From positions 1 to 64,000 of the IMG/VR virus record IMGVR_UViG_3300038468_000170: 64,000 nt of DNA; one strand, given 5' to 3'. Below are positions 1 through 64,000 of the stretch, piece after piece (the stretch's first letter is position 1; each line of letters begins with the position of its first letter). The DNA is from a virus. Under the pieces are notes generated by a model. The model saw nothing but the letters and a program-made list of their open reading frames with translations, was not told where the DNA came from and ran no database searches. Position numbers and translations under genes: made by a program.

Positions 1-791
1 TCCGTCTCTACCTCGCCAAGCTCGCGGAGGACGGCTTGAGCGTCTCGACCGTGAACCAGTTCCTCTCCGCCATCGGGGAGGCGCACGAGGCCGAGGGGCA
101 CCTCTCGCCGCGGTTCCACCCCGCCGTCCAGCAAGTCTGGCGCGGCATCCGTCGGACGAAGAAGGTCCGCGCCGTCGGGATGAAGCCGCTCCTCGCCGAG
201 CACATCAAGAAGATGCTCGCGGCAACGCCGGACATGTCAATGCTCAACGCCCGGGACCGCGCGATCGTCGCCTTCGGCTGGGCTTGCGCGATGCGGCGCC
301 ACGAGATCGTGGACACGCACGTCGAGCACGTCACCTTCCACGACAAGGGCTTCACGGTGCTCATCGAGCGCGCGAAGGAGGACCAGGAGGGCAACGGCTT
401 CGAGAAGATGGTGCTCTTCGGGAAAAACGAGGCGACCTGCCCGGTCCGCATCCTGAAGCGCTGGCTCGCCGTCTCGCGCATCACGACGGGTCCCATCTTC
501 CGACCGGTGAACCGCTGGGGCCGCGTCGTCCAGTACGGCGAGCAGGAGCGCCTCTGGCCGCAATACGTCGAGAAAGTCGTGAAGCGCCTGATGACGAACG
601 CGGGCATCGACCACAAGGGCTACGGCGCGCACTCGCTCCGCGCCGGGTTCATCACCCAGGCCGCGCTCAACGGACACACCGAGAGCGAAATCATGCGGCA
701 CTCGGGCCACTCGAACACCAAGATCGTGCAGCGGTACATCCGCATCGCGAACCTCGACAAGAAGAACGCCACGGAGGACATGGGCTTGTGA
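1..791 (+). CDS. Tyrosine recombinase (integrase), 5' end cut by window edge
   Basis: The frame is open from base 3, so the gene begins outside the window; the first in-window candidate start (TTG at 36) is probably internal. What remains is the end of the helical core-binding domain and a full catalytic domain. The family's catalytic residues are visible: Arg in AMRRHEI, a Lys region near ERAKEDQ, His-x-x-Arg in HSLRAGF, His in MRHSGHSN and the nucleophile Tyr in VQRYIR. Family role: site-specific integration or excision, or dimer resolution. The stop overlaps the GTG start of the next gene. A second, unrelated-looking recombinase is encoded at 51996-53087, so I cannot tell which one is the phage integrase. 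Confidence 0.9.
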   Translation, partial: RLYLAKLAEDGLSVSTVNQFLSAIGEAHEAEGHLSPRFHPAVQQVWRGIRRTKKVRAVGMKPLLAEHIKKMLAATPDMSMLNARDRAIVAFGWACAMRRHEIVDTHVEHVTFHDKGFTVLIERAKEDQEGNGFEKMVLFGKNEATCPVRILKRWLAVSRITTGPIFRPVNRWGRVVQYGEQERLWPQYVEKVVKRLMTNAGIDHKGYGAHSLRAGFITQAALNGHTESEIMRHSGHSNTKIVQRYIRIANLDKKNATEDMGL

Positions 792-1384
792 CTGGATCAC
801 CCGCACTCGCAGGGCGGCTGGATCCGCGCCTCCTCGCGGTTCACAACGCCTGCGAGCTGTGGGACTACTCCCTCTCTGGGAAGTACGACAAGGACGGCGT
901 GCGCCTCGTCGCCGGGCACTACTCCAGGCGAAAACCGTCGTCTCCGCAGTTTATGCCGCCGGGAGAGACGATCGTGACCGTGGCGAAGACGCGAGATGCG
1001 GTCTGGGGGTGGTGGCGACCTCACCCGGACAGCGGCCTTGTTGCGATGAACGGGCGTGACGGTTGGACGTGCAGCGTGTTCGCGAACCACGGAGAGATCC
1101 TTTCAAGCGAGCTCGTATTGGACGCGGAGCGCGCTCTCGCGGCGCTTGATGCCGCGAAGCTTACGGCGGGGCCGTGCGGTCCGGACGGCATGCTGACCTA
1201 CGTGTGGCGCTCGAAGGTGAAAAGCCCGAACCCAGGCTACTGCTACAAGGTCGCTGGCTGGACGAAGATCGGAACGTGCGCGCGTGGGTCGAAAGACTTG
1301 CTCTGGAAACCGCTGGAACTCGCGGGCATTGCCGCCTGTGGGGCATTGCGGAACGACCGGCTCCGATCGGAGCCCAGAAGGTGA
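788..1384 (+). CDS. GNAT-like phage protein, possibly Mom-related
   Basis: 198 aa from a GTG that overlaps the integrase stop (GTGA). The order of conserved pieces matches a phage family I recall as GNAT-fold: HNACELWDYS, GHYSRR, PQFMPPGE, VWGWWRP, then WTCSVFANHG, LSSELVLDAERALAAL, LTYVWRSK and PGYCYKVAGWTK. Related proteins include acetyltransferase-like enzymes and the Mu Mom DNA-modification protein. Assignment to the fold is fairly safe; a role in DNA modification is inference only. Frame 2 is open from 284, but the upstream part is a shadow of the integrase gene. Confidence 0.65.
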   Translation: MTGSPALAGRLDPRLLAVHNACELWDYSLSGKYDKDGVRLVAGHYSRRKPSSPQFMPPGETIVTVAKTRDAVWGWWRPHPDSGLVAMNGRDGWTCSVFANHGEILSSELVLDAERALAALDAAKLTAGPCGPDGMLTYVWRSKVKSPNPGYCYKVAGWTKIGTCARGSKDLLWKPLELAGIAACGALRNDRLRSEPRR

Positions 1385-1403
1385 GCGGATCTACATGGCA
1401 CCC

Positions 1404-1463
1404 CTGAAGCATCCCCGAACCAGAAGCCGTGCTCAGCGGAGCACGAGAGAGGTGGTTTCTTGA
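1404..1463 (+). repeat. GTGAAGC leader module, copy A
   Basis: First of ten ~60-bp modules. This copy begins CTGAAGC rather than GTGAAGC. It lies inside a 22-codon ORF (ATG at 1395, stop 1461-1463) whose peptide contains LKHPRTRSRAQRSTREVVS. The stop overlaps the TTG start of the next gene (TTGA), and the GAGAGGTGG stretch inside the module serves as its ribosome site. Confidence 0.85.
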
Positions 1464-1708
1464 ATCAGTCCAAACTACCCGAACAGGAGCGCACTGAGTT
1501 TGGCCTCGCGCTGAGTGCCTTCGTGCACAACAACAGGGCGCGCGCCGAGTCGCCGTCGGAAGTCGTTGGCTCACTCGTCGGAACTGCGGCAGCCGAGCAC
1601 ATCTATGCCGAACAGAGTCGAGAGGACTTCGTTCGCATCTGTGAGCATGCCTTCGATGAAACCAAAGACTTCTACGCGCGGCTCGTTGAAGCGGAGCATC
1701 GCCAGTGA
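1460..1708 (+). CDS. Hypothetical protein, 82 aa
   Basis: Starts at TTG 1460, overlapping the stop of leader module A, with GAGAGGTGG just upstream. The protein is acidic and probably all helical (SAFVHNNRARAES, AAAEHIYAEQ, FVRICEHAFDETKDFYARLV). I do not recognise a family. Its stop overlaps the GTG of the next gene, so it is translationally coupled to its neighbours in the left-end small-gene operon. Confidence 0.7.
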   Translation: MNQSKLPEQERTEFGLALSAFVHNNRARAESPSEVVGSLVGTAAAEHIYAEQSREDFVRICEHAFDETKDFYARLVEAEHRQ

Positions 1709-1965
1709 AACGGGGTTGCCGCCGTGTCCGTGAAATCCTGGCTCTCTGGGGCGAGCCGAGAACCATGGCGCGCGTCCAGGGAACTGTAGAGGAGTGCTTC
1801 CCGACTCGACACGGGTACAACGTCTGGATCGATCGCGAGGGGCGTCACGTAGCCGTTCGCTTCGCGCGGGACGTGGGATCGATCATCGAGGGCATCGCGT
1901 CGACGTGGACGGAAGCGATCCTCGCCGTCTGTGAGGCCAGGGCCACCCCCAGGAGTCGACCGTGA
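1705..1965 (+). CDS. Hypothetical protein, 86 aa
   Basis: GTG start overlaps the previous stop (GTGA), and its own stop overlaps the next GTG. Begins VKRGCRRVREILALW, faintly like the VK(H/Q) leader modules. An alternative start is the ATG at 1765, which would give a compact 66-aa protein (MARVQGTVEECF..., then GYNVWIDREGRHVAVRF and a final helix). The middle looks like a small beta sheet. No family recognised. Confidence 0.6.
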   Translation: MKRGCRRVREILALWGEPRTMARVQGTVEECFPTRHGYNVWIDREGRHVAVRFARDVGSIIEGIASTWTEAILAVCEARATPRSRP

Positions 1966-2114
1966 AGTGTTCGGCTACCGAAGACGGCCGACACCGATGG
2001 GAAACCGTGTGGCGGGTCGGTCCCGAGGTTAAGGAACGTTGTATTCGGTGCGATGAGGCGCGCATCCGGCGCTCCTCGGTGAGCGCGACCGAAAAGACTG
2101 CGGGGAAACCGTGA
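1962..2114 (+). CDS. Small zinc-ribbon-like protein, 50 aa
   Basis: GTG overlaps the preceding stop and the TGA overlaps the GTG of leader module B. The 50-residue product has Cys3, His11 and a Cys-x2-Cys pair (KERCIRCDEAR), the layout of a minimal zinc ribbon that binds one metal. It is one of at least eight small Cys-pair proteins in this genome. Function unknown. Confidence 0.55.
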   Translation: MKCSATEDGRHRWETVWRVGPEVKERCIRCDEARIRRSSVSATEKTAGKP

Positions 2115-2170
2115 AGCATCAGAAGGCGGCTGTCCGCGTGGAACGGAGACAGGAAGAGGTGATTCTTTGA
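2111..2170 (+). repeat. GTGAAGC leader module, copy B
   Basis: 20-codon leader ORF including stop, GTG 2111 to TGA 2168-2170: VKHQKAAVRVERRQEEVIL. Start overlaps the upstream stop (GTGA) and stop overlaps the downstream TTG start (TTGA). The module carries the GAAGAGGTG ribosome site. Confidence 0.85.
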
Positions 2171-2379
2171 CCAAGTTTATCATCGAGTATTGGCCCGAAG
2201 GTGCAACCGGCACGAGCGTTAAGCGCGACGGTACGATGTGGATCGTTGAGGCCGAGGACGCAACCGATGCGGTTCGGGTCGCGTTGCTGTCTGGCCTTCC
2301 CGTGGGTGCCAGGATCGAAAAAGCGTGGGCGCTCGCGAACAAGGTGAACGAACCAAAAGAGATGAGCTCCGCACCGTGA
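2167..2379 (+). CDS. Hypothetical protein, 70 aa
   Basis: TTG start overlapping the stop of leader module B. Reads MTKFIIEYWPEG, then MWIVEAEDATDAVRVALLSG and a C-terminal helix: a small alternating beta-alpha protein, about one domain. Ends in SSAP with the stop overlapping the GTG of leader module C. No family recognised. Confidence 0.7.
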   Translation: MTKFIIEYWPEGATGTSVKRDGTMWIVEAEDATDAVRVALLSGLPVGARIEKAWALANKVNEPKEMSSAP

Positions 2380-2435
2380 AGCAATCCCGAATCAGAAACC
2401 GTGCGGACCGGAGCACGAGAGAGGCGGTCTCTTGA
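2376..2435 (+). repeat. GTGAAGC leader module, copy C
   Basis: Leader ORF GTG 2376 to TGA 2433-2435: VKQSRIRNRADRSTREAVS. Nearly the same as copies A and I at DNA level. Start and stop overlap the flanking genes (GTGA and TTGA). Confidence 0.85.
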
Positions 2436-2590
2436 ACCAGCCATCGAACGGTTTGGTCGTCACACGGCACGTAAGCGAAGCGCGCGACTACGAGCTACTC
2501 GATGAGCTAGAGGCGCTAGCAGGAAGCTCTTGGTGGGATATGCTCACCAACAGTCTCGGGATTCGCGAAAAACCTGCGGTGCAGCCGTGA
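2432..2590 (+). CDS. Hypothetical protein, 52 aa
   Basis: A short gene supported by its place between two leader modules: TTG start overlaps the stop of copy C, and the stop at 2588-2590 overlaps the GTG of copy D. The product starts MNQPSNGLVVTRHV, contains an acidic helix (ARDYELLDELEALAG) and ends EKPAVQP. The AVQP ending recurs at 5264 (KTAVQP) and nearly at 3239 (TKVQP), so the conserved block extends into the 3' end of the upstream gene. Function unknown. Confidence 0.6.
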   Translation: MNQPSNGLVVTRHVSEARDYELLDELEALAGSSWWDMLTNSLGIREKPAVQP

Positions 2591-2646
2591 AGCAATCGAA
2601 CGACCCCGACACGAAGGAACCCGTCACGGCGGAGGCGAGTCCCCCA
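2587..2646 (+). repeat. GTGAAGC leader module, copy D (fused)
   Basis: Same GTGAAGC start overlapping the upstream stop, but the frame stays open past the end of the module, so the leader forms the N-terminus of the downstream protein (VKQSNDPDTKEPVTAEASPP). Confidence 0.8.
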
Positions 2647-2838
2647 CCTAGACAGCTTCGACACGACACCGGTCCTTACGGCGGACGCCCATGTTCGCGG
2701 TGTGGGCTCGTCTACTCGCCGAAGGTGGCCTATGTGCCGTGTTTCGTGGAGGGAGACACGCTCGTGACCTGGCTCGCGCGACAGTCCGACGAAGTGGTAG
2801 CGCTGACAGGTCTCCGGCGCCGCGAAAGGACCCCATGA
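2587..2838 (+). CDS. Leader-fused small Cys-rich protein, 83 aa
   Basis: GTG at 2587 overlaps the preceding stop; an in-frame ATG exists further upstream (2530) but lies inside the previous gene. The first ~22 residues are the leader module ending PVTAEASPPP, shared with the proteins at 4634 and 5261. The body has Cys-x2-Cys (CSRCGLVYSP) and a third Cys after a short gap, a possible partial zinc site. The stop overlaps the ATG of the next gene. Confidence 0.65.
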   Translation: MKQSNDPDTKEPVTAEASPPPRQLRHDTGPYGGRPCSRCGLVYSPKVAYVPCFVEGDTLVTWLARQSDEVVALTGLRRRERTP

Positions 2839-3239
2839 GCCACGTGAAGCGTCAGAAAACCGCTATTCGCGCGAAGCGGGTCACGCGAATGCCAGGCCCT
2901 CCACCTAGGAAGACTGCCGCGTACCGTCTCTCGCCTGGAACGTATAAGTACCAAAAATGCCTCCCCGCGGAAGAGGATGTGCGGCGTCGCCCTGAAGTCG
3001 AGCGCGGGCGGGCCAAGTCTGGCTCGACCCATTTGAAGCGTGCACGTTGCGTTGTTTGCCGGCGGCCGAACGACACGACGTTCGGGGAGACGCTCCGTGC
3101 GTATTGGGGATTCTGTCGTGCATGCGCCCGCAGTTACGACCGGGCTCGCGACAAGGACGCTACGACGTTGGCGCTCATCTCCTGGGCAGCGAACCGTGCT
3201 TGGGTGAGCGCGCAGAAAAAGACCAAGGTGCAACCGTGA
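2835..3239 (+). CDS. Leader-fused zinc-finger protein, 134 aa
   Basis: ATG overlaps the upstream stop (ATGA). After MSH the fused leader module reads VKRQKTAIRAKRV and ends in PPPR. The very basic N-terminal half is followed by two Cys-x2-Cys pairs (RCVVCRRP and FCRACARSYDRA) spaced like a C4 zinc finger, then a helix. Ends TKVQP. Likely a small nucleic-acid-binding protein; that is inference from charge and the finger. Confidence 0.65.
   Translation: MSHVKRQKTAIRAKRVTRMPGPPPRKTAAYRLSPGTYKYQKCLPAEEDVRRRPEVERGRAKSGSTHLKRARCVVCRRPNDTTFGETLRAYWGFCRACARSYDRARDKDATTLALISWAANRAWVSAQKKTKVQP
2844..2903 (+). repeat. GTGAAGC leader module, copy E (fused)
   Basis: GTGAAGC sits three codons inside the gene that starts at 2835. 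The frame is open through the module, as in copies D, H and J. It diverges more than the other copies in its second half. Confidence 0.65.
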
Positions 3240-3295
3240 AGCAGTGAGTAACGGCTGTCTGGACGGAGCGGGTCACGTAAGGAGGCAATCTCGTG
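3236..3295 (+). repeat. GTGAAGC leader module, copy F (leader truncated)
   Basis: GTGAAGC overlaps the upstream stop as usual, but the leader frame ends after three codons (V-K-Q-stop). The right half has turned into a strong ribosome site, AAGGAGG, ahead of the RNA ligase GTG at 3293. Here coupling through a full leader peptide seems to have been replaced by direct initiation. Confidence 0.7.
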
Positions 3296-4162
3296 AGCTA
3301 CATGCACATCAACAATCTGTACAAGGACCAGCGCGTGCTCGCCTTCCGGGAGTGCTACGCGCTGGAGAAAATCCACGGGACGAGCGCACACGTGCGGTGG
3401 TCCGGCTCGCAGCTTCACTTCTTTTCCGGCGGAGAGAAGCACGAGCGGTTCTGCACGCTGTTCGACGCCGCGAAGCTAAGCGAGGCGTTCCTCGCAATCG
3501 GCCACGATCCCGTCGTCGTCTACGGCGAGGCGTACGGAGGCAAACAGCAGGGGCAATCTCACCGATACGGCAAGGAGTTGCGGTTCGTGGCGTTCGAGGT
3601 GCAGGTGGGAGACTCCTGGCTCGATGTACCGAACGCCGCTGACTTCGTCTCGAAACTCGGTTTGGAGTTCGTCCATTTTGTGAAAGTCCCGACGGACCTA
3701 GCTGCGCTCGATGCGGAGCGGGACGCACCTTCAGAGCAGGCCCGCCGCAACGGCGTGGAAGGCGACCATCCGCGCGAGGGAGTGGTGCTACGCCCGATCT
3801 TCGAGGTGCGAACGAACAACGGCGATCGCATCATCGCGAAGCACAAGCGCGACGATGAGCGAGAAACCAAGACGCCGCGTCAGGTCGTGGATCCGTCAAA
3901 ACTCCAGGTGCTCCAAGCGGCCGAGGCAATCGCCGAGGAGTGGGTCACTCCGACGCGGCTCGCTCACGTCCTGGACAAGCTCGGAGATGTGAGCATCGAA
4001 CAGACCCGCGACGTCATCGCGGCCATGACGGAGGACGTGCTCCGCGAAGGTGCCGGGGAGCTGACCGATAGCCGCGAGGCGCGCGCCGCCATCGGGAAGA
4101 AAACCGCCGGACTGTTCAAGGCGCGGCTCCGGGCGGCGCTAGGTGAGCAGAGGGCGAAGTAA
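3293..4162 (+). CDS. RNA ligase, Rnl2-like nucleotidyltransferase family
   Basis: 289 aa, GTG start 6 nt after AAGGAGG. Joins RNA ends through a ligase-adenylate intermediate in this family. Visible motifs: motif I EKIHGT with the adenylated Lys26; motif III-type VVVYGEAYGG (74-83) and RFVAFEVQVG (97-106); motif IV REGVVLRPIFEV (161-172); motif V IIAKHKRDD (180-188). The C-terminal ~90 residues are helical. It is the only clear enzyme in the leader-module array. No polynucleotide kinase partner or tRNA gene is visible in the window. In phages such ligases often repair host nuclease damage to tRNA; that role here is inference. Confidence 0.9.
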   Translation: MSYMHINNLYKDQRVLAFRECYALEKIHGTSAHVRWSGSQLHFFSGGEKHERFCTLFDAAKLSEAFLAIGHDPVVVYGEAYGGKQQGQSHRYGKELRFVAFEVQVGDSWLDVPNAADFVSKLGLEFVHFVKVPTDLAALDAERDAPSEQARRNGVEGDHPREGVVLRPIFEVRTNNGDRIIAKHKRDDERETKTPRQVVDPSKLQVLQAAEAIAEEWVTPTRLAHVLDKLGDVSIEQTRDVIAAMTEDVLREGAGELTDSREARAAIGKKTAGLFKARLRAALGEQRAK

Positions 4163-4175
4163 CCGCGTGGCAACC

Positions 4176-4217
4176 GTGAAGCATCCCCGAGACACTGTCC
4201 GTACGGAGCGGAGCTAG
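4176..4217 (+). repeat. GTGAAGC leader module, copy G (early stop)
   Basis: VKHPRDTVRTERS then TAG at 4215-4217. The rest of the 60-bp module continues to the TTGA at 4232, but the leader stops early. An in-frame GTG at 4167 could extend it upstream. The full module runs 4176-4235. Confidence 0.75.
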
Positions 4218-4231
4218 AAAGAGGTGATTCG

Positions 4232-4624
4232 TTGACCAAGGGTTTCTGGTCCCGATTGCTGGACCACTTCCGGCCAGCACAGCGCGTTCCTGCTCCGCCG
4301 CGCATTGGTCGTGTGGTCATACATTCGATCCGATGTGTCGGGTGTGGGAAGCCGCTTGAACACGGGCAGCTTGTCGTGACGGTAGACGGAGAGCTATCGA
4401 CTGGAGAACCGTTTCCCTTCACAGGCCATGCGACGTGCATGGTGCTTGTGCGCAAGTCAGACGGGACAGTCGAGGGCACGCCGCACAAGCACAGCATCTT
4501 GCTCACTGAATCTGAGTGGGAGCGCTGGAAGGCAACCGAGGCTCGTGGCGAGTCACCTGGCGGAGAGGTTCGGGTCATCGGCGTAAACGAGCACGCGCTT
4601 CCTCGATTGGTGAGCGGGCGTTGA
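4232..4624 (+). CDS. Hypothetical zinc-finger-like protein, 130 aa
   Basis: TTG start preceded by AAAGAGGTG inside module G. The core has Cys-x2-Cys (IRCVGCGKPL) followed after ~35 residues by His and Cys (GHATCMVL), a treble-clef or ribbon-like metal site inside a small beta domain. The N-terminus is basic and aromatic (MTKGFWSRLLDHF), starting MTK like the protein at 2167. No named family recognised. Confidence 0.65.
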   Translation: MTKGFWSRLLDHFRPAQRVPAPPRIGRVVIHSIRCVGCGKPLEHGQLVVTVDGELSTGEPFPFTGHATCMVLVRKSDGTVEGTPHKHSILLTESEWERWKATEARGESPGGEVRVIGVNEHALPRLVSGR

Positions 4625-4633
4625 AAGGACCAA

Positions 4634-4942
4634 ATGAACCCTGTGAAGCAGCACGACACCGCTACTCCCGCGGAACCTATCACGGCGGAAGCTATTCCTC
4701 TACCTAGCCACGAACGCGAGACTGATCGAGCGGAGCGAATCGCGAAAGAGTCTGGCGTCGAGAAATCCGTAGCTCTGGACATCGGCTACTTGCGTGATCT
4801 GGAAGCTCGAATCGTGGATGCCGCCCACCGCCATCCGGAGCTGCGGGACTTTCCAGTGTTCAATGCGTTGCTGGAGACGTTCCTCGATGCCCTGGAGAAT
4901 CAAGGTGGCGCAGAGCCACAGAAGACGGAGCCCGCACCGTGA
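4634..4942 (+). CDS. Leader-fused hypothetical protein, 102 aa
   Basis: ATG at 4634 after AAAGGAC. MNP is followed by the fused leader module H, VKQHDTATPAEPITAEAIPL. The remainder is mostly helical and acidic (AERIAKESGVEKS, YLRDLEARIVDAA, ALLETFLDALEN), so possibly a small oligomerising protein. The stop overlaps the GTG of leader module I. Confidence 0.65.
   Translation: MNPVKQHDTATPAEPITAEAIPLPSHERETDRAERIAKESGVEKSVALDIGYLRDLEARIVDAAHRHPELRDFPVFNALLETFLDALENQGGAEPQKTEPAP
4643..4702 (+). repeat. GTGAAGC leader module, copy H (fused)
   Basis: Open through its whole length, so it is part of the protein starting at 4634. Its PITAEA segment aligns with PVTAEA of copy D and PVTEEA of copy J. 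Confidence 0.75.
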
Positions 4943-4998
4943 AGCATCCCCGAATCAGAAGCCGTGCAGACCGGAGCACGAGAGAGGTGAGTCGTTGA
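4939..4998 (+). repeat. GTGAAGC leader module, copy I
   Basis: Complete leader: VKHPRIRSRADRSTREVSR, GTG 4939 to TGA 4996-4998. Start overlaps the upstream stop and stop overlaps the TTG of the HTH gene. Best matches are copies A and C, whose core CCGGAGCACGAGAGAGG is close to identical. Confidence 0.85.
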
Positions 4999-5264
4999 CC
5001 TACGATGAAGCGGTCGGTCTGGCGATCTACACGAACCGCAAGATCCGCGGCGTCTCGCAGCCGGAGCTTGCCGAAGCTCTCGGGCTTACCGCCTCTGCGG
5101 TCTCGCGCCTGGAAGGCGGAGTCACGAAGGTGACGGTCGTGCATCTTCGCAAGATTTCCAGAAAACTAGCGGTGGCATCGTCGGTCATCGTTGAGGATGC
5201 CGAGAGATACTTCGGCAGAGCCGAAGGTGGCGCCATCAAAAGAAAGACAGCGGTGCAGCCGTGA
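4995..5264 (+). CDS. XRE/Cro-type helix-turn-helix regulator
   Basis: 89 aa, TTG start coupled to leader module I. A Cro/C1-type HTH spans about residues 10-60: VSQPELAEALGLTASAVSRLE is the recognition unit, followed by VTVVHLRKISRKLAV. Such small regulators bind operator DNA as dimers and in phages often control early or lysogeny genes. Being within the leader array suggests it controls this operon. The C-terminus ends KTAVQP, with the stop overlapping module J. Confidence 0.85.
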   Translation: MTYDEAVGLAIYTNRKIRGVSQPELAEALGLTASAVSRLEGGVTKVTVVHLRKISRKLAVASSVIVEDAERYFGRAEGGAIKRKTAVQP

Positions 5265-5320
5265 AGCATCCCCGAGCCGCAGTCCGTGTGCAGCCCGTCA
5301 CCGAGGAGGCGAGTCCTCCA
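5261..5320 (+). repeat. GTGAAGC leader module, copy J (fused)
   Basis: Begins VKHPR like the stand-alone leaders A, G and I, but continues QPVTEEASPP like the fused copies D and H. It is the intermediate that shows both types are one family. Confidence 0.8.
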
Positions 5321-5503
5321 CGTAACGAATTGATGCTCGCTGTGCAGCGGAAGGACCTTGAAGAGCTTCGGAGGAAGCATGGGCAGGACTGCGAAAAGCT
5401 GGACGCACACGTGCGATACCGCCTTGGACATCCGAGCGATTGGTGCTCGTGCGGAGCCGACAACCACAACGCGCGGCTCGACAGGATTCTAGGTGGCGCG
5501 TGA
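5261..5503 (+). CDS. Leader-fused hypothetical protein, 80 aa
   Basis: GTG overlaps the stop of the HTH gene. N-terminal leader module (VKHPRAAVRVQPVTEEASPP), then a helical segment (KDLEELRRKHGQDCEKL) and WCSCGADNH, a possible Cys/His metal site. It is the last gene of the leader-module array. Function unknown. Confidence 0.65.
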   Translation: MKHPRAAVRVQPVTEEASPPRNELMLAVQRKDLEELRRKHGQDCEKLDAHVRYRLGHPSDWCSCGADNHNARLDRILGGA

Positions 5504-5518
5504 CGCGCCCGAAAAATC

Positions 5519-5734
5519 ATGAAAATCCACCACTCGACCGGCTACGTCCACATCGATCTCTCGGCGGCCGAAGCACGTGTGCTTCTCGAGGAGCTCTCGA
5601 ATGTCCGCGGTGGGGCGCGCCTGCCGAAGCTCCGGCAGGTGTGCAAGGGGCTCGAGGCGCTGCTCGTGCTTACGGAAGTGCCTCCGGTGAAGCGTGGACG
5701 GCCGCCAAAGACGAACGGGAGCGGACTCAACTAG
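5519..5734 (+). CDS. Hypothetical protein, 71 aa
   Basis: ATG at 5519. Compact helical protein (AAEARVLLEELSNVRGG, LPKLRQVCKGLEALLVL) ending in a basic AT-hook-like stretch, KRGRPPKT. The RGRPPK core is the classic minor-groove-binding AT-hook, so a small DNA-binding protein is plausible. No leader module precedes it. Confidence 0.7.
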   Translation: MKIHHSTGYVHIDLSAAEARVLLEELSNVRGGARLPKLRQVCKGLEALLVLTEVPPVKRGRPPKTNGSGLN

Positions 5735-5735
5735 A

Positions 5736-5957
5736 ATGTCGCACGAAAACGGCAGGGGTGCTCGCTTGCGGGATGAGGCGCAGCGGGCGTGCGACGAGAT
5801 TTTCGACCATAATCCTAGGGAGGAAGCGCGCGTCGTCGTCGTACTAATCGGAGAAGGAACCGACATGGGCCTCTATTCCGTTGGCGGCAGAAAGGTCGAT
5901 CGGAAGGGGATCCTTCGAGCGCTCAAAAAGACGCTGGCACATCTGGAAGGGAACTAG
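5736..5957 (+). CDS. Hypothetical protein, 73 aa
   Basis: ATG at 5736, two bases after the previous stop. Helix then a hydrophobic strand (EEARVVVVLIGEG), a short loop and a C-terminal helix (GILRALKKTLAHLE). Resembles many small alpha/beta phage proteins; no family recognised. The frame is open upstream to 5694 but overlaps the previous gene. Confidence 0.65.
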   Translation: MSHENGRGARLRDEAQRACDEIFDHNPREEARVVVVLIGEGTDMGLYSVGGRKVDRKGILRALKKTLAHLEGN

Positions 5958-5959
5958 TC

Positions 5960-6682
5960 ATGCGCAGCACGTTCATCTTGGCTCTGATGTTGGTCGGTTG
6001 CAGTGGGCAGCCGTTCACTGCTTCGATGATTGGCTCCGTGTCCGACGGCGGCGATCAGGTCGAGACCGATGGCTCGGGCGGATCTGCTTCGACAGAGACG
6101 GGCGGTGCTGCTGAGAGTGGCGGGCGCGCCGGCACCGGCGGACACGTTGGCGTCGGCTCGGGCGGCCATTTCGAGACCGGTGGGAGCTCGTCGACTGGAG
6201 GGCGAAGCACTACCGGAGGATCAACGTCGACCGGAGGCGTGAACAGTTCATCAGGCGGCTCAAGTGGCGCGACTGGATCCACGGGAGGTTCGTTTGCTAC
6301 AGGCGGCGCCTCGAGCTCGACCGGTGGCACCCCGAGTGATGCATGCGTGCTTGTTACGCACGACAACGGTATCGGACAGACGTGGCAGGACTGCGTGCCA
6401 CTCGACACCTACAACGCGACGCAGGCAACCGCAGCGTGCGAAGCGTACAAGGCGGCTCACGTGGCATCGTGTTCTAGTGCGCGATGCGTGCTCGCCCTCG
6501 GTTCGTGTATCAGCATCGGCAGTAACAGTGTCGAATACACTGCTGACTGCGGAGGCGGCGCCATTCTCTGGACCTACGCGCCAGGAACAGCAAACCCGAC
6601 CGGGGGCGGCCATGTCGTGAACATAACTACCGCCAGTAGTCCCGATGGCTGTCCGACGTCACAAGATCCGTCATGGGATTGA
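5960..6682 (+). CDS. Secreted lipoprotein with TGG-rich linker
   Basis: 240 aa. Signal peptide MRSTFILALMLVGC with lipobox LVGC, so the mature protein should start at Cys14 and be lipid-anchored. Residues ~35-125 are low complexity, built of TGG, SGG and STGG units. The last ~110 residues form a Cys-rich domain with about six Cys (ACVLVTHD, QDCVPLD, SCSSARCVLALGSC). The linker style is frequent in myxobacterial surface lipoproteins, so the gene may be host-derived. Carried by a phage it could alter the lysogen's surface, for example by blocking superinfection; that is speculation. Confidence 0.8.
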   Translation: MRSTFILALMLVGCSGQPFTASMIGSVSDGGDQVETDGSGGSASTETGGAAESGGRAGTGGHVGVGSGGHFETGGSSSTGGRSTTGGSTSTGGVNSSSGGSSGATGSTGGSFATGGASSSTGGTPSDACVLVTHDNGIGQTWQDCVPLDTYNATQATAACEAYKAAHVASCSSARCVLALGSCISIGSNSVEYTADCGGGAILWTYAPGTANPTGGGHVVNITTASSPDGCPTSQDPSWD

Positions 6683-6694
6683 GGAGGTGCAAAA

Positions 6695-6907
6695 ATGGCC
6701 CGCGCAAGAATCACGGAGATGAAAGAGGGACGAGTCATCTTCGCGAAAATCTCGCCTCCCATGAACGGAAGCGACCTCGTGCTTGAGGTGCACCAATACG
6801 AACGTGAGAGGCCGCTCATCCGACAGGTGCTATTCCTCGTCATCTCGAGGGAAGAGTTCTCGGCACTCGCGAAGGACATGCGCGAGTTCGAGACGGAAAT
6901 ACAGTAG
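6695..6907 (+). CDS. Hypothetical protein, 70 aa
   Basis: ATG preceded by GAGGTGC. Beta-strand-rich start (ARITEMKEGRVIFAKI, DLVLEVHQYERERP), then hydrophobic VLFLVISREEF and an acidic C-terminal helix. Single small domain; no family recognised. Confidence 0.7.
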   Translation: MARARITEMKEGRVIFAKISPPMNGSDLVLEVHQYERERPLIRQVLFLVISREEFSALAKDMREFETEIQ

Positions 6908-6944
6908 GGCGGTGCATGACGCGGTCAGGCGGCATCGAGGAAAG

Positions 6945-7187
6945 ATGAGACCACGCCCCGTGAAGGTTTATGACATTTCTCCGCGCGTGTTTGAAAAGAG
7001 GTTCGCTGATTTGATTCGCGGCTTGTCGTTTCTGTCTGGAGTGCCGATGCCGCGTTACGGAGGACGGTTTGGTCATTGGGGCAATCGTTCTCCAGATCCG
7101 TGGGCGTCATTGCGTCGATCTGCTCGAATATTTTGCAATCAAGACGAGGTTCATGCTCACGGGCCACCGAAAAATCAGTCCAACTGA
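6945..7187 (+). CDS. Hypothetical protein, 80 aa
   Basis: ATG at 6945 after GAGGAAAG. Product starts MRPRPVKVYDISPRVFEKRF and is rich in Arg and aromatic residues; the second half looks disordered. The frame stays open upstream to 6783 but overlaps the previous gene. Coding potential is moderate, and I recognise nothing in it. Confidence 0.45.
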   Translation: MRPRPVKVYDISPRVFEKRFADLIRGLSFLSGVPMPRYGGRFGHWGNRSPDPWASLRRSARIFCNQDEVHAHGPPKNQSN

Positions 7188-7215
7188 ACGCCTAGCCTCG
7201 TGGTAGCCTCGCGGC

Positions 7216-7515
7216 ATGCGACCCCTACTCAGTGCCATCTCCCTGGTTCTTCTCGTCTCGTGCACGGTCACTTCCGGAGGCTCGTGCCAAAATCCGGTGC
7301 ATGACGCCTGCTCCGCGAAGGCGCAGGAGGTCTCCGGCGCGCTCGCGAAGATCGCGACCGAGCAGCACCAGACTACCGAGGAGATGACGAACGAATTCCT
7401 TGGTGCCTGTGAGGGGCAGCTCCAAGCCGATCTCGATCAGATACTCCCTGCGCTCGAAACCATCGTGGATGCCGGCGTCCAGACGGATGCAGGCGGGAAG
7501 GACGGTTCGCCGTGA
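7216..7515 (+). CDS. Small lipoprotein, 99 aa
   Basis: Signal peptide MRPLLSAISLVLLVSC with lipobox LVSC (Cys16). The mature part has three more Cys and is helical and acidic (AQEVSGALAKIATEQHQTTEEM). It lies directly upstream of, and overlaps (GTGA), the papain-like peptidase gene. A spanin- or inhibitor-like role cannot be judged. Confidence 0.75.
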   Translation: MRPLLSAISLVLLVSCTVTSGGSCQNPVHDACSAKAQEVSGALAKIATEQHQTTEEMTNEFLGACEGQLQADLDQILPALETIVDAGVQTDAGGKDGSP

Positions 7516-8501
7516 TCAAAGAAGTCTTCGCTCCGCATCTCAACCGCAACGTGAAGTTCGGCAGGCGGCATCCCGTCGCTTTCGGCCCGCATCTCAAGCT
7601 CAAGAACTACTTGAAGGCGGCGCTTCCGGTAGCGCCTCCGACGTACGACTACACGGCGAAGGCCGCGCCGATCCTGTCCGACATCATGGGCAACGACCGC
7701 TACGGGGACTGCGTCTTTGCATGCGGATACCATCTCGTCGGCGTCGAGACCGCGAACGCGGGCAATCCATTCCACGCGAAGCTCGCTCAGGTGGAAGCCG
7801 ATTACACGGCGACGACCGGCTTCAACCCGAACGATCCGTCGACGGACAACGGTGCGAACATCCAAGACGTTCTGAACTACTGGTCGAGTCACGGCTTCGC
7901 GAACGGAACGAAGATCCTGGGCTACCTCGCGGTCGACGCGACGAACGTTGCCGAGGTCATGTCGTGTGTCTACTTGTTCGAGAACCTCGTCCTCGGCATG
8001 TCGCTTCCGGATGCGTGGATCTCTCCGTTCCCGAGCGGTAACGGTTTCACATGGGATCGCGCGGGAAGCCCCGACCAATCGAATGGTCACTGTGTCGGCG
8101 CCTTCGGCTACGGTCAGAAGGGCGTCACCATTGCCACGTGGGGCCTCCTCGGCACGCTCACGTATCCGGCGCTTGCCGAGTACGCAGTCTCTTCCGGTAG
8201 CGGCGAGCTCTGGGTCGTCATCACCCCGGACCAGCTCGCGAAGGGTCAGCAGAAGGCTCCGAACGGGGTTGCATGGGCGAACCTCATCCTCGACTTCGAT
8301 TCGATCGGCGGCCACGTGCCGCTTCCCGCGCCTCCGCCCCCGCCACCTCCGCTTCCTCCCGCAAGTGGCGGTGTGTCGCTCGCTCAAGCCGAGGCTGCGG
8401 TCAAGGCTGCGTTCGCGCACCAGCCGATCATCATGTCGAACAGCGCCGCCGTCTCGGCCGCCATGAAGGCGCTCGAGGGTCTCGCCGGCTGGCCGAGGTG
8501 A
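7512..8501 (+). CDS. Papain-like cysteine peptidase domain protein
   Basis: 329 aa, GTG overlapping the previous stop. Candidate catalytic Cys67 in NDRYGDCVFACGYH, His193 in QSNGHCVGAFGYG, and TW at 209-210 in place of the usual Asn-x-Trp region. This layout is seen in phage and bacterial C1-like peptidases. After residue ~270 comes a polyproline linker (PAPPPPPPPLPP), then a helical tail (SLAQAEAAVKAAF). No signal peptide or membrane segment. Possibly a virion or lysis-associated enzyme acting on host envelope or virion precursors; the substrate is unknown. Confidence 0.7.
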   Translation: MIKEVFAPHLNRNVKFGRRHPVAFGPHLKLKNYLKAALPVAPPTYDYTAKAAPILSDIMGNDRYGDCVFACGYHLVGVETANAGNPFHAKLAQVEADYTATTGFNPNDPSTDNGANIQDVLNYWSSHGFANGTKILGYLAVDATNVAEVMSCVYLFENLVLGMSLPDAWISPFPSGNGFTWDRAGSPDQSNGHCVGAFGYGQKGVTIATWGLLGTLTYPALAEYAVSSGSGELWVVITPDQLAKGQQKAPNGVAWANLILDFDSIGGHVPLPAPPPPPPPLPPASGGVSLAQAEAAVKAAFAHQPIIMSNSAAVSAAMKALEGLAGWPR

Positions 8502-8505
8502 ATCC

Positions 8506-8739
8506 TCACTTTCGGATTCGAGCGATACGTGCCTGGGCGCCGTCGCTCGGAGGCGGGTCGAAACAGCACGCATTCGCGGGGCAAGTCGTGCCGTCGCCGC
8601 AGAACTCGTTGTCGTAGCAGCAGGTCCCGTCGCCGCACGAGACGCGGTATTGACCGCACGGCCCCGGTGGAGGTCCGGGAGGATTGCATCGTGATCCAAG
8701 AAAGATCACCGAGAAGACGAGGAGTGCTACACGCCGCAT
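8506..8739 (-). CDS. Cys-rich secreted protein, 77 aa
   Basis: Start taken as ATG at 8739, two codons after the stop of the upstream minus-strand gene. N-terminal hydrophobic signal (RRVALLVFSVIFLG) then eleven Cys in ~40 residues, including adjacent pairs (SCGDGTCCYDNEFC, CPANACC), a disulfide-knot-like pattern. The sequence before the first Cys (GSRC) is not a good lipobox, so a normal secretion signal is more likely. Function unknown. Confidence 0.65.
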   Translation of the reverse strand: MRRVALLVFSVIFLGSRCNPPGPPPGPCGQYRVSCGDGTCCYDNEFCGDGTTCPANACCFDPPPSDGAQARIARIRK

Positions 8740-8744
8740 GATCG

Positions 8745-9362
8745 TCAATTCGAGTACCAGACGATCGGAGAGCGCCCCTTCAGGTCCGCGCCCGTCATGC
8801 TCATGTCGAACAGCATGCCGAAGAGCGTCTGGTCGAGGGGAGGGATTTGCCAGATCGCGAAGCCGCAGGTCGGGTCCGGGATGTCACGCGATCCGCCACG
8901 CCAGTAGAGGTGCACGTTCGGTAAGGCGTAGAGCTCCGCGCCCGATAAGAGCTGGCCTGCTCCCACGTAGGCGAGGGGCACGAAGCCTGCGCCCGAGATC
9001 GCGGCCGTGATAGCTTTGTCGTACGCGGTCGCATCCGCGTGACTCCCGTGCTGCTCTTCCAAGTCCACCATCAAATGCACGCCGGTAGGGACGCCGAGCG
9101 CCGTCGCGCGCTCGAGGATGTGCGTCGCGCGCGTGTGCCCGAACGCCTCCGAGATCGGACTTACGGGAGCCATGGAGAGCGGCAGAATCCCGAGTCCGGC
9201 GGTGAACAGGCCGTCGCGCTCGGCCGCGGACAGGTTCTCGATATACCTGCCGACGATGTCGACCCGAGCGCTTTTTAGCGCCAGTGCCGTCTCGATCGAG
9301 ATGGGCGCGAAGCTGTCGACCATCTTGGAGTAGAGCAAACACTGACGAGCAACCCCGGTCAT
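8745..9362 (-). CDS. DUF1906 / Rv2525c-type glycoside-hydrolase-like protein
   Basis: 205 aa, ATG at 9362. Matches the TIM-barrel-like DUF1906 family: SARVDIVGRYIENLSAAER, then LGILPLSMAPVS, GVPTGVHLMVDLEEQHG with acidic residues in the substrate site, and GFAIWQIPP near the end. Relatives are thought to act on cell-envelope glycans. The minus-strand frame is open as far as 9944, but that part overlaps the gene at 9372-9788 and looks random. Pairs with the Cys-rich gene downstream and is divergent from 9372. Confidence 0.75.
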   Translation of the reverse strand: MTGVARQCLLYSKMVDSFAPISIETALALKSARVDIVGRYIENLSAAERDGLFTAGLGILPLSMAPVSPISEAFGHTRATHILERATALGVPTGVHLMVDLEEQHGSHADATAYDKAITAAISGAGFVPLAYVGAGQLLSGAELYALPNVHLYWRGGSRDIPDPTCGFAIWQIPPLDQTLFGMLFDMSMTGADLKGRSPIVWYSN

Positions 9363-9371
9363 GGCTCGAGT

Positions 9372-9788
9372 ATGGTAGCATGGGTCATGCTCCAAACGGG
9401 ACTCGACTTCGCTCCTGGAACGACCGATGAATGCAAGCGGTTGATCGGGCGGCTCTTTTCGCCTACTGACATCTTTGCCGCGTACCGAGAAGGACGAGCC
9501 GCCTTCAGTACAGGAGACCTCGTCCTGCTTGCCTCGGAGCACGACCCGAGCGGCTTCAAGGTGCAGCCCCGCGTCGCTTACCTGAAAGATCTCAAGGACG
9601 CTCTCGGGCACAATGCGGCAAAGACGTTGCCAGTGCTTACGATTTCGCAGAAGACGGCCCACGCGGTGATGCGCCTTCCGGGCGATTCGGACGCCATGTG
9701 GCTCGTCATTGCACGCGGCAAAGACATGCCGGTCATGTGTGTCCTCTACGCGACCCCGTACGCTACCGGCTACAGCGCGGTAAATTAG
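9372..9788 (+). CDS. Hypothetical protein, 138 aa
   Basis: Two possible starts, ATG 9372 or ATG 9387 (MLQTGLDFAPG). Alpha/beta composition (FSPTDIFAAYREG, DLVLLASEHDPSGF, AMWLVIARGKDMP). Divergent from the DUF1906 gene with fewer than 25 bp between starts, so the promoters must overlap the coding regions. Function unrecognised. Confidence 0.7.
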   Translation: MVAWVMLQTGLDFAPGTTDECKRLIGRLFSPTDIFAAYREGRAAFSTGDLVLLASEHDPSGFKVQPRVAYLKDLKDALGHNAAKTLPVLTISQKTAHAVMRLPGDSDAMWLVIARGKDMPVMCVLYATPYATGYSAVN

Positions 9789-9840
9789 GCTGAAAACGAG
9801 GGGATAGACAGCAAACCCGGCCCATCGTAAGCTCTTTCGC

Positions 9841-10119
9841 ATGAGCAACGCTAAAACCGGAGTCTTGAGCGCGTTCGGGGCGCTGCTCGGAGGCGCTGCG
9901 GGGGCCTTCGCGGGCCGATACGCGGTGCAGATGCGCCCACGCACTCAGTCGAGCAGAAGGGTGTCGTACCAAGAGGTCGAGGACGCAATGGTGATCGGCG
10001 CAGGAGCCGGATCAGTGATTGGCGCGTTCGTCGGAGGCACACTCGGCGGCGAAGAGGCGCCACAGGTGGTCGCGGTTGCGGCCCGCCCGACCGTGCAGCC
10101 CCAGTTGCGCTACCCGTGA
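9841..10119 (+). CDS. Glycine-zipper membrane protein, 92 aa
   Basis: Two Gly/Ala-rich hydrophobic segments, residues ~8-27 (GVLSAFGALLGGAAGAFAG) and ~50-68 (MVIGAGAGSVIGAFVGGTLG), joined by a polar, Arg-rich loop. Glycine-zipper proteins pack tightly in membranes. The stop overlaps the GTG of 10116. Could be a holin-type or virion membrane protein; the sequence does not decide. Confidence 0.75.
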   Translation: MSNAKTGVLSAFGALLGGAAGAFAGRYAVQMRPRTQSSRRVSYQEVEDAMVIGAGAGSVIGAFVGGTLGGEEAPQVVAVAARPTVQPQLRYP

Positions 10120-10496
10120 ACATTGAGGACGTATTCCAACGGCTCGGCGTTCTGTCCGCGCAGTTGGGCGGGCTCTCGGAAGACATGCGATCCCTATCGC
10201 GCCGTCTCGAAGAGCACGTCGACGACGACACGGACAAGAACGCGAAAATCGCACGAGAACTCGGCGAGATTTCGACCGAGCTCAAACGGATCGGAAAAGT
10301 CGAGGAACGTCAGTGGGAAGAAACGAGCAAGGCGGGGAAGCTCGAGGGTTCTGATCGACCGAGACGTAAGAGCGTCAGCGACCGCGCACTGCTCTTACTG
10401 ATTGCCGCGCTGATTCCGCTGGCGCACGCGGTGCAAGCGGTTACGGAGCGCGCGTGGCCGGCGCCAGCACCGCCGGCAGCCTCGTCTCACCCGTAA
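10116..10496 (+). CDS. Coiled-coil protein with C-terminal membrane segment
   Basis: 126 aa, GTG overlap with the previous gene. Residues 1-60 form a heptad-rich coiled coil (DVFQRLGVLSAQLGGLSEDM, SRRLEEHVDD). A transmembrane helix follows near 90-108 (ALLLLIAALIPLAHAVQAV), then a short Pro-rich tail. The architecture, a soluble coil plus a C-terminal anchor, resembles holin accessory or virion-membrane proteins. Converges with the gene at 10487. Confidence 0.75.
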   Translation: MNIEDVFQRLGVLSAQLGGLSEDMRSLSRRLEEHVDDDTDKNAKIARELGEISTELKRIGKVEERQWEETSKAGKLEGSDRPRRKSVSDRALLLLIAALIPLAHAVQAVTERAWPAPAPPAASSHP

Positions 10497-11284
10497 GGGA
10501 GCGGGGGCTCTTGGCGCCGCGGATGGTAATAGACAACGAGCGCCCCGCCGACGAGCACGACAGCGACGGCCGCAGCGATACCGATCCACTGAAGCGTCTC
10601 TTTGGGAGGAGTGATGGCGCCCCAGTCCGGAGGAGCCGGAGGCGTCACCTTTCCCCAATATTTGACCGGGTCGGTGCCAGGCGGAAGCCACGTCGGTAGC
10701 CCTTTCAAATTCGAGGGCCAAAGAGTGTCTTGGTAGACGACGAATAGGTTATCCGTGTAGTACGAAGCTCCTCCGGGAAGAACCGAAACACTCGTTTGCA
10801 CGACAGTGTTCTTGACCGTTTTCGTGTTGCTCTGAACCCACGCATCGAACCCTTCTCCGGTTTGGGTGATGTTGGAGTACGTGTACGTGCCCGGATGCAG
10901 CGTCACTCCGTTTGGGGCTGACTCGATGGGGCCGGAAGGTTTGATGACCGCGATGGGGGTCGTGCCGTAGTTCTTCGCCGGAGCGGCAAAGAGTGCTGCG
11001 CGCCCTCCTGTCGCGACGTAGTTCCGAAGCGCTTCCTTTTCGTCGTCGCTCCCTCCGAAGAAGTCGATGTAGTGTTGCTTTTGCTCAGGTGTTGTAGAAG
11101 TGTCATCCAGTGCGGCTGCCGCTTCGTCGAACGAGTTCTGTTCGTCCCCGTGCGAGTTGTACCAGGCGACCCACGTAACGGCGGGACCTGAAAGCCCAAG
11201 CCTGATGACGCGACGACCGTTGAGATAGATCCCCTCGGGACGGATGACGGGGCACCCTCCGAGAAACACCGTTTCGTTCATCAT
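10487..11284 (-). CDS. Membrane-anchored protein, 265 aa
   Basis: ATG at 11284 overlapping the stop of the upstream gene (ATGA); the longer frame to 11380 lies inside that gene. The N-terminal ectodomain is beta-rich (MNETVFLGGCPVIRPEGIY, LNGRRVIRLG, VTWVAWYNSHG). A single transmembrane helix lies near residues 232-252 (WIGIAAAVAVVLVGGALVVY), followed by HPRRQEPP. Last of three coupled membrane-protein genes; its 3' end overlaps the + gene 10116-10496 by ten bases. No family recognised. Confidence 0.75.
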   Translation of the reverse strand: MMNETVFLGGCPVIRPEGIYLNGRRVIRLGLSGPAVTWVAWYNSHGDEQNSFDEAAAALDDTSTTPEQKQHYIDFFGGSDDEKEALRNYVATGGRAALFAAPAKNYGTTPIAVIKPSGPIESAPNGVTLHPGTYTYSNITQTGEGFDAWVQSNTKTVKNTVVQTSVSVLPGGASYYTDNLFVVYQDTLWPSNLKGLPTWLPPGTDPVKYWGKVTPPAPPDWGAITPPKETLQWIGIAAAVAVVLVGGALVVYYHPRRQEPPLPYG

Positions 11285-11481
11285 CGTCGTCGCTTCTTCC
11301 CGCGAACCTTTTTCGCGACCTCTTCGATGACCCATCCGGTCGCTGCACCCATGGCGCTCGTAGCGAGTGCGAAAAGCCAAGGTGACGTCGCCGTGGCGGC
11401 CATAGTAGTCGGGGCCATGAGCGCCTGTCCGAAGCCGACGGCCGGTTTACCTCCTGGCGCGACGGGGGGATCGTAGGTCAT
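11281..11481 (-). CDS. Small membrane protein with basic tail, 66 aa
   Basis: A Pro/Gly-rich start (TYDPPVAPGGKPAVG), one hydrophobic stretch (PWLFALATSAMGAATGWVI) and a C-terminal KKVRGKKRRR. The TM-plus-basic-tail pattern recurs throughout the putative virion genes. Overlaps both neighbours by ATGA. Confidence 0.75.
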   Translation of the reverse strand: MTYDPPVAPGGKPAVGFGQALMAPTTMAATATSPWLFALATSAMGAATGWVIEEVAKKVRGKKRRR

Positions 11482-11906
11482 GCGGCCTTCTTACGCCCTT
11501 TCAAGGTTGCGATTGTGGCGATGGTTCCGACCGCGAGGCTCACCGCCGTTAGCACACCCACAGCCTTACCGATCCCGTCCGAAGGCGGAGTGACCGTCCC
11601 GGCTGCCGGCGCGGTCCCGCTCGGTAGGAAGATCGCGGCTGCTTTGAAACAGCCTTGCACGAGGTTCCCTGTCGCATCGCGGCCCCAAGAGTGCGGCTCG
11701 ACGCGGATAAGCGTCGTAACTCCCGGAAGCGGATAGCTTTCGGTCGTGCCGAGCGGCACCGCCGTGTCGGCAGCGATGGCCTGTGCTCGCGTCGCCAAAG
11801 CATCCGGGATCGGACCGTTCGCGTCCGTCCACGGCTGCCAGCCGTCGGGCGGCGGCACACGCGGGCATTTCGCCGCGAGCTCTGGTCCAACGCCGAACTC
11901 GGCCAT
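11478..11906 (-). CDS. Membrane-anchored protein, 142 aa
   Basis: First gene of the minus-strand trio. The ectodomain (~105 aa) has two Cys and a Pro-rich region around VPPPDGWQPW. One C-terminal membrane helix (GVLTAVSLAVGTIATIATL) is followed by KGRKKAA. Starts about 85 bp from the divergent gene at 11992, with an operator-like inverted repeat between. Confidence 0.75.
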   Translation of the reverse strand: MAEFGVGPELAAKCPRVPPPDGWQPWTDANGPIPDALATRAQAIAADTAVPLGTTESYPLPGVTTLIRVEPHSWGRDATGNLVQGCFKAAAIFLPSGTAPAAGTVTPPSDGIGKAVGVLTAVSLAVGTIATIATLKGRKKAA

Positions 11907-11920
11907 CTCGAGTAGAGTCT

Positions 11921-11965
11921 ACGTGTGACGCCTTGACACGTCTAGCCGCACGGGGGCAGTATACC
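11921..11965 (+). promoter_or_regulatory. Candidate operator/promoter in divergent region
   Basis: Perfect inverted repeat ACGTGT-N9-ACACGT (11921-11941) that overlaps a TTGACA box (11933-11938). TATACC lies 21 bp downstream, wider than the usual 17-bp spacing, so the promoter call is weak; the inverted repeat is clear. It lies between divergent operons starting at 11906 (-) and 11992 (+). Confidence 0.35.
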
Positions 11966-11991
11966 GATCGGACAACGATGGTGCACCGAGC

Positions 11992-12201
11992 GTGAAACCG
12001 TTACCGCCGAAAACGAAGCACGTAGGCGTCAAATTCACCCCTGATCAGTACCAACTGATCTCCGAACGCGCCCAGTTTTGCGGTGTGCCGGTGAGCGCCT
12101 GGATTCGATTCATCTCGCTCCAAGTCGCAAAACAGCAACCAGGGAAAGCCGGCTCGCAACGACAACTTCGCATTCGAGAGCCGAACGGAGCGATCACATG
12201 A
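11992..12201 (+). CDS. Ribbon-helix-helix-like protein, 69 aa
   Basis: GTG start. KHVGVKFTPDQYQLISERA followed by GVPVSAWIRFISLQVA has the strand-helix-helix spacing of RHH DNA-binding proteins such as MobC-type relaxosome factors and small repressors. The tail is basic. Its position next to an inverted-repeat operator suggests autoregulation; that is inference. The stop overlaps the ATG at 12198. Confidence 0.65.
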   Translation: MKPLPPKTKHVGVKFTPDQYQLISERAQFCGVPVSAWIRFISLQVAKQQPGKAGSQRQLRIREPNGAIT

Positions 12202-12752
12202 GCGCAAACACCAATCCTCGTGAGATGATGGGACTCGAGATCCCCGGTGATCGACGAGTACCGATCTCGGTGCGCGATTGGAACGCGATGCGGCTCGCTC
12301 TCTGGAGGAGTAGCGTCGGATGGGGGATCGTGATGCAACAGGCAGTAGCGATCCTCGACGACTGTCTTCACGATCCTTCGTGCCCTGGCGCGAGCAGCGA
12401 AACCGAGCTGTGCCTACCGAATTGCGAGGATCGCGAGAAGCGGATGAGCGCCCTTGTTATTCTGAACGCCGCGAGACAGTTTGCTCCGGTCGACGCCCGC
12501 AGAGCTGCGGACGATCAATACTTCGCGCCGAGCCGCGAGTATTTCAGTGAGGTGCTCTCGTCACTCGCGGCAGCACAGGCCGAGAACGAAATTTTGCGAG
12601 AAGCGCTTCGTCGTGCGGGCATCGAAGCGCCGACTCCGCCCCCGAACGAGACTCCGGCGGTGCCGCCACGCTTGGGCCCATCGAAGCGAGAGCTCGCGGC
12701 CTTTGCGGAGAATCTCGATACAGAAGAGGAAGAAGATGAAGCTCGAACCTAG
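12198..12752 (+). CDS. Hypothetical protein, 184 aa
   Basis: ATGA overlap with the RHH gene. N-terminal domain with HDPSCPGASSE and CLPNCEDREKRM Cys pairs. A middle helix (EVLSSLAAAQAENEILREAL) looks coiled-coil, followed by a Pro-rich stretch (PTPPPNETPAVPPR) and an acidic tail (LDTEEEEDE). No family recognised. Overlaps the start of the GroES-like gene. Confidence 0.7.
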   Translation: MSANTNPREMMGLEIPGDRRVPISVRDWNAMRLALWRSSVGWGIVMQQAVAILDDCLHDPSCPGASSETELCLPNCEDREKRMSALVILNAARQFAPVDARRAADDQYFAPSREYFSEVLSSLAAAQAENEILREALRRAGIEAPTPPPNETPAVPPRLGPSKRELAAFAENLDTEEEEDEART

Positions 12753-13113
12753 GAACAACCAAATCATCGGTCGGATCGTCATCAGGCGCGCGTTCTCGTC
12801 GATCGTTCGCCCCGACCAGACGAAGGACATCACCAAGTTCATTTTGGTCGATGCGGTCGGTAGCGGCGCCGCAGCCAAAGGTGTCAAGATCGGCGACGTC
12901 ATCGTTCCAATGGCGATCGGGAAAATCATGCTGGACGACGGATTCCGACCGTCCCTCGAAGAGGAGAACGTCGGATTTTTCGTTCGGGACGTGAGCCCGA
13001 GCGATCTCCTGATCCAGACGGACAACGGCCTCGAGTACGTCCCCTTCGACTCCGAGAAGGCGGCGAAGTCGCTCGGCGCGGTCGTGAAGGAAGCCGAATC
13101 CGAGGCGGCATGA
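12736..13113 (+). CDS. GroES-like (Cpn10-fold) protein
   Basis: 125 aa, ATG at 12736 after GAAGAGGAAG. The order of strands resembles a co-chaperonin: KLEPRNNQIIGRIVI, VDAVGSGAAAKGVKIGDVIV, MAIGKIMLDDGF and EENVGFFVRDVSPSDLLI. GroES-fold proteins cap chaperonin; some phages encode their own to fold the coat protein. The match is structural-pattern level, not strong sequence identity, so another beta-barrel is possible. Confidence 0.6.
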   Translation: MKLEPRNNQIIGRIVIRRAFSSIVRPDQTKDITKFILVDAVGSGAAAKGVKIGDVIVPMAIGKIMLDDGFRPSLEEENVGFFVRDVSPSDLLIQTDNGLEYVPFDSEKAAKSLGAVVKEAESEAA

Positions 13114-13697
13114 TGTTCGCGCGCGCTCTCCGACGTCCTCCATGCGCGTGCCCCCGCGGCGTGCGCGAAACGCCCCTGCGTCGCCCCCGAGGCGTCGAGC
13201 CGGTAGAGCTGGTCGGCGCTTCGAGCGGTGCCAGGTGCCGGCCATTTCTCGTGGTGCGAAAGGACCCGGAGCGGTTCGCGGCCTGCAACGAACTCGCCGA
13301 TCGCATAGGACCCCTCAACGATCCGAAGAAGGTCATCCGCTTGCTCGAGGAAGCCATCGGCGACGAGCTGAACGAGGTTTTCGGCGTGCTGACGGTGGAC
13401 ATCCACGGCCGCATGAAGGGGATGACGGAGACCGGTCGGGGGGAAGCGTCAAGCGTGATGGCACCGATGATACCGACCATCCGAGCCGCGCTGTTCAGCG
13501 GCGGCGAGGGAGCCATCCTCTGGCACGTGCATCCGTCGGGAGTCGTGGCCGAGCCCAGCAAGGCCGACAAGGACACAACGAAGGCGTTCGCGGATGCGTT
13601 CGAAACCATCGGCATGCCTCTCATAGACCACATCATCGTCGCAGGCGACGCGCGAAGGCGCAGCTATTTCAGCTTTGCGAAAGAGGGGTTGCTATAG
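13110..13697 (+). CDS. RadC-like JAMM/MPN metalloprotease-fold protein
   Basis: 195 aa, overlaps the GroES-like gene. The C-terminal half is the RadC/JAB domain: EVFGVLTVDIHGRM, then the metal-binding H139-V-H141-P-S-G, with S150 and D153 completing the JAMM signature (EPSKAD). The N-terminal ~45 residues are Arg- and Pro-rich and unlike RadC's usual helix-hairpin-helix, so it may be a JAMM peptidase or deubiquitinase-like enzyme rather than a DNA-repair protein. Substrate unknown. Confidence 0.8.
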   Translation: MMFARALRRPPCACPRGVRETPLRRPRGVEPVELVGASSGARCRPFLVVRKDPERFAACNELADRIGPLNDPKKVIRLLEEAIGDELNEVFGVLTVDIHGRMKGMTETGRGEASSVMAPMIPTIRAALFSGGEGAILWHVHPSGVVAEPSKADKDTTKAFADAFETIGMPLIDHIIVAGDARRRSYFSFAKEGLL

Positions 13698-13747
13698 GCT
13701 CACCGGGTGGTTAACGAGGGGGACAGAAGAGAAAGGAAACTTCGTCC

Positions 13748-14218
13748 ATGACGATGCCCGTAGCCTCAGGCGGAACAATCCAAGATTTCGTCGACACGGA
13801 GGTCCCTCCAGATCTCAGGTTCCCTCGACTCTTTCGAGTGGTCGCCATGTCCCCGCTCCCAAACGACGGGGAAATCATCAACGCAATCGGGCAGAAGGTG
13901 ATCCGGTGGGTCATCAAGAAGGCGCACCCGCTATCTCCCGGTAGCGTCGTCGTACGCATGTACCGCAAGCCCGACGGCGTCATGATTTACTCGGTCACCG
14001 CCGATGGCAAGAACGGCGTCGTGAATTTCTTGCCTCGGGAGCAGGTGCTCATGACCGAAGAAGTCATGAGCCCGCAAGTGCTGCTCGACGAGCTCGACTC
14101 TCAGGAGCGCGATCTGGTGAAGGCATTGGAGGACGACGAGGACGATAATCCCGAGCACCAGGGATCCGGAGAATCTCCGGAGCCGCCGTCTTCCGTAGAC
14201 GGACAAGCTCCTTCCTGA
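13748..14218 (+). CDS. Hypothetical protein, 156 aa
   Basis: ATG at 13748. The folded N-terminal ~110 residues mix strands and helices (FPRLFRVVAMSPLPNDGEII, VVVRMYRKPDGVMIYSVT, VVNFLPREQVLM). A strongly acidic coil follows (LDSQERDLVKALEDDEDD), then a disordered Ser/Pro tail. Precedes the Pro/Gln-rich structural-type protein. No family recognised. Confidence 0.75.
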   Translation: MTMPVASGGTIQDFVDTEVPPDLRFPRLFRVVAMSPLPNDGEIINAIGQKVIRWVIKKAHPLSPGSVVVRMYRKPDGVMIYSVTADGKNGVVNFLPREQVLMTEEVMSPQVLLDELDSQERDLVKALEDDEDDNPEHQGSGESPEPPSSVDGQAPS

Positions 14219-14229
14219 AAGGCGCCACC

Positions 14230-15882
14230 ATGGCGGGTCGTCGACGCAGCCGAGAGCTGCATGATGATGAACGATCTCTGAGCGGCAGCGTGCCCGCTCA
14301 GCAGGACGAGGCCGACATCTTAGCCGAGGCTGAGGTCGAGCCCGACGAGAACGGAGATCCATCGATCACCATCGAGAAAGCCCGCGAACTCGGGGCGCTC
14401 GATGCCGACACCGTACGCAACAACCGGCGCATCAACGACATGGTCGGTAAGCGGCGAGCCAATCAGCGCGTCAACTTCAACGTCGACGATCCGATCCAGA
14501 TGTTCGACGGCCTGCTCCAGACCTGGCCGACCAACACGATGGACGTGAAGTGCGTGCGTCTGACCGGATCTTCGATCACGAAGATGATCACCAGCCGTCC
14601 GAGAAACGGGGTCGAGCTCTACGAAGCGATCAAGACCCAGGTGCACGGACAGAGCGAAGAGGCCGAGTACCAAATCCAGTTCATCGACACGACGAGCAAG
14701 CAGTGGCGCGGCAAGGCCAAAATCACGATGCCGGACACTCGCCCGCCGGGACAGCAAGGACAGCCTCCCATGACTCAGCCCTACTATCCTCCGGGATACC
14801 AACCGCCACCGGGCTACCCACCGCCTTGGTACGCGCCGCAGCCGCAGCCGCCGCCTCAACAGCAACCGCCGGCACCAGCTCAGCAACCGCCGGTCGTCGT
14901 GCAAGCACCGCAGGGAATGGACATGGGCGCGATGCTGTCGGCGTTCCAGCAGATGAGTGAGTTGCTTCGGTCATGGCAGCCCGCGCCGCCGCAGCCGCAG
15001 CCGCAGCAGCCGCAGCAGCAACCGCAGGCGGCGCCGTACCCCTACATGCCGCCGCCCCCACCCCCGTCCGCAGATCCGACGCAGATGATGGCGTGGATGC
15101 AACAAATGGCTGACATCGTCCGATCGATGCAACCTCCGCAGCAGCGCGGACCCCAGACGTACCCCGCTCAGCCAGCGAGCACGCTACCTACGCGCGTGCC
15201 TCCGATGCAGCCGCCTCCGGGCACTGTGTGGGCATGGATTCAGGACATTGGCTGGGTCACCCAGCCCATCCAAGGAGCCGGACCGGGCCCCGGATACCGA
15301 CCTCCATATTACCCACGTGGCGACCAAGGTGGTGTGCCTCCGGCGTATGGACCGCCACGTGTGCCGCAGAGTTCCCCTCTCGATAGCTTTCGTGACGCGC
15401 TCGGTGTGGTGCGAAGCGCTTACGACATGGTGGACGAGTTCGAGGGTCTACGCCCCGCGCGTGGTGACGCCACTCCAGAGGCAACGACGGCAGAAGACGA
15501 CGACAGTCCGCTCAAGATCATCGACACAGGAAAGGGCAAGATCGTCGTCAACAAAACCGACGGATCGCTGCGCGGCTGGGAGACCGGTCTTGCGAACCTG
15601 CCCGAGCTGTTCAAGTGGGGTGGCGAGCAGGTCGACAAGGTCGTTCGAGCCCGCAATGAGCGTGAGCGCGAACGTGCGCAGCCGAAAGTCCTACCTCCAG
15701 GATACGTCGAGGTCGGACCCGGATACCAACCGCCCCCCGGGTACACGGCTATTCCAGTAGACCCGCAGACGCTTCAGCCCGTACCTCAGTTTCCGCCGCC
15801 CCCTGCGAATATCCCGCCGCCGATCTCGACGCCACAGGCGCCGTCCGGATCTTCATGGGGGCCGCCGACGGAAGAGGGTTGA
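14230..15882 (+). CDS. Long Pro/Gln-rich protein, 550 aa
   Basis: ATG at 14230 with AAAGG upstream. Three parts: an N-terminal ~175-residue domain (AGRRRSRELHDDE, then a beta/alpha stretch around VNFNVDDPIQMFDGLL and VRLTGSSITKMITS); a ~230-residue low-complexity region of PPGY, PQPQ and QQ units broken by amphipathic helices (MLSAFQQMSELLRSW, MMAWMQQMADIVRSM); and a C-terminal part with a charged helix (VDKVVRARNERERER) and more PPGY repeats. Probably a scaffold or internal virion protein; that is inference from position and composition. Confidence 0.75.
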   Translation: MAGRRRSRELHDDERSLSGSVPAQQDEADILAEAEVEPDENGDPSITIEKARELGALDADTVRNNRRINDMVGKRRANQRVNFNVDDPIQMFDGLLQTWPTNTMDVKCVRLTGSSITKMITSRPRNGVELYEAIKTQVHGQSEEAEYQIQFIDTTSKQWRGKAKITMPDTRPPGQQGQPPMTQPYYPPGYQPPPGYPPPWYAPQPQPPPQQQPPAPAQQPPVVVQAPQGMDMGAMLSAFQQMSELLRSWQPAPPQPQPQQPQQQPQAAPYPYMPPPPPPSADPTQMMAWMQQMADIVRSMQPPQQRGPQTYPAQPASTLPTRVPPMQPPPGTVWAWIQDIGWVTQPIQGAGPGPGYRPPYYPRGDQGGVPPAYGPPRVPQSSPLDSFRDALGVVRSAYDMVDEFEGLRPARGDATPEATTAEDDDSPLKIIDTGKGKIVVNKTDGSLRGWETGLANLPELFKWGGEQVDKVVRARNERERERAQPKVLPPGYVEVGPGYQPPPGYTAIPVDPQTLQPVPQFPPPPANIPPPISTPQAPSGSSWGPPTEEG

Positions 15883-15883
15883 G

Positions 15884-16357
15884 ATGAACGTCGAGATCAA
15901 TGTTCAGTTCACGGAAGACGAACTCCGAAAGTACGCCGAGGATGTAGGTCGGCGGTGGTTTCTGACTTTCGTTCGAGAAACAATCAAAGAACCGGGGTTG
16001 TTTGCCTTCCTGCAACAGGCCATCAAATTAGGGATCGACCACGCCAAAACGGAGCCCAAACGAGGTAACGGCGGACCGATACCTTCACCACGTTCACCAG
16101 AACCGTTTTATCCGCCACCACCCGTGCCTAGAACGCCGGACGCGCAAGGCCCCTTTGGACCTTCTGGAGATCCGCTCGCTTCGTGCCTCCCCGTCGAAGA
16201 GAGTCGACATCACGAAGAAGGGTGGGCTTGCCACGTCTGCGCAACCTACAACACCGAGAACCGGAGAATTTGCCGGCATTGCAGCCACGAGCGGTGCGAC
16301 GTATCGCCCCCGCCGGACGCAGATCCATTCGGTGGAGCACCGCAAGGAGTGGCGTGA
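15884..16357 (+). CDS. Protein with RanBP2-type-like zinc finger, 157 aa
   Basis: ATG at 15884, two bases after the previous stop. A helical N-terminus (FTEDELRKYAEDVGRRWFLT), a Pro-rich linker, then EEGWACHVCATYNTENRRIC and RHC. The pattern W-x-C-x2-C-x3-N-x6-C-x2-C is that of RanBP2-type fingers, which bind ubiquitin or single-stranded RNA in known cases. Simpler rubredoxin-like or zinc-ribbon domains can look similar. The stop overlaps the next GTG. Confidence 0.7.
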   Translation: MNVEINVQFTEDELRKYAEDVGRRWFLTFVRETIKEPGLFAFLQQAIKLGIDHAKTEPKRGNGGPIPSPRSPEPFYPPPPVPRTPDAQGPFGPSGDPLASCLPVEESRHHEEGWACHVCATYNTENRRICRHCSHERCDVSPPPDADPFGGAPQGVA

Positions 16358-16539
16358 AGTACCGAATCCTCATGAGCGTCGAGGTAGACGCACAAAGCGA
16401 TCGTCAGGCGCTCGAGTACGCGCAGAAGCTCTCGACGTTGCTCAAGTCTCCGCTCGTGAGAATGGCGGTCGAAGGCGACGGGATACGGCTGTCTCAGGGC
16501 GACGGGCAACCGATCGTCCACCAGCCGTGGCGCGTGTAG
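16354..16539 (+). CDS. Hypothetical protein, 61 aa
   Basis: GTG overlaps the previous stop. Reads VKYRILMSVEVDAQSDRQAL then a helix (EYAQKLSTLLKSPLVRMAVE): a beta-alpha-beta mini-domain. The 113 bp that follow, up to 16652, contain no gene I can support. Confidence 0.65.
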   Translation: MKYRILMSVEVDAQSDRQALEYAQKLSTLLKSPLVRMAVEGDGIRLSQGDGQPIVHQPWRV

Positions 16540-16652
16540 TAGACTAGGCTTCGGCCGGTCGCTGAAGAGTGTTTCCTTTCCGCTTTTTGGCGGCCGGCTG
16601 CTCTCGAGCTAGACGAGATCGGGGCTACCGCGTAGGCTGATGGCCGACACCT

Positions 16653-17810
16653 ATGCGAACGTACGTCGTTCAGCCCGGAGACACACCGGCCGGCATCGCT
16701 GCTCGTCCGGACATGGCGGGCTGTCCAAAATGTTCGATTGACATCATAAAATCGAATCCTCACAAGCCGACCGTAGTTCACCCGAATGGCTTCGTTACCT
16801 TCCAAGATCTGCGCGAAGGCGAGAAACTCAATCTTCCCGACAAGTGGTTCGACGGCTCCCTCGACGATCGCCCTCGCGCGTACTTCGCGGCACTCCCCTA
16901 TCACGACGGCGTGACTCCGTCGACGCTCGGAGACCTCGCCTCAGGAGTGCTCGGTGACTATGCGTCACTCGATGCCGCCTCCGCGCAAATCGGAGCTCTC
17001 TCCGCGATGGGGGCACAAGAGTTCAGCGACAACGTGGGCGCTACGTGTGACCTCCTCGAAGCGTCAGTGCGAGAAGCGTACGGAAACACGAGTAAGCCAG
17101 CGGCAGCGGGGCCCGCCCAGGACGTGCATGCCTCGACGTATTGGGTTCGACAGCGAAACCAAGACTTGAAGGCCGCAATCGCCGCCGGGGACGGCTCGGA
17201 CTATCAGGTGCGGCAGAGCATCCTCCAAGTTCTTTCTTCGGGGCTCGGTAGCGCAAGGCTCGCGCTGAAAGAGTTCTATGGAAGCACGCCCACGCCCGCG
17301 ACAGGAGGCGCCTTCCCGGAGACCGTAACGACCGCGGCGCAGGCGGTCGCTTCCGCCATCGCAGCAGATCCGAACTACTGCACGTCGGTCGCGCATCCTG
17401 GGAGCCCCGTCAATTCGGCGGTGCACGTGTTCAAAACGGCATGGAACGCCTCCGAGAGCCCTAAAGTGCCGATCGGCACCAGCAGCTACGAGCAGGAAAC
17501 CGCTGGCGCGCTCGCGCGCGTGCTCGGCACCGCTCCCTCGGCGTGCGCGGCTCGCGTACCTACTTTGCCGTCTTCACCTCCAATCGGTCCGTCGCAACCG
17601 ATCATCGTGCCTCCGGAGGAAAAAGGACTGAGCTTCGGTACCGTTCTCGGTCTTGGGTTGCTCGGGGCCGGTGCAGTAGGTGGTGCGATCTATCTCGCCA
17701 CGAAACAGGAACCGATCCGAGCGCGTCGCGTGCGTCGAGTGAGGCCAGTTCGAAGGCGTCGACCCGATCCGACGTTTTATTACAACCCCGACGATGGAGA
17801 GCTTCCGTGA
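16653..17810 (+). CDS. LysM-type, membrane-anchored putative virion protein
   Basis: 385 aa. The N-terminus (MRTYVVQPGDTPAGIAARPD, continuing to ~65 with EGEKLNLPDKW) is a LysM-like glycan-binding module with a Cys pair. The middle is helical. Residues ~230-300 hold a two-Cys domain (PNYCTSVAHPGSPVN, VFKTAWNASE, VPIGTSSYE) that is repeated in the protein at 24170. The C-terminus has a Pro linker, EEKGLSFGTVLGLG, a membrane helix and an Arg-rich tail (RARRVRRVRPVRRRR). Likely anchored in a membrane with the peptidoglycan-binding part outside. Confidence 0.8.
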   Translation: MRTYVVQPGDTPAGIAARPDMAGCPKCSIDIIKSNPHKPTVVHPNGFVTFQDLREGEKLNLPDKWFDGSLDDRPRAYFAALPYHDGVTPSTLGDLASGVLGDYASLDAASAQIGALSAMGAQEFSDNVGATCDLLEASVREAYGNTSKPAAAGPAQDVHASTYWVRQRNQDLKAAIAAGDGSDYQVRQSILQVLSSGLGSARLALKEFYGSTPTPATGGAFPETVTTAAQAVASAIAADPNYCTSVAHPGSPVNSAVHVFKTAWNASESPKVPIGTSSYEQETAGALARVLGTAPSACAARVPTLPSSPPIGPSQPIIVPPEEKGLSFGTVLGLGLLGAGAVGGAIYLATKQEPIRARRVRRVRPVRRRRPDPTFYYNPDDGELP

Positions 17811-18466
17811 TCGAAAAGCCAGTAGCCGGCGTACAGACGGACACGCGCCCGCACCCCGCAGGTAAAAAGGGAGCCCGACTGTCACTGAAAGAGGTCGCGG
17901 AGCGTGCATGGAAAGCACGGATGAGTCCGCGCCTTCGCGCATGGGTCACGCAACGCCTTGCCGATGCCGGAGTATCGACCGGTGGCCGCCGCCAAAAAGC
18001 GGAAGCGATCCTCGAAGCCTTCCGAAAGAAGGTACCGTACGTCGCCGATCCTTTGATGGGCGAGTTCATGGAAACGCCGGATCAGACGCTCTGCCTCGAT
18101 GAAGGCGGACTTTGTTTCATTGGTACGGATTGCGATGGCGCATCCATTACGCTTGCCGCTGCGGTCATGTCGATCGGCATTCCAGCTATGATCATCGGCA
18201 GCTCCCATAAGGAGCCGTACGATTTGCCGACGCATGTGTTCATGGCGTTCGAAGACGACATGAACGATTGGGTGAAAATGGACGGCACGACGAAGTTGCC
18301 CGTCGGTCGTGTTCCTCCGCATGCGCGTGAGTGGTGGGTCGAGCCCGGCGCCAAAGCGAAAGAGCTCGGTGAGGGCGACTTCGTCGGCATGAGCGGCGCG
18401 GAGCAATCGGGAGCGCTCGAGGGGCCTCCAAGCGTGCTCGATTTTCTCTATCCGACGATCCGGTAG
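17807..18466 (+). CDS. Transglutaminase-like cysteine peptidase
   Basis: 219 aa, GTG overlapping the previous gene. The transglutaminase core is clear: Cys109 in IGTDCDGASITLAAAVM, His143 in LPTHVFMAFEDD and Asp159 in WVKMDGT form the C-H-D triad. The N-terminal ~75 residues are basic and helical. Family members are peptidases, amidases or crosslinkers. Next to LysM and capsid-type genes, a maturation protease or virion crosslinking enzyme are both plausible. Confidence 0.85.
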   Translation: MIEKPVAGVQTDTRPHPAGKKGARLSLKEVAERAWKARMSPRLRAWVTQRLADAGVSTGGRRQKAEAILEAFRKKVPYVADPLMGEFMETPDQTLCLDEGGLCFIGTDCDGASITLAAAVMSIGIPAMIIGSSHKEPYDLPTHVFMAFEDDMNDWVKMDGTTKLPVGRVPPHAREWWVEPGAKAKELGEGDFVGMSGAEQSGALEGPPSVLDFLYPTIR

Positions 18467-18470
18467 TGAC

Positions 18471-18489
18471 ACGATCGTGAAACGATCGT
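18471..18489 (+). repeat. Double palindrome ACGATCGT-GAA-ACGATCGT
   Basis: The 8-bp palindrome ACGATCGT occurs twice, 11 bp apart (one helical turn), just after the stop of the transglutaminase-like gene. Spacing of about one turn suggests a protein-binding site; it can also fold as a short hairpin. Confidence 0.5.
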
Positions 18490-18496
18490 TGAACGC

Positions 18497-18718
18497 TTAC
18501 TGCGTCTCATCGCTGGCGTCTTGATTGCCGATCTGGCGCGGTAAGCGCGCAACGACCGAGTCGCGTAAACAGGCGATTCGGTTTCGATTTTTGATGTCGC
18601 AAATCGTGACGAACAGGGGCTCCCGGCAAAACCTAATCACGCTCTCTGTTCTGTCTAGTTGCGCTTCGTCTTGACCGAACAAAATCACGCTGAAAGCCTG
18701 TTGTCCGAACCGTGACAT
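18497..18718 (-). CDS. Possible small protein, 73 aa (weak)
   Basis: Only reading frame in the 250-bp gap between 18466 and 18717. Product mixes strands and Arg-rich loops (FSVILFGQDEAQLDRTESVI). Its start is complementary to the ATG at 18717, and an AAAGG lies upstream. No family and no coupling; it may be chance. Confidence 0.25.
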   Translation of the reverse strand: MSRFGQQAFSVILFGQDEAQLDRTESVIRFCREPLFVTICDIKNRNRIACLRDSVVARLPRQIGNQDASDETQ

Positions 18719-20444
18719 GGGCGGCCTTTACGACGATCGGCTGGCAGATCTCAGCGAACCTCGACGCACTCGTCGATTCGCCGGGCGCCCCGATCCGCGT
18801 CGTTCCCCAATCGAACGCCCGTATCCGGCGCCTCGCCGGCCCGTCGCGCCGACGCCTCCTCGAAGCGTCGCTCGAGAGGCGAAGCGCCCGCCGATGTCCG
18901 TGCAGTCGCTCCTCTTCAGTCGCGACGCCTGGACGACGAGCAAAGCCAAGGCGTGGGCGAAGTCTCACGGCTACCGGTACGGGAAGGTGGACGTCACCGA
19001 CCAGTACATTCGCATCCGTCAATTCGACCCGAAGGGTCTCAAAATCAAACGGACCATCACGCTCGGCCGGGGCATCCGCGCCGTAGTCGCAAGGGAAGAC
19101 AAACGAATGGCAAAAGCAACCGAAGCCCGTCGACGCCGCCGTCCCAGCAAGAAGACCGCCGCACGCAAGCGCCCCCGCAGGAAGCGCGCTCGTGAGGCAG
19201 TGGCGGAGACGCGAAGACGTCCTCGTCGCAAGCGTCGGGCAGCGCGTGCGGAAGCACCGCGGCGTCGACGTCGTGCCGCTCCCATGGTGATGGAGACGAA
19301 GCATCGGCGGCGTCGTCCGCGGCGTCGGGTCGCGCGCGAGGCATGGCGCGGCAATCGTGGCGGTCACGCGACCGCAGCAAAGAAAGGCTGGCGTCGGCGG
19401 AGGCGTGCAGCGGGGAGCGCGCCGCCTCGTAGGCGTCGGCGTCGGGTGCGTGAGGCGGTCGTGGCGGAGACACGCCGACATCGGCGCACTCGTCGGCGCA
19501 GCCGTCGGACGCGCGAAAGCACGTACGCGACGGAGACGAGGCGTCATCGTCGCGGCCGTCGCCGAACGCACGAAGCGGCGCGTGGCGGCGGCATGGGCCT
19601 CGCCGAGTTCGGCGTCGCGATCCTCTCCGGAGGCGTGGGCTTCATTCTGGCCGATGGTCTCGATCGCTTCCTAGCGACGTACGACCCGGCCGCTGCCGAA
19701 AAGCCGACGGACAAGTTCACGAGCGACGGCGCAGGCACGCTCGCGAACACACTCAACGTCGCATCGCGTCCGGGTCTTCTCCGGCTCGGAGTCGGAGCGG
19801 GCATGGTGATCGCACCGGCGGTCGGCGCGGCGTACACCGACGGGATGTTCCGGAGCTCGCTCGAGGGCATGACTCTCGGCACGGGCATCTCGTTCTTCAA
19901 GACGCTGTGGAACAGCTTCTTGATGCCCCTCCTCATCGGGAAGGACACCAGCGAGCCGACGCTCAAGAAGAGCTTCATTGCGAGGCTCTACCCGAGCGAG
20001 GTCGCGGCCGCGATCAACCTGCAACAGAAGCAGACCGCGGTCTCGAGCAGTGGCTCCGGCGCTCTCTCCGGTGCGCCTGCTCAGACTGGCGTCGGCGCCG
20101 ACGTCGGTCCGTTCGCGCTCGCTGCCGATTCACCGTATCCCGATGCGGCGGCGGCGCTGCGGCAGCAGGCCGGCGTGCAGGACTACCCCACCGTGCAAAA
20201 CACGTGGGGGACCGGCGGACCTGGCAACAACTACCCGACCGCCGCACAGGCGATGGGTACCGGTGCCGATCCGTCGGCGTCGGCCGGCATCCCGTACGAA
20301 CCGGGACCTCCCGCGGGCCCCGGACCTGGACCGCAGGCGAGACCGCACACGGATCCCGCGTGCGGATGCATCGGTGCCACGGACATGTACGCCACCTTCC
20401 TCGGTGACGCCGAGGAGACGGATCTGTCGATCAACCTGAACTGA
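18717..20444 (+). CDS. Very Arg-rich membrane protein, possible DNA-condensing virion protein
   Basis: 575 aa from ATG 18717; ATG 18894 (MSVQSLLFSRDAWTTSKAKA) is a good alternative with GAGAGG upstream. Residues ~60-125 are a small domain (SLLFSRDAWTTSKAKAWAKS, GYRYGKVD, IRIRQFDP) that I recall next to phage head-maturation proteases. Residues ~130-290 are protamine-like, with RRRRR runs interleaved with AREA, AETRR and TATETRRH. Two or three hydrophobic segments follow (GLAEFGVAILSGGVGFILA, LLRLGVGAGMVIAPAVGAAY). The C-terminal third is Gly/Pro/Ala-rich. Likely bridges packaged DNA and a membrane; that is inference. Confidence 0.7.
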   Translation: MGGLYDDRLADLSEPRRTRRFAGRPDPRRSPIERPYPAPRRPVAPTPPRSVAREAKRPPMSVQSLLFSRDAWTTSKAKAWAKSHGYRYGKVDVTDQYIRIRQFDPKGLKIKRTITLGRGIRAVVAREDKRMAKATEARRRRRPSKKTAARKRPRRKRAREAVAETRRRPRRKRRAARAEAPRRRRRAAPMVMETKHRRRRPRRRVAREAWRGNRGGHATAAKKGWRRRRRAAGSAPPRRRRRRVREAVVAETRRHRRTRRRSRRTRESTYATETRRHRRGRRRTHEAARGGGMGLAEFGVAILSGGVGFILADGLDRFLATYDPAAAEKPTDKFTSDGAGTLANTLNVASRPGLLRLGVGAGMVIAPAVGAAYTDGMFRSSLEGMTLGTGISFFKTLWNSFLMPLLIGKDTSEPTLKKSFIARLYPSEVAAAINLQQKQTAVSSSGSGALSGAPAQTGVGADVGPFALAADSPYPDAAAALRQQAGVQDYPTVQNTWGTGGPGNNYPTAAQAMGTGADPSASAGIPYEPGPPAGPGPGPQARPHTDPACGCIGATDMYATFLGDAEETDLSINLN

Positions 20445-20457
20445 TCCGATCCCCAGT

Positions 20458-20537
20458 ACACCTCGCCCCGGTAGGCTTCGAGCCCCGGGGTTGAGGTGTC
20501 GAAGGACTCACCCGCGTCGGCCCAAGAAACGGCGGGT
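20458..20537 (+). promoter_or_regulatory. Two hairpins ahead of the candidate coat-protein gene
   Basis: Hairpin 1: ACACCTC (20458-20464) pairs with GAGGTGT (20493-20499), with inner CCCCGG/CCGGGG also pairing. Hairpin 2: ACCCGC (20510-20515) pairs with GCGGGT (20532-20537) and ends four bases before the GGAG ribosome site of 20551. No T-run follows, so mRNA stabilisation, attenuation or translational control is as likely as termination. Confidence 0.55.
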
Positions 20538-20550
20538 AATGGAGTGAAAA

Positions 20551-21885
20551 ATGGCAAAGAGCAACAGCAGCAGAAGCATCACCGGCAGGAAGATCTACAA
20601 TTTCGAGCGGGAGAAGGGGAAGGTCCAGCGCATGCAGTTCGGCCTCGGCGCAACGCCGGGCGACCTCGGCGCTGCGCAGAAGTGCATCAAGTGCAGCTTC
20701 GGCAACATCCCCGTCATCGAAGAGGTCGTGTGGACGATCCCTCTGCCGCTCACGGCTGAAGAGGCGCTCGCGACTCTCGGAGACACCGTCAATCTGCTCT
20801 CGGGTAGCTCCAGCGTGCCCGGTGTCGCGTCGATCGATTCGACGTTCCTCATCAACGGCATCCTCCAGACGGACATCCTCGCGCAGGGCGTGGGCGTGCA
20901 CATCTTCTGCGAGCCGATGTCGTTCTCTACGATCGGCAACTCCTTCGCGGCTCCGGCGACGACTGAGGTTCCCCCTCCTTCTCCGGACGTGTTCACGGAC
21001 AACGACTTGTTCAACGGAGCGCTTGGCGGTCAGTTCGCTGGTGCCACCCCGACGAGTGACACTCCGCCGACTCCGGCGGTGTTCGAGTTCGGCGCGGCCG
21101 TTTGGCGCGCGGGCTGGAACTTCATCAACGCATACCAGTTCCAGTGGAAGACCTCGCAACGTGAACTCGTGTTGAACGAGCTCGCGTCGGACGTCTCCTA
21201 CTTCGGCTCCTTCGCGGACGCCGAAGCGAGCGGTACGAGCGAGGTGCCCATCATCGAGTTCGTCGCTGCGGTGAACGCGACTTACCGCTCGAAGGGATCG
21301 GCAACGATCTTCCTGCCGGTTTCCTTCCGGCGTGTCGGTTCGGTGAACAGCACGAGCGCGACCAACAACGTCGGTGTTTTCCATCCGACGCGCGACTTCG
21401 ATCTTGCTCCGGTCACCTGGGGCGGCCTCCGGTGGCAGGGCTACGGATGCCGTGGCCAGATGTACCGGCCGATCGAGAGCCCCTGCTTCCTCGAGCGCGG
21501 CATCCCCATCGGCATGCTGTTCACCGTGCAGGACGCCGTTCACCAGGCGCTCATGCTCGAGGCAGTCACGATCAACAACGAGCCTCTCGGCAGCAACATC
21601 TCGCCGGACACGAACTTCTCGTGCGCGTCTCAGGTGGGACCTGCCGCCGGGAACGGAGTTCCGACTGCGGGAGCCATCGCCTCCGGAGCGAACAACGTCA
21701 TGCTGGAGCAGACGCTCGACACGACTCCGGTGCTCGTGCAGCAGTCGGTCAACGTTTGCCGAGAGGTCTTCAAGGGCGGCATCCTGAAGATCGGCATCAA
21801 GATCAAGGGCTGGGAAATGCCCGGAGGCTGGAAGGCGTACTGCGAGACCAACATGCCGCAGCTCATGGGTCCTCGGACGGCCTGA
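20551..21885 (+). CDS. Candidate major coat protein, 444 aa
   Basis: ATG 7 bases after GGAG. Basic, flexible start (AKSNSSRSITGRKIYNFERE), then a long beta-rich body with many Ser/Thr/Gly strands (IEEVVWTIPLPLTAEEAL, VFEFGAAVWRAGWNFINAY, SATIFLPVSFRRVGS, VFKGGILKIGIKIKG). No membrane segment, signal peptide or enzyme motif. The composition and size, a 5' hairpin leader, a downstream terminator-like hairpin and two following beta-rich genes all fit an abundant coat protein. I cannot assign an HK97 or jelly-roll fold from sequence alone. Confidence 0.55.
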   Translation: MAKSNSSRSITGRKIYNFEREKGKVQRMQFGLGATPGDLGAAQKCIKCSFGNIPVIEEVVWTIPLPLTAEEALATLGDTVNLLSGSSSVPGVASIDSTFLINGILQTDILAQGVGVHIFCEPMSFSTIGNSFAAPATTEVPPPSPDVFTDNDLFNGALGGQFAGATPTSDTPPTPAVFEFGAAVWRAGWNFINAYQFQWKTSQRELVLNELASDVSYFGSFADAEASGTSEVPIIEFVAAVNATYRSKGSATIFLPVSFRRVGSVNSTSATNNVGVFHPTRDFDLAPVTWGGLRWQGYGCRGQMYRPIESPCFLERGIPIGMLFTVQDAVHQALMLEAVTINNEPLGSNISPDTNFSCASQVGPAAGNGVPTAGAIASGANNVMLEQTLDTTPVLVQQSVNVCREVFKGGILKIGIKIKGWEMPGGWKAYCETNMPQLMGPRTA

Positions 21886-21915
21886 TCTCCCGCACACCGA
21901 AGAGTTGAAACAGCC

Positions 21916-21958
21916 ACGAGCGGCGCAGGCGAAAAACAGCGCCGCGCCGCTCGTAGCG
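21916..21958 (+). terminator. Terminator-like hairpin after candidate coat gene
   Basis: Perfect 10-bp stem, ACGAGCGGCG (21916-21925) with CGCCGCTCGT (21945-21954), followed by AGCG and TTTT. The T-run is short and offset, so it may be a partial terminator that lowers expression of downstream genes relative to the coat gene. Confidence 0.6.
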
Positions 21959-21979
21959 TTTTAGGGAAGAAGAACGCAC

Positions 21980-22582
21980 ATGCAGCCCAAAACATACGAC
22001 GTCCGCTCGCTCGCTTTGTGGGCCCCGAAGACTGCCTACGGAATGGTAGTCGGCGTTCCGCGCGTGCCGTTCGTCGCGGACATCCCAATCCAGTTCTCCT
22101 CGAGCACTGTGAACGCTCCGCCTGTCGTACAGAACCTCCAGAACAACCTGACGCAGGACACAGTCATCGAGCGCGTCTCCTTCAATCTGTTCCAGCAAAA
22201 CAGCTTCCCCGGATCTCCGTTCCAGAGTCTCTATTTCAACCAACTGAAGCAGAGCGGACAGACCGGAGTCGGCGTGCAGATGGCTGTCTACGGTGGCCCG
22301 AAGTACAATGTGAACGACGTCTTCACCGATCTCGGGAATCTGGCGGACGTGTTCGCAACGACATGGCCAGAGGGGTGGCCACTTCAAAAGCAGAGCAATG
22401 TGAAGATCAGTGCGATCCTCACGCAGACTCCAGTGAGCGTTCCGTTCAACGTCATCATCACCCTACTCGGGTGGCAGTTCCTTTCAAAGGAACTCGACGA
22501 TATGAGCGACACCGAAGCGCGTGACCGGTTGCGCAAGCTCGGCATCGAGACCCCGGACATCAGCATTCTGCTCAAACCGTGA
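21980..22582 (+). CDS. Candidate minor coat/virion protein, 200 aa
   Basis: ATG at 21980 with GGGAAGAAG upstream. Beta-rich (TAYGMVVGVPRVPFVADIPI, VIERVSFNLFQQNSF, TGVGVQMAVYGGPKYNVND, SVPFNVIITLLGWQFLS) and ending in a charged helix (SDTEARDRLRKLGI). The size suits a single beta-barrel. Lies between two other beta-rich genes in one operon. No named family. Confidence 0.6.
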   Translation: MQPKTYDVRSLALWAPKTAYGMVVGVPRVPFVADIPIQFSSSTVNAPPVVQNLQNNLTQDTVIERVSFNLFQQNSFPGSPFQSLYFNQLKQSGQTGVGVQMAVYGGPKYNVNDVFTDLGNLADVFATTWPEGWPLQKQSNVKISAILTQTPVSVPFNVIITLLGWQFLSKELDDMSDTEARDRLRKLGIETPDISILLKP

Positions 22583-22587
22583 AGTGA

Positions 22588-23472
22588 ATGACCTCCCGCT
22601 CCGACAACGTGATCCCTCTCCAGCGCTACCCCGGCGGGGTCGCGCAAGGGATTCGTTCGGTCCTTGCGGGCGGTCGGTACGAGGTCGTCACCAACGGTCC
22701 GAACCCCGAGTTCGGGTTCATCGGAAGCGATCCCTACGACACGAACGCCTACACCGGGCTCGTCGTGCCCTCGACTCCGAGCTCTGCGATCGGGAACGCG
22801 CGCTACCTCTTCCTTCTTGCGCGCGCGAGCTTCAGCACCGGTGAGCAGAGTTCAGACCGTCTCGGTGTGCGTCTCGTCGGCATTCGGCAGTACGCCGAAC
22901 TCGTCGCGCGGATCCCCGCCGGCACGGATCCGCCGCTCAATCGCGAGTTCGGTCCTCCTGAAGGCAGCACGGTCACGTTTCACAAGGAGATCACGAGCCC
23001 GCTCTGGCATCCGCCGGACGGCAACATCTCCTGGCACGTGATGGTGATCAACAAGGTGCAGCGGGACACGAGAAACCCCGCCAACACCGACGGGTTCATC
23101 TACCAAGACTCGCTCTCTCCCGCGCTCCTCTACCAAGTGCCGGCGCCGTACGCGCCTCCGAACGGAGGGCGCCCGTGGGGGACGCCGCTCGCAGCGAGCC
23201 TCGGCAACATCCACGAGCTCCGGTACCACTGGCGCGCCGACAACAGCGAGTACGTTCTCGACATCCCGATACCGGTGCCGTGTGACGTCGCGCTCTTCGC
23301 GAGTGTTCGGCAGAACAACACCGACCTGAACCCAGTCCTCACCGATTGCATGGCATTCGGTGTGCTCTCTCCCGAGGATCAGTTCTTGGTCACGTACAAC
23401 AACTTCGCGCAGTACGGGACGATCGCGGGCGCGCTCGTGTTCGACCAGAACCTTGGGGAGGACGTACCGTGA
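22588..23472 (+). CDS. Candidate virion protein, 294 aa
   Basis: ATG 22588, five bases after the previous stop. Strand-rich throughout (GGRYEVVTNGPNPEFGFIG, SDRLGVRLVGIRQYAELVAR, VTFHKEITSPLWHPPDG, YVLDIPIPVPCDVALFASV). No membrane or catalytic signature. The stop overlaps the GTG of the next gene. With 20551 and 21980 it forms a trio that could be two coat proteins plus a vertex or accessory protein. Confidence 0.6.
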   Translation: MTSRSDNVIPLQRYPGGVAQGIRSVLAGGRYEVVTNGPNPEFGFIGSDPYDTNAYTGLVVPSTPSSAIGNARYLFLLARASFSTGEQSSDRLGVRLVGIRQYAELVARIPAGTDPPLNREFGPPEGSTVTFHKEITSPLWHPPDGNISWHVMVINKVQRDTRNPANTDGFIYQDSLSPALLYQVPAPYAPPNGGRPWGTPLAASLGNIHELRYHWRADNSEYVLDIPIPVPCDVALFASVRQNNTDLNPVLTDCMAFGVLSPEDQFLVTYNNFAQYGTIAGALVFDQNLGEDVP

Positions 23473-24167
23473 CACCCGCGCAAGCCTCAGGTCACCCGGA
23501 CTTCGTCACAGACGTTCCCGTTCAGGGTCCGACCGACGAGGGACTTCGCGCAGCAGACTGCCGCTTCGCTCAAGAACGATTACCGGCGCGCCCGGCGTGC
23601 GTCGATTGCAAAGGACCGATTCCCATGTGGGCACAAAGCAAAGGACTGCTCGGCGAGCACGTTTCGTTCGGAGGTAGAGGCGCCCTCGGCTTCGCTCTGA
23701 ATGCGGCGGGAGATCCCGAAGTCTGGACGAAGCTCTCGGCCGAACAGCAAGCGTGGGTCGTCGCGACGCTCACGACGTTGAACAACCTCATCTACCAGGC
23801 GACCGGTACCACGTGTCCCACCTGGGGACCTGCCATCACGGCCGCGGGCGGGTGCTTTCAGAACTGGTTCAACAAGAACGCGAAGCTCACGAAGCCTGAC
23901 GGATCTCCGCTCGTTCTTCGGACCGACGGCGTCTTCGATCAGGACACGCTGAACGCACTCACCACCATCGCCGCCATGGATCCGGGGCACTTCCAGAAAG
24001 CGTTCCCCCCGGGCGCGATCACTTCGGCAGCTCCGACGGAAGAGAAGAAGATCTCGACCGCAGGAATGGTCGGTATCGCTGCCGCCGTCGCTACGGTCGG
24101 GGGCGGAGTCGTCTACGCCGTCACGCGCGGCGGCAAACGCAAATCTCGTCGCAAGAGCAGGAGCTGA
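23469..24167 (+). CDS. Membrane-anchored, peptidoglycan-binding-like virion protein
   Basis: 232 aa, GTG overlap. N-terminal part with Cys pairs (ADCRFAQE, ACVDCKGPIP), then a helical domain (WTKLSAEQQAWVVATLTTLN) and a motif like PG_binding_1 (LRTDGVFDQDTLNALTTIA). The C-terminal module EEKKISTAGMVGIAAAVATV continues as one membrane helix and ends in GGKRKSRRKSRS. The EKKIS-TM-basic-tail module is shared with 24170 and, loosely, 16653. Confidence 0.75.
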   Translation: MTPAQASGHPDFVTDVPVQGPTDEGLRAADCRFAQERLPARPACVDCKGPIPMWAQSKGLLGEHVSFGGRGALGFALNAAGDPEVWTKLSAEQQAWVVATLTTLNNLIYQATGTTCPTWGPAITAAGGCFQNWFNKNAKLTKPDGSPLVLRTDGVFDQDTLNALTTIAAMDPGHFQKAFPPGAITSAAPTEEKKISTAGMVGIAAAVATVGGGVVYAVTRGGKRKSRRKSRS

Positions 24168-24169
24168 TC

Positions 24170-25519
24170 ATGCAGTACCACCGAGTTCAGTACGGAGAGA
24201 GCCCGACGATGATCGCGCGCCGCTACGGCGTGTCGCTCGACCGGCTCGTTGCCGCGAATCCCCACAAACGCACCAAGATGGTCGCGAGCACTCGGACCTT
24301 CGAAGGGATCCGCCCCAACGAGGTGGTGCACGTGCCGGTCGGAGTTGGAGCCGTCGCTCCTGCCGATCCGAACGCGCCGCACGCGCAGATCAAGCAAGGA
24401 AGTCGCGGAGCCGACGTCGCGCTCTGGCAGACGATCATCGGCGTTACAGCGGACGGCATCTTCGGGCCGAATACCGCTCAGGCAACGAAAGCGTGGCAGA
24501 GCAGGCACGGCGTCGCTGCGGACGGCATCGTCGGTCCGAAGACATGGGCGGCGGCACTCGGCGGCGGAGCTCCGGCGCCTTCCGCGCCTATTTCCGTGAC
24601 TGCTCCGACTCCCGCGCCGTCTTCGGGACTTGCTGCGGCAGCCGCAGCGGCGCTCGCGGCACTCAGCGCTGACTCGAACTACTGCGTGAGCGTCGGTCGC
24701 GTAGGAACTCCGGTCAACACGACCGTCCACAACTTCAAGGCCGCGTGGAACTCTTCGAATCCGGGTAGCCCGGTTCCCATCGGCACCGGCAAATACGAGC
24801 CGGTCGTGGCGAATGCGCTCTCGTCGGCGCTCGGGGGGCAGACTGTTCCTCCGGGATGTGGTGCGGCCCCGGCAGCTCCGCCTCCGCCTGTCGCACCTCC
24901 TCCTCCCGTCGCGCCTCCGCCGGTCACGCCGCCGTCGGTGACGCCCGTCGCGCCGAGCGTCCCCAGTGCCCCCAGCGTGCCGAGCGCTGTGGGCGCGTTG
25001 ACGGTCATCGACCCGTGTGACCAGACGAACGTCAACATCGTCCGCCAGGCGCAAAGTGTCCTCGGCGTCACCGTCGACGGAAAGTACGGTCCGAACACGG
25101 CGGCTGCCGCGAAACGGCTCGTCCCGAGCGCTCCGGCCGCGTGCAGTCCGACTCCGTCGTGGTGGGGAGCGAAGGGCAGCGCACCGACGCCCCCGCCGAC
25201 CGCGCGTCCGCCGATCCCCTCGCCCGCGGCTCCGGTTCCCGCACCGACACCGGCCGCGCCTACCCCAGGAGTTCCCGCACCGGCCGCGCAGGCGCCTGCG
25301 GCCCTTGGTCCCGCACAACCCCCCGTCGTCGTCCCCGCAGAGAAGAAGATCTCGACCGGCGCAATCGTGGCCGGCGCTGTCGGCGCGGTGGCTCTCGTCA
25401 GCCTCGCTGCCGTCGCGATGTCGGGCAAGAAACCGGGGCATCGCGGCGGTCGTCGACCGGCGCACAAAGGTCCCTCGCGTCGCAAGAAGAAGTCCAAGCG
25501 CAGTTCAAGGAAGAGGTAA
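24170..25519 (+). CDS. LysM + PG_binding_1 membrane-anchored virion protein
   Basis: 449 aa. Order: LysM (MQYHRVQYGESPTMIARRYG through VVHVPVG, ~1-58); PG_binding_1 (IKQGSRGADVALWQTIIGVT, GPKTWAAAL, ~70-125); a two-Cys domain shared with 16653 (SNYCVSVGRVGTPVN, FKAAWNS, PIGTGKYE); a Pro/Val linker; a second PGB-like unit (VDGKYGPNTAAAAKRL); more Pro/Ala linker; EKKISTGAIVAGAVGAVAL membrane helix; and a long Lys/Arg tail. The ectodomain should bind peptidoglycan; the tail may contact nucleic acid or coat inside the membrane. Confidence 0.85.
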   Translation: MQYHRVQYGESPTMIARRYGVSLDRLVAANPHKRTKMVASTRTFEGIRPNEVVHVPVGVGAVAPADPNAPHAQIKQGSRGADVALWQTIIGVTADGIFGPNTAQATKAWQSRHGVAADGIVGPKTWAAALGGGAPAPSAPISVTAPTPAPSSGLAAAAAAALAALSADSNYCVSVGRVGTPVNTTVHNFKAAWNSSNPGSPVPIGTGKYEPVVANALSSALGGQTVPPGCGAAPAAPPPPVAPPPPVAPPPVTPPSVTPVAPSVPSAPSVPSAVGALTVIDPCDQTNVNIVRQAQSVLGVTVDGKYGPNTAAAAKRLVPSAPAACSPTPSWWGAKGSAPTPPPTARPPIPSPAAPVPAPTPAAPTPGVPAPAAQAPAALGPAQPPVVVPAEKKISTGAIVAGAVGAVALVSLAAVAMSGKKPGHRGGRRPAHKGPSRRKKKSKRSSRKR

Positions 25520-25523
25520 TCCG

Positions 25524-25769
25524 ATGCGTGTCGTCATCACCCGGGCGACGCTCAAGCAGCATCGAGCTTGCAGCGACGCCTACATCTCTCCGGAATGGGA
25601 CGAGAAGGAAGACGCGATCGTGTTCCAAGATTGGGACAAGACAGTCGAACGACTTCTCGCAAAGCCCAACGGCGTCGGACTAGATCAGCTCGACTGGTAC
25701 ACGGCGCACAAGCTCGTGCCGATGACTCGAAGCGAATTCGAGGCGCTGAAAAAGAGGATGAGCAAATGA
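25524..25769 (+). CDS. Hypothetical protein, 81 aa
   Basis: ATG 25524 after GAAGAGG. Strand-helix start (RVVITRATLKQHRACSDAY), acidic middle, and a helical end (TRSEFEALKKRMSK). The stop overlaps the ATG of 25766. It stands between virion-membrane genes and the spike series. No family recognised. Confidence 0.7.
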   Translation: MRVVITRATLKQHRACSDAYISPEWDEKEDAIVFQDWDKTVERLLAKPNGVGLDQLDWYTAHKLVPMTRSEFEALKKRMSK

Positions 25770-26278
25770 CCGAATTTGTCGGCCGCACGGGGTCTAAACG
25801 AGTCTACTCGTACCCGGAAACCTCAAGGGCGGGGAGGCTGTCATCCCTTGCCAGAAACTTCGCGACCGGTCCGAAAATCAACACCGGTGTCGCCAGCGCT
25901 GGCACGCCAATCCCGTGGAACGCGATCGACGCTGGTGCCGTCACTCCGACACCGAATGTGCCGATCACGTGCCGATCGAGCGGTTTCGTACTGCTCGAGG
26001 GTGTCGTCGTGGTCGGTAACAGCGACATCACGGATCAGACCGTTTCCGTGCAAGTGCAGATCGACACGGTGACTCAACCGATACCGCTAGCAGATCAAGT
26101 CACAGTCCAAGCGGGCGCATTCGCATCGATTCCGGTGCTCGCTGAACTGATCGTCGCCGTCGGAACGACTGTCACCGTTCAGCTTTTCGTGTCGACCACG
26201 GCAGCCGATGGGCTCGTCACGCTGAGCCAGGAGTCGTCATCGCTCTCGCTGCAAGAGGTACCCCCTGCAACCGGTTGA
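25766..26278 (+). CDS. Small beta-rich protein with variant spike tag, 170 aa
   Basis: N-terminus MTEFVGRTGSKRVYSYPE is a looser version of the G-x-G-R-x-A-R-E-T-Y-P tag. The body is one beta-sandwich-like domain (SGFVLLEGVVVVGNSDITDQ, TVSVQVQIDTVTQPI, TTVTVQLFVSTTAA). Probably the first, shortest member of the spike/fibre family. Coupled to the previous gene by ATGA. Confidence 0.65.
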   Translation: MTEFVGRTGSKRVYSYPETSRAGRLSSLARNFATGPKINTGVASAGTPIPWNAIDAGAVTPTPNVPITCRSSGFVLLEGVVVVGNSDITDQTVSVQVQIDTVTQPIPLADQVTVQAGAFASIPVLAELIVAVGTTVTVQLFVSTTAADGLVTLSQESSSLSLQEVPPATG

Positions 26279-26289
26279 AGGAGACGATC

Positions 26290-26475
26290 ATGCCGAAGAT
26301 GATTCACGAGGAGCTCATGTGCTGCGGGTACAAGAGGTGCCCGACCGTCAAGGTGTTCGACGACGGAAGCATCGTGCTCTCCGATGATGACGCGGAAATC
26401 GGATCGGTCGGAACGATCAAGCTCCGCCCCGAAGCCGTCGCTCGTCTCGTCGAGCTGGCCGCCAAGAAGGAGTAG
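26290..26475 (+). CDS. Hypothetical protein, 61 aa
   Basis: ATG 26290 with AAGGAGACG upstream, preferred over TTG 26275. Contains MCCGYKRCPTVKVF, three Cys in seven residues, then a beta hairpin and a helix (RPEAVARLVELAAKKE). A small metal- or DNA-binding domain is possible; no family recognised. Confidence 0.65.
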   Translation: MPKMIHEELMCCGYKRCPTVKVFDDGSIVLSDDDAEIGSVGTIKLRPEAVARLVELAAKKE

Positions 26476-26481
26476 TTTCGA

Positions 26482-27693
26482 ATGGGCTACCTGGCAGGTC
26501 ACGGTCGATACGGAAGGGAGACGTACCCCACCTCCGGCGGAAACGGAGGCGGAGGCGCGGCGATCGTTCCTCTCACTCGCCAGAGGTTCATCGACGGAGG
26601 CACGTCGCAGCCCGGACTGACAGGATCAGCGGCAGAGCCTTTCAAAACCATCGCGCAGTTCGTTGCGTCTCGTCCCAACACTTCGGCACTCGATTCGCAA
26701 GCGAACTACGTCGGCTGGGTCATGCCGGCGATCAACAACTACGTCGAGAACGTGAGTCTGCCGCCGTACAAATCTACCGAACTGCGAGCCGACTCAAGCG
26801 GTGCGGGCATCACCGGAAACGTTACCTGGAACAACGTTGCTGGATTGAACACCCCGATCGCCGCTATCTGTACGCTTCACAACATGAGCGTGTCAGGAGT
26901 GGTCACCGTCACGGACGACGCCGGAGCTCCGCCTTCCATCTTTATCATCAGCGGGGACGAATTGGGGGATGCGAGCGCCATTATCAATGAGTTCGTTTCG
27001 AACACAACCACCAAACTCGGCGCGGTCGAGTTCTTCAACGTTTCCGTGAATGACATCGACACGGGTACCGATATTCCGGCTCGTGCTGCGGTCGTAGGCG
27101 TTCACACGCAATTCAGTGGCGCCATATCTGGATCCTCGTTCGAGGCCATAGATTGTATTTTGAACGTCAGCACCATCTCAGTGAATGCTATCGGACAAGC
27201 ATCGTTCATCGGTTGCGCCTTCATTCCAGGATCCAACCCGGCACTCACTTGTCTAGCCGGGTCTTTGTTCGATGGTCCCTCGTGGCGAAGCTTTTTGGAG
27301 GCCGGCGGTACGCGCACGGCTGGTACTGTCGTGCTCGTCGTCGGGGGATACAGCGGCGGCGAGATTCGTGGCGCCGATTTGACATCCGCTAGCACAAGCG
27401 TGTCTCTCAACGGAGGAGTAGGGTCTGATTTTACCGGCTCGAATTCCGGAAACCACTACGTGTCCTCGAGCGTGACTCCAACTAGCGTCACGCTCTTGAC
27501 CAGCGGAGCGCTCCCCGGAGACACGATCCTCATCACCAGAACGAGTTCCGAAGCAAGCAATCTGGCCGTCAAGAACAGTGTCGGCGCCGTGATCGCGACG
27601 ATTCCGACTGGAAGTCGAGGATTCGTGCTTGCCCAGTTCGATGGTGGCCTGAGCGAGTGGATCTTCGCGGAGGGCGGCGCGCTCGCTGCTTGA
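26482..27693 (+). CDS. Tagged spike protein with beta-helix-like body, 403 aa
   Basis: Begins MGYLAGHGRYGRETYP (the tag), then a Gly-rich hinge (SGGNGGGG). The body is built of short Val/Ile/Ser/Thr strands with repeated turns (NMSVSGVVTVTDDAG, GAVEFFNVSVNDIDTGTD, ISVNAIGQASFIGCAF), typical of right-handed beta-helix or prism spikes. No membrane segment. Likely host-receptor-binding; that is inference. Confidence 0.75.
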   Translation: MGYLAGHGRYGRETYPTSGGNGGGGAAIVPLTRQRFIDGGTSQPGLTGSAAEPFKTIAQFVASRPNTSALDSQANYVGWVMPAINNYVENVSLPPYKSTELRADSSGAGITGNVTWNNVAGLNTPIAAICTLHNMSVSGVVTVTDDAGAPPSIFIISGDELGDASAIINEFVSNTTTKLGAVEFFNVSVNDIDTGTDIPARAAVVGVHTQFSGAISGSSFEAIDCILNVSTISVNAIGQASFIGCAFIPGSNPALTCLAGSLFDGPSWRSFLEAGGTRTAGTVVLVVGGYSGGEIRGADLTSASTSVSLNGGVGSDFTGSNSGNHYVSSSVTPTSVTLLTSGALPGDTILITRTSSEASNLAVKNSVGAVIATIPTGSRGFVLAQFDGGLSEWIFAEGGALAA

Positions 27694-27700
27694 CAGAATC

Positions 27701-28324
27701 ATGTCGTACATCATCGGCAGAGGCAGGAACGCTCGTGAGACCTATCCGGATCGGCCATCATCGTCGTCCGGGGCGATCATACGTGTCGGCTACGACGCGA
27801 TCGTCGAAGAATTCGATTTGGCAGAACCTGGCTCTCCCACGTACTTACCGAGAAACGTTGCGCTTGATCCGGTTCAGGTGACGTTCCCAGCGTTCGCCCT
27901 CGGCAATACGCTCGAGGTGGACTTCAAACTGAACGGCATCTGGTCGTCGGAAACGCCCGGACCTTCAACCGTTCAAACTCAGATCGCAGTGAGTCTCGAT
28001 GGAGGAGTAACTTTCTACACGCTCTCGCCATCGACGGCTCTGGCAGAAGTGGACGTCAATGCGAACAACGTGGTCCTTTTGCGGAGTCTCGACGCCATCC
28101 GAATCGTCGATCCGATGCCGGTCGTCGTAAACGGATTTCCCGGTACGATCCCTGTCACGTCTCCGCCCATAGTTCGCGTTTTTTACACTTCCGACGAAGG
28201 AAGCGTGCTCCTGAACGGCAGCGTCGACGAACTCACACTCCCGGGCGCAATTCTGAAATGCAGCGAACTCGCTGCGGCATCTGTCTTTCAGGGGCCTCTT
28301 GGTCAGCTCGCAATTACCACATGA
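27701..28324 (+). CDS. Tagged beta-rich spike protein, 207 aa
   Basis: N-terminal tag MSYIIGRGRNARETYP is the best consensus copy. Body of beta strands (QVTFPAFALGNTLEVDF, STVQTQIAVSLDGGVTFYTL, PPIVRVFYTSDEGSVLL), suggesting one jelly-roll or sandwich head without stalk. The VSLDGGVTFYTLSPS pattern recurs in 46247 (VSIDGGATWKHLSPS), so the heads of these two proteins are also related. Confidence 0.75.
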   Translation: MSYIIGRGRNARETYPDRPSSSSGAIIRVGYDAIVEEFDLAEPGSPTYLPRNVALDPVQVTFPAFALGNTLEVDFKLNGIWSSETPGPSTVQTQIAVSLDGGVTFYTLSPSTALAEVDVNANNVVLLRSLDAIRIVDPMPVVVNGFPGTIPVTSPPIVRVFYTSDEGSVLLNGSVDELTLPGAILKCSELAAASVFQGPLGQLAITT

Positions 28325-28599
28325 ACGACCTTTACCTGCTCGCCGCGCTCATCGGTGCGACGCTCATCGTCGTACGGGGAACGATCTTTTCGTCTGTTCG
28401 ACGAATTTGGCCGGCGCTTCTCGAGTGCAGCCAGTGTACCGGCGCATGGATCGGGGCAGCAGCGGGAGCAATCGGAGTCGTGCCCGCGGGACACGGTCGA
28501 GCTCTCGATTCGTTCATCGTGGGCGCAGCGACGAGTTTCTTGTCCATGCTGGCCGACGCGGTGCTCTTGAAGCTGCTCGGTGACCCAGACGAATCGTAA
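28321..28599 (+). CDS. Small membrane protein, DUF1360-like, 92 aa
   Basis: ATG 28321 overlapping the previous stop. Three hydrophobic stretches (YLLAALIGATLIVV, WIGAAAGAIGVVPAG, FLSMLADAVLLKLL) and the motif LECSQCTGAWIG after the first. The Cys-x2-Cys followed by Trp at a membrane boundary resembles small DUF1360-type proteins of phages and bacteria. Role unknown; a holin-type function is one option. Confidence 0.65.
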   Translation: MNDLYLLAALIGATLIVVRGTIFSSVRRIWPALLECSQCTGAWIGAAAGAIGVVPAGHGRALDSFIVGAATSFLSMLADAVLLKLLGDPDES

Positions 28600-28626
28600 T
28601 TTTTCCAAAGCCCTGACCGGTCGGGC

Positions 28627-29313
28627 TCAAAAAGAAGGAGCGGTATCGTGTGCGGACTGTTCGTCACCCATCGGAAAATTGACGCAAGCGAATTCGCCGA
28701 AGAGTTGACGCGCAGCGTTGTCGTACGCACGAGCGGCCTCTACTTCGGTTTTGAAACGCCCGATGTGGATCAACTTGAGATTGACACGAATACGTGCTTT
28801 CCAAGAACTACTTGCCGAATCTCTGGTCACCCCCTTGTACTTCGACGTGCCGCACGATTTTTTTCTGGAGTTGCGCGCGTTTTGAGCGTCGGTTGCCTTG
28901 CGCAAGTTTTCACGACGATTGTCGAGACCGTCACCGTTCTTGTGATCGACTTCCTCAGAAAAACTCGCGTTGAAGAGCCATCGGTGAAGTCTGATTGTCA
29001 CGCCTTGCTCTTCTCGAACCGCGTACCTTCGTCCTGTTTTCGGGTGCTTGTAGAGATACCAGAGGTGCCGCATCACTCTCTTGGCGTCTCGAACATCGAT
29101 CTTCGTGAAGGTGCCTTGCGTGAGCGGCACGAAAAACACGCCCGACTCGATGTACGGCCTAGCTCGCGTCGCTTTCGCTCTAGTCGCTCCCGCAACACCC
29201 CCGGCACGGCAACCGTTCTGCACAGCTGTTTGAATGCACGTCGTCGCTCCGCACGTCTTGCGCCTTCGTTTACGAGGTTTGCCGCAGACACCACACAGTT
29301 GTACGCCAGCCAT
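28627..29313 (-). CDS. HNH homing endonuclease with AP2 DNA-binding domain
   Basis: 228 aa, ATG 29313 with GGAAGGAG upstream. N-terminal Cys-rich segment (LCGVCGKPRKRRRKTC), then the HNH_3 core (EVDHKNGDGLDNRRENLRKA) and an AP2/ERF-like domain (SKYKGVTRD, WKARIRVN, GRFKTEVEAARAYDNAA). Cuts DNA at a long site to spread itself. It is the only gene on this strand between 12 and 49 kb and sits between spike genes, as expected for a mobile intruder. The target may be an unoccupied allele of this intergenic region. Confidence 0.92.
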   Translation of the reverse strand: MAGVQLCGVCGKPRKRRRKTCGATTCIQTAVQNGCRAGGVAGATRAKATRARPYIESGVFFVPLTQGTFTKIDVRDAKRVMRHLWYLYKHPKTGRRYAVREEQGVTIRLHRWLFNASFSEEVDHKNGDGLDNRRENLRKATDAQNARNSRKKSCGTSKYKGVTRDSASSSWKARIRVNLKLIHIGRFKTEVEAARAYDNAARQLFGEFACVNFPMGDEQSAHDTAPSF

Positions 29314-29396
29314 TGTTCGCCTCTCCTTCCGAGGTTGAACCGGGCCCCGGTCGGTGAGACGACGCGGGGCCATTTACCAAAGGAGAAGACCGTATC

Positions 29397-29630
29397 ATGC
29401 GCCGCAAATTACGCAATTTGAAGAATAAGTCTGGCGACAGCCAAAATGGCGCCCCGCGCCAGCTCATCGACGAAGCGCTGTACCACGAGCGTCGTCAAGC
29501 CAGCCTGGGCGGGAATCCGCCTCGCTTCGACAGCGAATATTCGGGGTGGAGTCACGCGAGTCGTCCACGCGATCAAGCGATCTCTCTGCGCAGATCACAA
29601 GGGCCGTCAGGACCGAGCGGACCGAGATGA
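29397..29630 (+). CDS. Hypothetical protein, 77 aa, ending in a collagen-like stub
   Basis: ATG after AAAGGAGAAG. Basic N-terminus (MRRKLRNLKNKSGD), then IDEALYHERRQASLGG. The last residues are GPSGPSGPR, the start of the same Gly-x-y pattern found in the neighbouring stalks, followed at once by a stop. May be a degraded fibre gene or a small assembly partner. Ends four bases before the next tagged spike gene. Confidence 0.55.
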   Translation: MRRKLRNLKNKSGDSQNGAPRQLIDEALYHERRQASLGGNPPRFDSEYSGWSHASRPRDQAISLRRSQGPSGPSGPR

Positions 29631-29633
29631 TGA

Positions 29634-31235
29634 ATGCCTTACGTCGTAGGCAGAGGTCGATACGCTCGTGAGACCTACCCAGAGCCCCGTGGTCCTGGTG
29701 GCAGTGGCGTAGGCCCCACCGGGCCACAAGGGCCTACCGGCCCGGTGAGCACTACACCGGGGCCCACCGGACCGACGGGTCCGAGCGGAGGAACGCTTGC
29801 GTTTGCGTCACCCCAGGCGGCGCAGGCATTCGACTTCTCGAGCCAAACCGACTTCACGGTCGCGAGCGTCGGCGTCGTCAACGACCTCTACCTTTTGCAG
29901 AAGACTCCGCCCGTCGCGCCGACGAGCGATGGCCTGAACGTCATCACTCCCGCGGGGCCGCCGGGAGCGCGTCTATTTCGCATCTACGTCCCGAACACCC
30001 CCGCGTCCTATCAAGCGTCGTGGGCCGTCAACTCGGCGTCTGGAGACGACCGAAACGACGGCACTCCAGCGCATCCGCTCCAGACCGGCACCGAGCTCGC
30101 ACGGCGCTTCAATAGCGCGAACTTCCAAATCACCGACGTCGACGTGGCGATCACCGGCACAATCAGCGGGGTTCCCCTAGACCGCATCTCGTGCGCAGGA
30201 GGAACTCTCGTCAAGATTCATGGAAACGTGACGAGCTCGGCGCCTCGAGCCATCGCAACCGTGACGCCCGAGAGCCCGAGCACGAACGTGCGCGGACATA
30301 TCACCGACGCGGGCGGAGCGTTTGCGCAGGGCCAGCGCCTTCGGCTCGTCACGGGAACTCACACGGGCTACGTGGCCTATTGCCTTGCAGGGACAACCGC
30401 GACGGACGCGGTCGTGTCGCAGTGGTCGCTGCTCGGCGATTTGCACGGCACCTTCAACACGGTACCGTCGCAGGCGAATCCCACCGCGGGAGACCAATAC
30501 GTTACCGACACGTTGACGTCGACGCTGTCGCTCGGACCGATCTCAGCCGAGGTGACGAACTCTGGACGGCTTCTCTTCGAGGATCTCATCTTCAGTCAGG
30601 ATCTCTCGGGCGGCTTCAAAAACTACCAGTACGGATCGACCCGGCAAAACCAGTCGACACTCGGAGGCGTAGTGTTCGCCGCGTGCAAATGGGATAGCAG
30701 CGCAGCAGCAGGGCTTGCGACGAGCTCTGGCGGCATGTTCCTCCAGTGCCTCTTTCAAGCGCAGTTCGGACTCTTCTTCGGATCAGCAGGGGTTGGACGA
30801 AACTGCGTTTGGAACGGAGGCATTTCGGGAGGATTTGCCGGGCTCAACGTGTTCGGGGGCGGATCGTACATTCAGCTCTCGAACGCGAACTATCTCGACC
30901 AGTCCGGAATCGTGCAGACCTCAGGAGGATTCGTCGAATCGAACGGCGCAACCATCACCGGAAACCAAGGACCGGGCGGAACGACGTGCTGGGAGGTCGA
31001 TCCCGGATGCTTCGTCTACTCTCACAATAACGCGCGCTTCTGGGGTCCGGCGGGTGCGACGAATTACGGGCTCGCGATCCGCGTCTTCACGAACGGCGCC
31101 TACTCTTACGTGAACGTCCCAACGCTTGCCGGTTCGACTGTCGCTGACACCGAAGTCTCTGGCACCACGAAAGCGTACGCGGCATTGCCGTTTTTCAATA
31201 CCACAACCCCAGGCAACATTTCGAACCTCACATGA
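29634..31235 (+). CDS. Tagged spike with short collagen-like stalk and beta-helix head, 533 aa
   Basis: MPYVVGRGRYARETYP tag, hinge EPRGPGG, two short Gly-x-y blocks ([11 protein letters not shown] and [10 protein letters not shown]), then a ~470-residue beta-helix-like head (VDVAITGTISGVPLDRISC, GRLLFEDLIFSQDLSGGF, GGMFLQCLFQAQFGLFFGS). Resembles tailspike architecture. The head includes Asp-rich loops but no catalytic signature I can name. The largest of the tagged spikes. Confidence 0.8.
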   Translation: MPYVVGRGRYARETYPEPRGPGGSGVGPTGPQGPTGPVSTTPGPTGPTGPSGGTLAFASPQAAQAFDFSSQTDFTVASVGVVNDLYLLQKTPPVAPTSDGLNVITPAGPPGARLFRIYVPNTPASYQASWAVNSASGDDRNDGTPAHPLQTGTELARRFNSANFQITDVDVAITGTISGVPLDRISCAGGTLVKIHGNVTSSAPRAIATVTPESPSTNVRGHITDAGGAFAQGQRLRLVTGTHTGYVAYCLAGTTATDAVVSQWSLLGDLHGTFNTVPSQANPTAGDQYVTDTLTSTLSLGPISAEVTNSGRLLFEDLIFSQDLSGGFKNYQYGSTRQNQSTLGGVVFAACKWDSSAAAGLATSSGGMFLQCLFQAQFGLFFGSAGVGRNCVWNGGISGGFAGLNVFGGGSYIQLSNANYLDQSGIVQTSGGFVESNGATITGNQGPGGTTCWEVDPGCFVYSHNNARFWGPAGATNYGLAIRVFTNGAYSYVNVPTLAGSTVADTEVSGTTKAYAALPFFNTTTPGNISNLT

Positions 31236-31708
31236 TGCGCCCCGGCCTTCCTCTCTTCTATCGACTGATTCCGAGCTCGCTCGAGAACGAGCTACGGATC
31301 CGCTTCGACTCCGTCGCTCTGGCGGGATCATTCCGAACGCGCGTCACGGGGGCAACAACGCTCGGCGATCGAGAGCTCGACGTGTGGGGCCCGGTCGTCG
31401 GAGAAGGGTCGGACGCGCTTCTCGTCGATCGAAGCTACGGCTTGCTTCCGAGGACCGGTGTGCACCTCTGCCTCGAAGACTCGACGGAAGCGATCGTGAA
31501 CTGGTGCTACACAGGGCCCTTCTCTGTAAACGAGAAAGATTTCCCACTCACCGTGCCGGTGCCGGGGCGCTGGGACACGATGCGCGAGGCGGCCGTGCGT
31601 TACCTACGCGGGAACGGCGCCCTCACGGGGGTGACCGACGACGAGATTCGCGCGAGCCTCAACGCACTCGGCTACCAATGGGGAACGTTCACGCTTTCAA
31701 AGGAGTGA
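31232..31708 (+). CDS. Hypothetical protein, 158 aa
   Basis: ATGA overlap with the spike gene. Alpha/beta protein: FYRLIPSSLENELRIRFDS, ELDVWGPVVGEGSDALLVD, VHLCLEDSTEAIVNWCYTG, and a C-terminal helix pair. Its coupling to a spike gene suggests a chaperone or assembly factor for it. The same arrangement, small gene after fibre gene, repeats at 33116 and 37303. No family recognised. Confidence 0.7.
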   Translation: MMRPGLPLFYRLIPSSLENELRIRFDSVALAGSFRTRVTGATTLGDRELDVWGPVVGEGSDALLVDRSYGLLPRTGVHLCLEDSTEAIVNWCYTGPFSVNEKDFPLTVPVPGRWDTMREAAVRYLRGNGALTGVTDDEIRASLNALGYQWGTFTLSKE

Positions 31709-31718
31709 GGAGTGACCC

Positions 31719-32462
31719 ATGAGCCCTTTACGTTGTTGTGGGATCACAGGGCCCACTGGCCCGACAGGACCTGGGGGCGGAGGAATTGGCCCGACAGGAC
31801 CGACAGGACCGGGGGGCGGAGGAGCTGGACCCACTGGACCGACAGGACCTAGTGGCGATCCTGGCCCTATCGGACCAAGCGGTCCTGCTGGACCCACCGG
31901 GCCTCAAGGACCGACGGGGCCACAAGGGCCAAGCGGTCCTTCCGGACCGACAGGACCGGGAGGAGCAGCCGGACCGACGGGGCCACAGGGACCCACCGGG
32001 CCTCAGGGACCGACGGGACCTGGCGGACCGACGGGGCCAACGGGCCCCACTGGGCCACAAGGGCCGACCGGGCCGGCGCCTACAGTAACAGCTCTAGTAG
32101 GACCGGCAGTTACGGCGGCGCTTCCGGGCAACAACACCTCCTTCATGCGGTTTGGGATCCAAACAGTCACGGCAACAGAGACCAATGCTCAGTTCAACTT
32201 CGGATCTCAAAGCGTCACTCTCTACGGAATTTCAATTGTCATTCCGCTCGGCACAACGACCGATAACATTACTCTCACCATTAACAAGAACTTAGTTGCC
32301 ACGGCGATCACGGTGACTTTGCCTGTAGGGAACATCGTAGCATCCGCTGTTTTCTCTCCTGGTGTCACTTTCTCGCCGACAGATCTCGCGTCGATTCACA
32401 TCACACAAAGCGGCACGGAAACCAGCGCCGTCAACATGAAATGCATGCTGTCTGTTAAGTAG
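31719..32462 (+). CDS. Collagen-like fibre protein, 247 aa
   Basis: Starts [20 protein letters not shown], so it lacks the ETYP tag but has a Cys-Cys pair before the stalk. Residues ~9-120 are Gly-x-y triplets ([19 protein letters not shown]), which form collagen-like triple helices. The last ~125 residues are a beta-rich trimerising head ([39 protein letters not shown]). A paralogue with a different head lies at 36608. Confidence 0.85.
31827..32057 (+). repeat. Collagen-stalk direct repeat, copy 1
   Basis: About 231 bp nearly identical to 36701-36949; the second copy has one 18-bp (six-codon) insertion. The DNA identity is much higher than the protein constraint demands, implying recent duplication or gene conversion. 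Confidence 0.85.
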
Positions 32463-32468
32463 CGCGTC

Positions 32469-33119
32469 ATGGCCTACATCATCGGTCAAGGACGCCATGC
32501 GCGCGAAACCTACCCTGAGCCGCACGGCCCCGGAGGAGGCAGAGTTGGACCTACTGGTCCCACTGGACCGCCCGGAACAGAGGGGCCAACCGGTCCCTTC
32601 GGCGGCCCGACGGGTCCTGCTGGACCTCCAGGACCAGAGGGGCCATCCGGATCACAAGGCCCAAGTGGGCCACGCGGAAACGACGGACCCCAGGGACCCA
32701 TAGGTCCTACTGGCCCAGGCGGCGGCCCGCCCGGCCCGGCCGGACCAACAGGGCCGGCTGGTACAGGTGGCACCGCGATCAACGTGACGACGACCGACGG
32801 TACGCCAACGCTACTCCTCGCCTTTCCTTTCGTGAACAACACAACGTACAGCTTCCAGATTGCGATCTCGGCTAGACAAACAGCCGGAGGCGTAGGACGC
32901 GCGACCTTCGTACGTTGGTGGAGCGCGTATCGAGAAGGTGGCGGCGCGGCGACGCTCCTTGGTACGCCCGCAAACCCGATCACGGACAATAAGAGCGTCC
33001 TAGACGGATCCGCAGCATGGGACGTGCTCGTCGACACCGACGGCAAGCTCTACGTGCAGGGCGAAGACGGAAAAACGATCAATTGGTCAGGCACATACTT
33101 CGTAACGGCGGCAACATGA
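32469..33119 (+). CDS. Tagged collagen-like fibre protein, 216 aa
   Basis: [16 protein letters not shown] tag, EPHGPGG hinge, about 25 Gly-x-y triplets ([19 protein letters not shown]), then a ~115-residue beta-rich head ([51 protein letters not shown]). Has both the tag and the long stalk, so it links the two groups of fibres. The stop overlaps the ATG of 33116. Confidence 0.85.
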
Positions 33120-33388
33120 CCATCTATGTGGACGAACTCGTGTCCTGGGATACCCTCAACCGACACATCGGTTGTCGGCTTTTCACGAACCCATTCGTGG
33201 AAGATCCGGAAAGCACGGAAGAGCTCCACCGAATCGCGGCGTCGCTCGGCCTATCGCCCGACCTCCATTTCGTGCGTGGCACCTATCTTCTCGTGAAGGC
33301 GCGCCGCCAAATGGCGATCGAGCGCGGCGCCGTCGACATCGCTGAAAACTCGATCTTCAGATTCGTGGAGCCGACCGATGGCGGGTAG
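33116..33388 (+). CDS. DUF4031-like protein, 90 aa
   Basis: ATG 33116 overlapping the fibre stop. [33 protein letters not shown] and [18 protein letters not shown] follow the layout of DUF4031: an N-terminal V-Y-V-D strand, E-L-H helix, and K/R-x-x-A-I-x-x-G-A near the end. Function of the family is unknown. Here it is coupled to two fibre genes. Confidence 0.65.
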
Positions 33389-36300
33389 CTGGACGCATAC
33401 CTTTTCGGCACCAGCCGGGGCGGCGTTTCCTGTCGGGATAATGCTCTCGGACGGACGGATCCTGTTCGGGGATGACGCCGGGCTACCGTCAACACCCACC
33501 GTGCCGGCGGTTTTCACGGCGCCATTCAACTGGTGGATCCTGACTCCCGACTCGAACGGAAACTATCACACGGGCACGTTCGCGCGGGTGCGCACGAGCT
33601 TCGGAGCGCACCTCTACTCGCCGCTTGCGCTCGCGAACGACGGAGAGTTCTACGTGTTCGGCGGCGAGTATCAGATGTCCTCGCCGTTTTTCAATACGTG
33701 CGAGCTCTTTCGGACCCGCTCGAACGTGTGGGAACTTTTGCCGAACCCACCATGGCCTGGAAACCGAAACGGTGACGATGCGGGCCAGGTACTGAATGAC
33801 GGCCGCCTCTTCGTCGTAGCGATCGGGGCCGGCTCGGCCATATTCGATCCGGCGACGGGGACCTGGACTAGCGCGGCATCTCAGCCGGTGTCGCTCGACG
33901 AAGCATCGAATGTACTCCTCCCGAACGGCGCGATGCCGTTCACGGACTGCTTCAATCCTCCGGCGACGTACCGATACGATCCGGGAACCAACACATGGTT
34001 CGCCGATGCGAACACGACCACGGATCTCATTCGCACCCTGACCGCAGAAATCGGACCGTGGATCCTCTTACCAGACGGGCGGGCGTGGCTCATCGGGGGG
34101 AACGGCCACACGAACTACTACACGCCGAACGCTTCGCCGCTCCTCGCTGGCACATTCGCCGCCGGTCCGGACCTCCCGATCGATCCGCTCACCGGCGCGC
34201 TCATGCAGATCAACGACGGAGACGGCCTTTTACAAGTCGACGGCACGATCTTCTTTTTCGCCGGCCCGAACGGAGACACTCCCCCGGTCGGTCCCGGCGC
34301 GGCGTTTCCGTCACCTGCCTACACTCTCGTCGGCGATCCGATCGGCAACACGGTGACGCGCGTCGCCGATGCGCCGGGAGGACTCGCGTCGAACCCATCG
34401 CTTGCGCTCCGGACGATCATGCTGCCGACGGGCGACATTCTCGTGTTCTTTCAGGGCACGCTCGCCATCTGGAACACAGGGGCCGGACCGAACAACGCCT
34501 GGCGGCCGACGATCACGAAGTGTCCAAAAGGACTCCAGGGCGGCCAGACGTACTCACTTACCGGCACGCAATTGAACGGCATCGCCCGCTCGAACTCCGG
34601 AGGCGACGACTACTGGCAAAACCAGTTGCCGCTCATCAGAATCACGCACGTCGCAAGCGGCACAGTGACCTATTGCCGGAGTTACGGGCTCTCGACACTT
34701 GCCGTAGCAACGGGCGGCGCGCCCATCACGATGAAATTCACGGTGCCGCTCGGGATCCCGCTCGGACCGAGCACGCTCGAGGTGGTCTCGAACGGCATCG
34801 CGAATCAGACGCCGGTCGCGGTGACGGTGTTCCCGCAAACGCGGTTTGGCGTATCGGGGATCGGCATCGACTCGGATCATTCAGTGCCGGCAAATGTCGA
34901 GGTCGCGGAGCTACAGGTTGCCCGCGGAGCGATCTCGTGGCCGGCGGACGGACCCGGCCCGGCACTCACCCAGGACACGACAACCACCGGATCAGGTCGC
35001 ACCGCGCAGCTTGCGCCGCAATGCTCGACGGTTGCGCAAGGGGGCGCGACAGCCGTGCCGAGCGCGCCGTTTTCGGGGGGCATCACGCCCGGAGCCCCGG
35101 TGCTCTCGATTGCAGGAGACGGCGCTGGAAGCGGCGGGGCAGGTGGTCAGTTCCAAGCGCAAGGTGGACGAGGGTCCCCGAGCGGCACATCGGCGGGAGG
35201 CGCTGCCGCGGTAATCGGCGGTGACGGCGGATTCAATCTCGGTGCTGGCGGTACAGGCACGATCAGCGGTGGCAACAGCGCTTCGAAATCCGCGGGCGGA
35301 AACGCAGTCGCTCACGGAGGCCAGAACATCCCTGGTACCGGTAACCCCGGCATCGTGCGACTCGATCGCAGCGCAGAGATACTCATGACCGGAGTCGGTG
35401 CCGTGCCGGTGGCTCCGATCGCTGGCTCCCATCAGGTTGCAATCTACGCAAAGAACACAAACCCATCCGAGCTCCACGTCGTGGAAGATGACGGCACGGA
35501 CTTTACGATCGGTGGCACGGGAGCACGCTTACTCGGCGACTTCAACACAGCGGGCGTCTACAACGTCACGGTGCCCGCGAATGTGAGCCGCATCTGGGGC
35601 CAAATCAGAAACGGTGCCGGAGGCGGCGCGGGCGGTGGAAGCGGAGCCGGCGGACAACAAGGAGGCGCAGCTCAGACCGGTGGCGGTGGTGGTGGCCCGG
35701 GGGGCAACGGCATGAACTGCGCCTCCGAGGCCATGCCCGCGTGTCTCGTGACCCCTGGCGATAGCCTGACCATTACGGTTGGCGCGGGCGGCACGGGCGG
35801 CACGGGCGGCGCGGCCGTTGCTTTCGATACCGACGGCAACGGAGGCGCGGGAGGTAAGGCCGGTGGGATCACGAGCATATTCAACGCCACGACCGGAAAG
35901 TTTCTCATCAAGGGCGCTAACAACACGGGCGGCGGACTCGGGCCGAATACTGCTGCGCTGTCCGGTACGCACGGCGGAAACGGTGGTCAAGTACCGTCGA
36001 CGATGCGCGGCGTCTGGGGTCAGAACGCGCTACCAGGTACGGCGGTTGGAATCGTTGGCCCGGCGGGCGGGGCAGGAGGGCTCAGCGCGAACGGTACTAA
36101 TTCGATCACACTCACGGCTCTCCTAAATACGTTCGCGGTCGGATCAGATCCTCACACGCCGGTCGAGCAACTGACATTCGGCGGGATCTCTGCCGGCACC
36201 ACGCAGGTGCAACGTGGAAACACGGGAGCGGGTGGTGCGGTACTCGGATTTTCGGGCGGCGGAGGCGGCGGGTGTCCAGGATTCTCGAGCGGCACAGGTG

Positions 36301-36560
36301 ACGAAGCAACGATCGATGGTGTGGTCGCTCCTCTCCCAACTGACGGTCGTGGCGGAGACGGAGGCAATGGCGGCTCCCAAATCGGACCGACCTTGCCTGT
36401 CGCCGGAGGTAACGGAACCAACGGAATAGATGGCCGAGGTGGAGGCGGGGGAGGCGGAGGCGGGGGAGGTTCGGCAGGAAACCCAATCGGCCAAGGGGGC
36501 GCAGCAGGCGGAAATGGCGGCAACGGCTCGGACGGTCGCGCCGTGCTGTTTGTCGCCTAG
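33378..36560 (+). CDS. Giant kelch/galactose-oxidase-like plus Gly-rich spike, 1060 aa
   Basis: The longest gene. Residues ~1-390 look like a kelch-type beta-propeller (SDGRILFGDDAG, FYVFGGEYQMSSPFFNTCEL, LNDGRLFVVAIGAGSAIFDP, LPDGRAWLIGGNGHTNYYTP). Next, ~390-480 is an Ig-like domain of the type that ends galactose oxidases (PLIRITHVASGTVTYCRSYG, LEVVSNGIANQTPVAV). A linker follows, then ~540-1060 is Gly/Ala-rich with GGAGG and GGNGG runs broken by strand segments, as in spike adhesin tips. No copper-site residues can be assigned. Likely a carbohydrate-binding spike. Confidence 0.7.
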   Translation: MAGSWTHTFSAPAGAAFPVGIMLSDGRILFGDDAGLPSTPTVPAVFTAPFNWWILTPDSNGNYHTGTFARVRTSFGAHLYSPLALANDGEFYVFGGEYQMSSPFFNTCELFRTRSNVWELLPNPPWPGNRNGDDAGQVLNDGRLFVVAIGAGSAIFDPATGTWTSAASQPVSLDEASNVLLPNGAMPFTDCFNPPATYRYDPGTNTWFADANTTTDLIRTLTAEIGPWILLPDGRAWLIGGNGHTNYYTPNASPLLAGTFAAGPDLPIDPLTGALMQINDGDGLLQVDGTIFFFAGPNGDTPPVGPGAAFPSPAYTLVGDPIGNTVTRVADAPGGLASNPSLALRTIMLPTGDILVFFQGTLAIWNTGAGPNNAWRPTITKCPKGLQGGQTYSLTGTQLNGIARSNSGGDDYWQNQLPLIRITHVASGTVTYCRSYGLSTLAVATGGAPITMKFTVPLGIPLGPSTLEVVSNGIANQTPVAVTVFPQTRFGVSGIGIDSDHSVPANVEVAELQVARGAISWPADGPGPALTQDTTTTGSGRTAQLAPQCSTVAQGGATAVPSAPFSGGITPGAPVLSIAGDGAGSGGAGGQFQAQGGRGSPSGTSAGGAAAVIGGDGGFNLGAGGTGTISGGNSASKSAGGNAVAHGGQNIPGTGNPGIVRLDRSAEILMTGVGAVPVAPIAGSHQVAIYAKNTNPSELHVVEDDGTDFTIGGTGARLLGDFNTAGVYNVTVPANVSRIWGQIRNGAGGGAGGGSGAGGQQGGAAQTGGGGGGPGGNGMNCASEAMPACLVTPGDSLTITVGAGGTGGTGGAAVAFDTDGNGGAGGKAGGITSIFNATTGKFLIKGANNTGGGLGPNTAALSGTHGGNGGQVPSTMRGVWGQNALPGTAVGIVGPAGGAGGLSANGTNSITLTALLNTFAVGSDPHTPVEQLTFGGISAGTTQVQRGNTGAGGAVLGFSGGGGGGCPGFSSGTGDEATIDGVVAPLPTDGRGGDGGNGGSQIGPTLPVAGGNGTNGIDGRGGGGGGGGGGGSAGNPIGQGGAAGGNGGNGSDGRAVLFVA

Positions 36561-36607
36561 TGAGGCACTAAGAAGATTACAATCCCGAGACAGATACGAG
36601 ACAATCA

Positions 36608-37306
36608 ATGAGCCCTTTACGCTGCTGCGGGGTCACGGGACCTACCGGGCCCGCCGGATTTGGGCCCACCGGACCGACGGGACCGGGTGGCGGAGGGGTT
36701 GGACCCACTGGACCGACAGGACCTAGTGGCGATCCTGGCCCTATCGGACCAAGCGGTCCTGCTGGACCCACCGGGCCTCAGGGACCCACAGGACCTGGCG
36801 GACCGACGGGGCCACAAGGGCCAAGCGGTCCTTCCGGACCGACAGGACCGGGAGGAGCAGCCGGACCGACGGGGCCACAGGGACCCACCGGGCCTCAGGG
36901 ACCGACGGGACCTGGCGGACCGACGGGGCCGACGGGCCCCACTGGGCCAGCCGGACAAAGCTTTCTCTCCTTCGGAGAATCCGGTCCGACGGTCGCGAAC
37001 GCTTTCCTCGGTGCGTGGAACATCAACGGCAACGCGACCGAGAACGTGCAGAAGTACCCGGCGCCCTTCACCGGGAACCTCTCGAACACCACGGTCTACT
37101 CTACGAGCGGTAACTTCAGCGGTAACTGCACTTATACGCTCCGCGTGAACGGAGTGAACTCCGCCATCACCATCAACGTCACGAACGCCGCCTCAAGCTT
37201 CTCCGACACACATACGGTCGCGGTCACTCGAGGAAACCTGCTCTCGGTGCAAGAGAGCGCCGTCATCAACAACTCCGCCATTTGGTTCAACATGAGATAC
37301 ACATGA
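36608..37306 (+). CDS. Collagen-like fibre protein, paralogue of 31719, 232 aa
   Basis: [19 protein letters not shown] start, ~105 residues of Gly-x-y triplets, then a different ~115-residue head ([46 protein letters not shown]-like strands). The stalk DNA is nearly the same as in 31719 while the heads differ, so head exchange has occurred. The stop overlaps 37303. Confidence 0.85.
36701..36949 (+). repeat. Collagen-stalk direct repeat, copy 2
   Basis: Matches 31827-32057, with one extra 18-bp block (CCCACAGGACCTGGCGGA region near 36785). Lies wholly within the fibre gene at 36608. Confidence 0.85.
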
Positions 37307-37728
37307 CCTATTACGCACAGCTCGGAGCTCGCGACCTCGTCATGAACATCATCGAGGATCACGAGGAGCGCACTCCCGCAGGGATCTGGGATCTCATTCA
37401 CCGAGGCGTGCGGCTCGTCGCCCTTCCGGACGGCGTTCGGCATCCACTCCCGGGCGAGCGGTACGAAGGGGCAGTAACGTTCGTGGAAGACCACGAGTGG
37501 CTCTCGACCGACGCCATCCCGCACGCCGAGATGGCCGTCGAGCACCATCGGCGCGTTCGTGACGTTGCCCGAAGAGCGCTAAACCGGATCGCGAAAGTGC
37601 CGGACGCCTTCAACTGGGAAGAAGAGGAGGCGCAGATGAAGCTCCAAAAAAGCGAGACACAACTTGAGCGAGAAACCCGCTCGCTCGTCGCTCTGAAGGA
37701 GCGACTCGGACGCGCAAAAACCGCCTAG
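37303..37728 (+). CDS. Hypothetical protein with C-terminal coiled coil, 141 aa
   Basis: ATG overlapping the fibre stop. An N-terminal alpha/beta domain ([40 protein letters not shown]), then a ~50-residue charged coiled coil ([20 protein letters not shown]). Third example of a small gene coupled to a fibre gene; a fibre-assembly chaperone would fit but is unproven. Confidence 0.7.
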
Positions 37729-37731
37729 GTC

Positions 37732-37760
37732 TTGACGTATCCTTTTCGTTAGCACATCAT
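37732..37760 (+). promoter_or_regulatory. Candidate promoter before the glycan operon
   Basis: TTGACG (37732-37737), 17 bp, then CATCAT (37755-37760), which matches TATAAT at four of six positions. The ATG at 37771 is close, so a transcript from here would have almost no leader. Confidence 0.35.
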
Positions 37761-37770
37761 CCTCCCCACA

Positions 37771-39798
37771 ATGCCCGGCCTCCGAAAGGAAGAGGCGCTG
37801 GTTCTTCGTGTTTTCAGCGTCACAATCACAGACAGCAAGGAGAACATCATCGGCGACGCAATTCGAAGCGTTGTCGACCACGTCGATCGCGTTCTCCTCG
37901 TCGACACTGGTATCACCGACCAGACCATCGAACGCGCCAGAGAAGTCGCCGGTGACAAGCTCATAGTCACCAAGCACAAGTGGGTCGACTTCTCGACCGC
38001 CCGCAACTTCGGCATCGACGTCGCTCGACGTAGAGGAGCCACTTGGATCGTCATCGTCGATTCTGACGAACGGCTCAACCTCTGTTTGGATTTGCGAAGT
38101 GCGCTCGCGAATGTACGAAAAGACATAGTGCGCATCGAATCGGACGACGGGCATTACCCGAAAGAGAAGATCCTACGTGCCGCGTCCGGGGTTCATTACT
38201 TCGGGCCGACTCACGAAGTGATGATCGGAGGCGAACGCGAAACGCTCGCAGGTGCGACATTCTCCGAGCTGCCGAAGTCCGCCGAGCAGTACAGACACAA
38301 GTTCGAACGCGACGTGAAGCTCCTGACCGAATTCGTCAAGAAACACCCCGACGATCCACGCTGGTGGTACTACCTCGGCGCATCGTACGAGGGACTCGGA
38401 GAACACGTACTCGCAGCCGAGGCATTCAGGGAATGCGTCGTGCGAAGAAGGTTCGGCGATGAAGCGGCTTGGGCCGCATACAAGCAGGCCGAGCAACTCT
38501 TCATGCTCGATCGATTCGAGGAAGCCATCATGGCGGCTGCTCGAGGAATGGGCGCGAACGCCACCTTCGCCGAGTGCGCATGGATCGCCGCCGTGTCCGC
38601 GACGCGGTTGGGCCGTAACGATCAGGCAATTGCCTGGGCGCGCATCTCTGAAGCAGTCGGTCGATACAAAGGATGCGGTACAGCCAGGGAATACTTCCGC
38701 TATATGCCAGCGCTGTACGAGCTTCCGTACGATGTCTTGAGATTCGTGCTTCCAGATGAAGCGAGCCAAGAGAAAGCAGATGCCGATTTTCACGCAGCCA
38801 AGCGCGCCCGCGTGGGGGCAACCGACGAATCCGATTTAGACCGCCTAAGCGTGTCTCGATCAGCATCCTGGCCGAGCCGAGACGAAGCGCGGTCGATGCT
38901 CAGGCCGCTGCCACTCTCGAGCATGTGCCCAAGCGCACGTGCCGTTCAGATACAGTTCACAGCCCCGGATGGGTGGCACCCTATGAACCCAAGCATCTGC
39001 TTGCACAAAGGCAAGATGATGTGCGTGGTACGGACCGTCAACTACTCACTGAACGGCAGGCAGTACACCATCAACGACCCGGAGAACGTCGTCCGCACCG
39101 AAAACTATCTCGGAGAACTCGGTCCAAACGGAGAATTCCTCCATCCGACGCTGATGCGCGACCTAGACACGTCCCCCAGACAGCCGTCGCAAATCGTTGG
39201 GTACGAGGACATCCGCTTGGTCTCGATCAAGGGATCCGATGGCGACGACGTACTAGCGGGAAGCTCGACGGTCTGCGACCGCGATCCGGCACGACGGATG
39301 ATCGCTCGGCTCGATTTCGATCGCGACGGAAACATAGAACGAGCCGTCGTACAGCCGACCAATCAACAACACGAGAAGAACTGGATGCCCCTCTCGGTGG
39401 GTGGCGAGTTCGCTTACATCTACTCGCTAGACCCGACGGCCATCCTACCGGGCCCCCTGCGGTCTTGTCCGTTCGCCCTCGAACACCTGCGCGGCAGCGC
39501 CGCAATCACCTTCAACGACGAATACCTGTGCGTCATGCACGAAACCATCGAGGCGAACGAAAGCCGGATCTACCTGCACCGGTTCGTGCGACTCGATGCA
39601 AAGTTCAACGTGACGGCCGTCTCGCCGGCTTGGATTTTCTCGCACTACGGCATCGAGTTCTGCGCAGGGCTCGTGCTCGACGGCGCCACCCTCGTTCTTT
39701 CCTATGGAATCACCGATCGGGAAGCGTGGATCATGCGAGTCGATGCGAGAGAGGTCGAAGCGATGCGGTGGATCACGCCAAAAGGACCCAACACATGA
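37771..39798 (+). CDS. Glycosyltransferase 2 fused to GH130-like propeller, 675 aa
   Basis: Residues ~10-110 are a GT-A glycosyltransferase of family 2 (HVDRVLLVDTGITDQTIERA; STARNFGIDVARRRGATWIV; DSDE as the metal-binding acidic motif). Residues ~160-330 are TPR-like helices (WWYYLGASYEGLGEHVLAAE). From ~390 comes a five-bladed-propeller-like region resembling GH130 phosphorylases (MNPSICLHKGKMMCVVRT, VGYEDIRLVS, KNWMPLSVGGEFAYIYSLD, EFCAGLVLDGATLVLSYG). The fusion of GT2 with a GH130-like unit suggests building or remodelling glycans on virion or host surface. Confidence 0.8.
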   Translation: MPGLRKEEALVLRVFSVTITDSKENIIGDAIRSVVDHVDRVLLVDTGITDQTIERAREVAGDKLIVTKHKWVDFSTARNFGIDVARRRGATWIVIVDSDERLNLCLDLRSALANVRKDIVRIESDDGHYPKEKILRAASGVHYFGPTHEVMIGGERETLAGATFSELPKSAEQYRHKFERDVKLLTEFVKKHPDDPRWWYYLGASYEGLGEHVLAAEAFRECVVRRRFGDEAAWAAYKQAEQLFMLDRFEEAIMAAARGMGANATFAECAWIAAVSATRLGRNDQAIAWARISEAVGRYKGCGTAREYFRYMPALYELPYDVLRFVLPDEASQEKADADFHAAKRARVGATDESDLDRLSVSRSASWPSRDEARSMLRPLPLSSMCPSARAVQIQFTAPDGWHPMNPSICLHKGKMMCVVRTVNYSLNGRQYTINDPENVVRTENYLGELGPNGEFLHPTLMRDLDTSPRQPSQIVGYEDIRLVSIKGSDGDDVLAGSSTVCDRDPARRMIARLDFDRDGNIERAVVQPTNQQHEKNWMPLSVGGEFAYIYSLDPTAILPGPLRSCPFALEHLRGSAAITFNDEYLCVMHETIEANESRIYLHRFVRLDAKFNVTAVSPAWIFSHYGIEFCAGLVLDGATLVLSYGITDREAWIMRVDAREVEAMRWITPKGPNT

Positions 39799-41054
39799 AT
39801 CGGATAATGCTAGGAACCCCTTGTTTCGCGGAAGAGTACGAGATACTTCGCCGCGCATTGAGATCCTTCCAAGAGCCAGACGTCGACGTGGTTGCGATCG
39901 ACAATGGCGGCTCGTTAGACGTCAAGCGCGCGATCAGCGACGAATTCGAAGCAACAGGTGCCATCGAGATCATCCGTAACGAACGCAACGTGTACGTCAA
40001 CCCGGCTTGGAACCAACTCGCCACACGATTTCTAGATTCGGACGCAGAGATTCTCGTCGTAGCTAACGCCGACCTAGTTGTGGCTCCCGGCTGGTCGAAG
40101 ACGCTGTTAGCGAGACATCAATGGGCAGCGCTCGCTAAGCAACGAGAACTGTGGTTCGGCAGAGCGACGCCTTCGATCGAGGAAGCATCCAATGCGCATC
40201 CTAGCTCAATAGAGACAACCGTTGAAGCTGCCGGGGATCGAAGCACGTTTGGATCATTTTTCGCTATGCCCAGAGCTGGCGTGCGGATTGCGTTCCCTAT
40301 CCCGTCTGAACTTCTTATTTGGTACGGAGACGGCTGGATCCACAACATTTTGTCGGAGGCGGGCTACCATAACGTGATCTTACGAAACGTGGTCTGCTGG
40401 CACAAAGGCGGAATGAGCTCAGAACGGGTTCCCGAACGCACACAAATCACCGCTCGTGAAAAGATCGTCTGGGACAGTTACCTAGGTAACGTGTGCCGCA
40501 CCATCGGCGCCAAAACAGGGAACGAGAATATGGATGAGATTGAACGGCAATTCACGGTTTTTCGCGACACCCCCGCGGACATCAACGAACACATGCAGAA
40601 GCTATGCGACTACGCGAGGGAGTGCGAACACGTCACCGAATTCGGCACCGGTCGCTCTACGTGGGCGTTTCTAAACGCTCGACCAAAAACGCTACGGTGC
40701 TACGACATCGGGGGCGGCGATTTCTTGAGGCAGGAGCGTGTTGCCGCCGAAGCCGGCATCGATTTCCGCTTCGAACAAGCGGATACTGGCGAGTTGACCA
40801 TCGAACCTACGGATCTCTTGTTCATCGATACGTATCACGTCTACCGACAACTACGAACGGAACTCGAACTACACGGCCACAAAGCGAGGAAATACATCCT
40901 CATGCATGACACGGAAATTTTCGGCGACCGTAGTGAAGATGGATCGGTTCCTGGTCTGTGGGAGGCCATAGAGGAGTTCGTCACGAACCATCCGGAGTGG
41001 CGAGTCGTCGAGAGACTTGCAAACAACAACGGGCTCACCGTTTTAAAGCGCTGA
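39795..41054 (+). CDS. Glycosyltransferase 2 fused to methyltransferase-like domain, 419 aa
   Basis: ATG overlaps the previous stop; the longer upstream frame is a shadow. Residues ~1-230 are GT2-like (MLGTPCFAEEYEILRRALRS, VVAIDNGGSLDVKRAI, NPAWNQLATRF, ILVVANADLVVAPGW). Residues ~265-419 look like a Rossmann methyltransferase (HVTEFGTGRSTWAFL as motif I, LRCYDIGGGDFL, LLFIDTYHVYRQL, ILMHDTEIFG). May add and methylate a sugar in one polypeptide. Confidence 0.75.
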   Translation: MNRIMLGTPCFAEEYEILRRALRSFQEPDVDVVAIDNGGSLDVKRAISDEFEATGAIEIIRNERNVYVNPAWNQLATRFLDSDAEILVVANADLVVAPGWSKTLLARHQWAALAKQRELWFGRATPSIEEASNAHPSSIETTVEAAGDRSTFGSFFAMPRAGVRIAFPIPSELLIWYGDGWIHNILSEAGYHNVILRNVVCWHKGGMSSERVPERTQITAREKIVWDSYLGNVCRTIGAKTGNENMDEIERQFTVFRDTPADINEHMQKLCDYARECEHVTEFGTGRSTWAFLNARPKTLRCYDIGGGDFLRQERVAAEAGIDFRFEQADTGELTIEPTDLLFIDTYHVYRQLRTELELHGHKARKYILMHDTEIFGDRSEDGSVPGLWEAIEEFVTNHPEWRVVERLANNNGLTVLKR

Positions 41055-41056
41055 AA

Positions 41057-41632
41057 ATGGACATCGAACACGTTGTTTCTACGGCGGAACAAATCCACGG
41101 GTGGATGAGCAAGGAAGAACTACGGTGGCTCGCAGAAACGGCAGCCGAGAGAAAACTGATCGTCGAAGTAGGATCTTGGCGCGGCAGATCAACCAAAGCT
41201 CTCGCCATGACGACACCTGGCCGCGTTTTTGCGGTCGACCACTGGTCCGGCTCGGTCTCTGAGCGAGACAGTGTGCATCGTGAAGCAGTCGAGCTCGGCG
41301 CAGACGAAATATTCCGACAATTCTGCGCGAACCTAGCCCCAGAAATTCGCAAAGGCTGCCTGGTTCCATTGCGTCAAGACAGCACCGTCGCCGCTGCCAC
41401 ACTTCTCCCTGTGCTGGTCCCTCCAGGCGCCGACATGATTTTCATCGACGCCGAGCACACCTTCGAGTCCGTGCGACGAGACATCGTCAGCTTTTTACCT
41501 CTTTGCGCCAACGGCGCAGTCTTGTGCGGACACGACTACGGACACGAACCAGTCACTCGCGCCGTCAGAGAAACGCTCGGCAGATTTGAGGTCCGTGTCG
41601 TCGCCGGTAGTATTTGGGCGGTCACTGTATGA
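41057..41632 (+). CDS. Class I SAM methyltransferase, 191 aa
   Basis: Motif I LIVEVGSWRGRSTKALAM, then RVFAVDHWSG (acidic end of strand 2), MIFIDAEHTFESVRRDIVSF (Methyltransf_24-type D-A-x-H) and AVLCGHDYGHEPV. Small-molecule or glycan O-methyltransferases of this type sit in glycan clusters. Starts two bases after the GT2-methyltransferase gene. Confidence 0.85.
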   Translation: MDIEHVVSTAEQIHGWMSKEELRWLAETAAERKLIVEVGSWRGRSTKALAMTTPGRVFAVDHWSGSVSERDSVHREAVELGADEIFRQFCANLAPEIRKGCLVPLRQDSTVAAATLLPVLVPPGADMIFIDAEHTFESVRRDIVSFLPLCANGAVLCGHDYGHEPVTRAVRETLGRFEVRVVAGSIWAVTV

Positions 41633-42513
41633 TGCAAAAAATAGCCGTAGTCTCCGGAGGTAGCCCCGACTACTTGGTCGACATCGTTGCAGACGGATTG
41701 ATTCGACTCTTAGGGCGAGACAAGGTCCATCTTCGGTTCAATCAGTTCGCACCTTGGCCGGGGTTCGCGCAAACACTACACGGATTTGAATCCGATGCAT
41801 CTACTATCGACGAATGCGGAGTTCTGATCGCATCCGTTCGAAGTGATCTAGACGCACTGCTCAAATCACGAGCCGGCAAACTAGTAGCAGTAATCGACGG
41901 CGAAGACGACGCGCACCTGCGATCAAAATGGATCGAATTTTCTGATCTGTACTTCAAGCGTGAATGCCTGAGAGGGGAATCACTCCCGCCCAAAGTGAGA
42001 TCTCTATCGTTCGCGGCCGTCCCCGAAGAAATAGAAAGAGCGAAGGACCGTGATGTTGAGGTCTTCTTCGCCTCGGGAGACAGTCACGAAGATCGAAAGA
42101 CAGTGCGTCGAATTCTTTCGCAAGAAAAAATGTGGAACACCAGCGTCGGCCATCTTTACGAATACACGCACGAGGCATACATGACGATGCTAGGTCGTTC
42201 TCGTATCGGGGTGAACGTAAGAGGCGCTGGTTGGGACACGTACCGATATTGGGAAATCGCATGGTCCGGTGCGCTCTTGCTGTCGCAACGGTTGGGCATA
42301 CAGATCGACGATGATTTCGTACCGAACGTGGAAGCGGTCTACTTCAACGGCGCTGAAGACTGTGTACGGATCGCAAAGACACTTCTCACGGATGAGGCAC
42401 GTCGTACGGACATTGCTGCGCGCGGGCTAGAAGCAGTAAGAACGCGGCACTTGTCAACCCATCGCGCCACGAAAGTTCTAGACATGCTGTCATCGGTCCG
42501 ATCCGGCACGTAA
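41629..42513 (+). CDS. GT-B glycosyltransferase (CgeB-like), 294 aa
   Basis: ATGA overlap with the methyltransferase gene. The C-terminal half has the CgeB/Glyco_trans_1_2 pattern: YEYTHEAYMTMLGRSRIGVN, GWDTYRYWEIAWSGALLLSQ and a closing helix (TDIAARGLEAVRTRHLS). The N-terminal Rossmann half is divergent. Ends the four-gene glycan operon 37771-42513. Confidence 0.75.
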   Translation: MMQKIAVVSGGSPDYLVDIVADGLIRLLGRDKVHLRFNQFAPWPGFAQTLHGFESDASTIDECGVLIASVRSDLDALLKSRAGKLVAVIDGEDDAHLRSKWIEFSDLYFKRECLRGESLPPKVRSLSFAAVPEEIERAKDRDVEVFFASGDSHEDRKTVRRILSQEKMWNTSVGHLYEYTHEAYMTMLGRSRIGVNVRGAGWDTYRYWEIAWSGALLLSQRLGIQIDDDFVPNVEAVYFNGAEDCVRIAKTLLTDEARRTDIAARGLEAVRTRHLSTHRATKVLDMLSSVRSGT

Positions 42514-42562
42514 ATAACCAGTGTTTTCGGGGGGTATCAACTTCGAGTAGAATGGGAGCGCG

Positions 42563-43528
42563 ATGCCGCCCCAAACCCCTCCCTGGAAAGCCGTTGCGGT
42601 CGGCGGCCTCGTTCTCGGGGGCCTTGGCGCCCTCATGCTCCTCGGACGTCGCTCCGAGGCGGCTCCGGCGACGCCTAAGCGCGTGGCGCTCATCGGCGAC
42701 TCGTACGCGGTCGGACTCGGTCCGGAGCTGGCGAAACTGCTTGCTGGATTTCAGTGCCAGGGGGACGGGTTCACATGCACCGGGGCAAGCTGCGAGGGGC
42801 ACGCTGGAACGAACACCGCGCAATGGTCCACGCACGCGAAGGAGTGCGGCCATTGCGGCGACTGGCTCACCGCGTTCAAGCCCGACGTCGTGCTCGTCTC
42901 CCTCGGCGTGAACGACGGCAGCGCTCCGAATCCGGCGAACTACCAGAGCATCGTGAGCGCTCTTCACGGGATCGGGGCGCGCGTGATCTGGATCGAGCCT
43001 CCGGCGGGAGTAAAGACGCCCTCACGCGCCATCATCCGGTCGCTGGGGGTGCCGACCGTGCCAGGTACAGCAACGCCGCTTGCGTCGGACGGTTTGCATC
43101 CTACGAGCTACCAGATGTGGGCGCGAGAGGTTGCACAAGCGCTTACGCAGGCGCCGAACAACGAATCCTCAAACGTGGCAAGCCTCGTCGGGCCTAACTA
43201 TCCGGTGAAGTACAATGCCCAAGCGCTTCAAGTAGCCGCAGCACCAGATCCAAAGAATCCCGTTATGTTGTGTAGCTACGCCGCATTCGCGCAACTAGAG
43301 TCGCCTGATCTTGCAACGGGATGGGTAAATCTCTGGTCGCTCAAAGCCAAGTATGAGACCGCACCCGAAGCGCTCTACCGGATGATCGGAAGGCAACGGA
43401 TCGTACGACTCGTGAAACGGTACTTCGATCCGAAAACATTCGCCGAACTACCGCCTGACATTCTCTACGAGAGCGATCAGAAGTTTCCGATCCCGACAGC
43501 CCCGGATCGAGGAGTGCCTTGCGGATGA
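42563..43528 (+). CDS. Membrane-anchored SGNH hydrolase, 321 aa
   Basis: One N-terminal membrane segment (WKAVAVGGLVLGGLGALMLL), then an SGNH/GDSL domain: block I VALIGDSYAVGLG (nucleophile Ser), block III VLVSLGVNDGS, and block V ASDGLHPTSY with the Asp-x-x-His pair. Four Cys in GFQCQGDGFTCTGASCEGH suggest disulfides outside the cytoplasm. The last ~100 residues are a separate helical domain. Could de-acylate host surface polysaccharide during entry or lysis. Confidence 0.85.
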   Translation: MPPQTPPWKAVAVGGLVLGGLGALMLLGRRSEAAPATPKRVALIGDSYAVGLGPELAKLLAGFQCQGDGFTCTGASCEGHAGTNTAQWSTHAKECGHCGDWLTAFKPDVVLVSLGVNDGSAPNPANYQSIVSALHGIGARVIWIEPPAGVKTPSRAIIRSLGVPTVPGTATPLASDGLHPTSYQMWAREVAQALTQAPNNESSNVASLVGPNYPVKYNAQALQVAAAPDPKNPVMLCSYAAFAQLESPDLATGWVNLWSLKAKYETAPEALYRMIGRQRIVRLVKRYFDPKTFAELPPDILYESDQKFPIPTAPDRGVPCG

Positions 43529-44064
43529 AAACTTGCTGGATCCCCATCAATCCGGACACGTCCGGAAACTATCTCGCGACGCCGGGCAACCACTACGCCG
43601 TACTCCTCAGCGTCGACTCACGCGCGTCAATGAAAGACGTGACCGACGAGCTCAACAAGAACGAGCTCTCGGTCATCTACGGATGGCAGAGCGGACAGCA
43701 AACCCGAAAACGGTTCGCCATCGACCGGTGGCTGGAGATGCTTCCCCCACCGGCCGACGGAACGGTTTGGATGTACTTCGAGCTCGCCTACACAGGGTCG
43801 ACGCCGAAGACGCTCGCGCGACACGTCGAGAAGTGCGTGCTGTTCATCTGCGGCAGCGTGGACATCACCTACGCCTTCGAAGCGCAGCAAAAACCGGACG
43901 ACTACGCGCCGTGCAGCCCCGGGGAATCAGGCGGAGCATCGATTCCGCCTCCGTGTCCGCAGTGCCCTCGTCCAAACACAATGAAACCGTTCCTGGTTGG
44001 CGCCGGAATCGGCGGATCGGCAACGCTTGCCGCCTTCTGGCTGTGGAAGGTGTTTCATGGCTGA
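43525..44064 (+). CDS. Protein with C-terminal membrane anchor, 179 aa
   Basis: ATG 43525 overlapping the SGNH stop. Soluble alpha/beta domain (YAVLLSVDSRASMKDVTDEL, FAIDRWLEMLPPPADGTVWM), then a Pro/Cys linker (IPPPCPQCPRPN) and a terminal membrane helix (FLVGAGIGGSATLAAFWLW) ending KVFHG. No family recognised. Same anchor style as 44346. Confidence 0.7.
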   Translation: MKTCWIPINPDTSGNYLATPGNHYAVLLSVDSRASMKDVTDELNKNELSVIYGWQSGQQTRKRFAIDRWLEMLPPPADGTVWMYFELAYTGSTPKTLARHVEKCVLFICGSVDITYAFEAQQKPDDYAPCSPGESGGASIPPPCPQCPRPNTMKPFLVGAGIGGSATLAAFWLWKVFHG

Positions 44065-44329
44065 GACGATCCAACGTAACGGCCGTCAAGTGCCAGGTTT
44101 CGCACTCGGCGACGACGATCCTGAACACTTCCGCGTGCTGATAGGCAAAGTCCTCGAGAAGGTCGAGAGCTTCTCTCATGGTCTGACGCATCGCGAGCTG
44201 GCCATCCTGCGGCTCGGGCTCATGGCGAGCCACATGGAAGAAAGCATCGCGCAAGGCGACTGGAAAAGAGCGGACGCGCACGCGGACAACGTCGCGCAGC
44301 TATTGCGACAGCTCGAGGCGACACGCTGA
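44057..44329 (+). CDS. Hypothetical helical protein, 90 aa
   Basis: ATG overlaps the previous gene by eight bases. Two or three helices (FRVLIGKVLEKVESFSHGL, ELAILRLGLMASHMEESIAQ, ADNVAQLLRQLEATR). Its FALGDDDPE segment resembles FSLGADDSS in the next protein: the N-termini of 44057 and 44346 (GRQVPGFALGDDD and ARPVLGFSLGADD) are related, perhaps a second short tag. Confidence 0.7.
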   Translation: MAETIQRNGRQVPGFALGDDDPEHFRVLIGKVLEKVESFSHGLTHRELAILRLGLMASHMEESIAQGDWKRADAHADNVAQLLRQLEATR

Positions 44330-44345
44330 TCAAGGAGCACTTACG

Positions 44346-44552
44346 ATGGAGAGAATCTATCTACATGCGCGTCCGGTGCTCGGTTTCTCGCTTGGAGCAG
44401 ATGATTCAAGTCCGATGGATCTGGTGCGTTGCTCCGACGGCAGCGTTCATCGCGCCGGGCAATGCCCGATGAGTACCGGCGCGAAAGTCGCGATCGGCGG
44501 CGGAATTGTCGCCGCAACAAGTCTGGTGATCTGGTTGGTGTCTCGTGGCTGA
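44346..44552 (+). CDS. Small membrane protein, 68 aa
   Basis: N-terminal YLHARPVLGFSLGADDSSP, a Cys pair (VRCSDGSVHRAGQCP) and a C-terminal membrane helix (AIGGGIVAATSLVIWLVSRG). A tail-anchored small protein next to the lysozyme gene. Role unknown. Confidence 0.7.
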   Translation: MERIYLHARPVLGFSLGADDSSPMDLVRCSDGSVHRAGQCPMSTGAKVAIGGGIVAATSLVIWLVSRG

Positions 44553-45159
44553 CCTAGGTGGTTCTTCGAACGCAGCCATTGCGTTCGATTTCCTCGTAAG
44601 CAAGGGACTCAGTTGCGAGCAAGCGGCTGCGGTCGTCGGAAACCTGCAAGTAGAATCCTATCTCAATCCCAAAAACGACGTCCCGGATCCAAAGAAAAAC
44701 GATCCTTCGGCACGCGGACGAGGGATCGCATCTTGGGATCCAACCCGTTGGCAAAACTTGCTTACGTTCGCGGCCGGGAGAGATCCGCTCTCGCTTGGAG
44801 TGCAGCTCGAGTTTTTGTGGCACGAGCTCCCTTCCAACGGACTGGCGCAGCTTGCCTCAACAACTCGCCTGGAAGATGCGGTAGTAGTCTTTCAAAATCT
44901 CTTCGAACGCCCGCGCGTGGCGCACACCGACAAACGCATCGCGGCAGCACAAGCCGCGCTCTATTACTGCCAGACCATCATCGTACCGAAAAAGAGCACC
45001 TCGATCTGGGTCGCAGCAGGCGCACTCGCTCTCGGCGCTCTCGCCGCAATCGGGATCTACAAGGCGAAGAAACGGCCTCCTGCCTACGAAATCGAGCGGT
45101 TCGATCGCTATCCTCCACCAGACCGATGGGAACCCGAACCGGATCGGTGGGAACCGTGA
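44545..45159 (+). CDS. Phage-tail-lysozyme-type muralytic enzyme with membrane anchor
   Basis: 204 aa, GTG 44545. Residues ~8-140 match the phage tail lysozyme family: AAAVVGNLQVESYLNP with the likely catalytic Glu37, then RGIASWDPTRWQNLLTFA and LGVQLEFLWHEL. A membrane helix near 155-172 (IWVAAGALALGALAAIGIY), then KAKKRPP and a Pro/Trp/Glu tail (DRWEPEPDRWEP). Should cut peptidoglycan during entry. Being membrane-anchored is unusual for this family, whose members normally sit in tail structures. Confidence 0.85.
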   Translation: MADLGGSSNAAIAFDFLVSKGLSCEQAAAVVGNLQVESYLNPKNDVPDPKKNDPSARGRGIASWDPTRWQNLLTFAAGRDPLSLGVQLEFLWHELPSNGLAQLASTTRLEDAVVVFQNLFERPRVAHTDKRIAAAQAALYYCQTIIVPKKSTSIWVAAGALALGALAAIGIYKAKKRPPAYEIERFDRYPPPDRWEPEPDRWEP

Positions 45160-45557
45160 ATCCGTTACTACGCGCCGCCGCGATCGGCGCCGGGGTCGTT
45201 GGAGTGTTCGGGGTGCTCCTCCTCTTCGAGAAGAAGGCCAAGGCTGCGCCGCTCTTGCCGCAACAACCTTCGCCAACGACTTATGGCGAAACGACGCGCG
45301 TTTCATTGCCGGTTCCGGATGGTTGGCGCCGGGCGACGAACACCGACCTTCAGAGCGCGTCCGATCTCGCCTCACATGCGGTTGCTTTACGCAACACACC
45401 AGGCTTCACATCGATGCCGTACGGCACACTGAGCCCGTTCGTCGCGAGCGACGGCAAAACGTACGCAACGTGGGTCGAGCAACACTATCACGAACCCGGC
45501 GGACCGATGAAACCGTGGGGGCTACATCACGGCGTCACGTTGCTGGCTAAGGTTTGA
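45156..45557 (+). CDS. Protein with N-terminal membrane anchor, 133 aa
   Basis: GTG overlap with the lysozyme gene. N-terminal membrane helix (AAAIGAGVVGVFGVLLLF), then EKKAKAAPLLPQQP and a ~90-residue soluble domain (PVPDGWRRATNTDLQSASDL, YATWVEQHYHEPGG). No family recognised. Same orientation of anchor as the SGNH hydrolase. Confidence 0.7.
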   Translation: MNPLLRAAAIGAGVVGVFGVLLLFEKKAKAAPLLPQQPSPTTYGETTRVSLPVPDGWRRATNTDLQSASDLASHAVALRNTPGFTSMPYGTLSPFVASDGKTYATWVEQHYHEPGGPMKPWGLHHGVTLLAKV

Positions 45558-45621
45558 GATTCCGATAGGTTAGGAAACAGATCTAGCGCCCCGTGTGACA
45601 GGGCTGATAGTCTTTCCCTCG

Positions 45622-46236
45622 ATGTCCAGAATCGCCGGTACGAGAAAAGGTGAAACATATCCGGACCGTTCACCCGGTGCGGGCGGGTTCGGCGGACTCC
45701 TACAACTCGGATCTGACGCACCCACGGAAGACGTGGCCTACTCTTCGTCGGGTCCGCTCACGATGGTGCGAGACAATTCGGGACCACCCGCGAACGAAAT
45801 CTCGATCCCGATGCGGAACTTCAAGTCTGGGAACCTGCTCGTCGTGATGTGGGCCGTCTACGCACAAGAAGATCCGGACTCGCCGGGCGCCATCACCATA
45901 TTCAACGTTCAGCCGTTCCTCGACGAAACCCCTTCTGGCGGTGGTTTACAAACGATTTCGGGCGCAGACCTCACGAGCCCGGTGCAACTCATCCCCGACA
46001 TCTCGCAATTCGGCAGAAGCGCAATCGTGTCGGTTCGCGTCTCGGGATTTCCGAACTTCAACGTCCGGTTCAACATAGAAAACACGTCTGGAACGAACAT
46101 CATCGTTCCTTCAGCGCTGGGCGTTCTCGACGTCGAACACGGAACGACACCCGGCAATACCCACTTCGTCGCATTCGAAATCGACGCCTCGATCGTCTCG
46201 CAGTTCTCGCCGAATATTCTCGTCGACGTTCCTTGA
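45622..46236 (+). CDS. Tagged beta-rich spike protein, 204 aa
   Basis: ATG 45622, MSRIAGTRKGETYPDRSPG: a shortened form of the spike tag (I-A-G-T-R-K-G-E-T-Y-P), Gly-rich hinge, then a beta-sandwich-like body (SGNLLVVMWAVYAQEDPDSP, RSAIVSVRVSGFPNFNVRF). Lies 8 kb away from the main spike group. Ten bases before the next tagged gene. Confidence 0.75.
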   Translation: MSRIAGTRKGETYPDRSPGAGGFGGLLQLGSDAPTEDVAYSSSGPLTMVRDNSGPPANEISIPMRNFKSGNLLVVMWAVYAQEDPDSPGAITIFNVQPFLDETPSGGGLQTISGADLTSPVQLIPDISQFGRSAIVSVRVSGFPNFNVRFNIENTSGTNIIVPSALGVLDVEHGTTPGNTHFVAFEIDASIVSQFSPNILVDVP

Positions 46237-46246
46237 AGGAGATCCC

Positions 46247-46801
46247 ATGCGCATCGCGGGCACCAGAAGAGGCGAAACGTATCCAAAGCCGCCTCAGTCC
46301 GGGAATGCTCAAGGACTTTTGGAAGTGCGATCGGATGCGGTTCAAATCACTCATTTTACAGGAAATACAGATACGGCCGTCTTCGTTACTCGAAACGCGG
46401 GCGGTGACCCTCTCGAAGTCGTCTTTTCAAATTGGGCTACCGGCGACGTGCTCGAGGTTCAATACAACTTCATTCAAGACGGAGACGAAATATTCGATTC
46501 TGTGAACGTGTCAGTGTGCGCTGTCGTTTCGATAGATGGCGGTGCAACATGGAAACACCTTTCGCCAAGCGGCATACGAAACTTCTCCGATCAAGGTCCG
46601 TGCGCGGTAACGGTTTCGGCTGTTCTCAACGCTGCTCCTCGGGTGCGTTTATGGATCCAGCCCATCATTCCGGTACAAATTCGAGGAGTTGGTGAGCCCG
46701 CAACCAACGATAAAGCTGTCTACCTGCAATGCGCTCGCTATTCGGGCTCGATCTTTCCAGATGGAGCTTCCGGACAGCTTACCGAACAAGTAAGCCCATG
46801 A
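46247..46801 (+). CDS. Tagged beta-rich spike protein, 184 aa
   Basis: MRIAGTRRGETYPKPPQSG, nearly the same tag as 45622. Body of strands (PLEVVFSNWATGDVLEVQYN, VNVSVCAVVSIDGGATWKHL, APRVRLWIQPIIPVQIRG). VSIDGGATWKHLSPSG matches VSLDGGVTFYTLSPS in 27701, so the head fold is shared as well as the tag. The stop overlaps the phosphatase start. Confidence 0.75.
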   Translation: MRIAGTRRGETYPKPPQSGNAQGLLEVRSDAVQITHFTGNTDTAVFVTRNAGGDPLEVVFSNWATGDVLEVQYNFIQDGDEIFDSVNVSVCAVVSIDGGATWKHLSPSGIRNFSDQGPCAVTVSAVLNAAPRVRLWIQPIIPVQIRGVGEPATNDKAVYLQCARYSGSIFPDGASGQLTEQVSP

Positions 46802-47226
46802 AGGTCGGAGGATACACATATCTAACCAACGACGGATTGCTTGCACAAGGCAGTGTACCCCCGACGAACGTGTCACTTCCGTTCGACACGATCGTGCTCG
46901 CTGCACGAGAACATCAGTTTCGAATGCCCAAGTTCACAGGCGAAGTGATCTACGCGCCGCTCGACGACAGCGGCCCGCCACCGACCTTAGCCGAACGTGA
47001 GCTCATCAAACGGACCGCGAGCCGTGTCGCCCAACGAATCCGAGCCAAGCGGCGCGTCCTTGTGACGTGCCACCAGGGGCGCAACCGTTCTGGGGTCATC
47101 GCGGGGCTTGCGCTCGTAGAGCTCGGCCTGCCTGGCCCTCGAGCGGCAGAGCGAATCAAACGGATTCGGAACGGTCTCACCAACCGCTACTTCCATGAGA
47201 TGGTGGTAGGAGGACGACGACTATGA
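46798..47226 (+). CDS. Dual-specificity-type protein phosphatase, 142 aa
   Basis: ATGA overlap with the spike gene. Active-site loop VLVTCHQGRNRSGVIAG gives the Cys91-x5-Arg97 signature; APLDDSG (~53-59) supplies the likely general acid Asp. Compact DSP fold with C-terminal helices. Removes phosphate from Tyr/Ser/Thr or from other phospho-substrates. Unusual inside a structural operon; might act on host signalling or on a phosphorylated virion component. Confidence 0.85.
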   Translation: MKVGGYTYLTNDGLLAQGSVPPTNVSLPFDTIVLAAREHQFRMPKFTGEVIYAPLDDSGPPPTLAERELIKRTASRVAQRIRAKRRVLVTCHQGRNRSGVIAGLALVELGLPGPRAAERIKRIRNGLTNRYFHEMVVGGRRL

Positions 47227-49466
47227 CCCAAGCTCACGGAACGTTCCGATATCTCGAGCACATCTTCGGCGTCGGTGACGCGAGCTCGAACCTCATCGCT
47301 GCGGCGCTCAAGGCGAGCATGCCGAAGCAAGATCTATCGACGCCTCCGCCTGGCGCAAAGGTCTGGCCGGCGGCCGACTGGCAGAGCGGCGCAGCTCAGA
47401 AAAAGGGCGCGAAGATCGGCGACTACATTGACTGGGGGCCGAATCACACCGTGCTCACCCCATTGCCAGGCGGCGGCTACGCGAACGTACCCACGCCTCG
47501 CTACGCGCTCATCACGCCGCATCAAGAAGGGATCTTCGACAAAGTAGGTAGCACCATCGAAGGGGTCGGCCGTGCAGTAGGAAACGCCGTGACTTCGGCC
47601 GGACAAGCCGCCGGACAAGCCGCTGGCACCGTTGCGAAGATCGCCGGTAGCGCCGCGCAGGAGACACAGAAGGCCCTCACGTCAGGCGCGAAGTTCGTCG
47701 CGAAAGCCGGCGGCGACGTCGGCAAGTTCGTTGCGGAACAAGCACAGAACTTCGCAAAGGACCCGATTGGACAGCTCACGAAGGTCGCGACGACCGGAGG
47801 TCTTAGTCTCGTCGGCGTGCATCCCGAAGAAATCCTGAACAAGGCTGGCATCCCCTCGCCCGATCAAATCCTGCAACACCTCGGCCTGCCGCCGACCTCG
47901 GCGATCGTCCACGAGGTCTACACGGACGTCACACAGCCTCAGGTACTCCTGCAAAAGATCCCTGGGATCGGAAAGCTCGCGAAGTTCATTCCTGCGATGC
48001 CGGATCCCACGCAGATCGCCGGTAACCTCGTCAATTCCGCACTCTCGGGCGACATCCAGGCGGTCAAGACGCAAGCGCTCGAAGTCGGGCACCAGATCGC
48101 CGACGCTATCACGATGGTGCCGGGCGTCGGCAACGCCATCGGGGCGCCGCTCGCCGCAGCGATCGAGCTCATCGAGACCGGCAGCGCCCTCAAGGCAGCA
48201 CTCGAACTCCTGCTCTCGCAAGTGCCCGGCATCCCGCCGCCGGTCCGCGACATCCTCCGCGCAACGCTCGATGGCATCGCCGACATCATCGAACAGGAGA
48301 AGGCCGTCACCGACGTCCTCATCGCTCAGTTCAAACAGGGCGTTCTCGATCAAGTGAAGAAAACGGGAGTCCCTGACGAGGTCTCCGGACTCGTCAACAA
48401 CATACTCGACGGCGCCGTGCAGGTGATCCTCCACCACAAGCCGCTCGACCGCGCTGCACTCGATCTTGCCGAAACGGGGATCAAGAAAGCCGTGAGCAAG
48501 CTCGGCGCGACTCCCGAGGTGCAGCAAGCACAGAAAGCGCTCGCGGATCTGAAGAACGTCTACAAGGGAATCGACACTATCCACGCGCTCACGCAGGGGA
48601 TCGTCCAGCTCGAGAAGCAGGACGCTCAGAAGAAAGACCCCGTCGTCCAGAAGAAGATTGCCGACATCAAAGCGGCCATCGAGGGGCAGAGGCTCCTTAC
48701 GCAGGCCGCCGCCAAGCAAGCCAAAAGCAAGCCCCCTGCGTTGCGCTCTGCGGCGCCTTCGAAGGTGCCCCCGGCGCTGCGGTCTGCCGCACCTGCCCCG
48801 CCCGCCGTCCCGACGCTCCCTGTGCCCCCGCCGGCCCCTCAAGCGTCGACAGGGCCGACCTACGGCCCCTATCCTCCCATGAAGCCCGGCGTCCACGGGC
48901 TTGGCGCGAGCGACGCCTGGCGTTGGTTCGCGCTCTTCTCGAACGGGGCGCTCATCGCCGAACAGGGCCCCCTGTGGCTTTCCGACACCGACGCCGAACG
49001 CACCGCGGCAGATTGGCTGGAAGCGTCTCAAGGCAGGGGCTACATCGGCACCGTGTCGCGGTGGGACTGGGATGGCAAGAGCTGGCGGCAAGCGTCCGGT
49101 GCACTCAGCGCTCCGCCGCCGCACCCACACGGCGGTGGAGGCCATCACGGAGGAGGAGGCCACCATGGCGGTGGCGGACATGGCGGAGCCCGTGTCTTCC
49201 GCGGGGGCAGAGCGATCCCCGGATGGTGGGGGCCGTGGTGGGGCACCCCCTGGTCCCCCGAAGTCGTCACGACGACCGAGACCTGCCAGACCTGGGGCGA
49301 CCCCATCGAGATGCCGCCCGCGATGCAGAGGGCGGCACGCGCGGCGCTCGGCGCCTCGAAAGGAAACCCGACGGCGGTACGAGGCCCGGACAACGTCCTC
49401 TACTTGTTCGCGTTCGAGGGCAACGACGTAACGGCGCGGCCCTGCGCGGCTGTAGCGACTTCCTGA
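47223..49466 (+). CDS. Long helical protein with His/Gly-rich C-terminus, 747 aa
   Basis: ATGA overlap with the phosphatase. Residues ~1-100 are a small domain; ~105-520 are Ala-rich amphipathic helices (VGNAVTSAGQAAGQAAGTVA, VAAITMV-like stretches); then a Pro/Ala linker (SKPPALRSAAPSKVPPALRS, a duplicated unit). A folded segment follows around 560-620 (DAWRWFALFSNGALIAEQGP), then HGGGGHHGGGG repeats and a C-terminal domain. Length and helicity recall a tape measure, but there are no tail genes; a membrane-active or internal virion protein is equally possible. Confidence 0.7.
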   Translation: MTQAHGTFRYLEHIFGVGDASSNLIAAALKASMPKQDLSTPPPGAKVWPAADWQSGAAQKKGAKIGDYIDWGPNHTVLTPLPGGGYANVPTPRYALITPHQEGIFDKVGSTIEGVGRAVGNAVTSAGQAAGQAAGTVAKIAGSAAQETQKALTSGAKFVAKAGGDVGKFVAEQAQNFAKDPIGQLTKVATTGGLSLVGVHPEEILNKAGIPSPDQILQHLGLPPTSAIVHEVYTDVTQPQVLLQKIPGIGKLAKFIPAMPDPTQIAGNLVNSALSGDIQAVKTQALEVGHQIADAITMVPGVGNAIGAPLAAAIELIETGSALKAALELLLSQVPGIPPPVRDILRATLDGIADIIEQEKAVTDVLIAQFKQGVLDQVKKTGVPDEVSGLVNNILDGAVQVILHHKPLDRAALDLAETGIKKAVSKLGATPEVQQAQKALADLKNVYKGIDTIHALTQGIVQLEKQDAQKKDPVVQKKIADIKAAIEGQRLLTQAAAKQAKSKPPALRSAAPSKVPPALRSAAPAPPAVPTLPVPPPAPQASTGPTYGPYPPMKPGVHGLGASDAWRWFALFSNGALIAEQGPLWLSDTDAERTAADWLEASQGRGYIGTVSRWDWDGKSWRQASGALSAPPPHPHGGGGHHGGGGHHGGGGHGGARVFRGGRAIPGWWGPWWGTPWSPEVVTTTETCQTWGDPIEMPPAMQRAARAALGASKGNPTAVRGPDNVLYLFAFEGNDVTARPCAAVATS

Positions 49467-49588
49467 CGAGGGCGCTCCATGGTGCGGAGCTCTACGGTGC
49501 AGCCGTCGCAATAGCCGCTGTAGGGGCGCGCGCTGTCGAAGTACCGCAACCGGTGGCAGCGCCGGCAGATCGATCGCCTTTTCGCCAT
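49400..49588 (-). CDS. Small C4 zinc-ribbon protein, 62 aa
   Basis: MAKRRSICRRCHRLRYFDSA, then GYCDGCTVELR: two Cys-x2-Cys pairs about 16 residues apart, a convincing zinc ribbon with a basic N-terminus. The 3' end overlaps the end of the gene at 47223 by 67 bases. Divergent from 49609. Confidence 0.55.
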   Translation of the reverse strand: MAKRRSICRRCHRLRYFDSARPYSGYCDGCTVELRTMERPRQEVATAAQGRAVTSLPSNANK

Positions 49589-49608
49589 CGGTCCGCTATC
49601 CTATCCCC

Positions 49609-49812
49609 ATGGCCAGGAAGAGCAAACACCACGCGCCCGGATGGCTCCCGTTCGCGTTGGCAGCGTCGGCCGTGACGGCGCTCGTTGCCGGGGCGCGCGC
49701 CGGCTGGAAGCTCTCTGGCGAGGCAAAGGCTCCGGCACCAGCATCGCCCTCGAGCACGCAGAAGGCGGGCGTCTTGCAAGACTGGGCGAGCGGCGTCGTC
49801 TATCGGGCCTGA
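49609..49812 (+). CDS. Small membrane protein, 67 aa
   Basis: Basic N-terminus (MARKSKHHAPGW), one membrane segment (LPFALAASAVTALVAGARAG) and a Pro/Ser tail. Last plus-strand gene of the left arm. Could be a virion membrane protein or holin. Confidence 0.65.
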   Translation: MARKSKHHAPGWLPFALAASAVTALVAGARAGWKLSGEAKAPAPASPSSTQKAGVLQDWASGVVYRA

Positions 49813-50335
49813 AAGCGAAACGGCCCGGGATCTCCGAGCCGTTTCAGGGGCGAAGGACTGTCGGGCCCTTCTGCCTCCACCACGCCCCAGGAAAGGGGCG
49901 GTGGAGCCGCCGGGTAGCGAGCCCGGGTCCGCGAGATGTCCAGACGATCTTCGTTCACGTGCCGTAGCCGATGAACGTCACCGGCACCGTTGCTCGCCCC
50001 GTATCGCGGGAGACAAGCGTTCCTCGTGGCCTTCATTACCGATCGGACGACAGCCTAGCGTTATCCCAAGTGGGCGCCTTCGTACGATCCGGGCTCGTGA
50101 GGTTCGTGCCGGCGAGCTACTCGAGCTCCTCGCTCGCCAACAGATCAGGCCGCCACGCGGACGGACGGATCGATTGCGTTGTCGTTCGCAACTGACGTTT
50201 GCCCTCGTGAAGTGAGCGGCATCCCTGGCACGCAGACCTTCCTTTCATTCCCACGTCGAATCAATTCGGCCCCGTAGGTAATTCGAAGCGTAGATCTAGC
50301 GAGTTCGTGATGCAAGTCGCGCGCAAATCCGCAGC
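49813..50335. other. Convergent intergenic region, ~520 bp, no supported gene
   Basis: Lies between the plus-strand left arm and the minus-strand right arm. Open frames here are Arg-rich and lack start signals or family features. Apart from the hairpin at 49817 I see no clear repeat, tRNA or promoter. It is one place where an attachment site could lie, next to the integrase-containing right arm, but nothing in the sequence proves it. Confidence 0.4.
49817..49845 (+). terminator. Hairpin at the end of the left arm
   Basis: GAAACGGC (49817-49824) pairs with GCCGTTTC (49838-49845), 13-nt loop, five bases after the last plus-strand stop. No T-run follows, so it is at best a weak or Rho-assisted terminator. 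Confidence 0.45.
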
Positions 50336-50629
50336 TCACAGCTTCGGTTTCTCGAAACGGACGTTGCCGTCATCCTCGCCCCAAACGCGCTTGTACGTGA
50401 ACAGCACTGCTTTCAGGCCCTCTTTCTTTTGCCGTTCGAAGCAGGCAGCGCAGAACACCAAGTAGTGCACCTCGCCGACGTCCGGTACGTTCAACGCCTC
50501 TGGGTAGTACAGCACGTCGTTCACGAGTATGTCGGGTCCGTGCTCGCAGCCGAGCATCACATCTCCGACTTTCGGCTGCACGTTGGACATCCGATGCTTT
50601 TGCAAAAACCCCCAGCTCATTTTTCCCAC
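50336..50629 (-). CDS. Hypothetical protein, 97 aa
   Basis: TTG/ATG start region at 50629-50620 (MGKMSWGFLQKH). Alpha/beta protein with Cys residues in MLGCEHGPD and HYLVFCAACFER, a possible metal site. Overlaps the upstream gene by 13 bases. Last gene of the integrase operon; function unknown. Confidence 0.65.
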   Translation of the reverse strand: MGKMSWGFLQKHRMSNVQPKVGDVMLGCEHGPDILVNDVLYYPEALNVPDVGEVHYLVFCAACFERQKKEGLKAVLFTYKRVWGEDDGNVRFEKPKL

Positions 50630-50955
50630 GGTAGCCTCACCTTCGCCGCCCTCTCGCGCATCTCCGTCTGCCGTGCCGGCGACAGTTTCGAGAACAGGTT
50701 CGCCGGCTTCTCGTCTGGTCGCTCACGCTTTCGTAGATCGACCGCGTGCCAGATGTCCTTGATCTTCGCGCGCTGTTTCTCCGAAAACTCGAGCGTGCGG
50801 TCGTGTTGCTCACGGACGCTCTTGATGAACTCACGCTCCCAGTCCGAGAAGTAGACGCCGCCACGTTCGGGCGGAACGTCGACCAGCTCTTCGAGATCGG
50901 AGAGCTCCTTCAGCGCGGCCGTGTCTTTCCGGAGTTCGAGGATGGTGTCGGTCAC
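50617..50955 (-). CDS. Hypothetical helical protein, 112 aa
   Basis: GTG 50955 overlaps the upstream stop. Mostly helical and charged (LRKDTAALKELSDLEELVDV, FSDWEREFIKSVREQHDR, FSEKQRAKIKDIWHAVDL). Segment SDWEREFIKSV...FSEKQRAKI resembles short phage proteins of unknown role. Ends VRLPWEK. Confidence 0.7.
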   Translation of the reverse strand: MTDTILELRKDTAALKELSDLEELVDVPPERGGVYFSDWEREFIKSVREQHDRTLEFSEKQRAKIKDIWHAVDLRKRERPDEKPANLFSKLSPARQTEMRERAAKVRLPWEK

Positions 50956-51269
50956 GGCTTGATCTCCTCACATCCGCACTTCTCGATGCCGACGCCGCTG
51001 CTCGAGAGCCACGTGTCGAGGAACGCTTCGGCCGCCCTGAGCGCCTGAGCGAGACCTTCGTACTTGTCCCCAATGATCTTGTGCGAGTGGTTACCGAACA
51101 CCGAGTCGAGCGTTGCTGGTCCGTTGTTGACGTCCGTTTCGAGAGCGACGGCGACCCACTCTAGCTTGTTCATGCGCTGCACAATCAAGCCGAGCGTTTT
51201 TCCGTCGGCGCGTATCGCCGTCTTGCGTAAAACAGCGTCCTGTTCCCAGTCCGTGATCGACATCTTCAT
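50952..51269 (-). CDS. Hypothetical protein, 105 aa
   Basis: ATG 51269. Strand-rich middle (LGLIVQRMNKLEWVAVALET) and a helix (GLAQALRAAEAFLDTWLSSS), ending with EKCGCEEIKP. Coupled to 50617. No family recognised. Confidence 0.65.
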   Translation of the reverse strand: MKMSITDWEQDAVLRKTAIRADGKTLGLIVQRMNKLEWVAVALETDVNNGPATLDSVFGNHSHKIIGDKYEGLAQALRAAEAFLDTWLSSSGVGIEKCGCEEIKP

Positions 51270-51333
51270 CTTCGCTGCTCCCTAGCGCATTGCCATATTA
51301 CGCAGAGGCGATCGAACCAACTCTCGCCCTGAT

Positions 51334-51570
51334 TCATGACGACAGCTCCACGACCATGCGCGCGATCTCCTTTTCAGTGCGAGCTCGACCACCGCTCAAG
51401 ACGTTGCCGATCGTGTTCGGATCGCGCAGCGCTTCGCGAAATGCCTCGGCATGTCGCGTGCAACGACGGCCCATGACCGTTTCATGCGTTGCAGGTTCCT
51501 GACAGCGAGGGCCGCCGAGCGATGCGCCGTCACGAAGGGCCATGCAGCGGGAGCGGTCGATCTTCGTCAT
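51334..51570 (-). CDS. Small Cys/His zinc-finger-like protein, 78 aa
   Basis: ATG 51570; the longer frame to 51810 is a shadow of the upstream gene. Cys/His spacing SRCMALRDG, PRCQEPATHETVMGRRCTRH forms a C-C-C-H site, followed by a helix (AEAFREALRDPNTIG). The A-T-x-n-C-x2-H segment matches the C-terminal part of the neighbour at 51575, so the two are diverged relatives of the same finger. Confidence 0.65.
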   Translation of the reverse strand: MTKIDRSRCMALRDGASLGGPRCQEPATHETVMGRRCTRHAEAFREALRDPNTIGNVLSGGRARTEKEIARMVVELSS

Positions 51571-51574
51571 GGTG

Positions 51575-51988
51575 TTAATCTCCCGCGAACCGTTTGTATC
51601 GCTCCACCTTTTGGAAGTGTTCCTCGCAGATACGGAGCTTGTGCCCATTGGAATCGACCGTGCGTGTAGCTTGGTTCGGGCACGGCCGCCATCGCTTCGC
51701 GCCGTCCACGCCGACATGCGGCTTGTCGATCGGATCCATGCAGAGTTCGCACTTGCTGTCTTGAAACACGGCCTCCGACCCGACCTTGAGACCAAGCGCG
51801 AACGGATCATCGGTGGGGGTGCCTACGAGCGCATGCCGCGAGTCTTCCCGGTCGAGTGCGTCTCGGAGCAGCTTGCGCAATGGCGGTGAGTGGCGCATCA
51901 CCAAATTGATCAGCTTCACGCCGAAGAGCGCTGTCAGCGCAATGCCCCCGAAGAACGCGATGAGCAGCGCAAGGATTTTTTCGGCCAT
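51575..51988 (-). CDS. Membrane protein with C-terminal zinc finger, 137 aa
   Basis: ATG 51988 (a GTG lies one codon earlier). N-terminal membrane helix (ILALLIAFFGGIALTALFGV), helical linker, then Cys-x2-Cys (KCELCMDPIDK), Cys in RPCPNQATRT and Cys-x2-His in RICEEHFQKV. A membrane-tethered metal-binding domain. Starts a few bases after the integrase stop, so the two are cotranscribed. Confidence 0.65.
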   Translation of the reverse strand: MAEKILALLIAFFGGIALTALFGVKLINLVMRHSPPLRKLLRDALDREDSRHALVGTPTDDPFALGLKVGSEAVFQDSKCELCMDPIDKPHVGVDGAKRWRPCPNQATRTVDSNGHKLRICEEHFQKVERYKRFAGD

Positions 51989-51995
51989 CACTTAT

Positions 51996-53087
51996 TTACC
52001 TCTCGTTCATCCGGGCCACGAGCCCCTTCACATTACGCATCTTCTCGAAGATCGAGTTCTTGTCTCGCTTGTCATATCGCGCGGTCGTCTCTGGCGACTC
52101 GTGCCCCATGAGTACTTGCACCAGACGAATATCGAACCCTTCGTCGAGTAGCCGTGTCGCGAACGTTCTCCGAAAATCGTGCGGCCCAGTGACTACCTGA
52201 AGACAGCGACATCCCTTGTTACACTTCTTGCGGTCGCCAAATGCGAGATGAGACCCGTCTCGCACGAGCGCCCAGAAGCTCCATGGCGAGAGTTGCCTCT
52301 CTGGAAGTTCTGGGGAACAGAACACGGAGTCGTGCATCGGAGCGAGATCCGTACGCTTCTCGAGCCACTCCTCCATGGCCTCCTGAACCTCGGCGATGAT
52401 GGGCACCTCGCGCTGCTTGTTGCCCTTGCCGATGATCGAGAGATTCTCCGGGCCAAAACCTTCGAGCGTCAGACGACCCACCTCTTCACGCCTGAGACCG
52501 GTACCGATCGACGTCGCCACGGTGGCATCCAGAAGCGCGCCCCGATACCCGCTTAGATCACGCGCGACCTCGCGCAGACGCTTTTCCTCCGTCAGTGTGA
52601 GTGCGCGCCCTCGCGGCACGCGAGACCCCGGGATCCGTTTCAGGACGCCCCTGGAATCGACGAGCTTGTACTGATCGCTCGTGATCATCTTCATGCCGTC
52701 CAACGTACGAATAAGTCCTCGCAAATGACTCAGCGTGAGGTTCGCTGTCCCGGGCGAGATCTCGCCGGCAAGTGTTGCGTCGTACAGCAATACTCGAATT
52801 CTGGTGGCGAGCGCGTAGTCGATGAGAGGCCACGGGAACAACTCCACGTTCCCGTTACCCCCCATCAGAAGCCGTGCGAGTCGCCGGAGCGCATCCAACG
52901 CCGTCTGCTTACTGCGAGGGGAGAGCTGCCCCCTGACGTACTCCCGAACGGCCTTTGCCCCGCGGTGAGCGGCTTCTTCTAGCGTCGACAGGTCCAAGCG
53001 CGCGTCGAAGCGTTCGACGAGTTCGATCGCCCCGCCGGGGGACAGGACGACGTCGTCGACCGGAGGTTTACCTACATCACCTGACAC
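51996..53087 (-). CDS. Tyrosine recombinase (integrase), full length 363 aa
   Basis: An N-terminal SAM-like core-binding domain (~35-160) and a catalytic domain with Arg199 (SIGTGLRREEV), Lys224 in GKGNKQREVP, His303-x2-Arg306 (GPHDFRRTFA), His329 (LMGHES) and Tyr338 (TTARYDKRD). An insertion with three Cys (CNKGCRCLQ, 289-296) lies before the His-x2-Arg box and is unusual; it may bind metal. Likely the phage integrase, with the inverted repeat at 53149 and the downstream gap as candidate att regions. Confidence 0.93.
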   Translation of the reverse strand: MSGDVGKPPVDDVVLSPGGAIELVERFDARLDLSTLEEAAHRGAKAVREYVRGQLSPRSKQTALDALRRLARLLMGGNGNVELFPWPLIDYALATRIRVLLYDATLAGEISPGTANLTLSHLRGLIRTLDGMKMITSDQYKLVDSRGVLKRIPGSRVPRGRALTLTEEKRLREVARDLSGYRGALLDATVATSIGTGLRREEVGRLTLEGFGPENLSIIGKGNKQREVPIIAEVQEAMEEWLEKRTDLAPMHDSVFCSPELPERQLSPWSFWALVRDGSHLAFGDRKKCNKGCRCLQVVTGPHDFRRTFATRLLDEGFDIRLVQVLMGHESPETTARYDKRDKNSIFEKMRNVKGLVARMNER

Positions 53088-53148
53088 GGCCCAATCTTAG
53101 TGTGCAAAGGTTGGCGGGTCAAGAGCGATCTGAGGCTCCCCCACACCC

Positions 53149-53167
53149 GTCGCGTGCACATCGCGAC
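53149..53167 (+). repeat. Inverted repeat GTCGCG-N7-CGCGAC
   Basis: Perfect 6-bp arms with a 7-bp spacer, in the ~200-bp gap between the divergent integrase (start 53087) and the gene at 53289. Candidate operator or recombinase core-type site; no further evidence. Confidence 0.4.
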
Positions 53168-53288
53168 GCGCGCCATAGCCGGTTCGTCGGAGGGGTTTCG
53201 CGGGGAAAATGAGAGGTCCGCACAGGGCGAACGAAAGGACCCGTCCCTCAAGCAGACGAAGACAGGGTCCTCGGTGTACTCTTTCCCC

Positions 53289-54752
53289 ATGCCGAATCAG
53301 ATCGTTCTCGCGTGGACCGTCGACACCACGAACACTCCTCTCGGCCCCGCCGGGGCAGCGACGGCCCTCGGAGCCGTACCACTCTACGTCGATACCACGA
53401 CCGACCCAGTTCTCGGTCAACTTTACGGGCTCACCGTCGCGAGCGACGTATCGGCGCCGTCCGGACCGACGCAAGCGACGCGCACGCTGACGCTCAACAT
53501 AGACTCCGGACACGTTCCGGCAGCACCGCCGCCGTTTCCGTGTCACCCGCGCACTTCGACGCCGCCCGTCTTGCCGTATCCGCTTCGCGCCACGAAAACG
53601 CTCCCGGGATCGTTCTTCGTTCAAACCGGGTCGATGGTCGTAGCCGTTTCACAGACTCAGATCCCGTCGCTCTCTATCGGCGACAACATTCAGTTCCTCT
53701 CCGAGGAAGGAGTCTTCTACGTGGTCGGGGCGGTTGGCTCGACGTCGATCGGAATCACGACGCCGTACACCGGCGTGTCGGCAAACACGAGCGCGTTCAA
53801 AGAGGTCGTTGCCCCCGCGAAGATCGCGGCAGTCTTCTCAACGTCGCCGCTCGACACCGCTGGAGTCGCGACCGTGCCAGCGATTCCGGTTGGCCCCGGT
53901 GCGCAATCAGTCACGCTGACCTACAAAGACTCGAACGGCGTCTCCAACACGCTCGTCATTCCGCTGACCGGTAGACGCCCAGCACTTATCGCGCTCCCGA
54001 CTGCTCCGGCCGCAGGCTTCGACATCGCCGAGATCGACAGCTTCACCGTCTCTGCTGCGGGTACTTTCGGAAGCAGCGTAGGACAGATCACGCTCGTTTC
54101 GCTCGAGAGCGCACTCCCGGCAATCCCGTCGAACGCAACTCCCACCGACTTCAAAGGGCCGCTCACCGACGAGGCACAGATGCTCATCGACCGAGCGCTC
54201 GTCTATTTGCCGCCGAGCTACTTCTCGCTCGCTGGGCAACAAGCAAGCACGCCGCAACTTGCTGGAGACTTCATCGTCACGACCGGCTCGACGAGCGTGC
54301 CTACGACGGTCGACCAGACCGGTGCACTCGCTCCAGGAGACATCATCCAGTTCGCTTCGCAACTCGACGTGTTCTACACCATCGCCACGGTGGCCCCGGG
54401 ACTCGTGAAGCTCACGACGCCGTACACCGGCATCGACGACAACTTCACCGGAACAAACAATGAAGGGACCAACAGCAACCGAGGGACCATGGGTAACCTC
54501 GGAGACAAGGTCACCAAGACGACGGGAGCGTTCCTCGTGAACCCGTCGCCGGCCGCTCCACCAAGCAACACCGAGCTCGCGGAGCCGCTCGGACAGTTCG
54601 TCGCGCTCGAGACGGCGGGACCCCCTCCGAATCCGCCGCTCGATCCGGCGACGGTGCCGGTGCCGACATTCCTCTCCGGACTCTTCACGCGAACGCTTCA
54701 GGTCGCGCTCGCGGGGGTGCCGGTCGTGCCGCAGACCATCACGTTCGTCTGA
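53289..54752 (+). CDS. Isolated beta-rich protein with internal duplication, 487 aa
   Basis: ATG 53289; upstream frame to 53100 is unlikely coding. Strand-rich Ser/Thr/Pro protein with Ig-like pieces (GAQSVTLTYKDSNGVSNTLV). Two copies of a ~60-residue unit: SLSIGDNIQFLSEEGVFYVV...ITTPYTGVS and ALAPGDIIQFASQLDVFYTI...LTTPYTGID. No signal or anchor. The only plus-strand gene of the right arm. Looks like a virion or adhesin protein placed as a moron next to the integrase. Confidence 0.7.
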   Translation: MPNQIVLAWTVDTTNTPLGPAGAATALGAVPLYVDTTTDPVLGQLYGLTVASDVSAPSGPTQATRTLTLNIDSGHVPAAPPPFPCHPRTSTPPVLPYPLRATKTLPGSFFVQTGSMVVAVSQTQIPSLSIGDNIQFLSEEGVFYVVGAVGSTSIGITTPYTGVSANTSAFKEVVAPAKIAAVFSTSPLDTAGVATVPAIPVGPGAQSVTLTYKDSNGVSNTLVIPLTGRRPALIALPTAPAAGFDIAEIDSFTVSAAGTFGSSVGQITLVSLESALPAIPSNATPTDFKGPLTDEAQMLIDRALVYLPPSYFSLAGQQASTPQLAGDFIVTTGSTSVPTTVDQTGALAPGDIIQFASQLDVFYTIATVAPGLVKLTTPYTGIDDNFTGTNNEGTNSNRGTMGNLGDKVTKTTGAFLVNPSPAAPPSNTELAEPLGQFVALETAGPPPNPPLDPATVPVPTFLSGLFTRTLQVALAGVPVVPQTITFV

Positions 54753-54770
54753 CGTCTGACATACACAGGA

Positions 54771-55262
54771 CTACTTTCCTTCTCGCTCACCTAGCAGAGC
54801 TAGGATTGCATCTCGACACGCCATCGCCATGGACTGATCTCGCGCGTACGTAGCGATCTCGTTTCGGTTGATCGCTTTCTCTCGGTCTAACTTCGCAAGC
54901 TGCGCGAAGTGATCACACACGTTTGCGGCCGAACGAAATGCGGCATCTACTTTGGCAGCCATCGGCTCTTTCGTATGCGTGTGTGGCGCACCGATACGCT
55001 CCGACCTTCCGTCCGGCCGCGGGCCGTCGCCCTTCTCGCAAAGTTCGAAGAAGTGGCGAAGCCTCCGGACATCTAACGCCCCGCACTTTACCGCCTCTTC
55101 GAGAAGTAGTGCGACCCAGTGCTCCGCACCGGTCTGGAATTCGAGACTCGCACAAAGGTATCGGTAATCGACCTCGAGTCTGCCAGAGAACCATCGCGAG
55201 CTTTCAGACTCGCCAGGGAGGAACTGGATCCGGACCTGCGTGTGTTCTGTTCGATCGATCAT
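54771..55262 (-). CDS. Hypothetical protein, 163 aa
   Basis: ATG 55262 overlapping the upstream stop (ATGA). First half strand-rich (TQVRIQFLPGESESSRWFSG, VDYRYLCASLEFQTGAEHWV), second half helical with acidic and basic patches (RLRHFFELCEKGDG, QLAKLDREKAINRNEI). Follows nucleotide-metabolism genes in one operon. No family recognised. Confidence 0.65.
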   Translation of the reverse strand: MIDRTEHTQVRIQFLPGESESSRWFSGRLEVDYRYLCASLEFQTGAEHWVALLLEEAVKCGALDVRRLRHFFELCEKGDGPRPDGRSERIGAPHTHTKEPMAAKVDAAFRSAANVCDHFAQLAKLDREKAINRNEIATYARDQSMAMACRDAILALLGEREGK

Positions 55263-55465
55263 AGCGGATGGTCCTCCTCTCCCGGATCGGGCACTGGAAG
55301 TCCAGCTTGCAAAAGATTGTCTAGCACAGCGCCAGCCGCACCCAGACCGCCAGCGAACACGCACAACTCGATCGTGGGCGCCTCTTTGAGCACGGCTTCG
55401 GCAAGCGTATCTACTTCGGAACGAATCTTCTTGACGCAATCGTAAAACTCTTCGGCCTTTGACAT
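55259..55465 (-). CDS. Hypothetical protein, 68 aa
   Basis: Starts MSKAEEFYDCVKKIRSEVDT; helical, then a Gly/Ala-rich hydrophobic segment (LCVFAGGLGAAGAVLDNLL) that could be a weak membrane or packing helix. Coupled by overlap to 54771. Unknown function. Confidence 0.6.
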   Translation of the reverse strand: MSKAEEFYDCVKKIRSEVDTLAEAVLKEAPTIELCVFAGGLGAAGAVLDNLLQAGLPVPDPGEEDHPL

Positions 55466-55494
55466 TGGCTAGTTCCTTCCTATTTCCCTCCCGA

Positions 55495-56352
55495 TCAAGG
55501 AAGGGCATCTTGCATCCACGGCTGCGGGAACAACCCCGGCCACCTCTCTACGCAGATCCGTTTCCACTTCCGAGCAAGCCGCAGGTACTCGAGATCGGCA
55601 GCCTCGTGATCACGCTCTCGGAACATCTTCGCAAGCGCGATCGGGTTCGTCGTCCAAATGAATGACGTCTCGCAGGCGTGCGACAGATACGGGCTCGCGC
55701 TCTCGAAGATACGTTTGCGAGCTATGCCCTTCGGCGCTTCACCGTGCATCGCGGTGTGCTCGACCGTACGGCGCGTGATGTAGTCGCGATACTCGGCGTA
55801 GTTGCGGATCATTGCACTCGCGAAACACATGAGCTCGTCTTGGTTGTCCAAGATCGCCGGATGCGCGACGTAACAGCCCGAGTGCTCCACGTACCGCGTC
55901 GACTCCTGAGACGGCGAGCCCTCTTCGGTCCGGTCGGCGCCAACGTAGTGCCGGATGAGCTCGTGCGACACACGCCGCGAGATACCGGCGATAAAGAAGC
56001 TCATCTTCGCGTGGTACATGATGCTCGCGTGCGGGACGTCGCCTGACTGCGTGTTCGCGATGTACTCGGCGTTCGACTTCTTCCCCGCCTTGAGGCCGAA
56101 GCTGTCGTAGCACTTGCGACCGGCGAGCTCGACGAGGAGTTCGTTATCCGTAATCACCCGCCCATTCTCTTCACGCGGATGCGGGAGAAGGGCGTCAAGA
56201 CGCGCGGAAGCGAAGTCCGGCACGTACTCTTCCGGTACGCATTCGGGACGCCGAGAACGTACCCACTGAAGCATGTCGAAAACTCCGGACGGATCGATCG
56301 ACATCTCCGCGATCACAGAGACAACAGGTTCTTCTTTGAGAATCTTCACCAT
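55495..56352 (-). CDS. thyX: Flavin-dependent thymidylate synthase
   Basis: 285 aa. Makes dTMP from dUMP using FAD and NADPH. Visible landmarks: HASIMYHAKMSFFIAGISRR, then the signature region RHYVGADRTEEGSPSQESTR, a ThyX RHRxxSxNExSxR-type motif with a longer, altered middle (SPSQESTRY for S-x-N-E-x-S-x-R-Y). Downstream ARKRIFESASPYLSHACETS and the LRLARKWKRI helix complete the FAD/dUMP site. Adjacent to dcd and a dNMP kinase, forming a thymidylate supply module. Confidence 0.93.
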   Translation of the reverse strand: MVKILKEEPVVSVIAEMSIDPSGVFDMLQWVRSRRPECVPEEYVPDFASARLDALLPHPREENGRVITDNELLVELAGRKCYDSFGLKAGKKSNAEYIANTQSGDVPHASIMYHAKMSFFIAGISRRVSHELIRHYVGADRTEEGSPSQESTRYVEHSGCYVAHPAILDNQDELMCFASAMIRNYAEYRDYITRRTVEHTAMHGEAPKGIARKRIFESASPYLSHACETSFIWTTNPIALAKMFRERDHEAADLEYLRLARKWKRICVERWPGLFPQPWMQDALP

Positions 56353-56355
56353 GGT

Positions 56356-56895
56356 TCACGTTTTCCTTTCGAACTGCTTCCAGACGCGCGACGGCTGCGG
56401 TCCCCGCGAATACTCTTCGCAGTAGTTTCCGTCATAGAGCTCGACGTCACCCTGAATCGTGTGAAACCGGATCTGCGCGAACCGCATCCCTGCGTAAACC
56501 ACGGTCGGGTACGTCGCGAGCACCTCGAGCGTGTACTGTCCGTCGAATCCCGGGTCTCCGTATCCGGCCGTCACGTGGACGAAGACACCGAGGCGACCAA
56601 TCGAGCTTTTGCCGTCGACGATCGGCACGAAGTGGTCCGTGCGGACGCGCTCGACCGTGTGCATCAAGTAGAGGCGTCCGGGGAACAGTACAAAGTCGTC
56701 GCTGATTTCGAATTGAGTAGTGGCTTGTGCACGAGCGCAATCGAGCCAAGGAGGTCCGCTGATCTCGTACATCACGACGGACCGACCAAGACGCAAGTCG
56801 TAGCTCGCCGGATTGACCTGAGCGTCGTCGAAGGACTCAATCAGGATGCGCCCTTCGACGAGCTGCTTTCGGATTTCCGGACCGGAGAGGATCAT
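56356..56895 (-). CDS. dcd: dCTP deaminase
   Basis: 179 aa trimeric dUTPase-fold enzyme. Landmarks: NPASYDLRLGRSVVMYE at the N-terminus, then GKSSIGRLGVFVHVTAGYGD and PGFDGQYTLEV with the catalytic Glu in TLEV, and GMRFAQIRF near the end. Converts dCTP to dUTP, feeding ThyX; a bifunctional dCTP deaminase/dUTPase cannot be excluded. Coupled to the upstream gene by ATGA and three bases from thyX. Confidence 0.9.
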   Translation of the reverse strand: MILSGPEIRKQLVEGRILIESFDDAQVNPASYDLRLGRSVVMYEISGPPWLDCARAQATTQFEISDDFVLFPGRLYLMHTVERVRTDHFVPIVDGKSSIGRLGVFVHVTAGYGDPGFDGQYTLEVLATYPTVVYAGMRFAQIRFHTIQGDVELYDGNYCEEYSRGPQPSRVWKQFERKT

Positions 56896-57092
56896 GGCTT
56901 CTCTTGTTTCGGATCGTAGCGTCTGTTATTGAGCAAATTCCAGGCGGCTCTATCGTTGCTGTCTAAAAAACGCACCCAGACACGTCCATTTTTGTCCAAT
57001 CCGTAAACGTTGGTGGGGGAGGTCGCAATCTGTACGAACGGAGGCGCAACCGACATATCGATCTTCGATTTCTTCTTACCGATTTTCGACAT
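56892..57092 (-). CDS. Hypothetical protein, 66 aa
   Basis: Basic start (MSKIGKKKSKIDM), then strand-rich core (FVQIATSPTNVYGLDKNGRV, WVRFLDSNDRAAWNLL). YGLDKNGRVWVRF looks like a beta-propeller or RCC1-type single blade. Coupled to dcd. Function unknown. Confidence 0.65.
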   Translation of the reverse strand: MSKIGKKKSKIDMSVAPPFVQIATSPTNVYGLDKNGRVWVRFLDSNDRAAWNLLNNRRYDPKQEKP

Positions 57093-57118
57093 AGAGATAC
57101 TCCTTCGAATAGTGATTC

Positions 57119-57829
57119 TCAGTCTTCTTTCGTCTCCGCGACGAACGCGCGCACCTTCTGTTCGAGTTCCTCGAGCGTGCCGTTGTTCACGATGACCGCG
57201 TCGAATGCGCTGTCTAGGATGCTCTCTTGTTCGGTCTCGCTCACGTGCCGTCCATCGATGCCGGCGCCTGAACGCACGATGCGCACGAGCTTCGCGCCGG
57301 CCCTGCGGAAAGCGTCGACCTCATTCTTGAACCGAAGATCGGGAACGACGACGCTCCTTCCCGCGGCCATGTATAGCAGGCGCGTCAACCCGAAGTTGGC
57401 GCTATACGAGTAGTCACCTTCGGCGAGCTTCTTGGCGACACGGAGCGCGTAGTCGATCCACACGTTCGGGTAGCAGTTGCGGCCCCATTCCGTGCCAAGC
57501 TGTTGGAGCGCGTAGCGGGGCGTCAAGAAGCATACATCGCTGGCTGTACCAACGGCGGCGCTACGCATGCCGCAACACAGGCACGTGGCGTGACCATCGC
57601 CAATAGATCCCCAAGTGTGCCGACGCGGGTAACGTTCATCCGGCGCGTTCCGCATCTCACTCGGCCCCCAAAGTTGCTCCGCCGTGAAGTCGAACACGTC
57701 ACGAGCCAATCTCTTGAGCGGGTCCGCGAGCGCGACTTTCACGAAGCGGTGATCGCGTACGAGAATGTCCGCGACCGTGTCCTTTCCGCTCCCGGCTACG
57801 CCGGAGATGCCTACGAGAACGGCGTTCAT
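57119..57829 (-). CDS. Deoxynucleoside monophosphate kinase-like
   Basis: 236 aa. P-loop GVAGSGKDT at residues 10-18, then LADPLKRLARDVFDF and the RYALQQLGTEWGR segment typical of phage dNMP kinases (T4 gp1 type). VVVPDLRFKNEVDAF near the C-terminus is the conserved nucleotide-binding D-x-R-F. Contains a CLCCG insert. Phosphorylates dNMPs to dNDPs in the nucleotide module. The ATG overlaps the stop of the next gene. Confidence 0.88.
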   Translation of the reverse strand: MNAVLVGISGVAGSGKDTVADILVRDHRFVKVALADPLKRLARDVFDFTAEQLWGPSEMRNAPDERYPRRHTWGSIGDGHATCLCCGMRSAAVGTASDVCFLTPRYALQQLGTEWGRNCYPNVWIDYALRVAKKLAEGDYSYSANFGLTRLLYMAAGRSVVVPDLRFKNEVDAFRRAGAKLVRIVRSGAGIDGRHVSETEQESILDSAFDAVIVNNGTLEELEQKVRAFVAETKED

Positions 57830-57984
57830 TGTAGCTTCCGTGCCTCCGCCACTGAGTAGTCGATCAAAGTTACGATCACGGACACAACCAGCATCACACT
57901 AACGTACTGCCAACCGTGAAAAAATGTCCACAAAGACAAGGCTGTCACAAGCTGCGCGAAGAGTATTCGAATCGCTTGTCTCAT
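57826..57984 (-). CDS. Small two-helix membrane protein, 52 aa
   Basis: ATG 57984 overlapping the stop of the MazG-like gene; a GTG one codon earlier is possible. Hydrophobic IRILFAQLVTALSLWTFF and YVSVMLVVSVIVTLIDYSV form two membrane helices with a short turn, ending EARKLQ. Too short to classify. Confidence 0.6.
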   Translation of the reverse strand: MRQAIRILFAQLVTALSLWTFFHGWQYVSVMLVVSVIVTLIDYSVAEARKLQ

Positions 57985-58409
57985 CACCGTGGCCTCCCCG
58001 ACCGCGCGAACTTCTCCTGCGCCTCGATGGCTAGGTCGAGGCACTCGAGCACGTCGAGACCGAGGTCGTCGATCCAGCGAATCGTCGAGAAGAGGACGTT
58101 GCCTAGCTCTTTCTTGAGCTCTATGGTCTGCAACGGTTCCGAACACTCACGAATGCGTCGGTAGCCCATACCCGCAGGCGGAAGCGGCCCGCTGTTCTCT
58201 CCTTCGATGATGGGCGGCCCGTACCACGGACCGTTGCCGTGGTCTCGAACGATGCGCGCGATGTTGCCGACGCTAACCATGAGCCGCACTGCGATCTCCG
58301 TTAACGACAACTCGGTGCCCCAGATTTGCCACCCTTGAACCCGAAGCGCCGAGAGCCCGGCGTGCACCTGCTCTCGAATTTGCGGGTGTATTCGCATGTC
58401 GACTTGCAT
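57984..58409 (-). CDS. MazG-like nucleotide pyrophosphohydrolase-related protein
   Basis: 141 aa, ATG 58409 (GTG 58412 also in frame). Two helical repeats suggest the MazG all-alpha fold: SLTEIAVRLMVSVGNIARIV and IELKKELGNVLFSTIRWIDD, then GLDVLECLDLAIEAQEKFAR. In active MazG the second motif reads E-L-G-D-V-L; here the Asp is Asn (ELGN), so metal binding may be weak. Located in the nucleotide module, where dNTP clean-up fits. Confidence 0.6.
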   Translation of the reverse strand: MQVDMRIHPQIREQVHAGLSALRVQGWQIWGTELSLTEIAVRLMVSVGNIARIVRDHGNGPWYGPPIIEGENSGPLPPAGMGYRRIRECSEPLQTIELKKELGNVLFSTIRWIDDLGLDVLECLDLAIEAQEKFARSGRPR

Positions 58410-58558
58410 CACTTCTGCTCCTTTTCCGGCGCGCTCTTCGTGATTCGCAACGACTCCAACGTCTTCTGCATTTCCCGAAAAGCTCGTTCAGCGGAAACTT
58501 CGAGCGCCTCGATCAGTTGTTCACGGGTCGTCTCGCCTTTGAAATACTGGTCGTTCAT
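58409..58558 (-). CDS. Short paralogue of the 100-aa protein at 59443, 49 aa
   Basis: ATG 58558 (ATGA overlap upstream), stop 58409-58411. Starts MNDQYFKGETTREQLIEALE and ends REMQKTLESLRITKSAPEKE. Both ends match the protein at 59443 (VNDQYFRGETAREQLIETLK; REMQKTLESLRHHERAPEKE), but the central ~50 residues are missing. A clear internal-deletion paralogue in the same operon. Confidence 0.75.
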   Translation of the reverse strand: MNDQYFKGETTREQLIEALEVSAERAFREMQKTLESLRITKSAPEKEQK

Positions 58559-58869
58559 TCGCGCACCTTGTTCGCATCGTGCCAGAGCTTCTTATCGAGC
58601 ATGGCAGAACCGAGTTCGACTAGTACATGTCCGAGGGCGATTGCTTGCCGACCAATTAGTTGGCCGGAAAATTCTGGATCCCCATAAGCATCGTACGAAC
58701 GCGGAACCTCGAGATAGATGACGCGCACGGCATGATCCTCCGTGTCAGCTACGCCCATCACACGGACGCCATGAAGCTCGGCGAGTTTGAAAATCTGTTT
58801 CATGTCTATCCGGTTAACTCCCAAGCCCCCAACCCCTTGGGGTCCGCCTGATTCCAGCCGGACCGTCAC
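58555..58869 (-). CDS. Hypothetical protein, 104 aa
   Basis: GTG 58869 overlaps the upstream stop; ATG 58803 (MKQIFKLAELHG) is an alternative. Alpha/beta core (HGVRVMGVADTEDHAVRVIY) and helices (LIGRQAIALGHVLVELGSAM). No family recognised. Coupled to both neighbours. Confidence 0.65.
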   Translation of the reverse strand: MTVRLESGGPQGVGGLGVNRIDMKQIFKLAELHGVRVMGVADTEDHAVRVIYLEVPRSYDAYGDPEFSGQLIGRQAIALGHVLVELGSAMLDKKLWHDANKVRE

Positions 58870-59030
58870 TTGATCCCCGGGTATATAAGGTCACGCATCT
58901 GCGCTTCCTTCTCGGCCTTTTCTCTCCGAACGGCTTCGTTCCACCGTAGTTTGAAAGCAAAGCCCCACGCAGCGAGCGCCGGAACCCCAATGAGCCCCCA
59001 GACAAGCCACCCAATGTGCTGTTCTGTCAC
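58866..59030 (-). CDS. Small membrane protein, 54 aa
   Basis: GTG 59030; stop 58866-58868 overlaps the next GTG. One membrane helix (IGWLVWGLIGVPALAAWGFA) followed by a charged amphipathic tail (RWNEAVRREKAEKEAQMRDL). Found from the continuous GTGA coupling chain; the topology resembles small holin-like or spanin-like proteins. Confidence 0.6.
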   Translation of the reverse strand: MTEQHIGWLVWGLIGVPALAAWGFAFKLRWNEAVRREKAEKEAQMRDLIYPGIK

Positions 59031-59041
59031 TTTCTGAACTC

Positions 59042-59137
59042 CTATCCCGGCCCACGCTCCGAGAAACAGCGTGGCGCCGACTCGTCAGGGAAGAGCCGCT
59101 GGAAGTCGGGGAGGGATTCGGGGAATTCAAGTTTCAC
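59042..59137 (-). CDS. 31-aa peptide resembling an IS1595 transposase N-terminus
   Basis: GTG 59137 overlaps the previous stop; ends at TAG 59042-59044. The first 20 residues, VKLEFPESLPDFQRLFPDES, resemble the start of IS1595-family transposases (L-P-E-F-x-x-x-F-P-D-E), then the frame stops. No other transposase part or terminal repeats are visible, so it is either a tiny remnant kept by coupling or a chance match. Confidence 0.35.
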   Translation of the reverse strand: MKLEFPESLPDFQRLFPDESAPRCFSERGPG

Positions 59138-59406
59138 TGTGGATCACCGTCGTTGCGAACGTCCGCGTTTTTACCCGCCAACATCCCCTTCCACATCGTA
59201 ACAGCTTTGCTCACGTTTCCCGGCGTTAGCGCGATTGCCAGTAGGCCGGCAACCCCCACGTGTGCTGCGGTGAAGTAGTGGCCGTCTTCGTCGTGGTACA
59301 AGGAGCGCATGGCGCCGCATAGTATCCAAAAGCCGGTTCCGGCGGCGCCGCAAACCAGAACGAACAGCGTCAAGTCCGGCACGGACAAGTGTCGTCCTCT
59401 ACGCAT
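59134..59406 (-). CDS. Two-helix membrane protein, 90 aa
   Basis: ATG 59406 preferred; TTG 59427 is possible. Two membrane segments (LTLFVLVCGAAGTGFWILC and AAHVGVAGLLAIALTPG) joined by MRSLYHDEDGHY. Polar C-terminus. One of several tiny membrane proteins in this stretch. Function unknown. Confidence 0.6.
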   Translation of the reverse strand: MRRGRHLSVPDLTLFVLVCGAAGTGFWILCGAMRSLYHDEDGHYFTAAHVGVAGLLAIALTPGNVSKAVTMWKGMLAGKNADVRNDGDPQ

Positions 59407-59442
59407 TGCCGTGCCCCACAAGAGCAATATCGACGTCTGTGT

Positions 59443-59745
59443 TCATTTTGGCTCCTTTTCCGGCGCTCTCTCGTGGTGTCGCAACGACTCCAACGTCTTC
59501 TGCATTTCCCGAAGAGCCCGTCCAGCGAGCTCGACAGCGGCGTCTCGTTCGGCGCGTAGTTTCTCTACTTCGCCTTTGAAATCGGGCGTCAGATCGGGGA
59601 ACGTGAACACCTGATTGGGGCCTTCGTCAAGATACGCATCGAGCGCGTCCACGACGTCGTGCGCCTGTGCGTCTGTCATCACGGCCTTGAGCGTCTCGAT
59701 CAGTTGCTCACGGGCCGTCTCGCCCCTGAAATACTGGTCGTTCAC
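59443..59745 (-). CDS. Hypothetical protein, 100 aa (long paralogue)
   Basis: GTG 59745 overlaps the parB-like stop. VNDQYFRGETAREQLIETLK, then an acidic middle (AHDVVDALDAYLDEGPNQVF) and a coiled coil (EVEKLRAERDAAVELAGRAL). Shares both ends with the 49-aa protein at 58409. No family recognised. Confidence 0.7.
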   Translation of the reverse strand: MNDQYFRGETAREQLIETLKAVMTDAQAHDVVDALDAYLDEGPNQVFTFPDLTPDFKGEVEKLRAERDAAVELAGRALREMQKTLESLRHHERAPEKEPK

Positions 59746-60599
59746 GACTTCTCCCGAACCTTCCTCCACTCCCCGGTTCGAATCTGCTTCAGTAGCGACG
59801 CAGGAACGTCGCTCCAGGCTTGGTCGATCCACGCCGCGATATCCGTAGCCACCGCGTCTTCGGCCTTCTTGCTGATGTGTCCGTTCCTCTGTCCGTTGAC
59901 GATCTCGCGCGCCTTGCCCGCGTTCCCACGACGCTTCTTGCCCGGCGCCCGAGGGGCGTTCTCGACGAGCTCCGTGACCTTGCTCTTGGCTTCCTCCGGC
60001 TCGAGTTTCGAGAGCTTGTAGCCCTCGCTCGCGGTGATCTTGCCGGCCTCGACCGCGTTCCTCACCGCTGCCGGCGCATCGAGCAGCGACAGCAGGTTCT
60101 TCACCGAGGTCACACTGATTCCGAACAGCACCGCGATCTCCGCCTCGTCCCGGCCGAGATCGAGGTAGCGCTGCGCCTTCTTCGCACGCCCGAGCGGCGT
60201 GTCGTCCTGGCGGTGCTCGTTCTCGCTGATAAGGATCCCCATCGCGCCGTGCGAATTCGTACGGCGGACCATCGCCGGGACCCTGATCGGCTCGAGACCT
60301 TTCTTCTTCAAGCGTCGGTTCGCCTCACGGGCGGCCTTCACGCGCTGCCTGCCGACGACCACCTCGATCTTGCCCGTCTCTTGGTTTCGGGCGACCGTGA
60401 CAGGCTCGAGGACGCCCTGAGGCACGCCGTCAGGGGCGTGCAACATGTTCAAGACGAGCGACTCGCTCACCGGCAAGTGCACGCGCTCGTCGTAGAGCGG
60501 GGACTTCTCGTCCGTGACCAAGACGAGGTCATCAGGGTCGAACATGTAGGCGTCTCGTTTGCCCTTCGCATTGAGAGCGTCTCTGGATGCTTTCGGCAT
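59742..60599 (-). CDS. parB: ParB/Spo0J-family protein
   Basis: 285 aa, ATG 60599 with AAAGGAAA upstream; the frame to 60638 lacks a better start. ParB N-terminal domain with VVVGRQRVKAAREA (the G-x-R-R box, here GRQR) and SENEHRQDDTPLGRA (E-N-x-H-R), then an HTH (DEAEIAVLFGISVTSVKNLL). A CTP-dependent clamp that binds parS-like sites in known relatives. No ParA gene is seen. In phages such proteins can act in partition or as transcription regulators. Confidence 0.85.
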   Translation of the reverse strand: MPKASRDALNAKGKRDAYMFDPDDLVLVTDEKSPLYDERVHLPVSESLVLNMLHAPDGVPQGVLEPVTVARNQETGKIEVVVGRQRVKAAREANRRLKKKGLEPIRVPAMVRRTNSHGAMGILISENEHRQDDTPLGRAKKAQRYLDLGRDEAEIAVLFGISVTSVKNLLSLLDAPAAVRNAVEAGKITASEGYKLSKLEPEEAKSKVTELVENAPRAPGKKRRGNAGKAREIVNGQRNGHISKKAEDAVATDIAAWIDQAWSDVPASLLKQIRTGEWRKVREKS

Positions 60600-60712
60600 G
60601 GGGGTTTCCTTTCGATTTCCTTTCGTTCGGCCAAGCAAGGCCGGTAGCGCCTAAGGACTGGAGGGGGGATCAGTCGCGGCGCTACCGACCTTGCTGGGCC
60701 GTCGTAAAGAGG

Positions 60713-60862
60713 TCACTTTTTTGCCCATCGCGCCCGCGCAGCCTTCCGTGCGATGTCGGAGCGCTTCTTCGGCGAGAGCACTCGGGCCCGGGCCACGCCC
60801 CCCTTCGAGCCTCCGAGCTTGCCTAGAGCAACGGCGGCGGGATTCTTCTTGGGCTTGGCCAT
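60713..60862 (-). CDS. Small basic protein, 49 aa
   Basis: ATG 60862 (MAKPKKNPAAVALGKLGGSK). The K-L-G-G-S-K-G-G-x-A-R-A and R-x-x-I-A-R-K-A-A-R-A-R-W pieces occur in small basic proteins of phages and bacteria of unknown function. Likely binds nucleic acid. Lies between the helicase and parB genes. Confidence 0.7.
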   Translation of the reverse strand: MAKPKKNPAAVALGKLGGSKGGVARARVLSPKKRSDIARKAARARWAKK

Positions 60863-60907
60863 GGCCGGTCTATAGCAGCTCGTTCGTGCGCGGGCAAGCA
60901 CTTTCAC

Positions 60908-62272
60908 TTACCTCAACACCGTGAGCTTCTTCGACGCGCGCGTTACGGCCGTGTAGAGCCAACGCTTCCAATCTTCATTGTCCATGTAGCCGCCGCGCTC
61001 GGCGCAGACGACAAGATCGTCGAACTGCGAACCTTGCATCTTGTGCACAGTCATCGCGTAACCGAAGTCGAAGAGCGCACCCGCTTCGGAGAACGAACGA
61101 AGACCCGTCTCGCGCGAAAGTTCTTCGACGGACGAGAACGTCTTCTCGCGCCTGAATTGCTGATAAAGCATCTCGTAGGTGTGCGCTTTGATCTCGTCTT
61201 CAGGAAACGCGATCGAGCCCACGATATGTGTCTCGCTCTCTTCTCCTTTGTGGTTCTTCTTTATTTTCACATCGCTCTGGAGCACGCCGCGCATCCCATT
61301 GGCGATTGGCTGACGACCACCCTCGGCCTTCATGTTGCGAAGACAGATGACGTGCTCGCCGGCAGAAAAAGGACCGCCTACGGTCCCTCGAGCGCGCCGT
61401 ACCGCATCGTTCAAGCCGACTCGTCGACGATTCGTGTAGCAAGCAAGACCCATCTCGAGAAGTCGTTCGGGCGATGCGTCCGCGTAGCGCTCTTCGATGA
61501 GCTCGTTGACGAATCGAAGCTGCCCGAAGCACACAGCGTCGCCACCGTCGAATATCTCCGGAAGCCGACCTTCCTCTCGGATCATCTTCGAGAGTGCGAT
61601 GATCGGATTGCCTTCAGCCTGCCGATGAATCTTCTCAAGCCGCAGGTTCGGGTTCTTCATGAGCGAACCCGTGCCGCTGACGGGCGGAAGCTGTCCGTGG
61701 TCACCGACCGCAAGGATCGGCACGCCGTAACCGCGCAAGTCAGCGAGCATCCCATCGTCGACCATCGAAGCCTCGTCGACGATGATGAGTCCGTAGCTCC
61801 GATCGAGCGCTTCGCGACGGTGCCACCCTTTGCCACCGCACTCGACGCAGTTGCCGTTCTCGTCCTTCTCAGGATAGATGAACTTCTTCGTCACCTTGCC
61901 GTTCTCGTCGACGTCTTCGACCACCTCCGGTTCGAGACACTCGCACGCCGCGTAAATGAGTTGATGGATCGTTCCACAGAAGGGTTTGTTGCTAGGCTCG
62001 CCATACATGCCGCGCTGCCGCTGCGCGAGGACGGTCTCGGTTCCTGCTGTTCGGAGTTTGCGACGAAGCACCGACGTCGCCTTGCCCGTGAAAGCGCAAA
62101 ACGCCGGGAGCTCGATCTCGTTCGCAACAAGAGACACGAGCGTCGACTTGCCGCTGCCGGCGTAACCACCGAGCGAGAGCAAAGGTAGGTTAGGGTTGCT
62201 CACCCACCGCATGATGCTGTCGTAGGCGTTACGTTGATCGTTCGAGAGATTTTCGACGGTGATGTTGTTCAC
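60908..62272 (-). CDS. SF1B DNA helicase, Dda/RecD2-like
   Basis: 454 aa, GTG 62272 overlapping the upstream stop. Motifs: Walker A GGYAGSGKST (35-44); Ia FCAFTGKATSVLRRK; II LIIVDEASMVDD; III ILAVGDHGQLPPV; then RLEKIHRQAEGNPI (IV region) and AMTVHKMQGSQFDDLVV plus YTAVTRASKKLTVL (V/VI). An insert with Cys-x2-Cys (CVECGGKG) interrupts between Ia and II. Unwinds DNA 5' to 3' in this family. Near a candidate origin. Confidence 0.93.
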   Translation of the reverse strand: MNNITVENLSNDQRNAYDSIMRWVSNPNLPLLSLGGYAGSGKSTLVSLVANEIELPAFCAFTGKATSVLRRKLRTAGTETVLAQRQRGMYGEPSNKPFCGTIHQLIYAACECLEPEVVEDVDENGKVTKKFIYPEKDENGNCVECGGKGWHRREALDRSYGLIIVDEASMVDDGMLADLRGYGVPILAVGDHGQLPPVSGTGSLMKNPNLRLEKIHRQAEGNPIIALSKMIREEGRLPEIFDGGDAVCFGQLRFVNELIEERYADASPERLLEMGLACYTNRRRVGLNDAVRRARGTVGGPFSAGEHVICLRNMKAEGGRQPIANGMRGVLQSDVKIKKNHKGEESETHIVGSIAFPEDEIKAHTYEMLYQQFRREKTFSSVEELSRETGLRSFSEAGALFDFGYAMTVHKMQGSQFDDLVVCAERGGYMDNEDWKRWLYTAVTRASKKLTVLR

Positions 62273-62754
62273 GATGAAATCCTTCCTGCACATACTGGGC
62301 CTAAGCCACTAGAAATCGATTCCGGCGTGGTCAGCCGACGTCCACAAGCTCCGCAGCGCCCCTCATGGTAGACGGCAAGCTCCGGGTGCATCTTGCCGCT
62401 GATGAGCGTCTTCCAGACCCACGTGAACGCGACGGCGCTCGGTGCGTCGGAAGCGATGCGGCTCTTCTTACCGTGCGAGTACGTCGAGCGACCGAAGATG
62501 CATCCGAGATAGGTGTAGTCGCCATCGTTGTTCGAACCCGTGAGGACGGATACGAAGTGAGGAGACGGCCTGGTGTCGCCCTGACGGGCCTCGGCGAGTA
62601 CGACGCGATAGGTGAACCGAGCACCCGTCTTGCGGCTCTGGAAAGTCACGTGAGCGTTGCCGGCGAGCAGAAACCGGACGGTCGCGGCAGGGTCGAGGAG
62701 TTCGGCGCGGGGGCCCGGGACCTCATCTGGATTTTCTTGGAAAGCCGTCATCAT
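62269..62754 (-). CDS. DUF6011-type zinc-ribbon protein, 161 aa
   Basis: ATG 62754 chosen; TTG 62790 is open too. An N-terminal beta domain (RFLLAGNAHVTFQSRKTGAR, PHFVSVLTGSNNDGDYTYLG) and a C-terminal ribbon (RCGACGRRLTTPESISSGLG, then PVCAG). The C-x2-C...C pattern with G-R-x-L-T-x-P-E-S-I is that of DUF6011, common in phage replication regions. Function unknown. The stop overlaps the helicase GTG. Confidence 0.8.
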   Translation of the reverse strand: MMTAFQENPDEVPGPRAELLDPAATVRFLLAGNAHVTFQSRKTGARFTYRVVLAEARQGDTRPSPHFVSVLTGSNNDGDYTYLGCIFGRSTYSHGKKSRIASDAPSAVAFTWVWKTLISGKMHPELAVYHEGRCGACGRRLTTPESISSGLGPVCAGRISS

Positions 62755-62839
62755 GTTTGGTTGGACGAAGGGACGGTATTTTCGATTCAATTAATTCGTT
62801 AAATCAAGACTGGAACTCGTCGCGTACGACTGGAAAGAA

Positions 62840-63014
62840 GTGACGATGGTGACCCAAATGACGATGTTTCAGCCGTCAGCCCCAAAAAATCTAGGTGACG
62901 ATGGTGACGATACCCCCCATCAATTCTAAATGCGGGGAAAAATATTTTGGATGAGGGGCCCGAAAAATTCTGGGCCGACGGCTGAAACATCGTCATTTGG
63001 GTCACCATCGTCAC
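62840..63014. repeat. 43-bp inverted repeat with iterons, candidate origin
   Basis: Left arm 62840-62882 and right arm 62972-63014 are inverted copies differing at one of 43 positions, with an 89-bp spacer. GGTGACGAT occurs in tandem in the spacer (62894 and 62903), inverted at 63007-63015 and nearly at 62839. The spacer centre is A/T-rich for this genome (around 62930-62960, AAAATATTTT). It sits in the 230-bp gap between a replication NTPase gene and the helicase operon. Origin, regulatory site or long hairpin terminator are all possible. Confidence 0.7.
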
Positions 63015-63022
63015 CTTGCTCC

Positions 63023-64000
63023 TCACCAGGAGATGCGGCTGACGAACCACGGGGTGCCGCCTCCTTGTTTGGGCTTGTGGTCGAACCGTCGGCCCCCGAC
63101 GTTCTTCTTCTTATACTTCCGGAGCTGCATGCTGATGAGCTTCGTCGTGAGCTTGTCGGGCGAACATTCACAGAGCTCCGCGAGGGCTTCCTTGAGCGCG
63201 GCGTGGGCGAACGCCCCGACATGCATCTCGGCGAGGAGGTCTGAGACGAGCATGGGCTTGCCGAGCTTCTCCCATTCAATGAGCACGCGCTCGAGGACAC
63301 CTAGCTCTGAATCTCCGCTCTCGACGAGTTCTCTGCGGCCATTGATCGGGTCCGGCATGCCGGCCCATACGAGCGCGCCTCGTACGATCCGGCTCCATTG
63401 CTCGAAGGAGCCCCACGATGTCAACCTTTGATCAGGACAGCCTGCGGCGAAATAACCTCGTAACACGGTCAGGACGGCGCTCGCGAGCTTCGGCCGTTCG
63501 CGGTGCACGTGTGGGAGGATTGGATCGTACTTGAAACCGGTTCGGTGCTCGGGATGCTCGAATGCGGTTTCTAGACGAACATGTAGAGCTCGACCGACGA
63601 GCTCGTTCGACAGGATGAGGTTTTGCGCTGTCACGAGCCAAAGCGCACGCATCGGCATCGCCACCATTTCGGTGACTCCGAGTCGTCGATCTAAAACAGC
63701 CATGCTCGTGATCACTCCTGCGAGCGTCGATGAATCGAGAACCCCTTCGACGTTGTCGAGTAGGATGATCGGATCTCCCGAGATCGCGAGCGACAAAATC
63801 CGCTTCCTCATTTCTTCCTCGTTCGTCTTCGACGTCCTAGGAAGGGATCTGCCGGAATAGATCTCCCCGATGATGTCTGCGAGATATGTTGCGCCGACCC
63901 GGCGTGCGTTCTTGTCGAGCACGCCAAACGGCACGCAGCCGTCGATCGTCGGGCGAGCGAACGGCGTGAAGAGCAAGGCCATCCACGCAGAGAAGTGCTC
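63023..64000 (-). CDS. Phage replication NTPase-like protein, 5' part outside window
   Basis: Frame open to the window edge (at least 325 residues), so the start lies beyond base 64000. Matches the C-terminal part of a large phage primase/NTPase family: HFSAWMALLFTPFARP, then EMRKRILSLAISGDPIILLD (Walker-B-like) with DNVEGVLDSS, MPMRALWLVTAQNLILSN and GRALHVRLE. At the expected P-loop the sequence is LDKNARRVGATYLADI, lacking the Lys of G-x-G-K-T. The C-terminus has a basic helical tail. Probably part of replication initiation. Confidence 0.75.
   Translation of the reverse strand, partial: EHFSAWMALLFTPFARPTIDGCVPFGVLDKNARRVGATYLADIIGEIYSGRSLPRTSKTNEEEMRKRILSLAISGDPIILLDNVEGVLDSSTLAGVITSMAVLDRRLGVTEMVAMPMRALWLVTAQNLILSNELVGRALHVRLETAFEHPEHRTGFKYDPILPHVHRERPKLASAVLTVLRGYFAAGCPDQRLTSWGSFEQWSRIVRGALVWAGMPDPINGRRELVESGDSELGVLERVLIEWEKLGKPMLVSDLLAEMHVGAFAHAALKEALAELCECSPDKLTTKLISMQLRKYKKKNVGGRRFDHKPKQGGGTPWFVSRISW

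Follow-up and report, generated by a model that had tools for sequence, protein, structure and literature searches.

Short shared sequences at phage gene joints

Phages carry many small accessory genes, and the way in which these are acquired and exchanged is still an open question. Most mosaic joints have no detectable common sequence, so illegitimate recombination followed by selection is usually invoked, and short conserved boundary sequences at some joints have also been discussed (PMC3029335). In the cluster K mycobacteriophages, the start-associated sequences (SAS/ESAS) have a 13-bp consensus, GGGATAGGAGCCC, just upstream of the start (PMC3203893). The Microbacterium cluster EF phages have a SAS consensus, GGGAAAGGACCCC, of the same length and in the same position (PMC7302621). 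The PeSLs of T4-type phages consist of an early promoter and a stem-loop (Arbiol 2010 and Comeau 2014, as cited in PMC4503421).

The locus described here is an array of small genes in G000, a 96,019-bp IMG/VR viral record whose bases 1-64000 make up the window, the whole stretch of DNA covered by the first-pass annotation. Its gene joints carry a repeated module of about 60 nt, which is a variant within the known kind of short shared sequences at phage gene joints. The module works like the SAS and the PeSLs but fails their defining consensus or parts, and it is therefore placed in neither class.

Like the cluster K and EF elements, the module is repeated in one orientation at the starts of small genes that are non-structural and belong to different families; it contains a ribosome site (SD), and some of the genes have a relative lacking the element. 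The comparison with cluster K made in the first-pass annotation is fair as an analogy. Location, orientation and SD agree with the SAS, but the module does not have the 13-bp consensus GGGATAGGAGCCC or GGGAAAGGACCCC a few bp upstream of the start. The module is also much longer, begins on a start/stop overlap, continues in frame into the gene in about half of its copies, has a joint that includes a tail in the preceding gene, and is common to phages with almost no other homology.

As far as the PeSLs are described in the citing paper, they resemble the module in being short common elements proposed to permit shuffling of small genes by homologous recombination, and differ in that neither a promoter nor a stem-loop terminator was detected in the module. 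Boundary sequences are similar in offering a short common sequence at gene edges as a substrate for homologous exchange, and such a sequence is present here at joints with differing flanking genes; in this array, however, one module family recurs from junction to junction and provides the start, the stop and the SD as well. Integron cassettes likewise form arrays of single promoterless small genes with elements of about 60 bp between them, but we found no IntI-type recombinase, folding with RNA parameters gave no support for an attC-like fold, and the modules overlap coding sequence.

Organization of the array

All ten copies placed by the first-pass annotation between positions 1404 and 5261 were recovered. 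They align without gaps over 62 nt, lie on the plus strand at gene junctions, and are absent from shuffled sequence. A search with the 27-nt 3' end of the module gave four matches at three or fewer mismatches and none in 100 shuffles of the window, and TGAAGC was counted 13 times in 1391-5330, where 1.5 would be expected and 1000 simulations gave at most 7. No additional strong copy was found by nhmmer in the rest of the 64-kb window. The consensus is GTGAAGCAtCcccgA...GAaAGAGG...TTGA, about 60 nt long; the invariance of TGAAGC is partly by construction, because it was required for accepting a module and one match without it was set aside.

The joint has a regular layout. The last 15-20 nt or so of the preceding gene form a common tail, in which an SD-like AAGGTG or GAAAGGA is frequent, and encode a shared C-terminus, mostly KTxVQP, KxAVQP, ERAP or similar, directly before the stop. 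The tail is followed by a [GA]TGA stop/start overlap containing the invariant TGAAGCA, and then by a head of about 55 nt. We distinguish two types by reading frame. In the predicted stand-alone type a leader and SD are followed by the TTG or GTG start of the next gene (six copies in the window), and in the predicted fused type the module is read in frame into the next gene body (four copies).

All genes of the array are on the plus strand. The 3' part of a tyrosine integrase (Phage_integrase) occupies 1..791, and small gene X (phrog_24928, 788..1384) follows by a GTGA overlap without a module. The first module (1404..1465, stand-alone) begins with CTG and encodes the leader LKHPRTRSRAQRSTREVVS followed by a stop, with SD GAGAGAGG and the TTG of small gene 1460..1708 at 1460. 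Small genes 1705..1965 and 1962..2114 follow; the junctions at 1705 and 1962 are bare GTGA overlaps without a module, which counts against an exchange role for the module. The C-terminal tail of 1962..2114 is EKTAGKP. Two stand-alone modules come next: 2111..2172, starting on the stop of 1962-2114 and leading to the TTG at 2167 of small gene 2167..2379 (tail KEMSSAP), and 2376..2437, starting on the stop of that gene and leading to the TTG at 2432 of small gene 2432..2590 (tail KPAVQP).

The module at 2587..2648 is fused, VKQSNDPDTKEPVTAEASPPP being the head of small gene 2587..2838, and its GTGA lies on the stop of 2432-2590. A second fused module (2844..2905) forms the head of small gene 2835..3239 (tail KKTKVQP). 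The GTGA of the stand-alone module 3236..3297 lies on the stop of 2835-3239; the 3' end of this module has SD AAGGAGG and the GTG start, at 3293, of an Rnl2-like RNA ligase (3293..4162). The ligase has a relative without a module in LR745208, a 485-kb phage, which was rejected as a module carrier because its match is to the RNA ligase alone.

The stand-alone module 4176..4237 has SD AGAAAGAGG and the TTG start, at 4232, of small gene 4232..4624. The fused module 4643..4704 is the head of small gene 4634..4942 (tail KTEPAP), on whose stop the GTGA of stand-alone module 4939..5000 lies. This module leads to the TTG at 4995 of an HTH_3 regulator (4995..5264, tail KRKTAVQP), and the last fused module (5261..5322), its GTGA on the stop of the HTH gene, is the head of small gene 5261..5503, the last in the window with a module head.

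Several details of the first-pass annotation need adjustment. It had most copies starting on the stop codon of the preceding gene as GTGA; this is confirmed for six of the ten (2111, 2376, 2587, 3236, 4939 and 5261), while at 4176 the preceding gene ends (TAA) 13 nt earlier. Stand-alone copies were said to end on a TTG start, which is correct for 1404, 2111, 2376 and 4939 (as TTGA) and for 4176 (TTG), while 3236 leads to GTG. The 19-codon leaders are complete at 1404, 2111, 2376 and 4939 and cut short in the two other stand-alone copies of the window, at 4176 by TAG at codon 14 and at 3236 by TGA at codon 4, after three codons. The module is not itself the gene start at 2844 and 4643, where an upstream in-frame ATG (2835 and 4634, respectively) is used, and the frame at 1404 is entered from an ATG at 1395.

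Distribution of the module

The genome of G000 is probably circular, as the first and last 220 bp of the record are 97% identical; the tyrosine integrase spans this joint, with its 5' part and an ATG-start module at record positions 95588-95799. Six ATG-start relatives of the module lie on the far side of this junction, upstream of the integrase (record 94029, 94244, 94522, 95115, 95315 and 95588). Their frames begin ATGAAGCA, of which 0.02 would be expected in that 1.6-kb stretch, and alleles in G006 (GTGAAGCACGGATGTACGG) and G009 bridge the ATG-start and main subtypes. Neither these relatives at 94029-95588, which are outside the window, nor the common C-terminal tail had been recorded in the first-pass annotation.

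The annotation had suggested a search of related phages for the consensus. With pattern scans and a DNA profile, 47 copies were found at E<0.5; 40 of them were strong (E<1e-4, in nine IMG/VR contigs), 17 being stand-alone and 23 fused. Further copies occur in L121 and L122, beyond these nine. The module was seen in at least ten otherwise unrelated phage contigs besides G000, with which they have few other proteins in common; all are metagenome assemblies, so that some joints could be chimeric, a point against reading the module as a site of exchange. All copies are in coding orientation at junctions, and an SD of at least 4 nt is present in 16 of the 17 strong stand-alone copies. Two candidates, L008 and L009, were discarded as chance matches to the SD end of the module. 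Five pattern matches in GTDB genomes had no profile match, so no bacterial relative was found there, and named phages and plasmids gave no convincing copy.

Among the module-bearing phages the GC content of the arrays is 0.585-0.639, compared with 0.40-0.69 for the genomes. G003 has a GC-rich block of about 1.2 kb with three modules within a 40%-GC contig, and ORFs at both ends of the block cross the GC boundary.

Proposed exchange of genes at the joints

An all-against-all blastp comparison of the array proteins gave matches that start at residue 1 and mostly end at residues 17-28, the bodies being unrelated. The integrase is common to G000, G004 (= L120), L121 and L122 as a block of about 1000 bp at 86-94% identity, running from the module start to the integrase stop, and the neighbors differ on both sides in all four phages. 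Outside the block, identity is 15-42% per 20-40-nt window, except in one pair with 60% over 20 nt just upstream. For L120 and L121, identity is 98% in the module's first 60 nt and falls to 20-40% immediately outside it.

In the comparison of G000 with G001, the HTH gene and its tail are alike up to GTGAAGCA, beyond which the sequences diverge; the HTH relative in L003/L005 diverges exactly after GTGAAGCA. In L006, the HTH relative has a bare GTGA overlap without a module, and the homology begins at the gene start. The two gene X paralogues of G000 (788-1384 and record 94522-95118) are 82% identical with differing N-termini, the 94522-95118 copy having a module head. Module alleles are themselves mosaic (PHI p=0.001); the correlation of allele distances between middle and right segments is 0.01, compared with 0.56 between odd and even sites.

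These relationships are probably best explained if the module is the recombination seam of an array of small-gene cassettes, with translation initiation built in. As one tail and one head recur at every such junction, seams within a phage or in co-infecting phages could recombine homologously and so insert, delete or replace one gene, and the recombinant joint would automatically be supplied with stop, start, ribosome site and the correct frame. Exchange at the seam would explain the heads shared by unrelated bodies, the mosaic alleles and the seam-to-seam blocks such as the integrase of the four phages, and the suggestion of a recombination seam in the first-pass annotation is well supported by these comparative data. 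That recombination occurs at the seams, and by the homologous route, is our reading of sequence comparisons. Genes for RecT were found in G006 and G009, and G005 has one that is RecA-like. RecA, RecT and Erf were looked for in G000 and none was detected, which counts against the seam; there the activity would have to come from the host or from a co-infecting phage.

Gene-edge breakpoints can also be produced by illegitimate recombination and selection for intact genes. L123 has an integrase of 72% identity without the module, and its homology likewise ends near the gene edges, which favors this process and argues against a seam.

Tests of selection on the ribosome site and the leader

In the SD segment (positions 42-49) the information content is 1.54 bits for stand-alone modules and 0.53 for fused ones (p=0.0005), while the middle segment is about equal in the two types (0.89 vs 0.88). 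The stand-alone leaders have a pN/pS of 0.94, identical to the column-shuffle null, and other frames behave alike; these codon tests used 17-23 non-independent sequences and have limited power. Since SD information is high only in the stand-alone type and pN/pS is at the null, it is the ribosome site, in copies followed by a start, that is conserved, and not the peptide. The stop/start coupling and internal ribosome site proposed in the first-pass annotation fit this result and the layout of the joint, and translation of the downstream genes is presumably coupled.

The same pattern could be produced by a SAS-like translational or regulatory element, perhaps acting through a phage factor and kept for translation control of accessory genes, with the seam role as a by-product. 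The modules are always at starts, in coding orientation and before small non-structural genes, the SD is conserved where a start follows, and precedents are known in the cluster K and EF phages. We consider this explanation unlikely, given that about half of the copies are fused in frame with SD conservation lost, that the alleles are mosaic, and that one module is used by phages that have hardly any other gene in common.

The first-pass annotation held that the leaders encode a basic peptide. Such a functional peptide, or a protein targeting tag in the fused heads comparable to the T4 capsid targeting sequences, would agree with a frame that is ungapped across copies, and the pN/pS of the fused heads is 0.81, where the null is 0.93 (p=0.053). 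The latter value hints weakly at translation of the fused heads; in several fused genes no other start lies near the head end, so that there the body can be made only if the head is translated too. For the stand-alone leaders, selection on a peptide is rejected by the frame tests and by the stop counts, in which no frame stands out by lack of stops, and two of the six copies in the window (3236 and 4176) are truncated. The synonymous versus nonsynonymous comparison called for in that annotation thus speaks against its peptide, and a tag would in any case not be supplied to stand-alone cassettes. We regard both versions as very improbable.

Regulatory signals and folding

It is likewise very improbable that the module is a mobile element of the T4 PeSL type, or a DNA operator for an HTH protein, despite its occurrence as a repeated intergenic element close to shuffled small genes and the presence of an HTH gene in the array. 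No sigma-70-like promoter (the scan used the sigma-70 consensus only) and no coding-strand terminator were found in 700-6000, which speaks against a promoter/terminator element on the coding strand. The module motif is non-palindromic and occurs in a single orientation, which also counts against these readings. Rfam gave no family in region 1-8000, and eight modules folded with RNA parameters had z from -1.38 to +1.76, with no fold beyond shuffles. The hairpins GGAGG...CCTCC (fused) and CGTGCTC...GAGCACG (some stand-alone) were rejected as neither general nor stronger than in shuffles.

An integron-like array, in which the modules would be recombination sites of the adjacent site-specific tyrosine recombinase, can be given almost no credence even with that recombinase and the separation of single small genes by elements of about 60 bp, as the integrase scores 19.9 bits against TIGR02249 (integron integrase; cut-off 265) and matches XerC/D-like and phage integrases best, folding with RNA parameters gave no support, tblastn of the examined stretches detected no integrase relative next to the arrays of G001, G002, G003, G005 and G006, and the modules are mosaic internally.

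Implications for small-gene capture

The recombination seam may have a wider role, which we offer tentatively, as an exchange standard: any small gene fitted with the tail and head could move, alone or together with others, between phages that differ widely in GC, giving an integron-like capture without a site-specific recombinase. Here a common joint is visible up to ten or more times per genome and across phages with little else in common, and the two demands on a joint, homology for exchange and a working start/stop, can be separated. If the seam reading is right, the module could be used to search for captured small genes, and as a recombination substrate it would be open to direct testing.

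Genes at the module array and the record ends

The Rnl2-like RNA ligase gene at window 3293-4162 is 69% identical in DNA to a gene of LR745208.1, an uncultured phage of 485 kb, whose relative of the ligase is without a module. Ahead of the ATG at 2835, the start of a module-headed small gene, stands GAAAGGACCCC (window 2824-2838), which is similar to GGGAAAGGACCCC, the consensus of the start-associated sequences (SAS) of Microbacterium cluster EF phages (PMC7302621). Despite this likeness, GAAAGGACCCC may simply be a good Shine-Dalgarno sequence.

Two paralogues of phrog_24928 flank the integrase (window 788-1384 and record 94522-95118; 82% identical) and have 36 relatives among other viral contigs. 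The first 220 bp of the window overlap record 95800-96019 at 97% identity, with amino-acid differences, from which we infer that the genome is probably circular and its assembly drawn from more than one strain. The phages on contigs L068 and L121 have nearly identical integrases, each followed by a gene resembling a cytosine DNA methyltransferase (L068 7742-8449; L121 10942-11856); DNA similarity between these two genes was not detectable.

Composition, tail fibre candidates and host

A block of about 1.2 kb with 59-62% GC (L067 8740-10251) lies within the 40%-GC viral contig G003, which also has modules. It may stem from recent transfer or, less likely, from an assembly chimera.

Collagen-like GPTGPTGP proteins recur in window 26482-37306, alongside several genes that have a common N-terminus of the type MxYxxGRGRxARETYP, probably tail fibre paralogues. 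Lipoprotein-like proteins with long TGG-S/T-rich stretches occur at window 5960-6682 and on contig L002 (11158-13626). Stretches of this kind are associated with myxobacteria and may hint at what the host is.

Follow-up and report, generated by a model that had tools for sequence, protein, structure and literature searches.

Three linked genes as candidate shell genes of a large, probably tailless bacterial virus

We propose that three consecutive genes encode the shell proteins of a bacterial virus that has no tail, probably contains an internal membrane and has a genome of about 100 kb, a reading to which we assign a probability of roughly 0.7. The genes were found in a stretch of 64,000 nucleotides (hereafter the window), which comprises bases 1-64000 of the IMG/VR virus record IMGVR_UViG_3300038468_000170 with its 96,019 bases. 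Within this shell, the 200-aa protein would be a coat protein or penton, while the role of major coat protein would most likely fall to the 444-aa protein. The proposal is based on the universal linkage of the three genes, the missing head genes of tailed phages and the jelly-roll model of the 200-aa protein. It is further based on a gene layout resembling that of phage P23-77, on a leader RNA hairpin and on flanking genes for membrane, LysM, peptidoglycan-binding, lysozyme and fibre-like proteins.

Results

The three-gene block and its relatives

The block comprises the following genes:

20551..21885, + strand: 444-aa protein of the A1/A10 family, candidate for the major coat protein (33 related loci, AF2 model, structural matches)
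21980..22582, + strand: 200-aa protein, predicted single-jelly-roll coat protein or penton (A2/A8 family; all loci, AF2 model, structural matches)
22588..23472, + strand: 294-aa protein of the A3/A9 family, predicted beta-sandwich and probably a second coat protein or a vertex protein (all loci, AF2 model)

All three open reading frames are intact and lie exactly where they were first noted. Their coding scores are high (137.6, 48.1 and 69.5 for the 444-, 200- and 294-aa genes, respectively), and dN/dS values of about 0.14, 0.16 and 0.22 against one relative indicate purifying selection. The proteins are acidic (pI about 5) and contain no membrane-like segment (maximal 19-residue hydropathy 1.19-1.53), and no meaningful match was obtained for any of them in Pfam, PHROGs or PDB sequences. 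The preliminary description had claimed three consecutive genes of these sizes without membrane or enzyme signatures, and both statements are confirmed. Searches of Pfam, PHROGs, PDB and VP16/VP17 profiles revealed no sequence similarity of the trio to any known coat protein. For the 444-aa protein, single-sequence and profile searches of the PDB as well as searches of Pfam, PHROG, INPHARED, plasmids and GTDB genomes delivered no match, and its family has no relatives in 50,697 phage records, 72,556 plasmids or the GTDB genome collection.

Relatives of the 444-aa protein were found at 33 loci in IMG/VR contigs, with 39-89% identity and in records of up to 127 kb. The 444-, 200- and 294-aa genes are kept all together and in this order in every related locus examined, and a search seeded with the 200-aa family led solely to contigs already found through the 444-aa search. 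DNA polymerase A, by comparison, was found in just 10 of 28 records and a HerA ATPase in 8. A constant structural block combined with variable replication genes is the pattern expected of a virion module. In some relatives the trio is interrupted by homing-type endonuclease genes (HNH in L005, GIY-YIG in L017), and in relative L022 the 200-aa gene is present twice, in tandem. Profile-profile comparison among the three families gave no mutual relation; thus the trio did not arise by recent duplication. It is a genuine and well-conserved block, and no description of it was found in the sources searched.

Predicted folds

For the 200- and 294-aa families one joint chain was modelled, employing the sequences of relative L003 and not those of the window. 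Since both genes of L003 are in frame and only few bases apart, they could be read as a single chain with the stop read as glycine; this joined chain is a folding device and no gene fusion is claimed. The resulting AF2 model is good (pLDDT 78.9), with most of both halves at 77-95 and the linker region below 50. Its 200-aa half, with confidence blocks mostly at 81-94, matches the capsid chain 6oj0_A of Sulfolobus polyhedral virus 1 (SPV1, Portogloboviridae) with Z 6.3 and rmsd 3.7 over 139 residues, model residues 4-180 lying on chain residues 4-181. Comparable values were obtained for HHIV-2 6h82_b (Z 6.1), the STIV turret (Z 6.4), vaccinia D13 and its orf-virus homologue (Z up to 6.8) and the major capsid proteins (MCPs) of PBCV-1 and iridovirus (Z 5.8-6.2). 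However, all VIA Z values for the joined model are below 8, and the top structural rows belong to the non-viral enzyme PHM (Z 7.3), the domains of which are jelly-roll-like as well. Since PHM ranks highest, the match of the 200-aa half supports a fold class and not descent. On this basis the 200-aa family is predicted to be a single jelly roll, matched at the level of the fold. No HK97 capsid came up in the structural comparison, an absence that carries no weight against such a fold. Foldseek comparison of the joined model against the PDB gave nothing at E <= 0.001, and ten BFVD matches with E below 0.001 were not interpretable, being of mixed functions and low TM.

The 294-aa half was modelled as a confident, strand-rich beta-sandwich, and the matches of the joined search are dominated by the 200-aa domain. 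When the 294-aa profile was compared with PDB sequences, the best match was the enterovirus capsid protein VP1 with a marginal E of 0.038. Judged from its model, the 294-aa protein is probably a jelly roll. For the 444-aa family, an alignment of 26 rows yielded a low-confidence, mixed alpha/beta AF2 model (pLDDT 57.7, pTM 0.54). Its weak VIA matches are mostly viral jelly-roll capsid proteins, among them papillomavirus L1 (Z 3.4-4.5), and the best match of this poor model is one jelly roll of the STIV MCP (Z 4.6, 138 residues). Foldseek likewise listed papillomavirus L1, with a probability of 0.01 and TM of 0.07-0.1 not usable alone.

All three proteins had been described as beta-rich and of unknown fold, and comparison of AlphaFold-type models had been suggested. 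The confident model confirms a beta-rich character of the 200- and 294-aa families, but the model of the 444-aa protein is poor and of mixed alpha/beta type. Consequently, the label of an unknown fold still stands for the 444-aa protein, while it no longer applies to the 200-aa jelly roll and probably not to the 294-aa beta-sandwich.

RNA hairpins around the 444-aa gene

Three hairpins were located next to the 444-aa gene:

20458..20499, + strand: second upstream hairpin, ACACCUCGCCCCGGUAGGCUUCGAGCCCCGGGGUUGAGGUGU; core motif in the window and 10 relatives
20505..20541, + strand: leader RNA hairpin, supported by covariation; stem 20510-20515/20532-20537, conserved loop with CGG-CC-GAAAC
21916..21954, + strand: terminator-like hairpin followed by TTTT, in the gap between the 444- and 200-aa genes; z -4.05

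The two hairpins before the gene and the one after it that the preliminary description had reported were thus found again. The leader hairpin proper (20510-20537) ends few bases 5' of the site at which ribosomes bind to translate the 444-aa gene. In an alignment of 24 sequences its covariation reached 0.443 compared to 0.170 +/- 0.024 in shuffles (0 of 500), 95.8% of the cells are paired and 24 double-sided changes were counted, while slid controls scored far lower. A covariance model detected a single strong copy per main-clade genome (24/24), always before the 444-aa gene, and the same scan gave no copy elsewhere in the main-clade genomes, the full window genome included. The distant clade lacks the leader motif and, by eye, has other stems at the same position. 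As for the second upstream hairpin, its core motif occurs once per genome, 5' of the 444-aa gene; the folding energy of the upstream stretch as a whole is unremarkable (z -1.64).

The terminator-like hairpin is stronger than chance (0 of 200 shuffles). Of 30 loci, nearly all carry a long stem in the 444/200 gap; the sequences of its arms differ between loci, and a T-rich tail usually follows. A simple terminator scan did not list the hairpin of the window because its loop exceeds the length rule of the scan. From the sequences, the hairpins fit a control of the 444-aa gene that is separate from the rest of the trio, and the earlier idea that this gene needs higher expression gains some support from the conserved leader and downstream hairpins. 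The covarying leader hairpin, the near-universal terminator-like hairpin and the universal protamine-like membrane gene upstream are new.

Neighbouring genes

The trio is accompanied by the following genes:

16653..17810, + strand: 385-aa protein with LysM-like N terminus and C-terminal transmembrane segment, candidate virion membrane protein
17807..18466, + strand: 219-aa transglutaminase-like protein (Pfam Transglut_core, E 0.0033, below the curated cut-off; 25 loci)
18717..20444, + strand: 575-aa protamine-like protein, candidate DNA-condensing virion membrane protein by composition and position
23469..24167, + strand: 232-aa protein, its C terminus formed by a transmembrane segment and a basic tail
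24170..25519, + strand: 449-aa LysM and peptidoglycan-binding protein with C-terminal transmembrane segment (PG_binding_1 1.4e-14, LysM 1.2e-4; 26 loci)
44545-45159: tail-anchored lysozyme gene, matching tail-lysozyme families in its enzymatic domain only (residues 9-138)

Predicted transmembrane or hydrophobic segments on both sides of the trio (16653-17810, 18717-20444, 23469-24167 and 24170-25519) bear out the earlier statement that membrane genes flank it. C-terminal membrane segments are common to the LysM, peptidoglycan-binding and lysozyme proteins. The 575-aa protein combines a basic N-terminal part (105 R+K of 292, pI 12) with a hydrophobic C-terminal part, and a protamine-like and hydrophobic ORF adjoins the 444-aa gene on its 5' side in all loci checked, with 59-77 R+K per richest 150 aa. 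An N-terminal tag of the GRxARETYP type is common to at least six fibre- or spike-like proteins of the window; it is also present in ten relatives and suggests one docking site for fibres on the virion. Glycine-rich 'TGG' lipoproteins hint at a possible host among the Myxococcota.

The conserved ORF 12736-13113 was considered as a GroES gene, a reading without support from Pfam or PHROG. A tRNA-Val call (12947-13025) lies antisense within this ORF and is probably spurious.

Tailed-phage hallmarks and packaging ATPases

In 29 records, nothing reached E <= 1 with the profiles of Terminase_6N (PF03237) and Terminase_3 (PF04466), and the same holds true for the portal (PF04860) and the HK97 capsid (PF05065) in 28 records, whereas control genomes gave positive matches. 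Judged by these profile searches, terminase, portal and HK97 capsid appear to be absent, or else diverged to an extreme degree.

The Walker-A proteins of the whole 96-kb record are a dNMP kinase, a Dda-like helicase, a SNF2-type helicase and one chance-like short match. The A32 and FtsK families gave no match above the cut-off, and no packaging ATPase was found in this record. However, a HerA-like ATPase (Pfam HerA_C, DUF87), absent from the record of the window, is encoded in 8 of 28 relatives, and records may be incomplete. Because of these eight relatives, we rejected the notion that the whole group lacks a packaging ATPase. The HerA-like protein is a candidate packaging motor that is not universal in these data.

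Discussion

The earlier interpretation is supported in part. That the trio encodes coat proteins is supported by its universal presence in fixed order, by the absence of tailed-phage head genes and by the jelly-roll model of the 200-aa protein. Among known viruses, SPV1 has coat proteins that are single jelly rolls (PMC8459092), and the 200-aa model aligns almost end to end with its chain 6oj0_A, a likeness at the level of the fold only; profile search of PDB sequences found no SPV1 chain. By analogy, the nucleoprotein core of SPV1 might have a counterpart in the protamine-like gene. SPV1, in contrast, has an archaeal host and a genome of about 20 kb, while the group described here comprises about 96-127 kb and an additional shell candidate of 444 aa. 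The double-jelly-roll phages surveyed by Yutin et al. (PM2, PRD1, Odin and FLiP groups) are tailless as well, with genomes of 7-18 kb, and among them a packaging ATPase is missing from the Odin and FLiP groups (PMC5894146). A single jelly roll is modelled here for the 200-aa protein, and as regards the one-chain double jelly roll of Bamfordvirae/Abadenavirae-type viruses, the weak 444-aa model offers a match to one jelly roll of the STIV MCP. A description of large tailless jelly-roll phages was not found in the open-access literature. By analogy to the known examples, the group, known here from genes and predicted folds, may work like a tailless jelly-roll phage.

The roles within the trio could be divided in other ways. 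The 444-aa protein might form the shell by itself, with the 200- and 294-aa proteins as penton and spike or vertex protein as in haloarchaeal viruses, which we regard as quite possible, if somewhat short of even odds. Its own leader hairpin, the terminator-like hairpin before the next gene and a conservation among the best of the trio speak for such a division. In addition, HHIV-2 and HCIV-1 possess single-jelly-roll small coats and pentons, and the chain 6h82_b, matched by the 200-aa model, begins only with residue 45, in keeping with penton VP9 of HHIV-2, the first 40 residues of which are described as flexible (PMC6414509). However, the hexameric SPV1 coat proteins are single jelly rolls likewise (PMC8459092), so that the fold cannot separate coat from penton. 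Alternatively, the 200- and 294-aa proteins could correspond to the small and the large coat protein, respectively, of a virus resembling P23-77 and HHIV-2, leaving an accessory or vertex role to the 444-aa protein. Such a virus would fall within the Helvetiavirae, which include Thermus phage P23-77 as well as HHIV-2 and HCIV-1 and were transferred in 2025 to the realm Singelaviria (PMC12451622). The genes resemble each other in order, size and spacing, since P23-77 encodes VP16 (173 aa) and VP17 (291 aa) in adjacent genes 10 bp apart and the 294-aa gene starts 6 bp after the 200-aa gene, and the single-jelly-roll model fits too. This layout is also what sustains the earlier idea of more than one coat protein, but a sequence link is absent, as hhalign of the family profiles against VP16 and VP17 gave no match. 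Furthermore, two stacked barrels in the 294-aa protein would be conjecture, the 444-aa protein is no less conserved than the other two, and no packaging ATPase was detected beside the coat genes, whereas the 17-kb genome of P23-77 carries the ATPase gene ORF13 near them. On balance, we consider this division unlikely. Known members of the Helvetiavirae contain an internal membrane, with which the several tail-anchored proteins flanking the trio are compatible only.

Readings without a tailless shell have less in their favor. Most IMG/VR contigs of about 100 kb stem from tailed phages, and the lysozyme matches tail-lysozyme families; the trio might thus be tail or decoration proteins of a phage that has a tail and an HK97 head diverged to the extreme. 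Yet the lysozyme match is confined to the enzymatic domain, no profile match to terminase, portal or HK97 capsid was obtained, and the 200-aa family is modelled as a jelly roll, so that we hold this to be improbable. More improbable still is a reading outside the virion, in which a plasmid-like element was wrongly classified as viral and the trio builds an assembly that is secreted or exposed at the surface. Integrases and ParB-like, collagen-like and lipoprotein-like genes would suit such an element, but lysozyme, the fibre set and virus-type nucleotide metabolism genes are present as well, and the plasmid and GTDB searches remained without a match.

Returning to the tailless shell as the preferred reading, we infer an assembly route as follows. 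The 200-aa protein would act as single-jelly-roll coat or penton, the 294-aa protein from the directly following gene as second jelly-roll-type shell or vertex protein, and the 444-aa protein as major coat protein. The shell would be built on a membrane vesicle bearing the tail-anchored LysM and peptidoglycan-binding proteins, and the DNA might be condensed at this membrane by the protamine-like protein encoded upstream. The leader and terminator-like hairpins that bracket the 444-aa gene could set its output apart from that of the 200- and 294-aa pair, and exchangeable fibres may dock on the virion through their shared N-terminal tag. One might speculate, although we find it rather doubtful, that the group represents a new lineage of high rank. 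Such a lineage would be tailless and membrane-containing with about 100 kb (5-10x known jelly-roll phages), and would combine three unrelated jelly-roll-type shell proteins, protamine-like DNA condensation instead of a universal motor and a coat synthesis governed by a lineage-specific leader RNA.

Known tailless jelly-roll phages are small (7-18 kb, PMC5894146; 17 kb for P23-77), which is taken as typical. The group described here, in contrast, numbers about 30 records, many of them 60-127 kb long, that share the coat block and a full kit for DNA replication, while head genes of tailed phages were not found. If our reading is true, the jelly-roll tailless architecture can carry large genomes in bacteria, several times the known sizes. 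One could then test by what means 100 kb are packaged into such a capsid, whether this requires a packaging ATPase and how the amounts of coat protein are controlled. As a marker, the trio would allow such viruses to be counted in metagenomes, where they are overlooked by tailed-phage hallmarks.

Fibre-like proteins and the structural block

Six different fibre- or spike-like ORFs of the window have a common tag at the N terminus, with the general form M..I(I)GRGRxARETYP, which also begins ORFs in ten related genomes. The tag looks like a putative shared docking motif, and by analogy its proposed role would be comparable to that of the adenovirus fibre tail motif.

Tagged fibre/spike-like ORFs: starts 26482, 27701, 29634, 32469, 45622 and 46247, + strand

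The structural block, in which the three candidate coat genes are flanked by membrane-protein genes, starts with a conserved RadC-like gene. A Pfam match to RadC (2.6e-22) came from a protein set that includes its product, and was given to this protein because the motif HxHPSG is found there. Among the coat genes of related records, homing-type endonuclease ORFs are inserted. In another relative (L022), the 200-aa jelly-roll gene is duplicated in tandem (about 11270-12590). A HerA-like ATPase occurs in 8 of the 28 related records (L095, L096, L097 and five more), and none was found in the window's own record.

Window 13251-13697: RadC-like gene, JAB domain
L005 11393-11992: inserted endonuclease ORF, HNH
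L017 12025-13074: inserted endonuclease ORF, GIY-YIG
L033 12049-13044, - strand: homing-type endonuclease-like ORF among the coat genes, GIY-YIG likeness by eye only

RNA gene calls, record ends and a possible host hint

Candidate RNA genes of the window:

49899-50273, - strand: tmRNA match, Rfam (50.4 bits, gathering 47)
12947-13025, - strand: tRNA-Val, ARAGORN

ARAGORN called no tmRNA at 49899-50273. The tRNA-Val is probably spurious and lies antisense within a conserved ORF (12736-13113).

Both record ends carry a 223-base repeat (1-223 versus 95795-96017, 97% identical), and a second repeat (80%) joins 878-1314 to 94639-95075. These repeats may reflect either a near-complete genome, circular or terminally redundant, or paralogous genes of the integrase region. 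Two lipoprotein-like ORFs contain TGG repeats that resemble those of Myxococcota, a possible hint of a host from this group.

Window 5960-6682: lipoprotein-like ORF
Record 91158-93626: lipoprotein-like ORF
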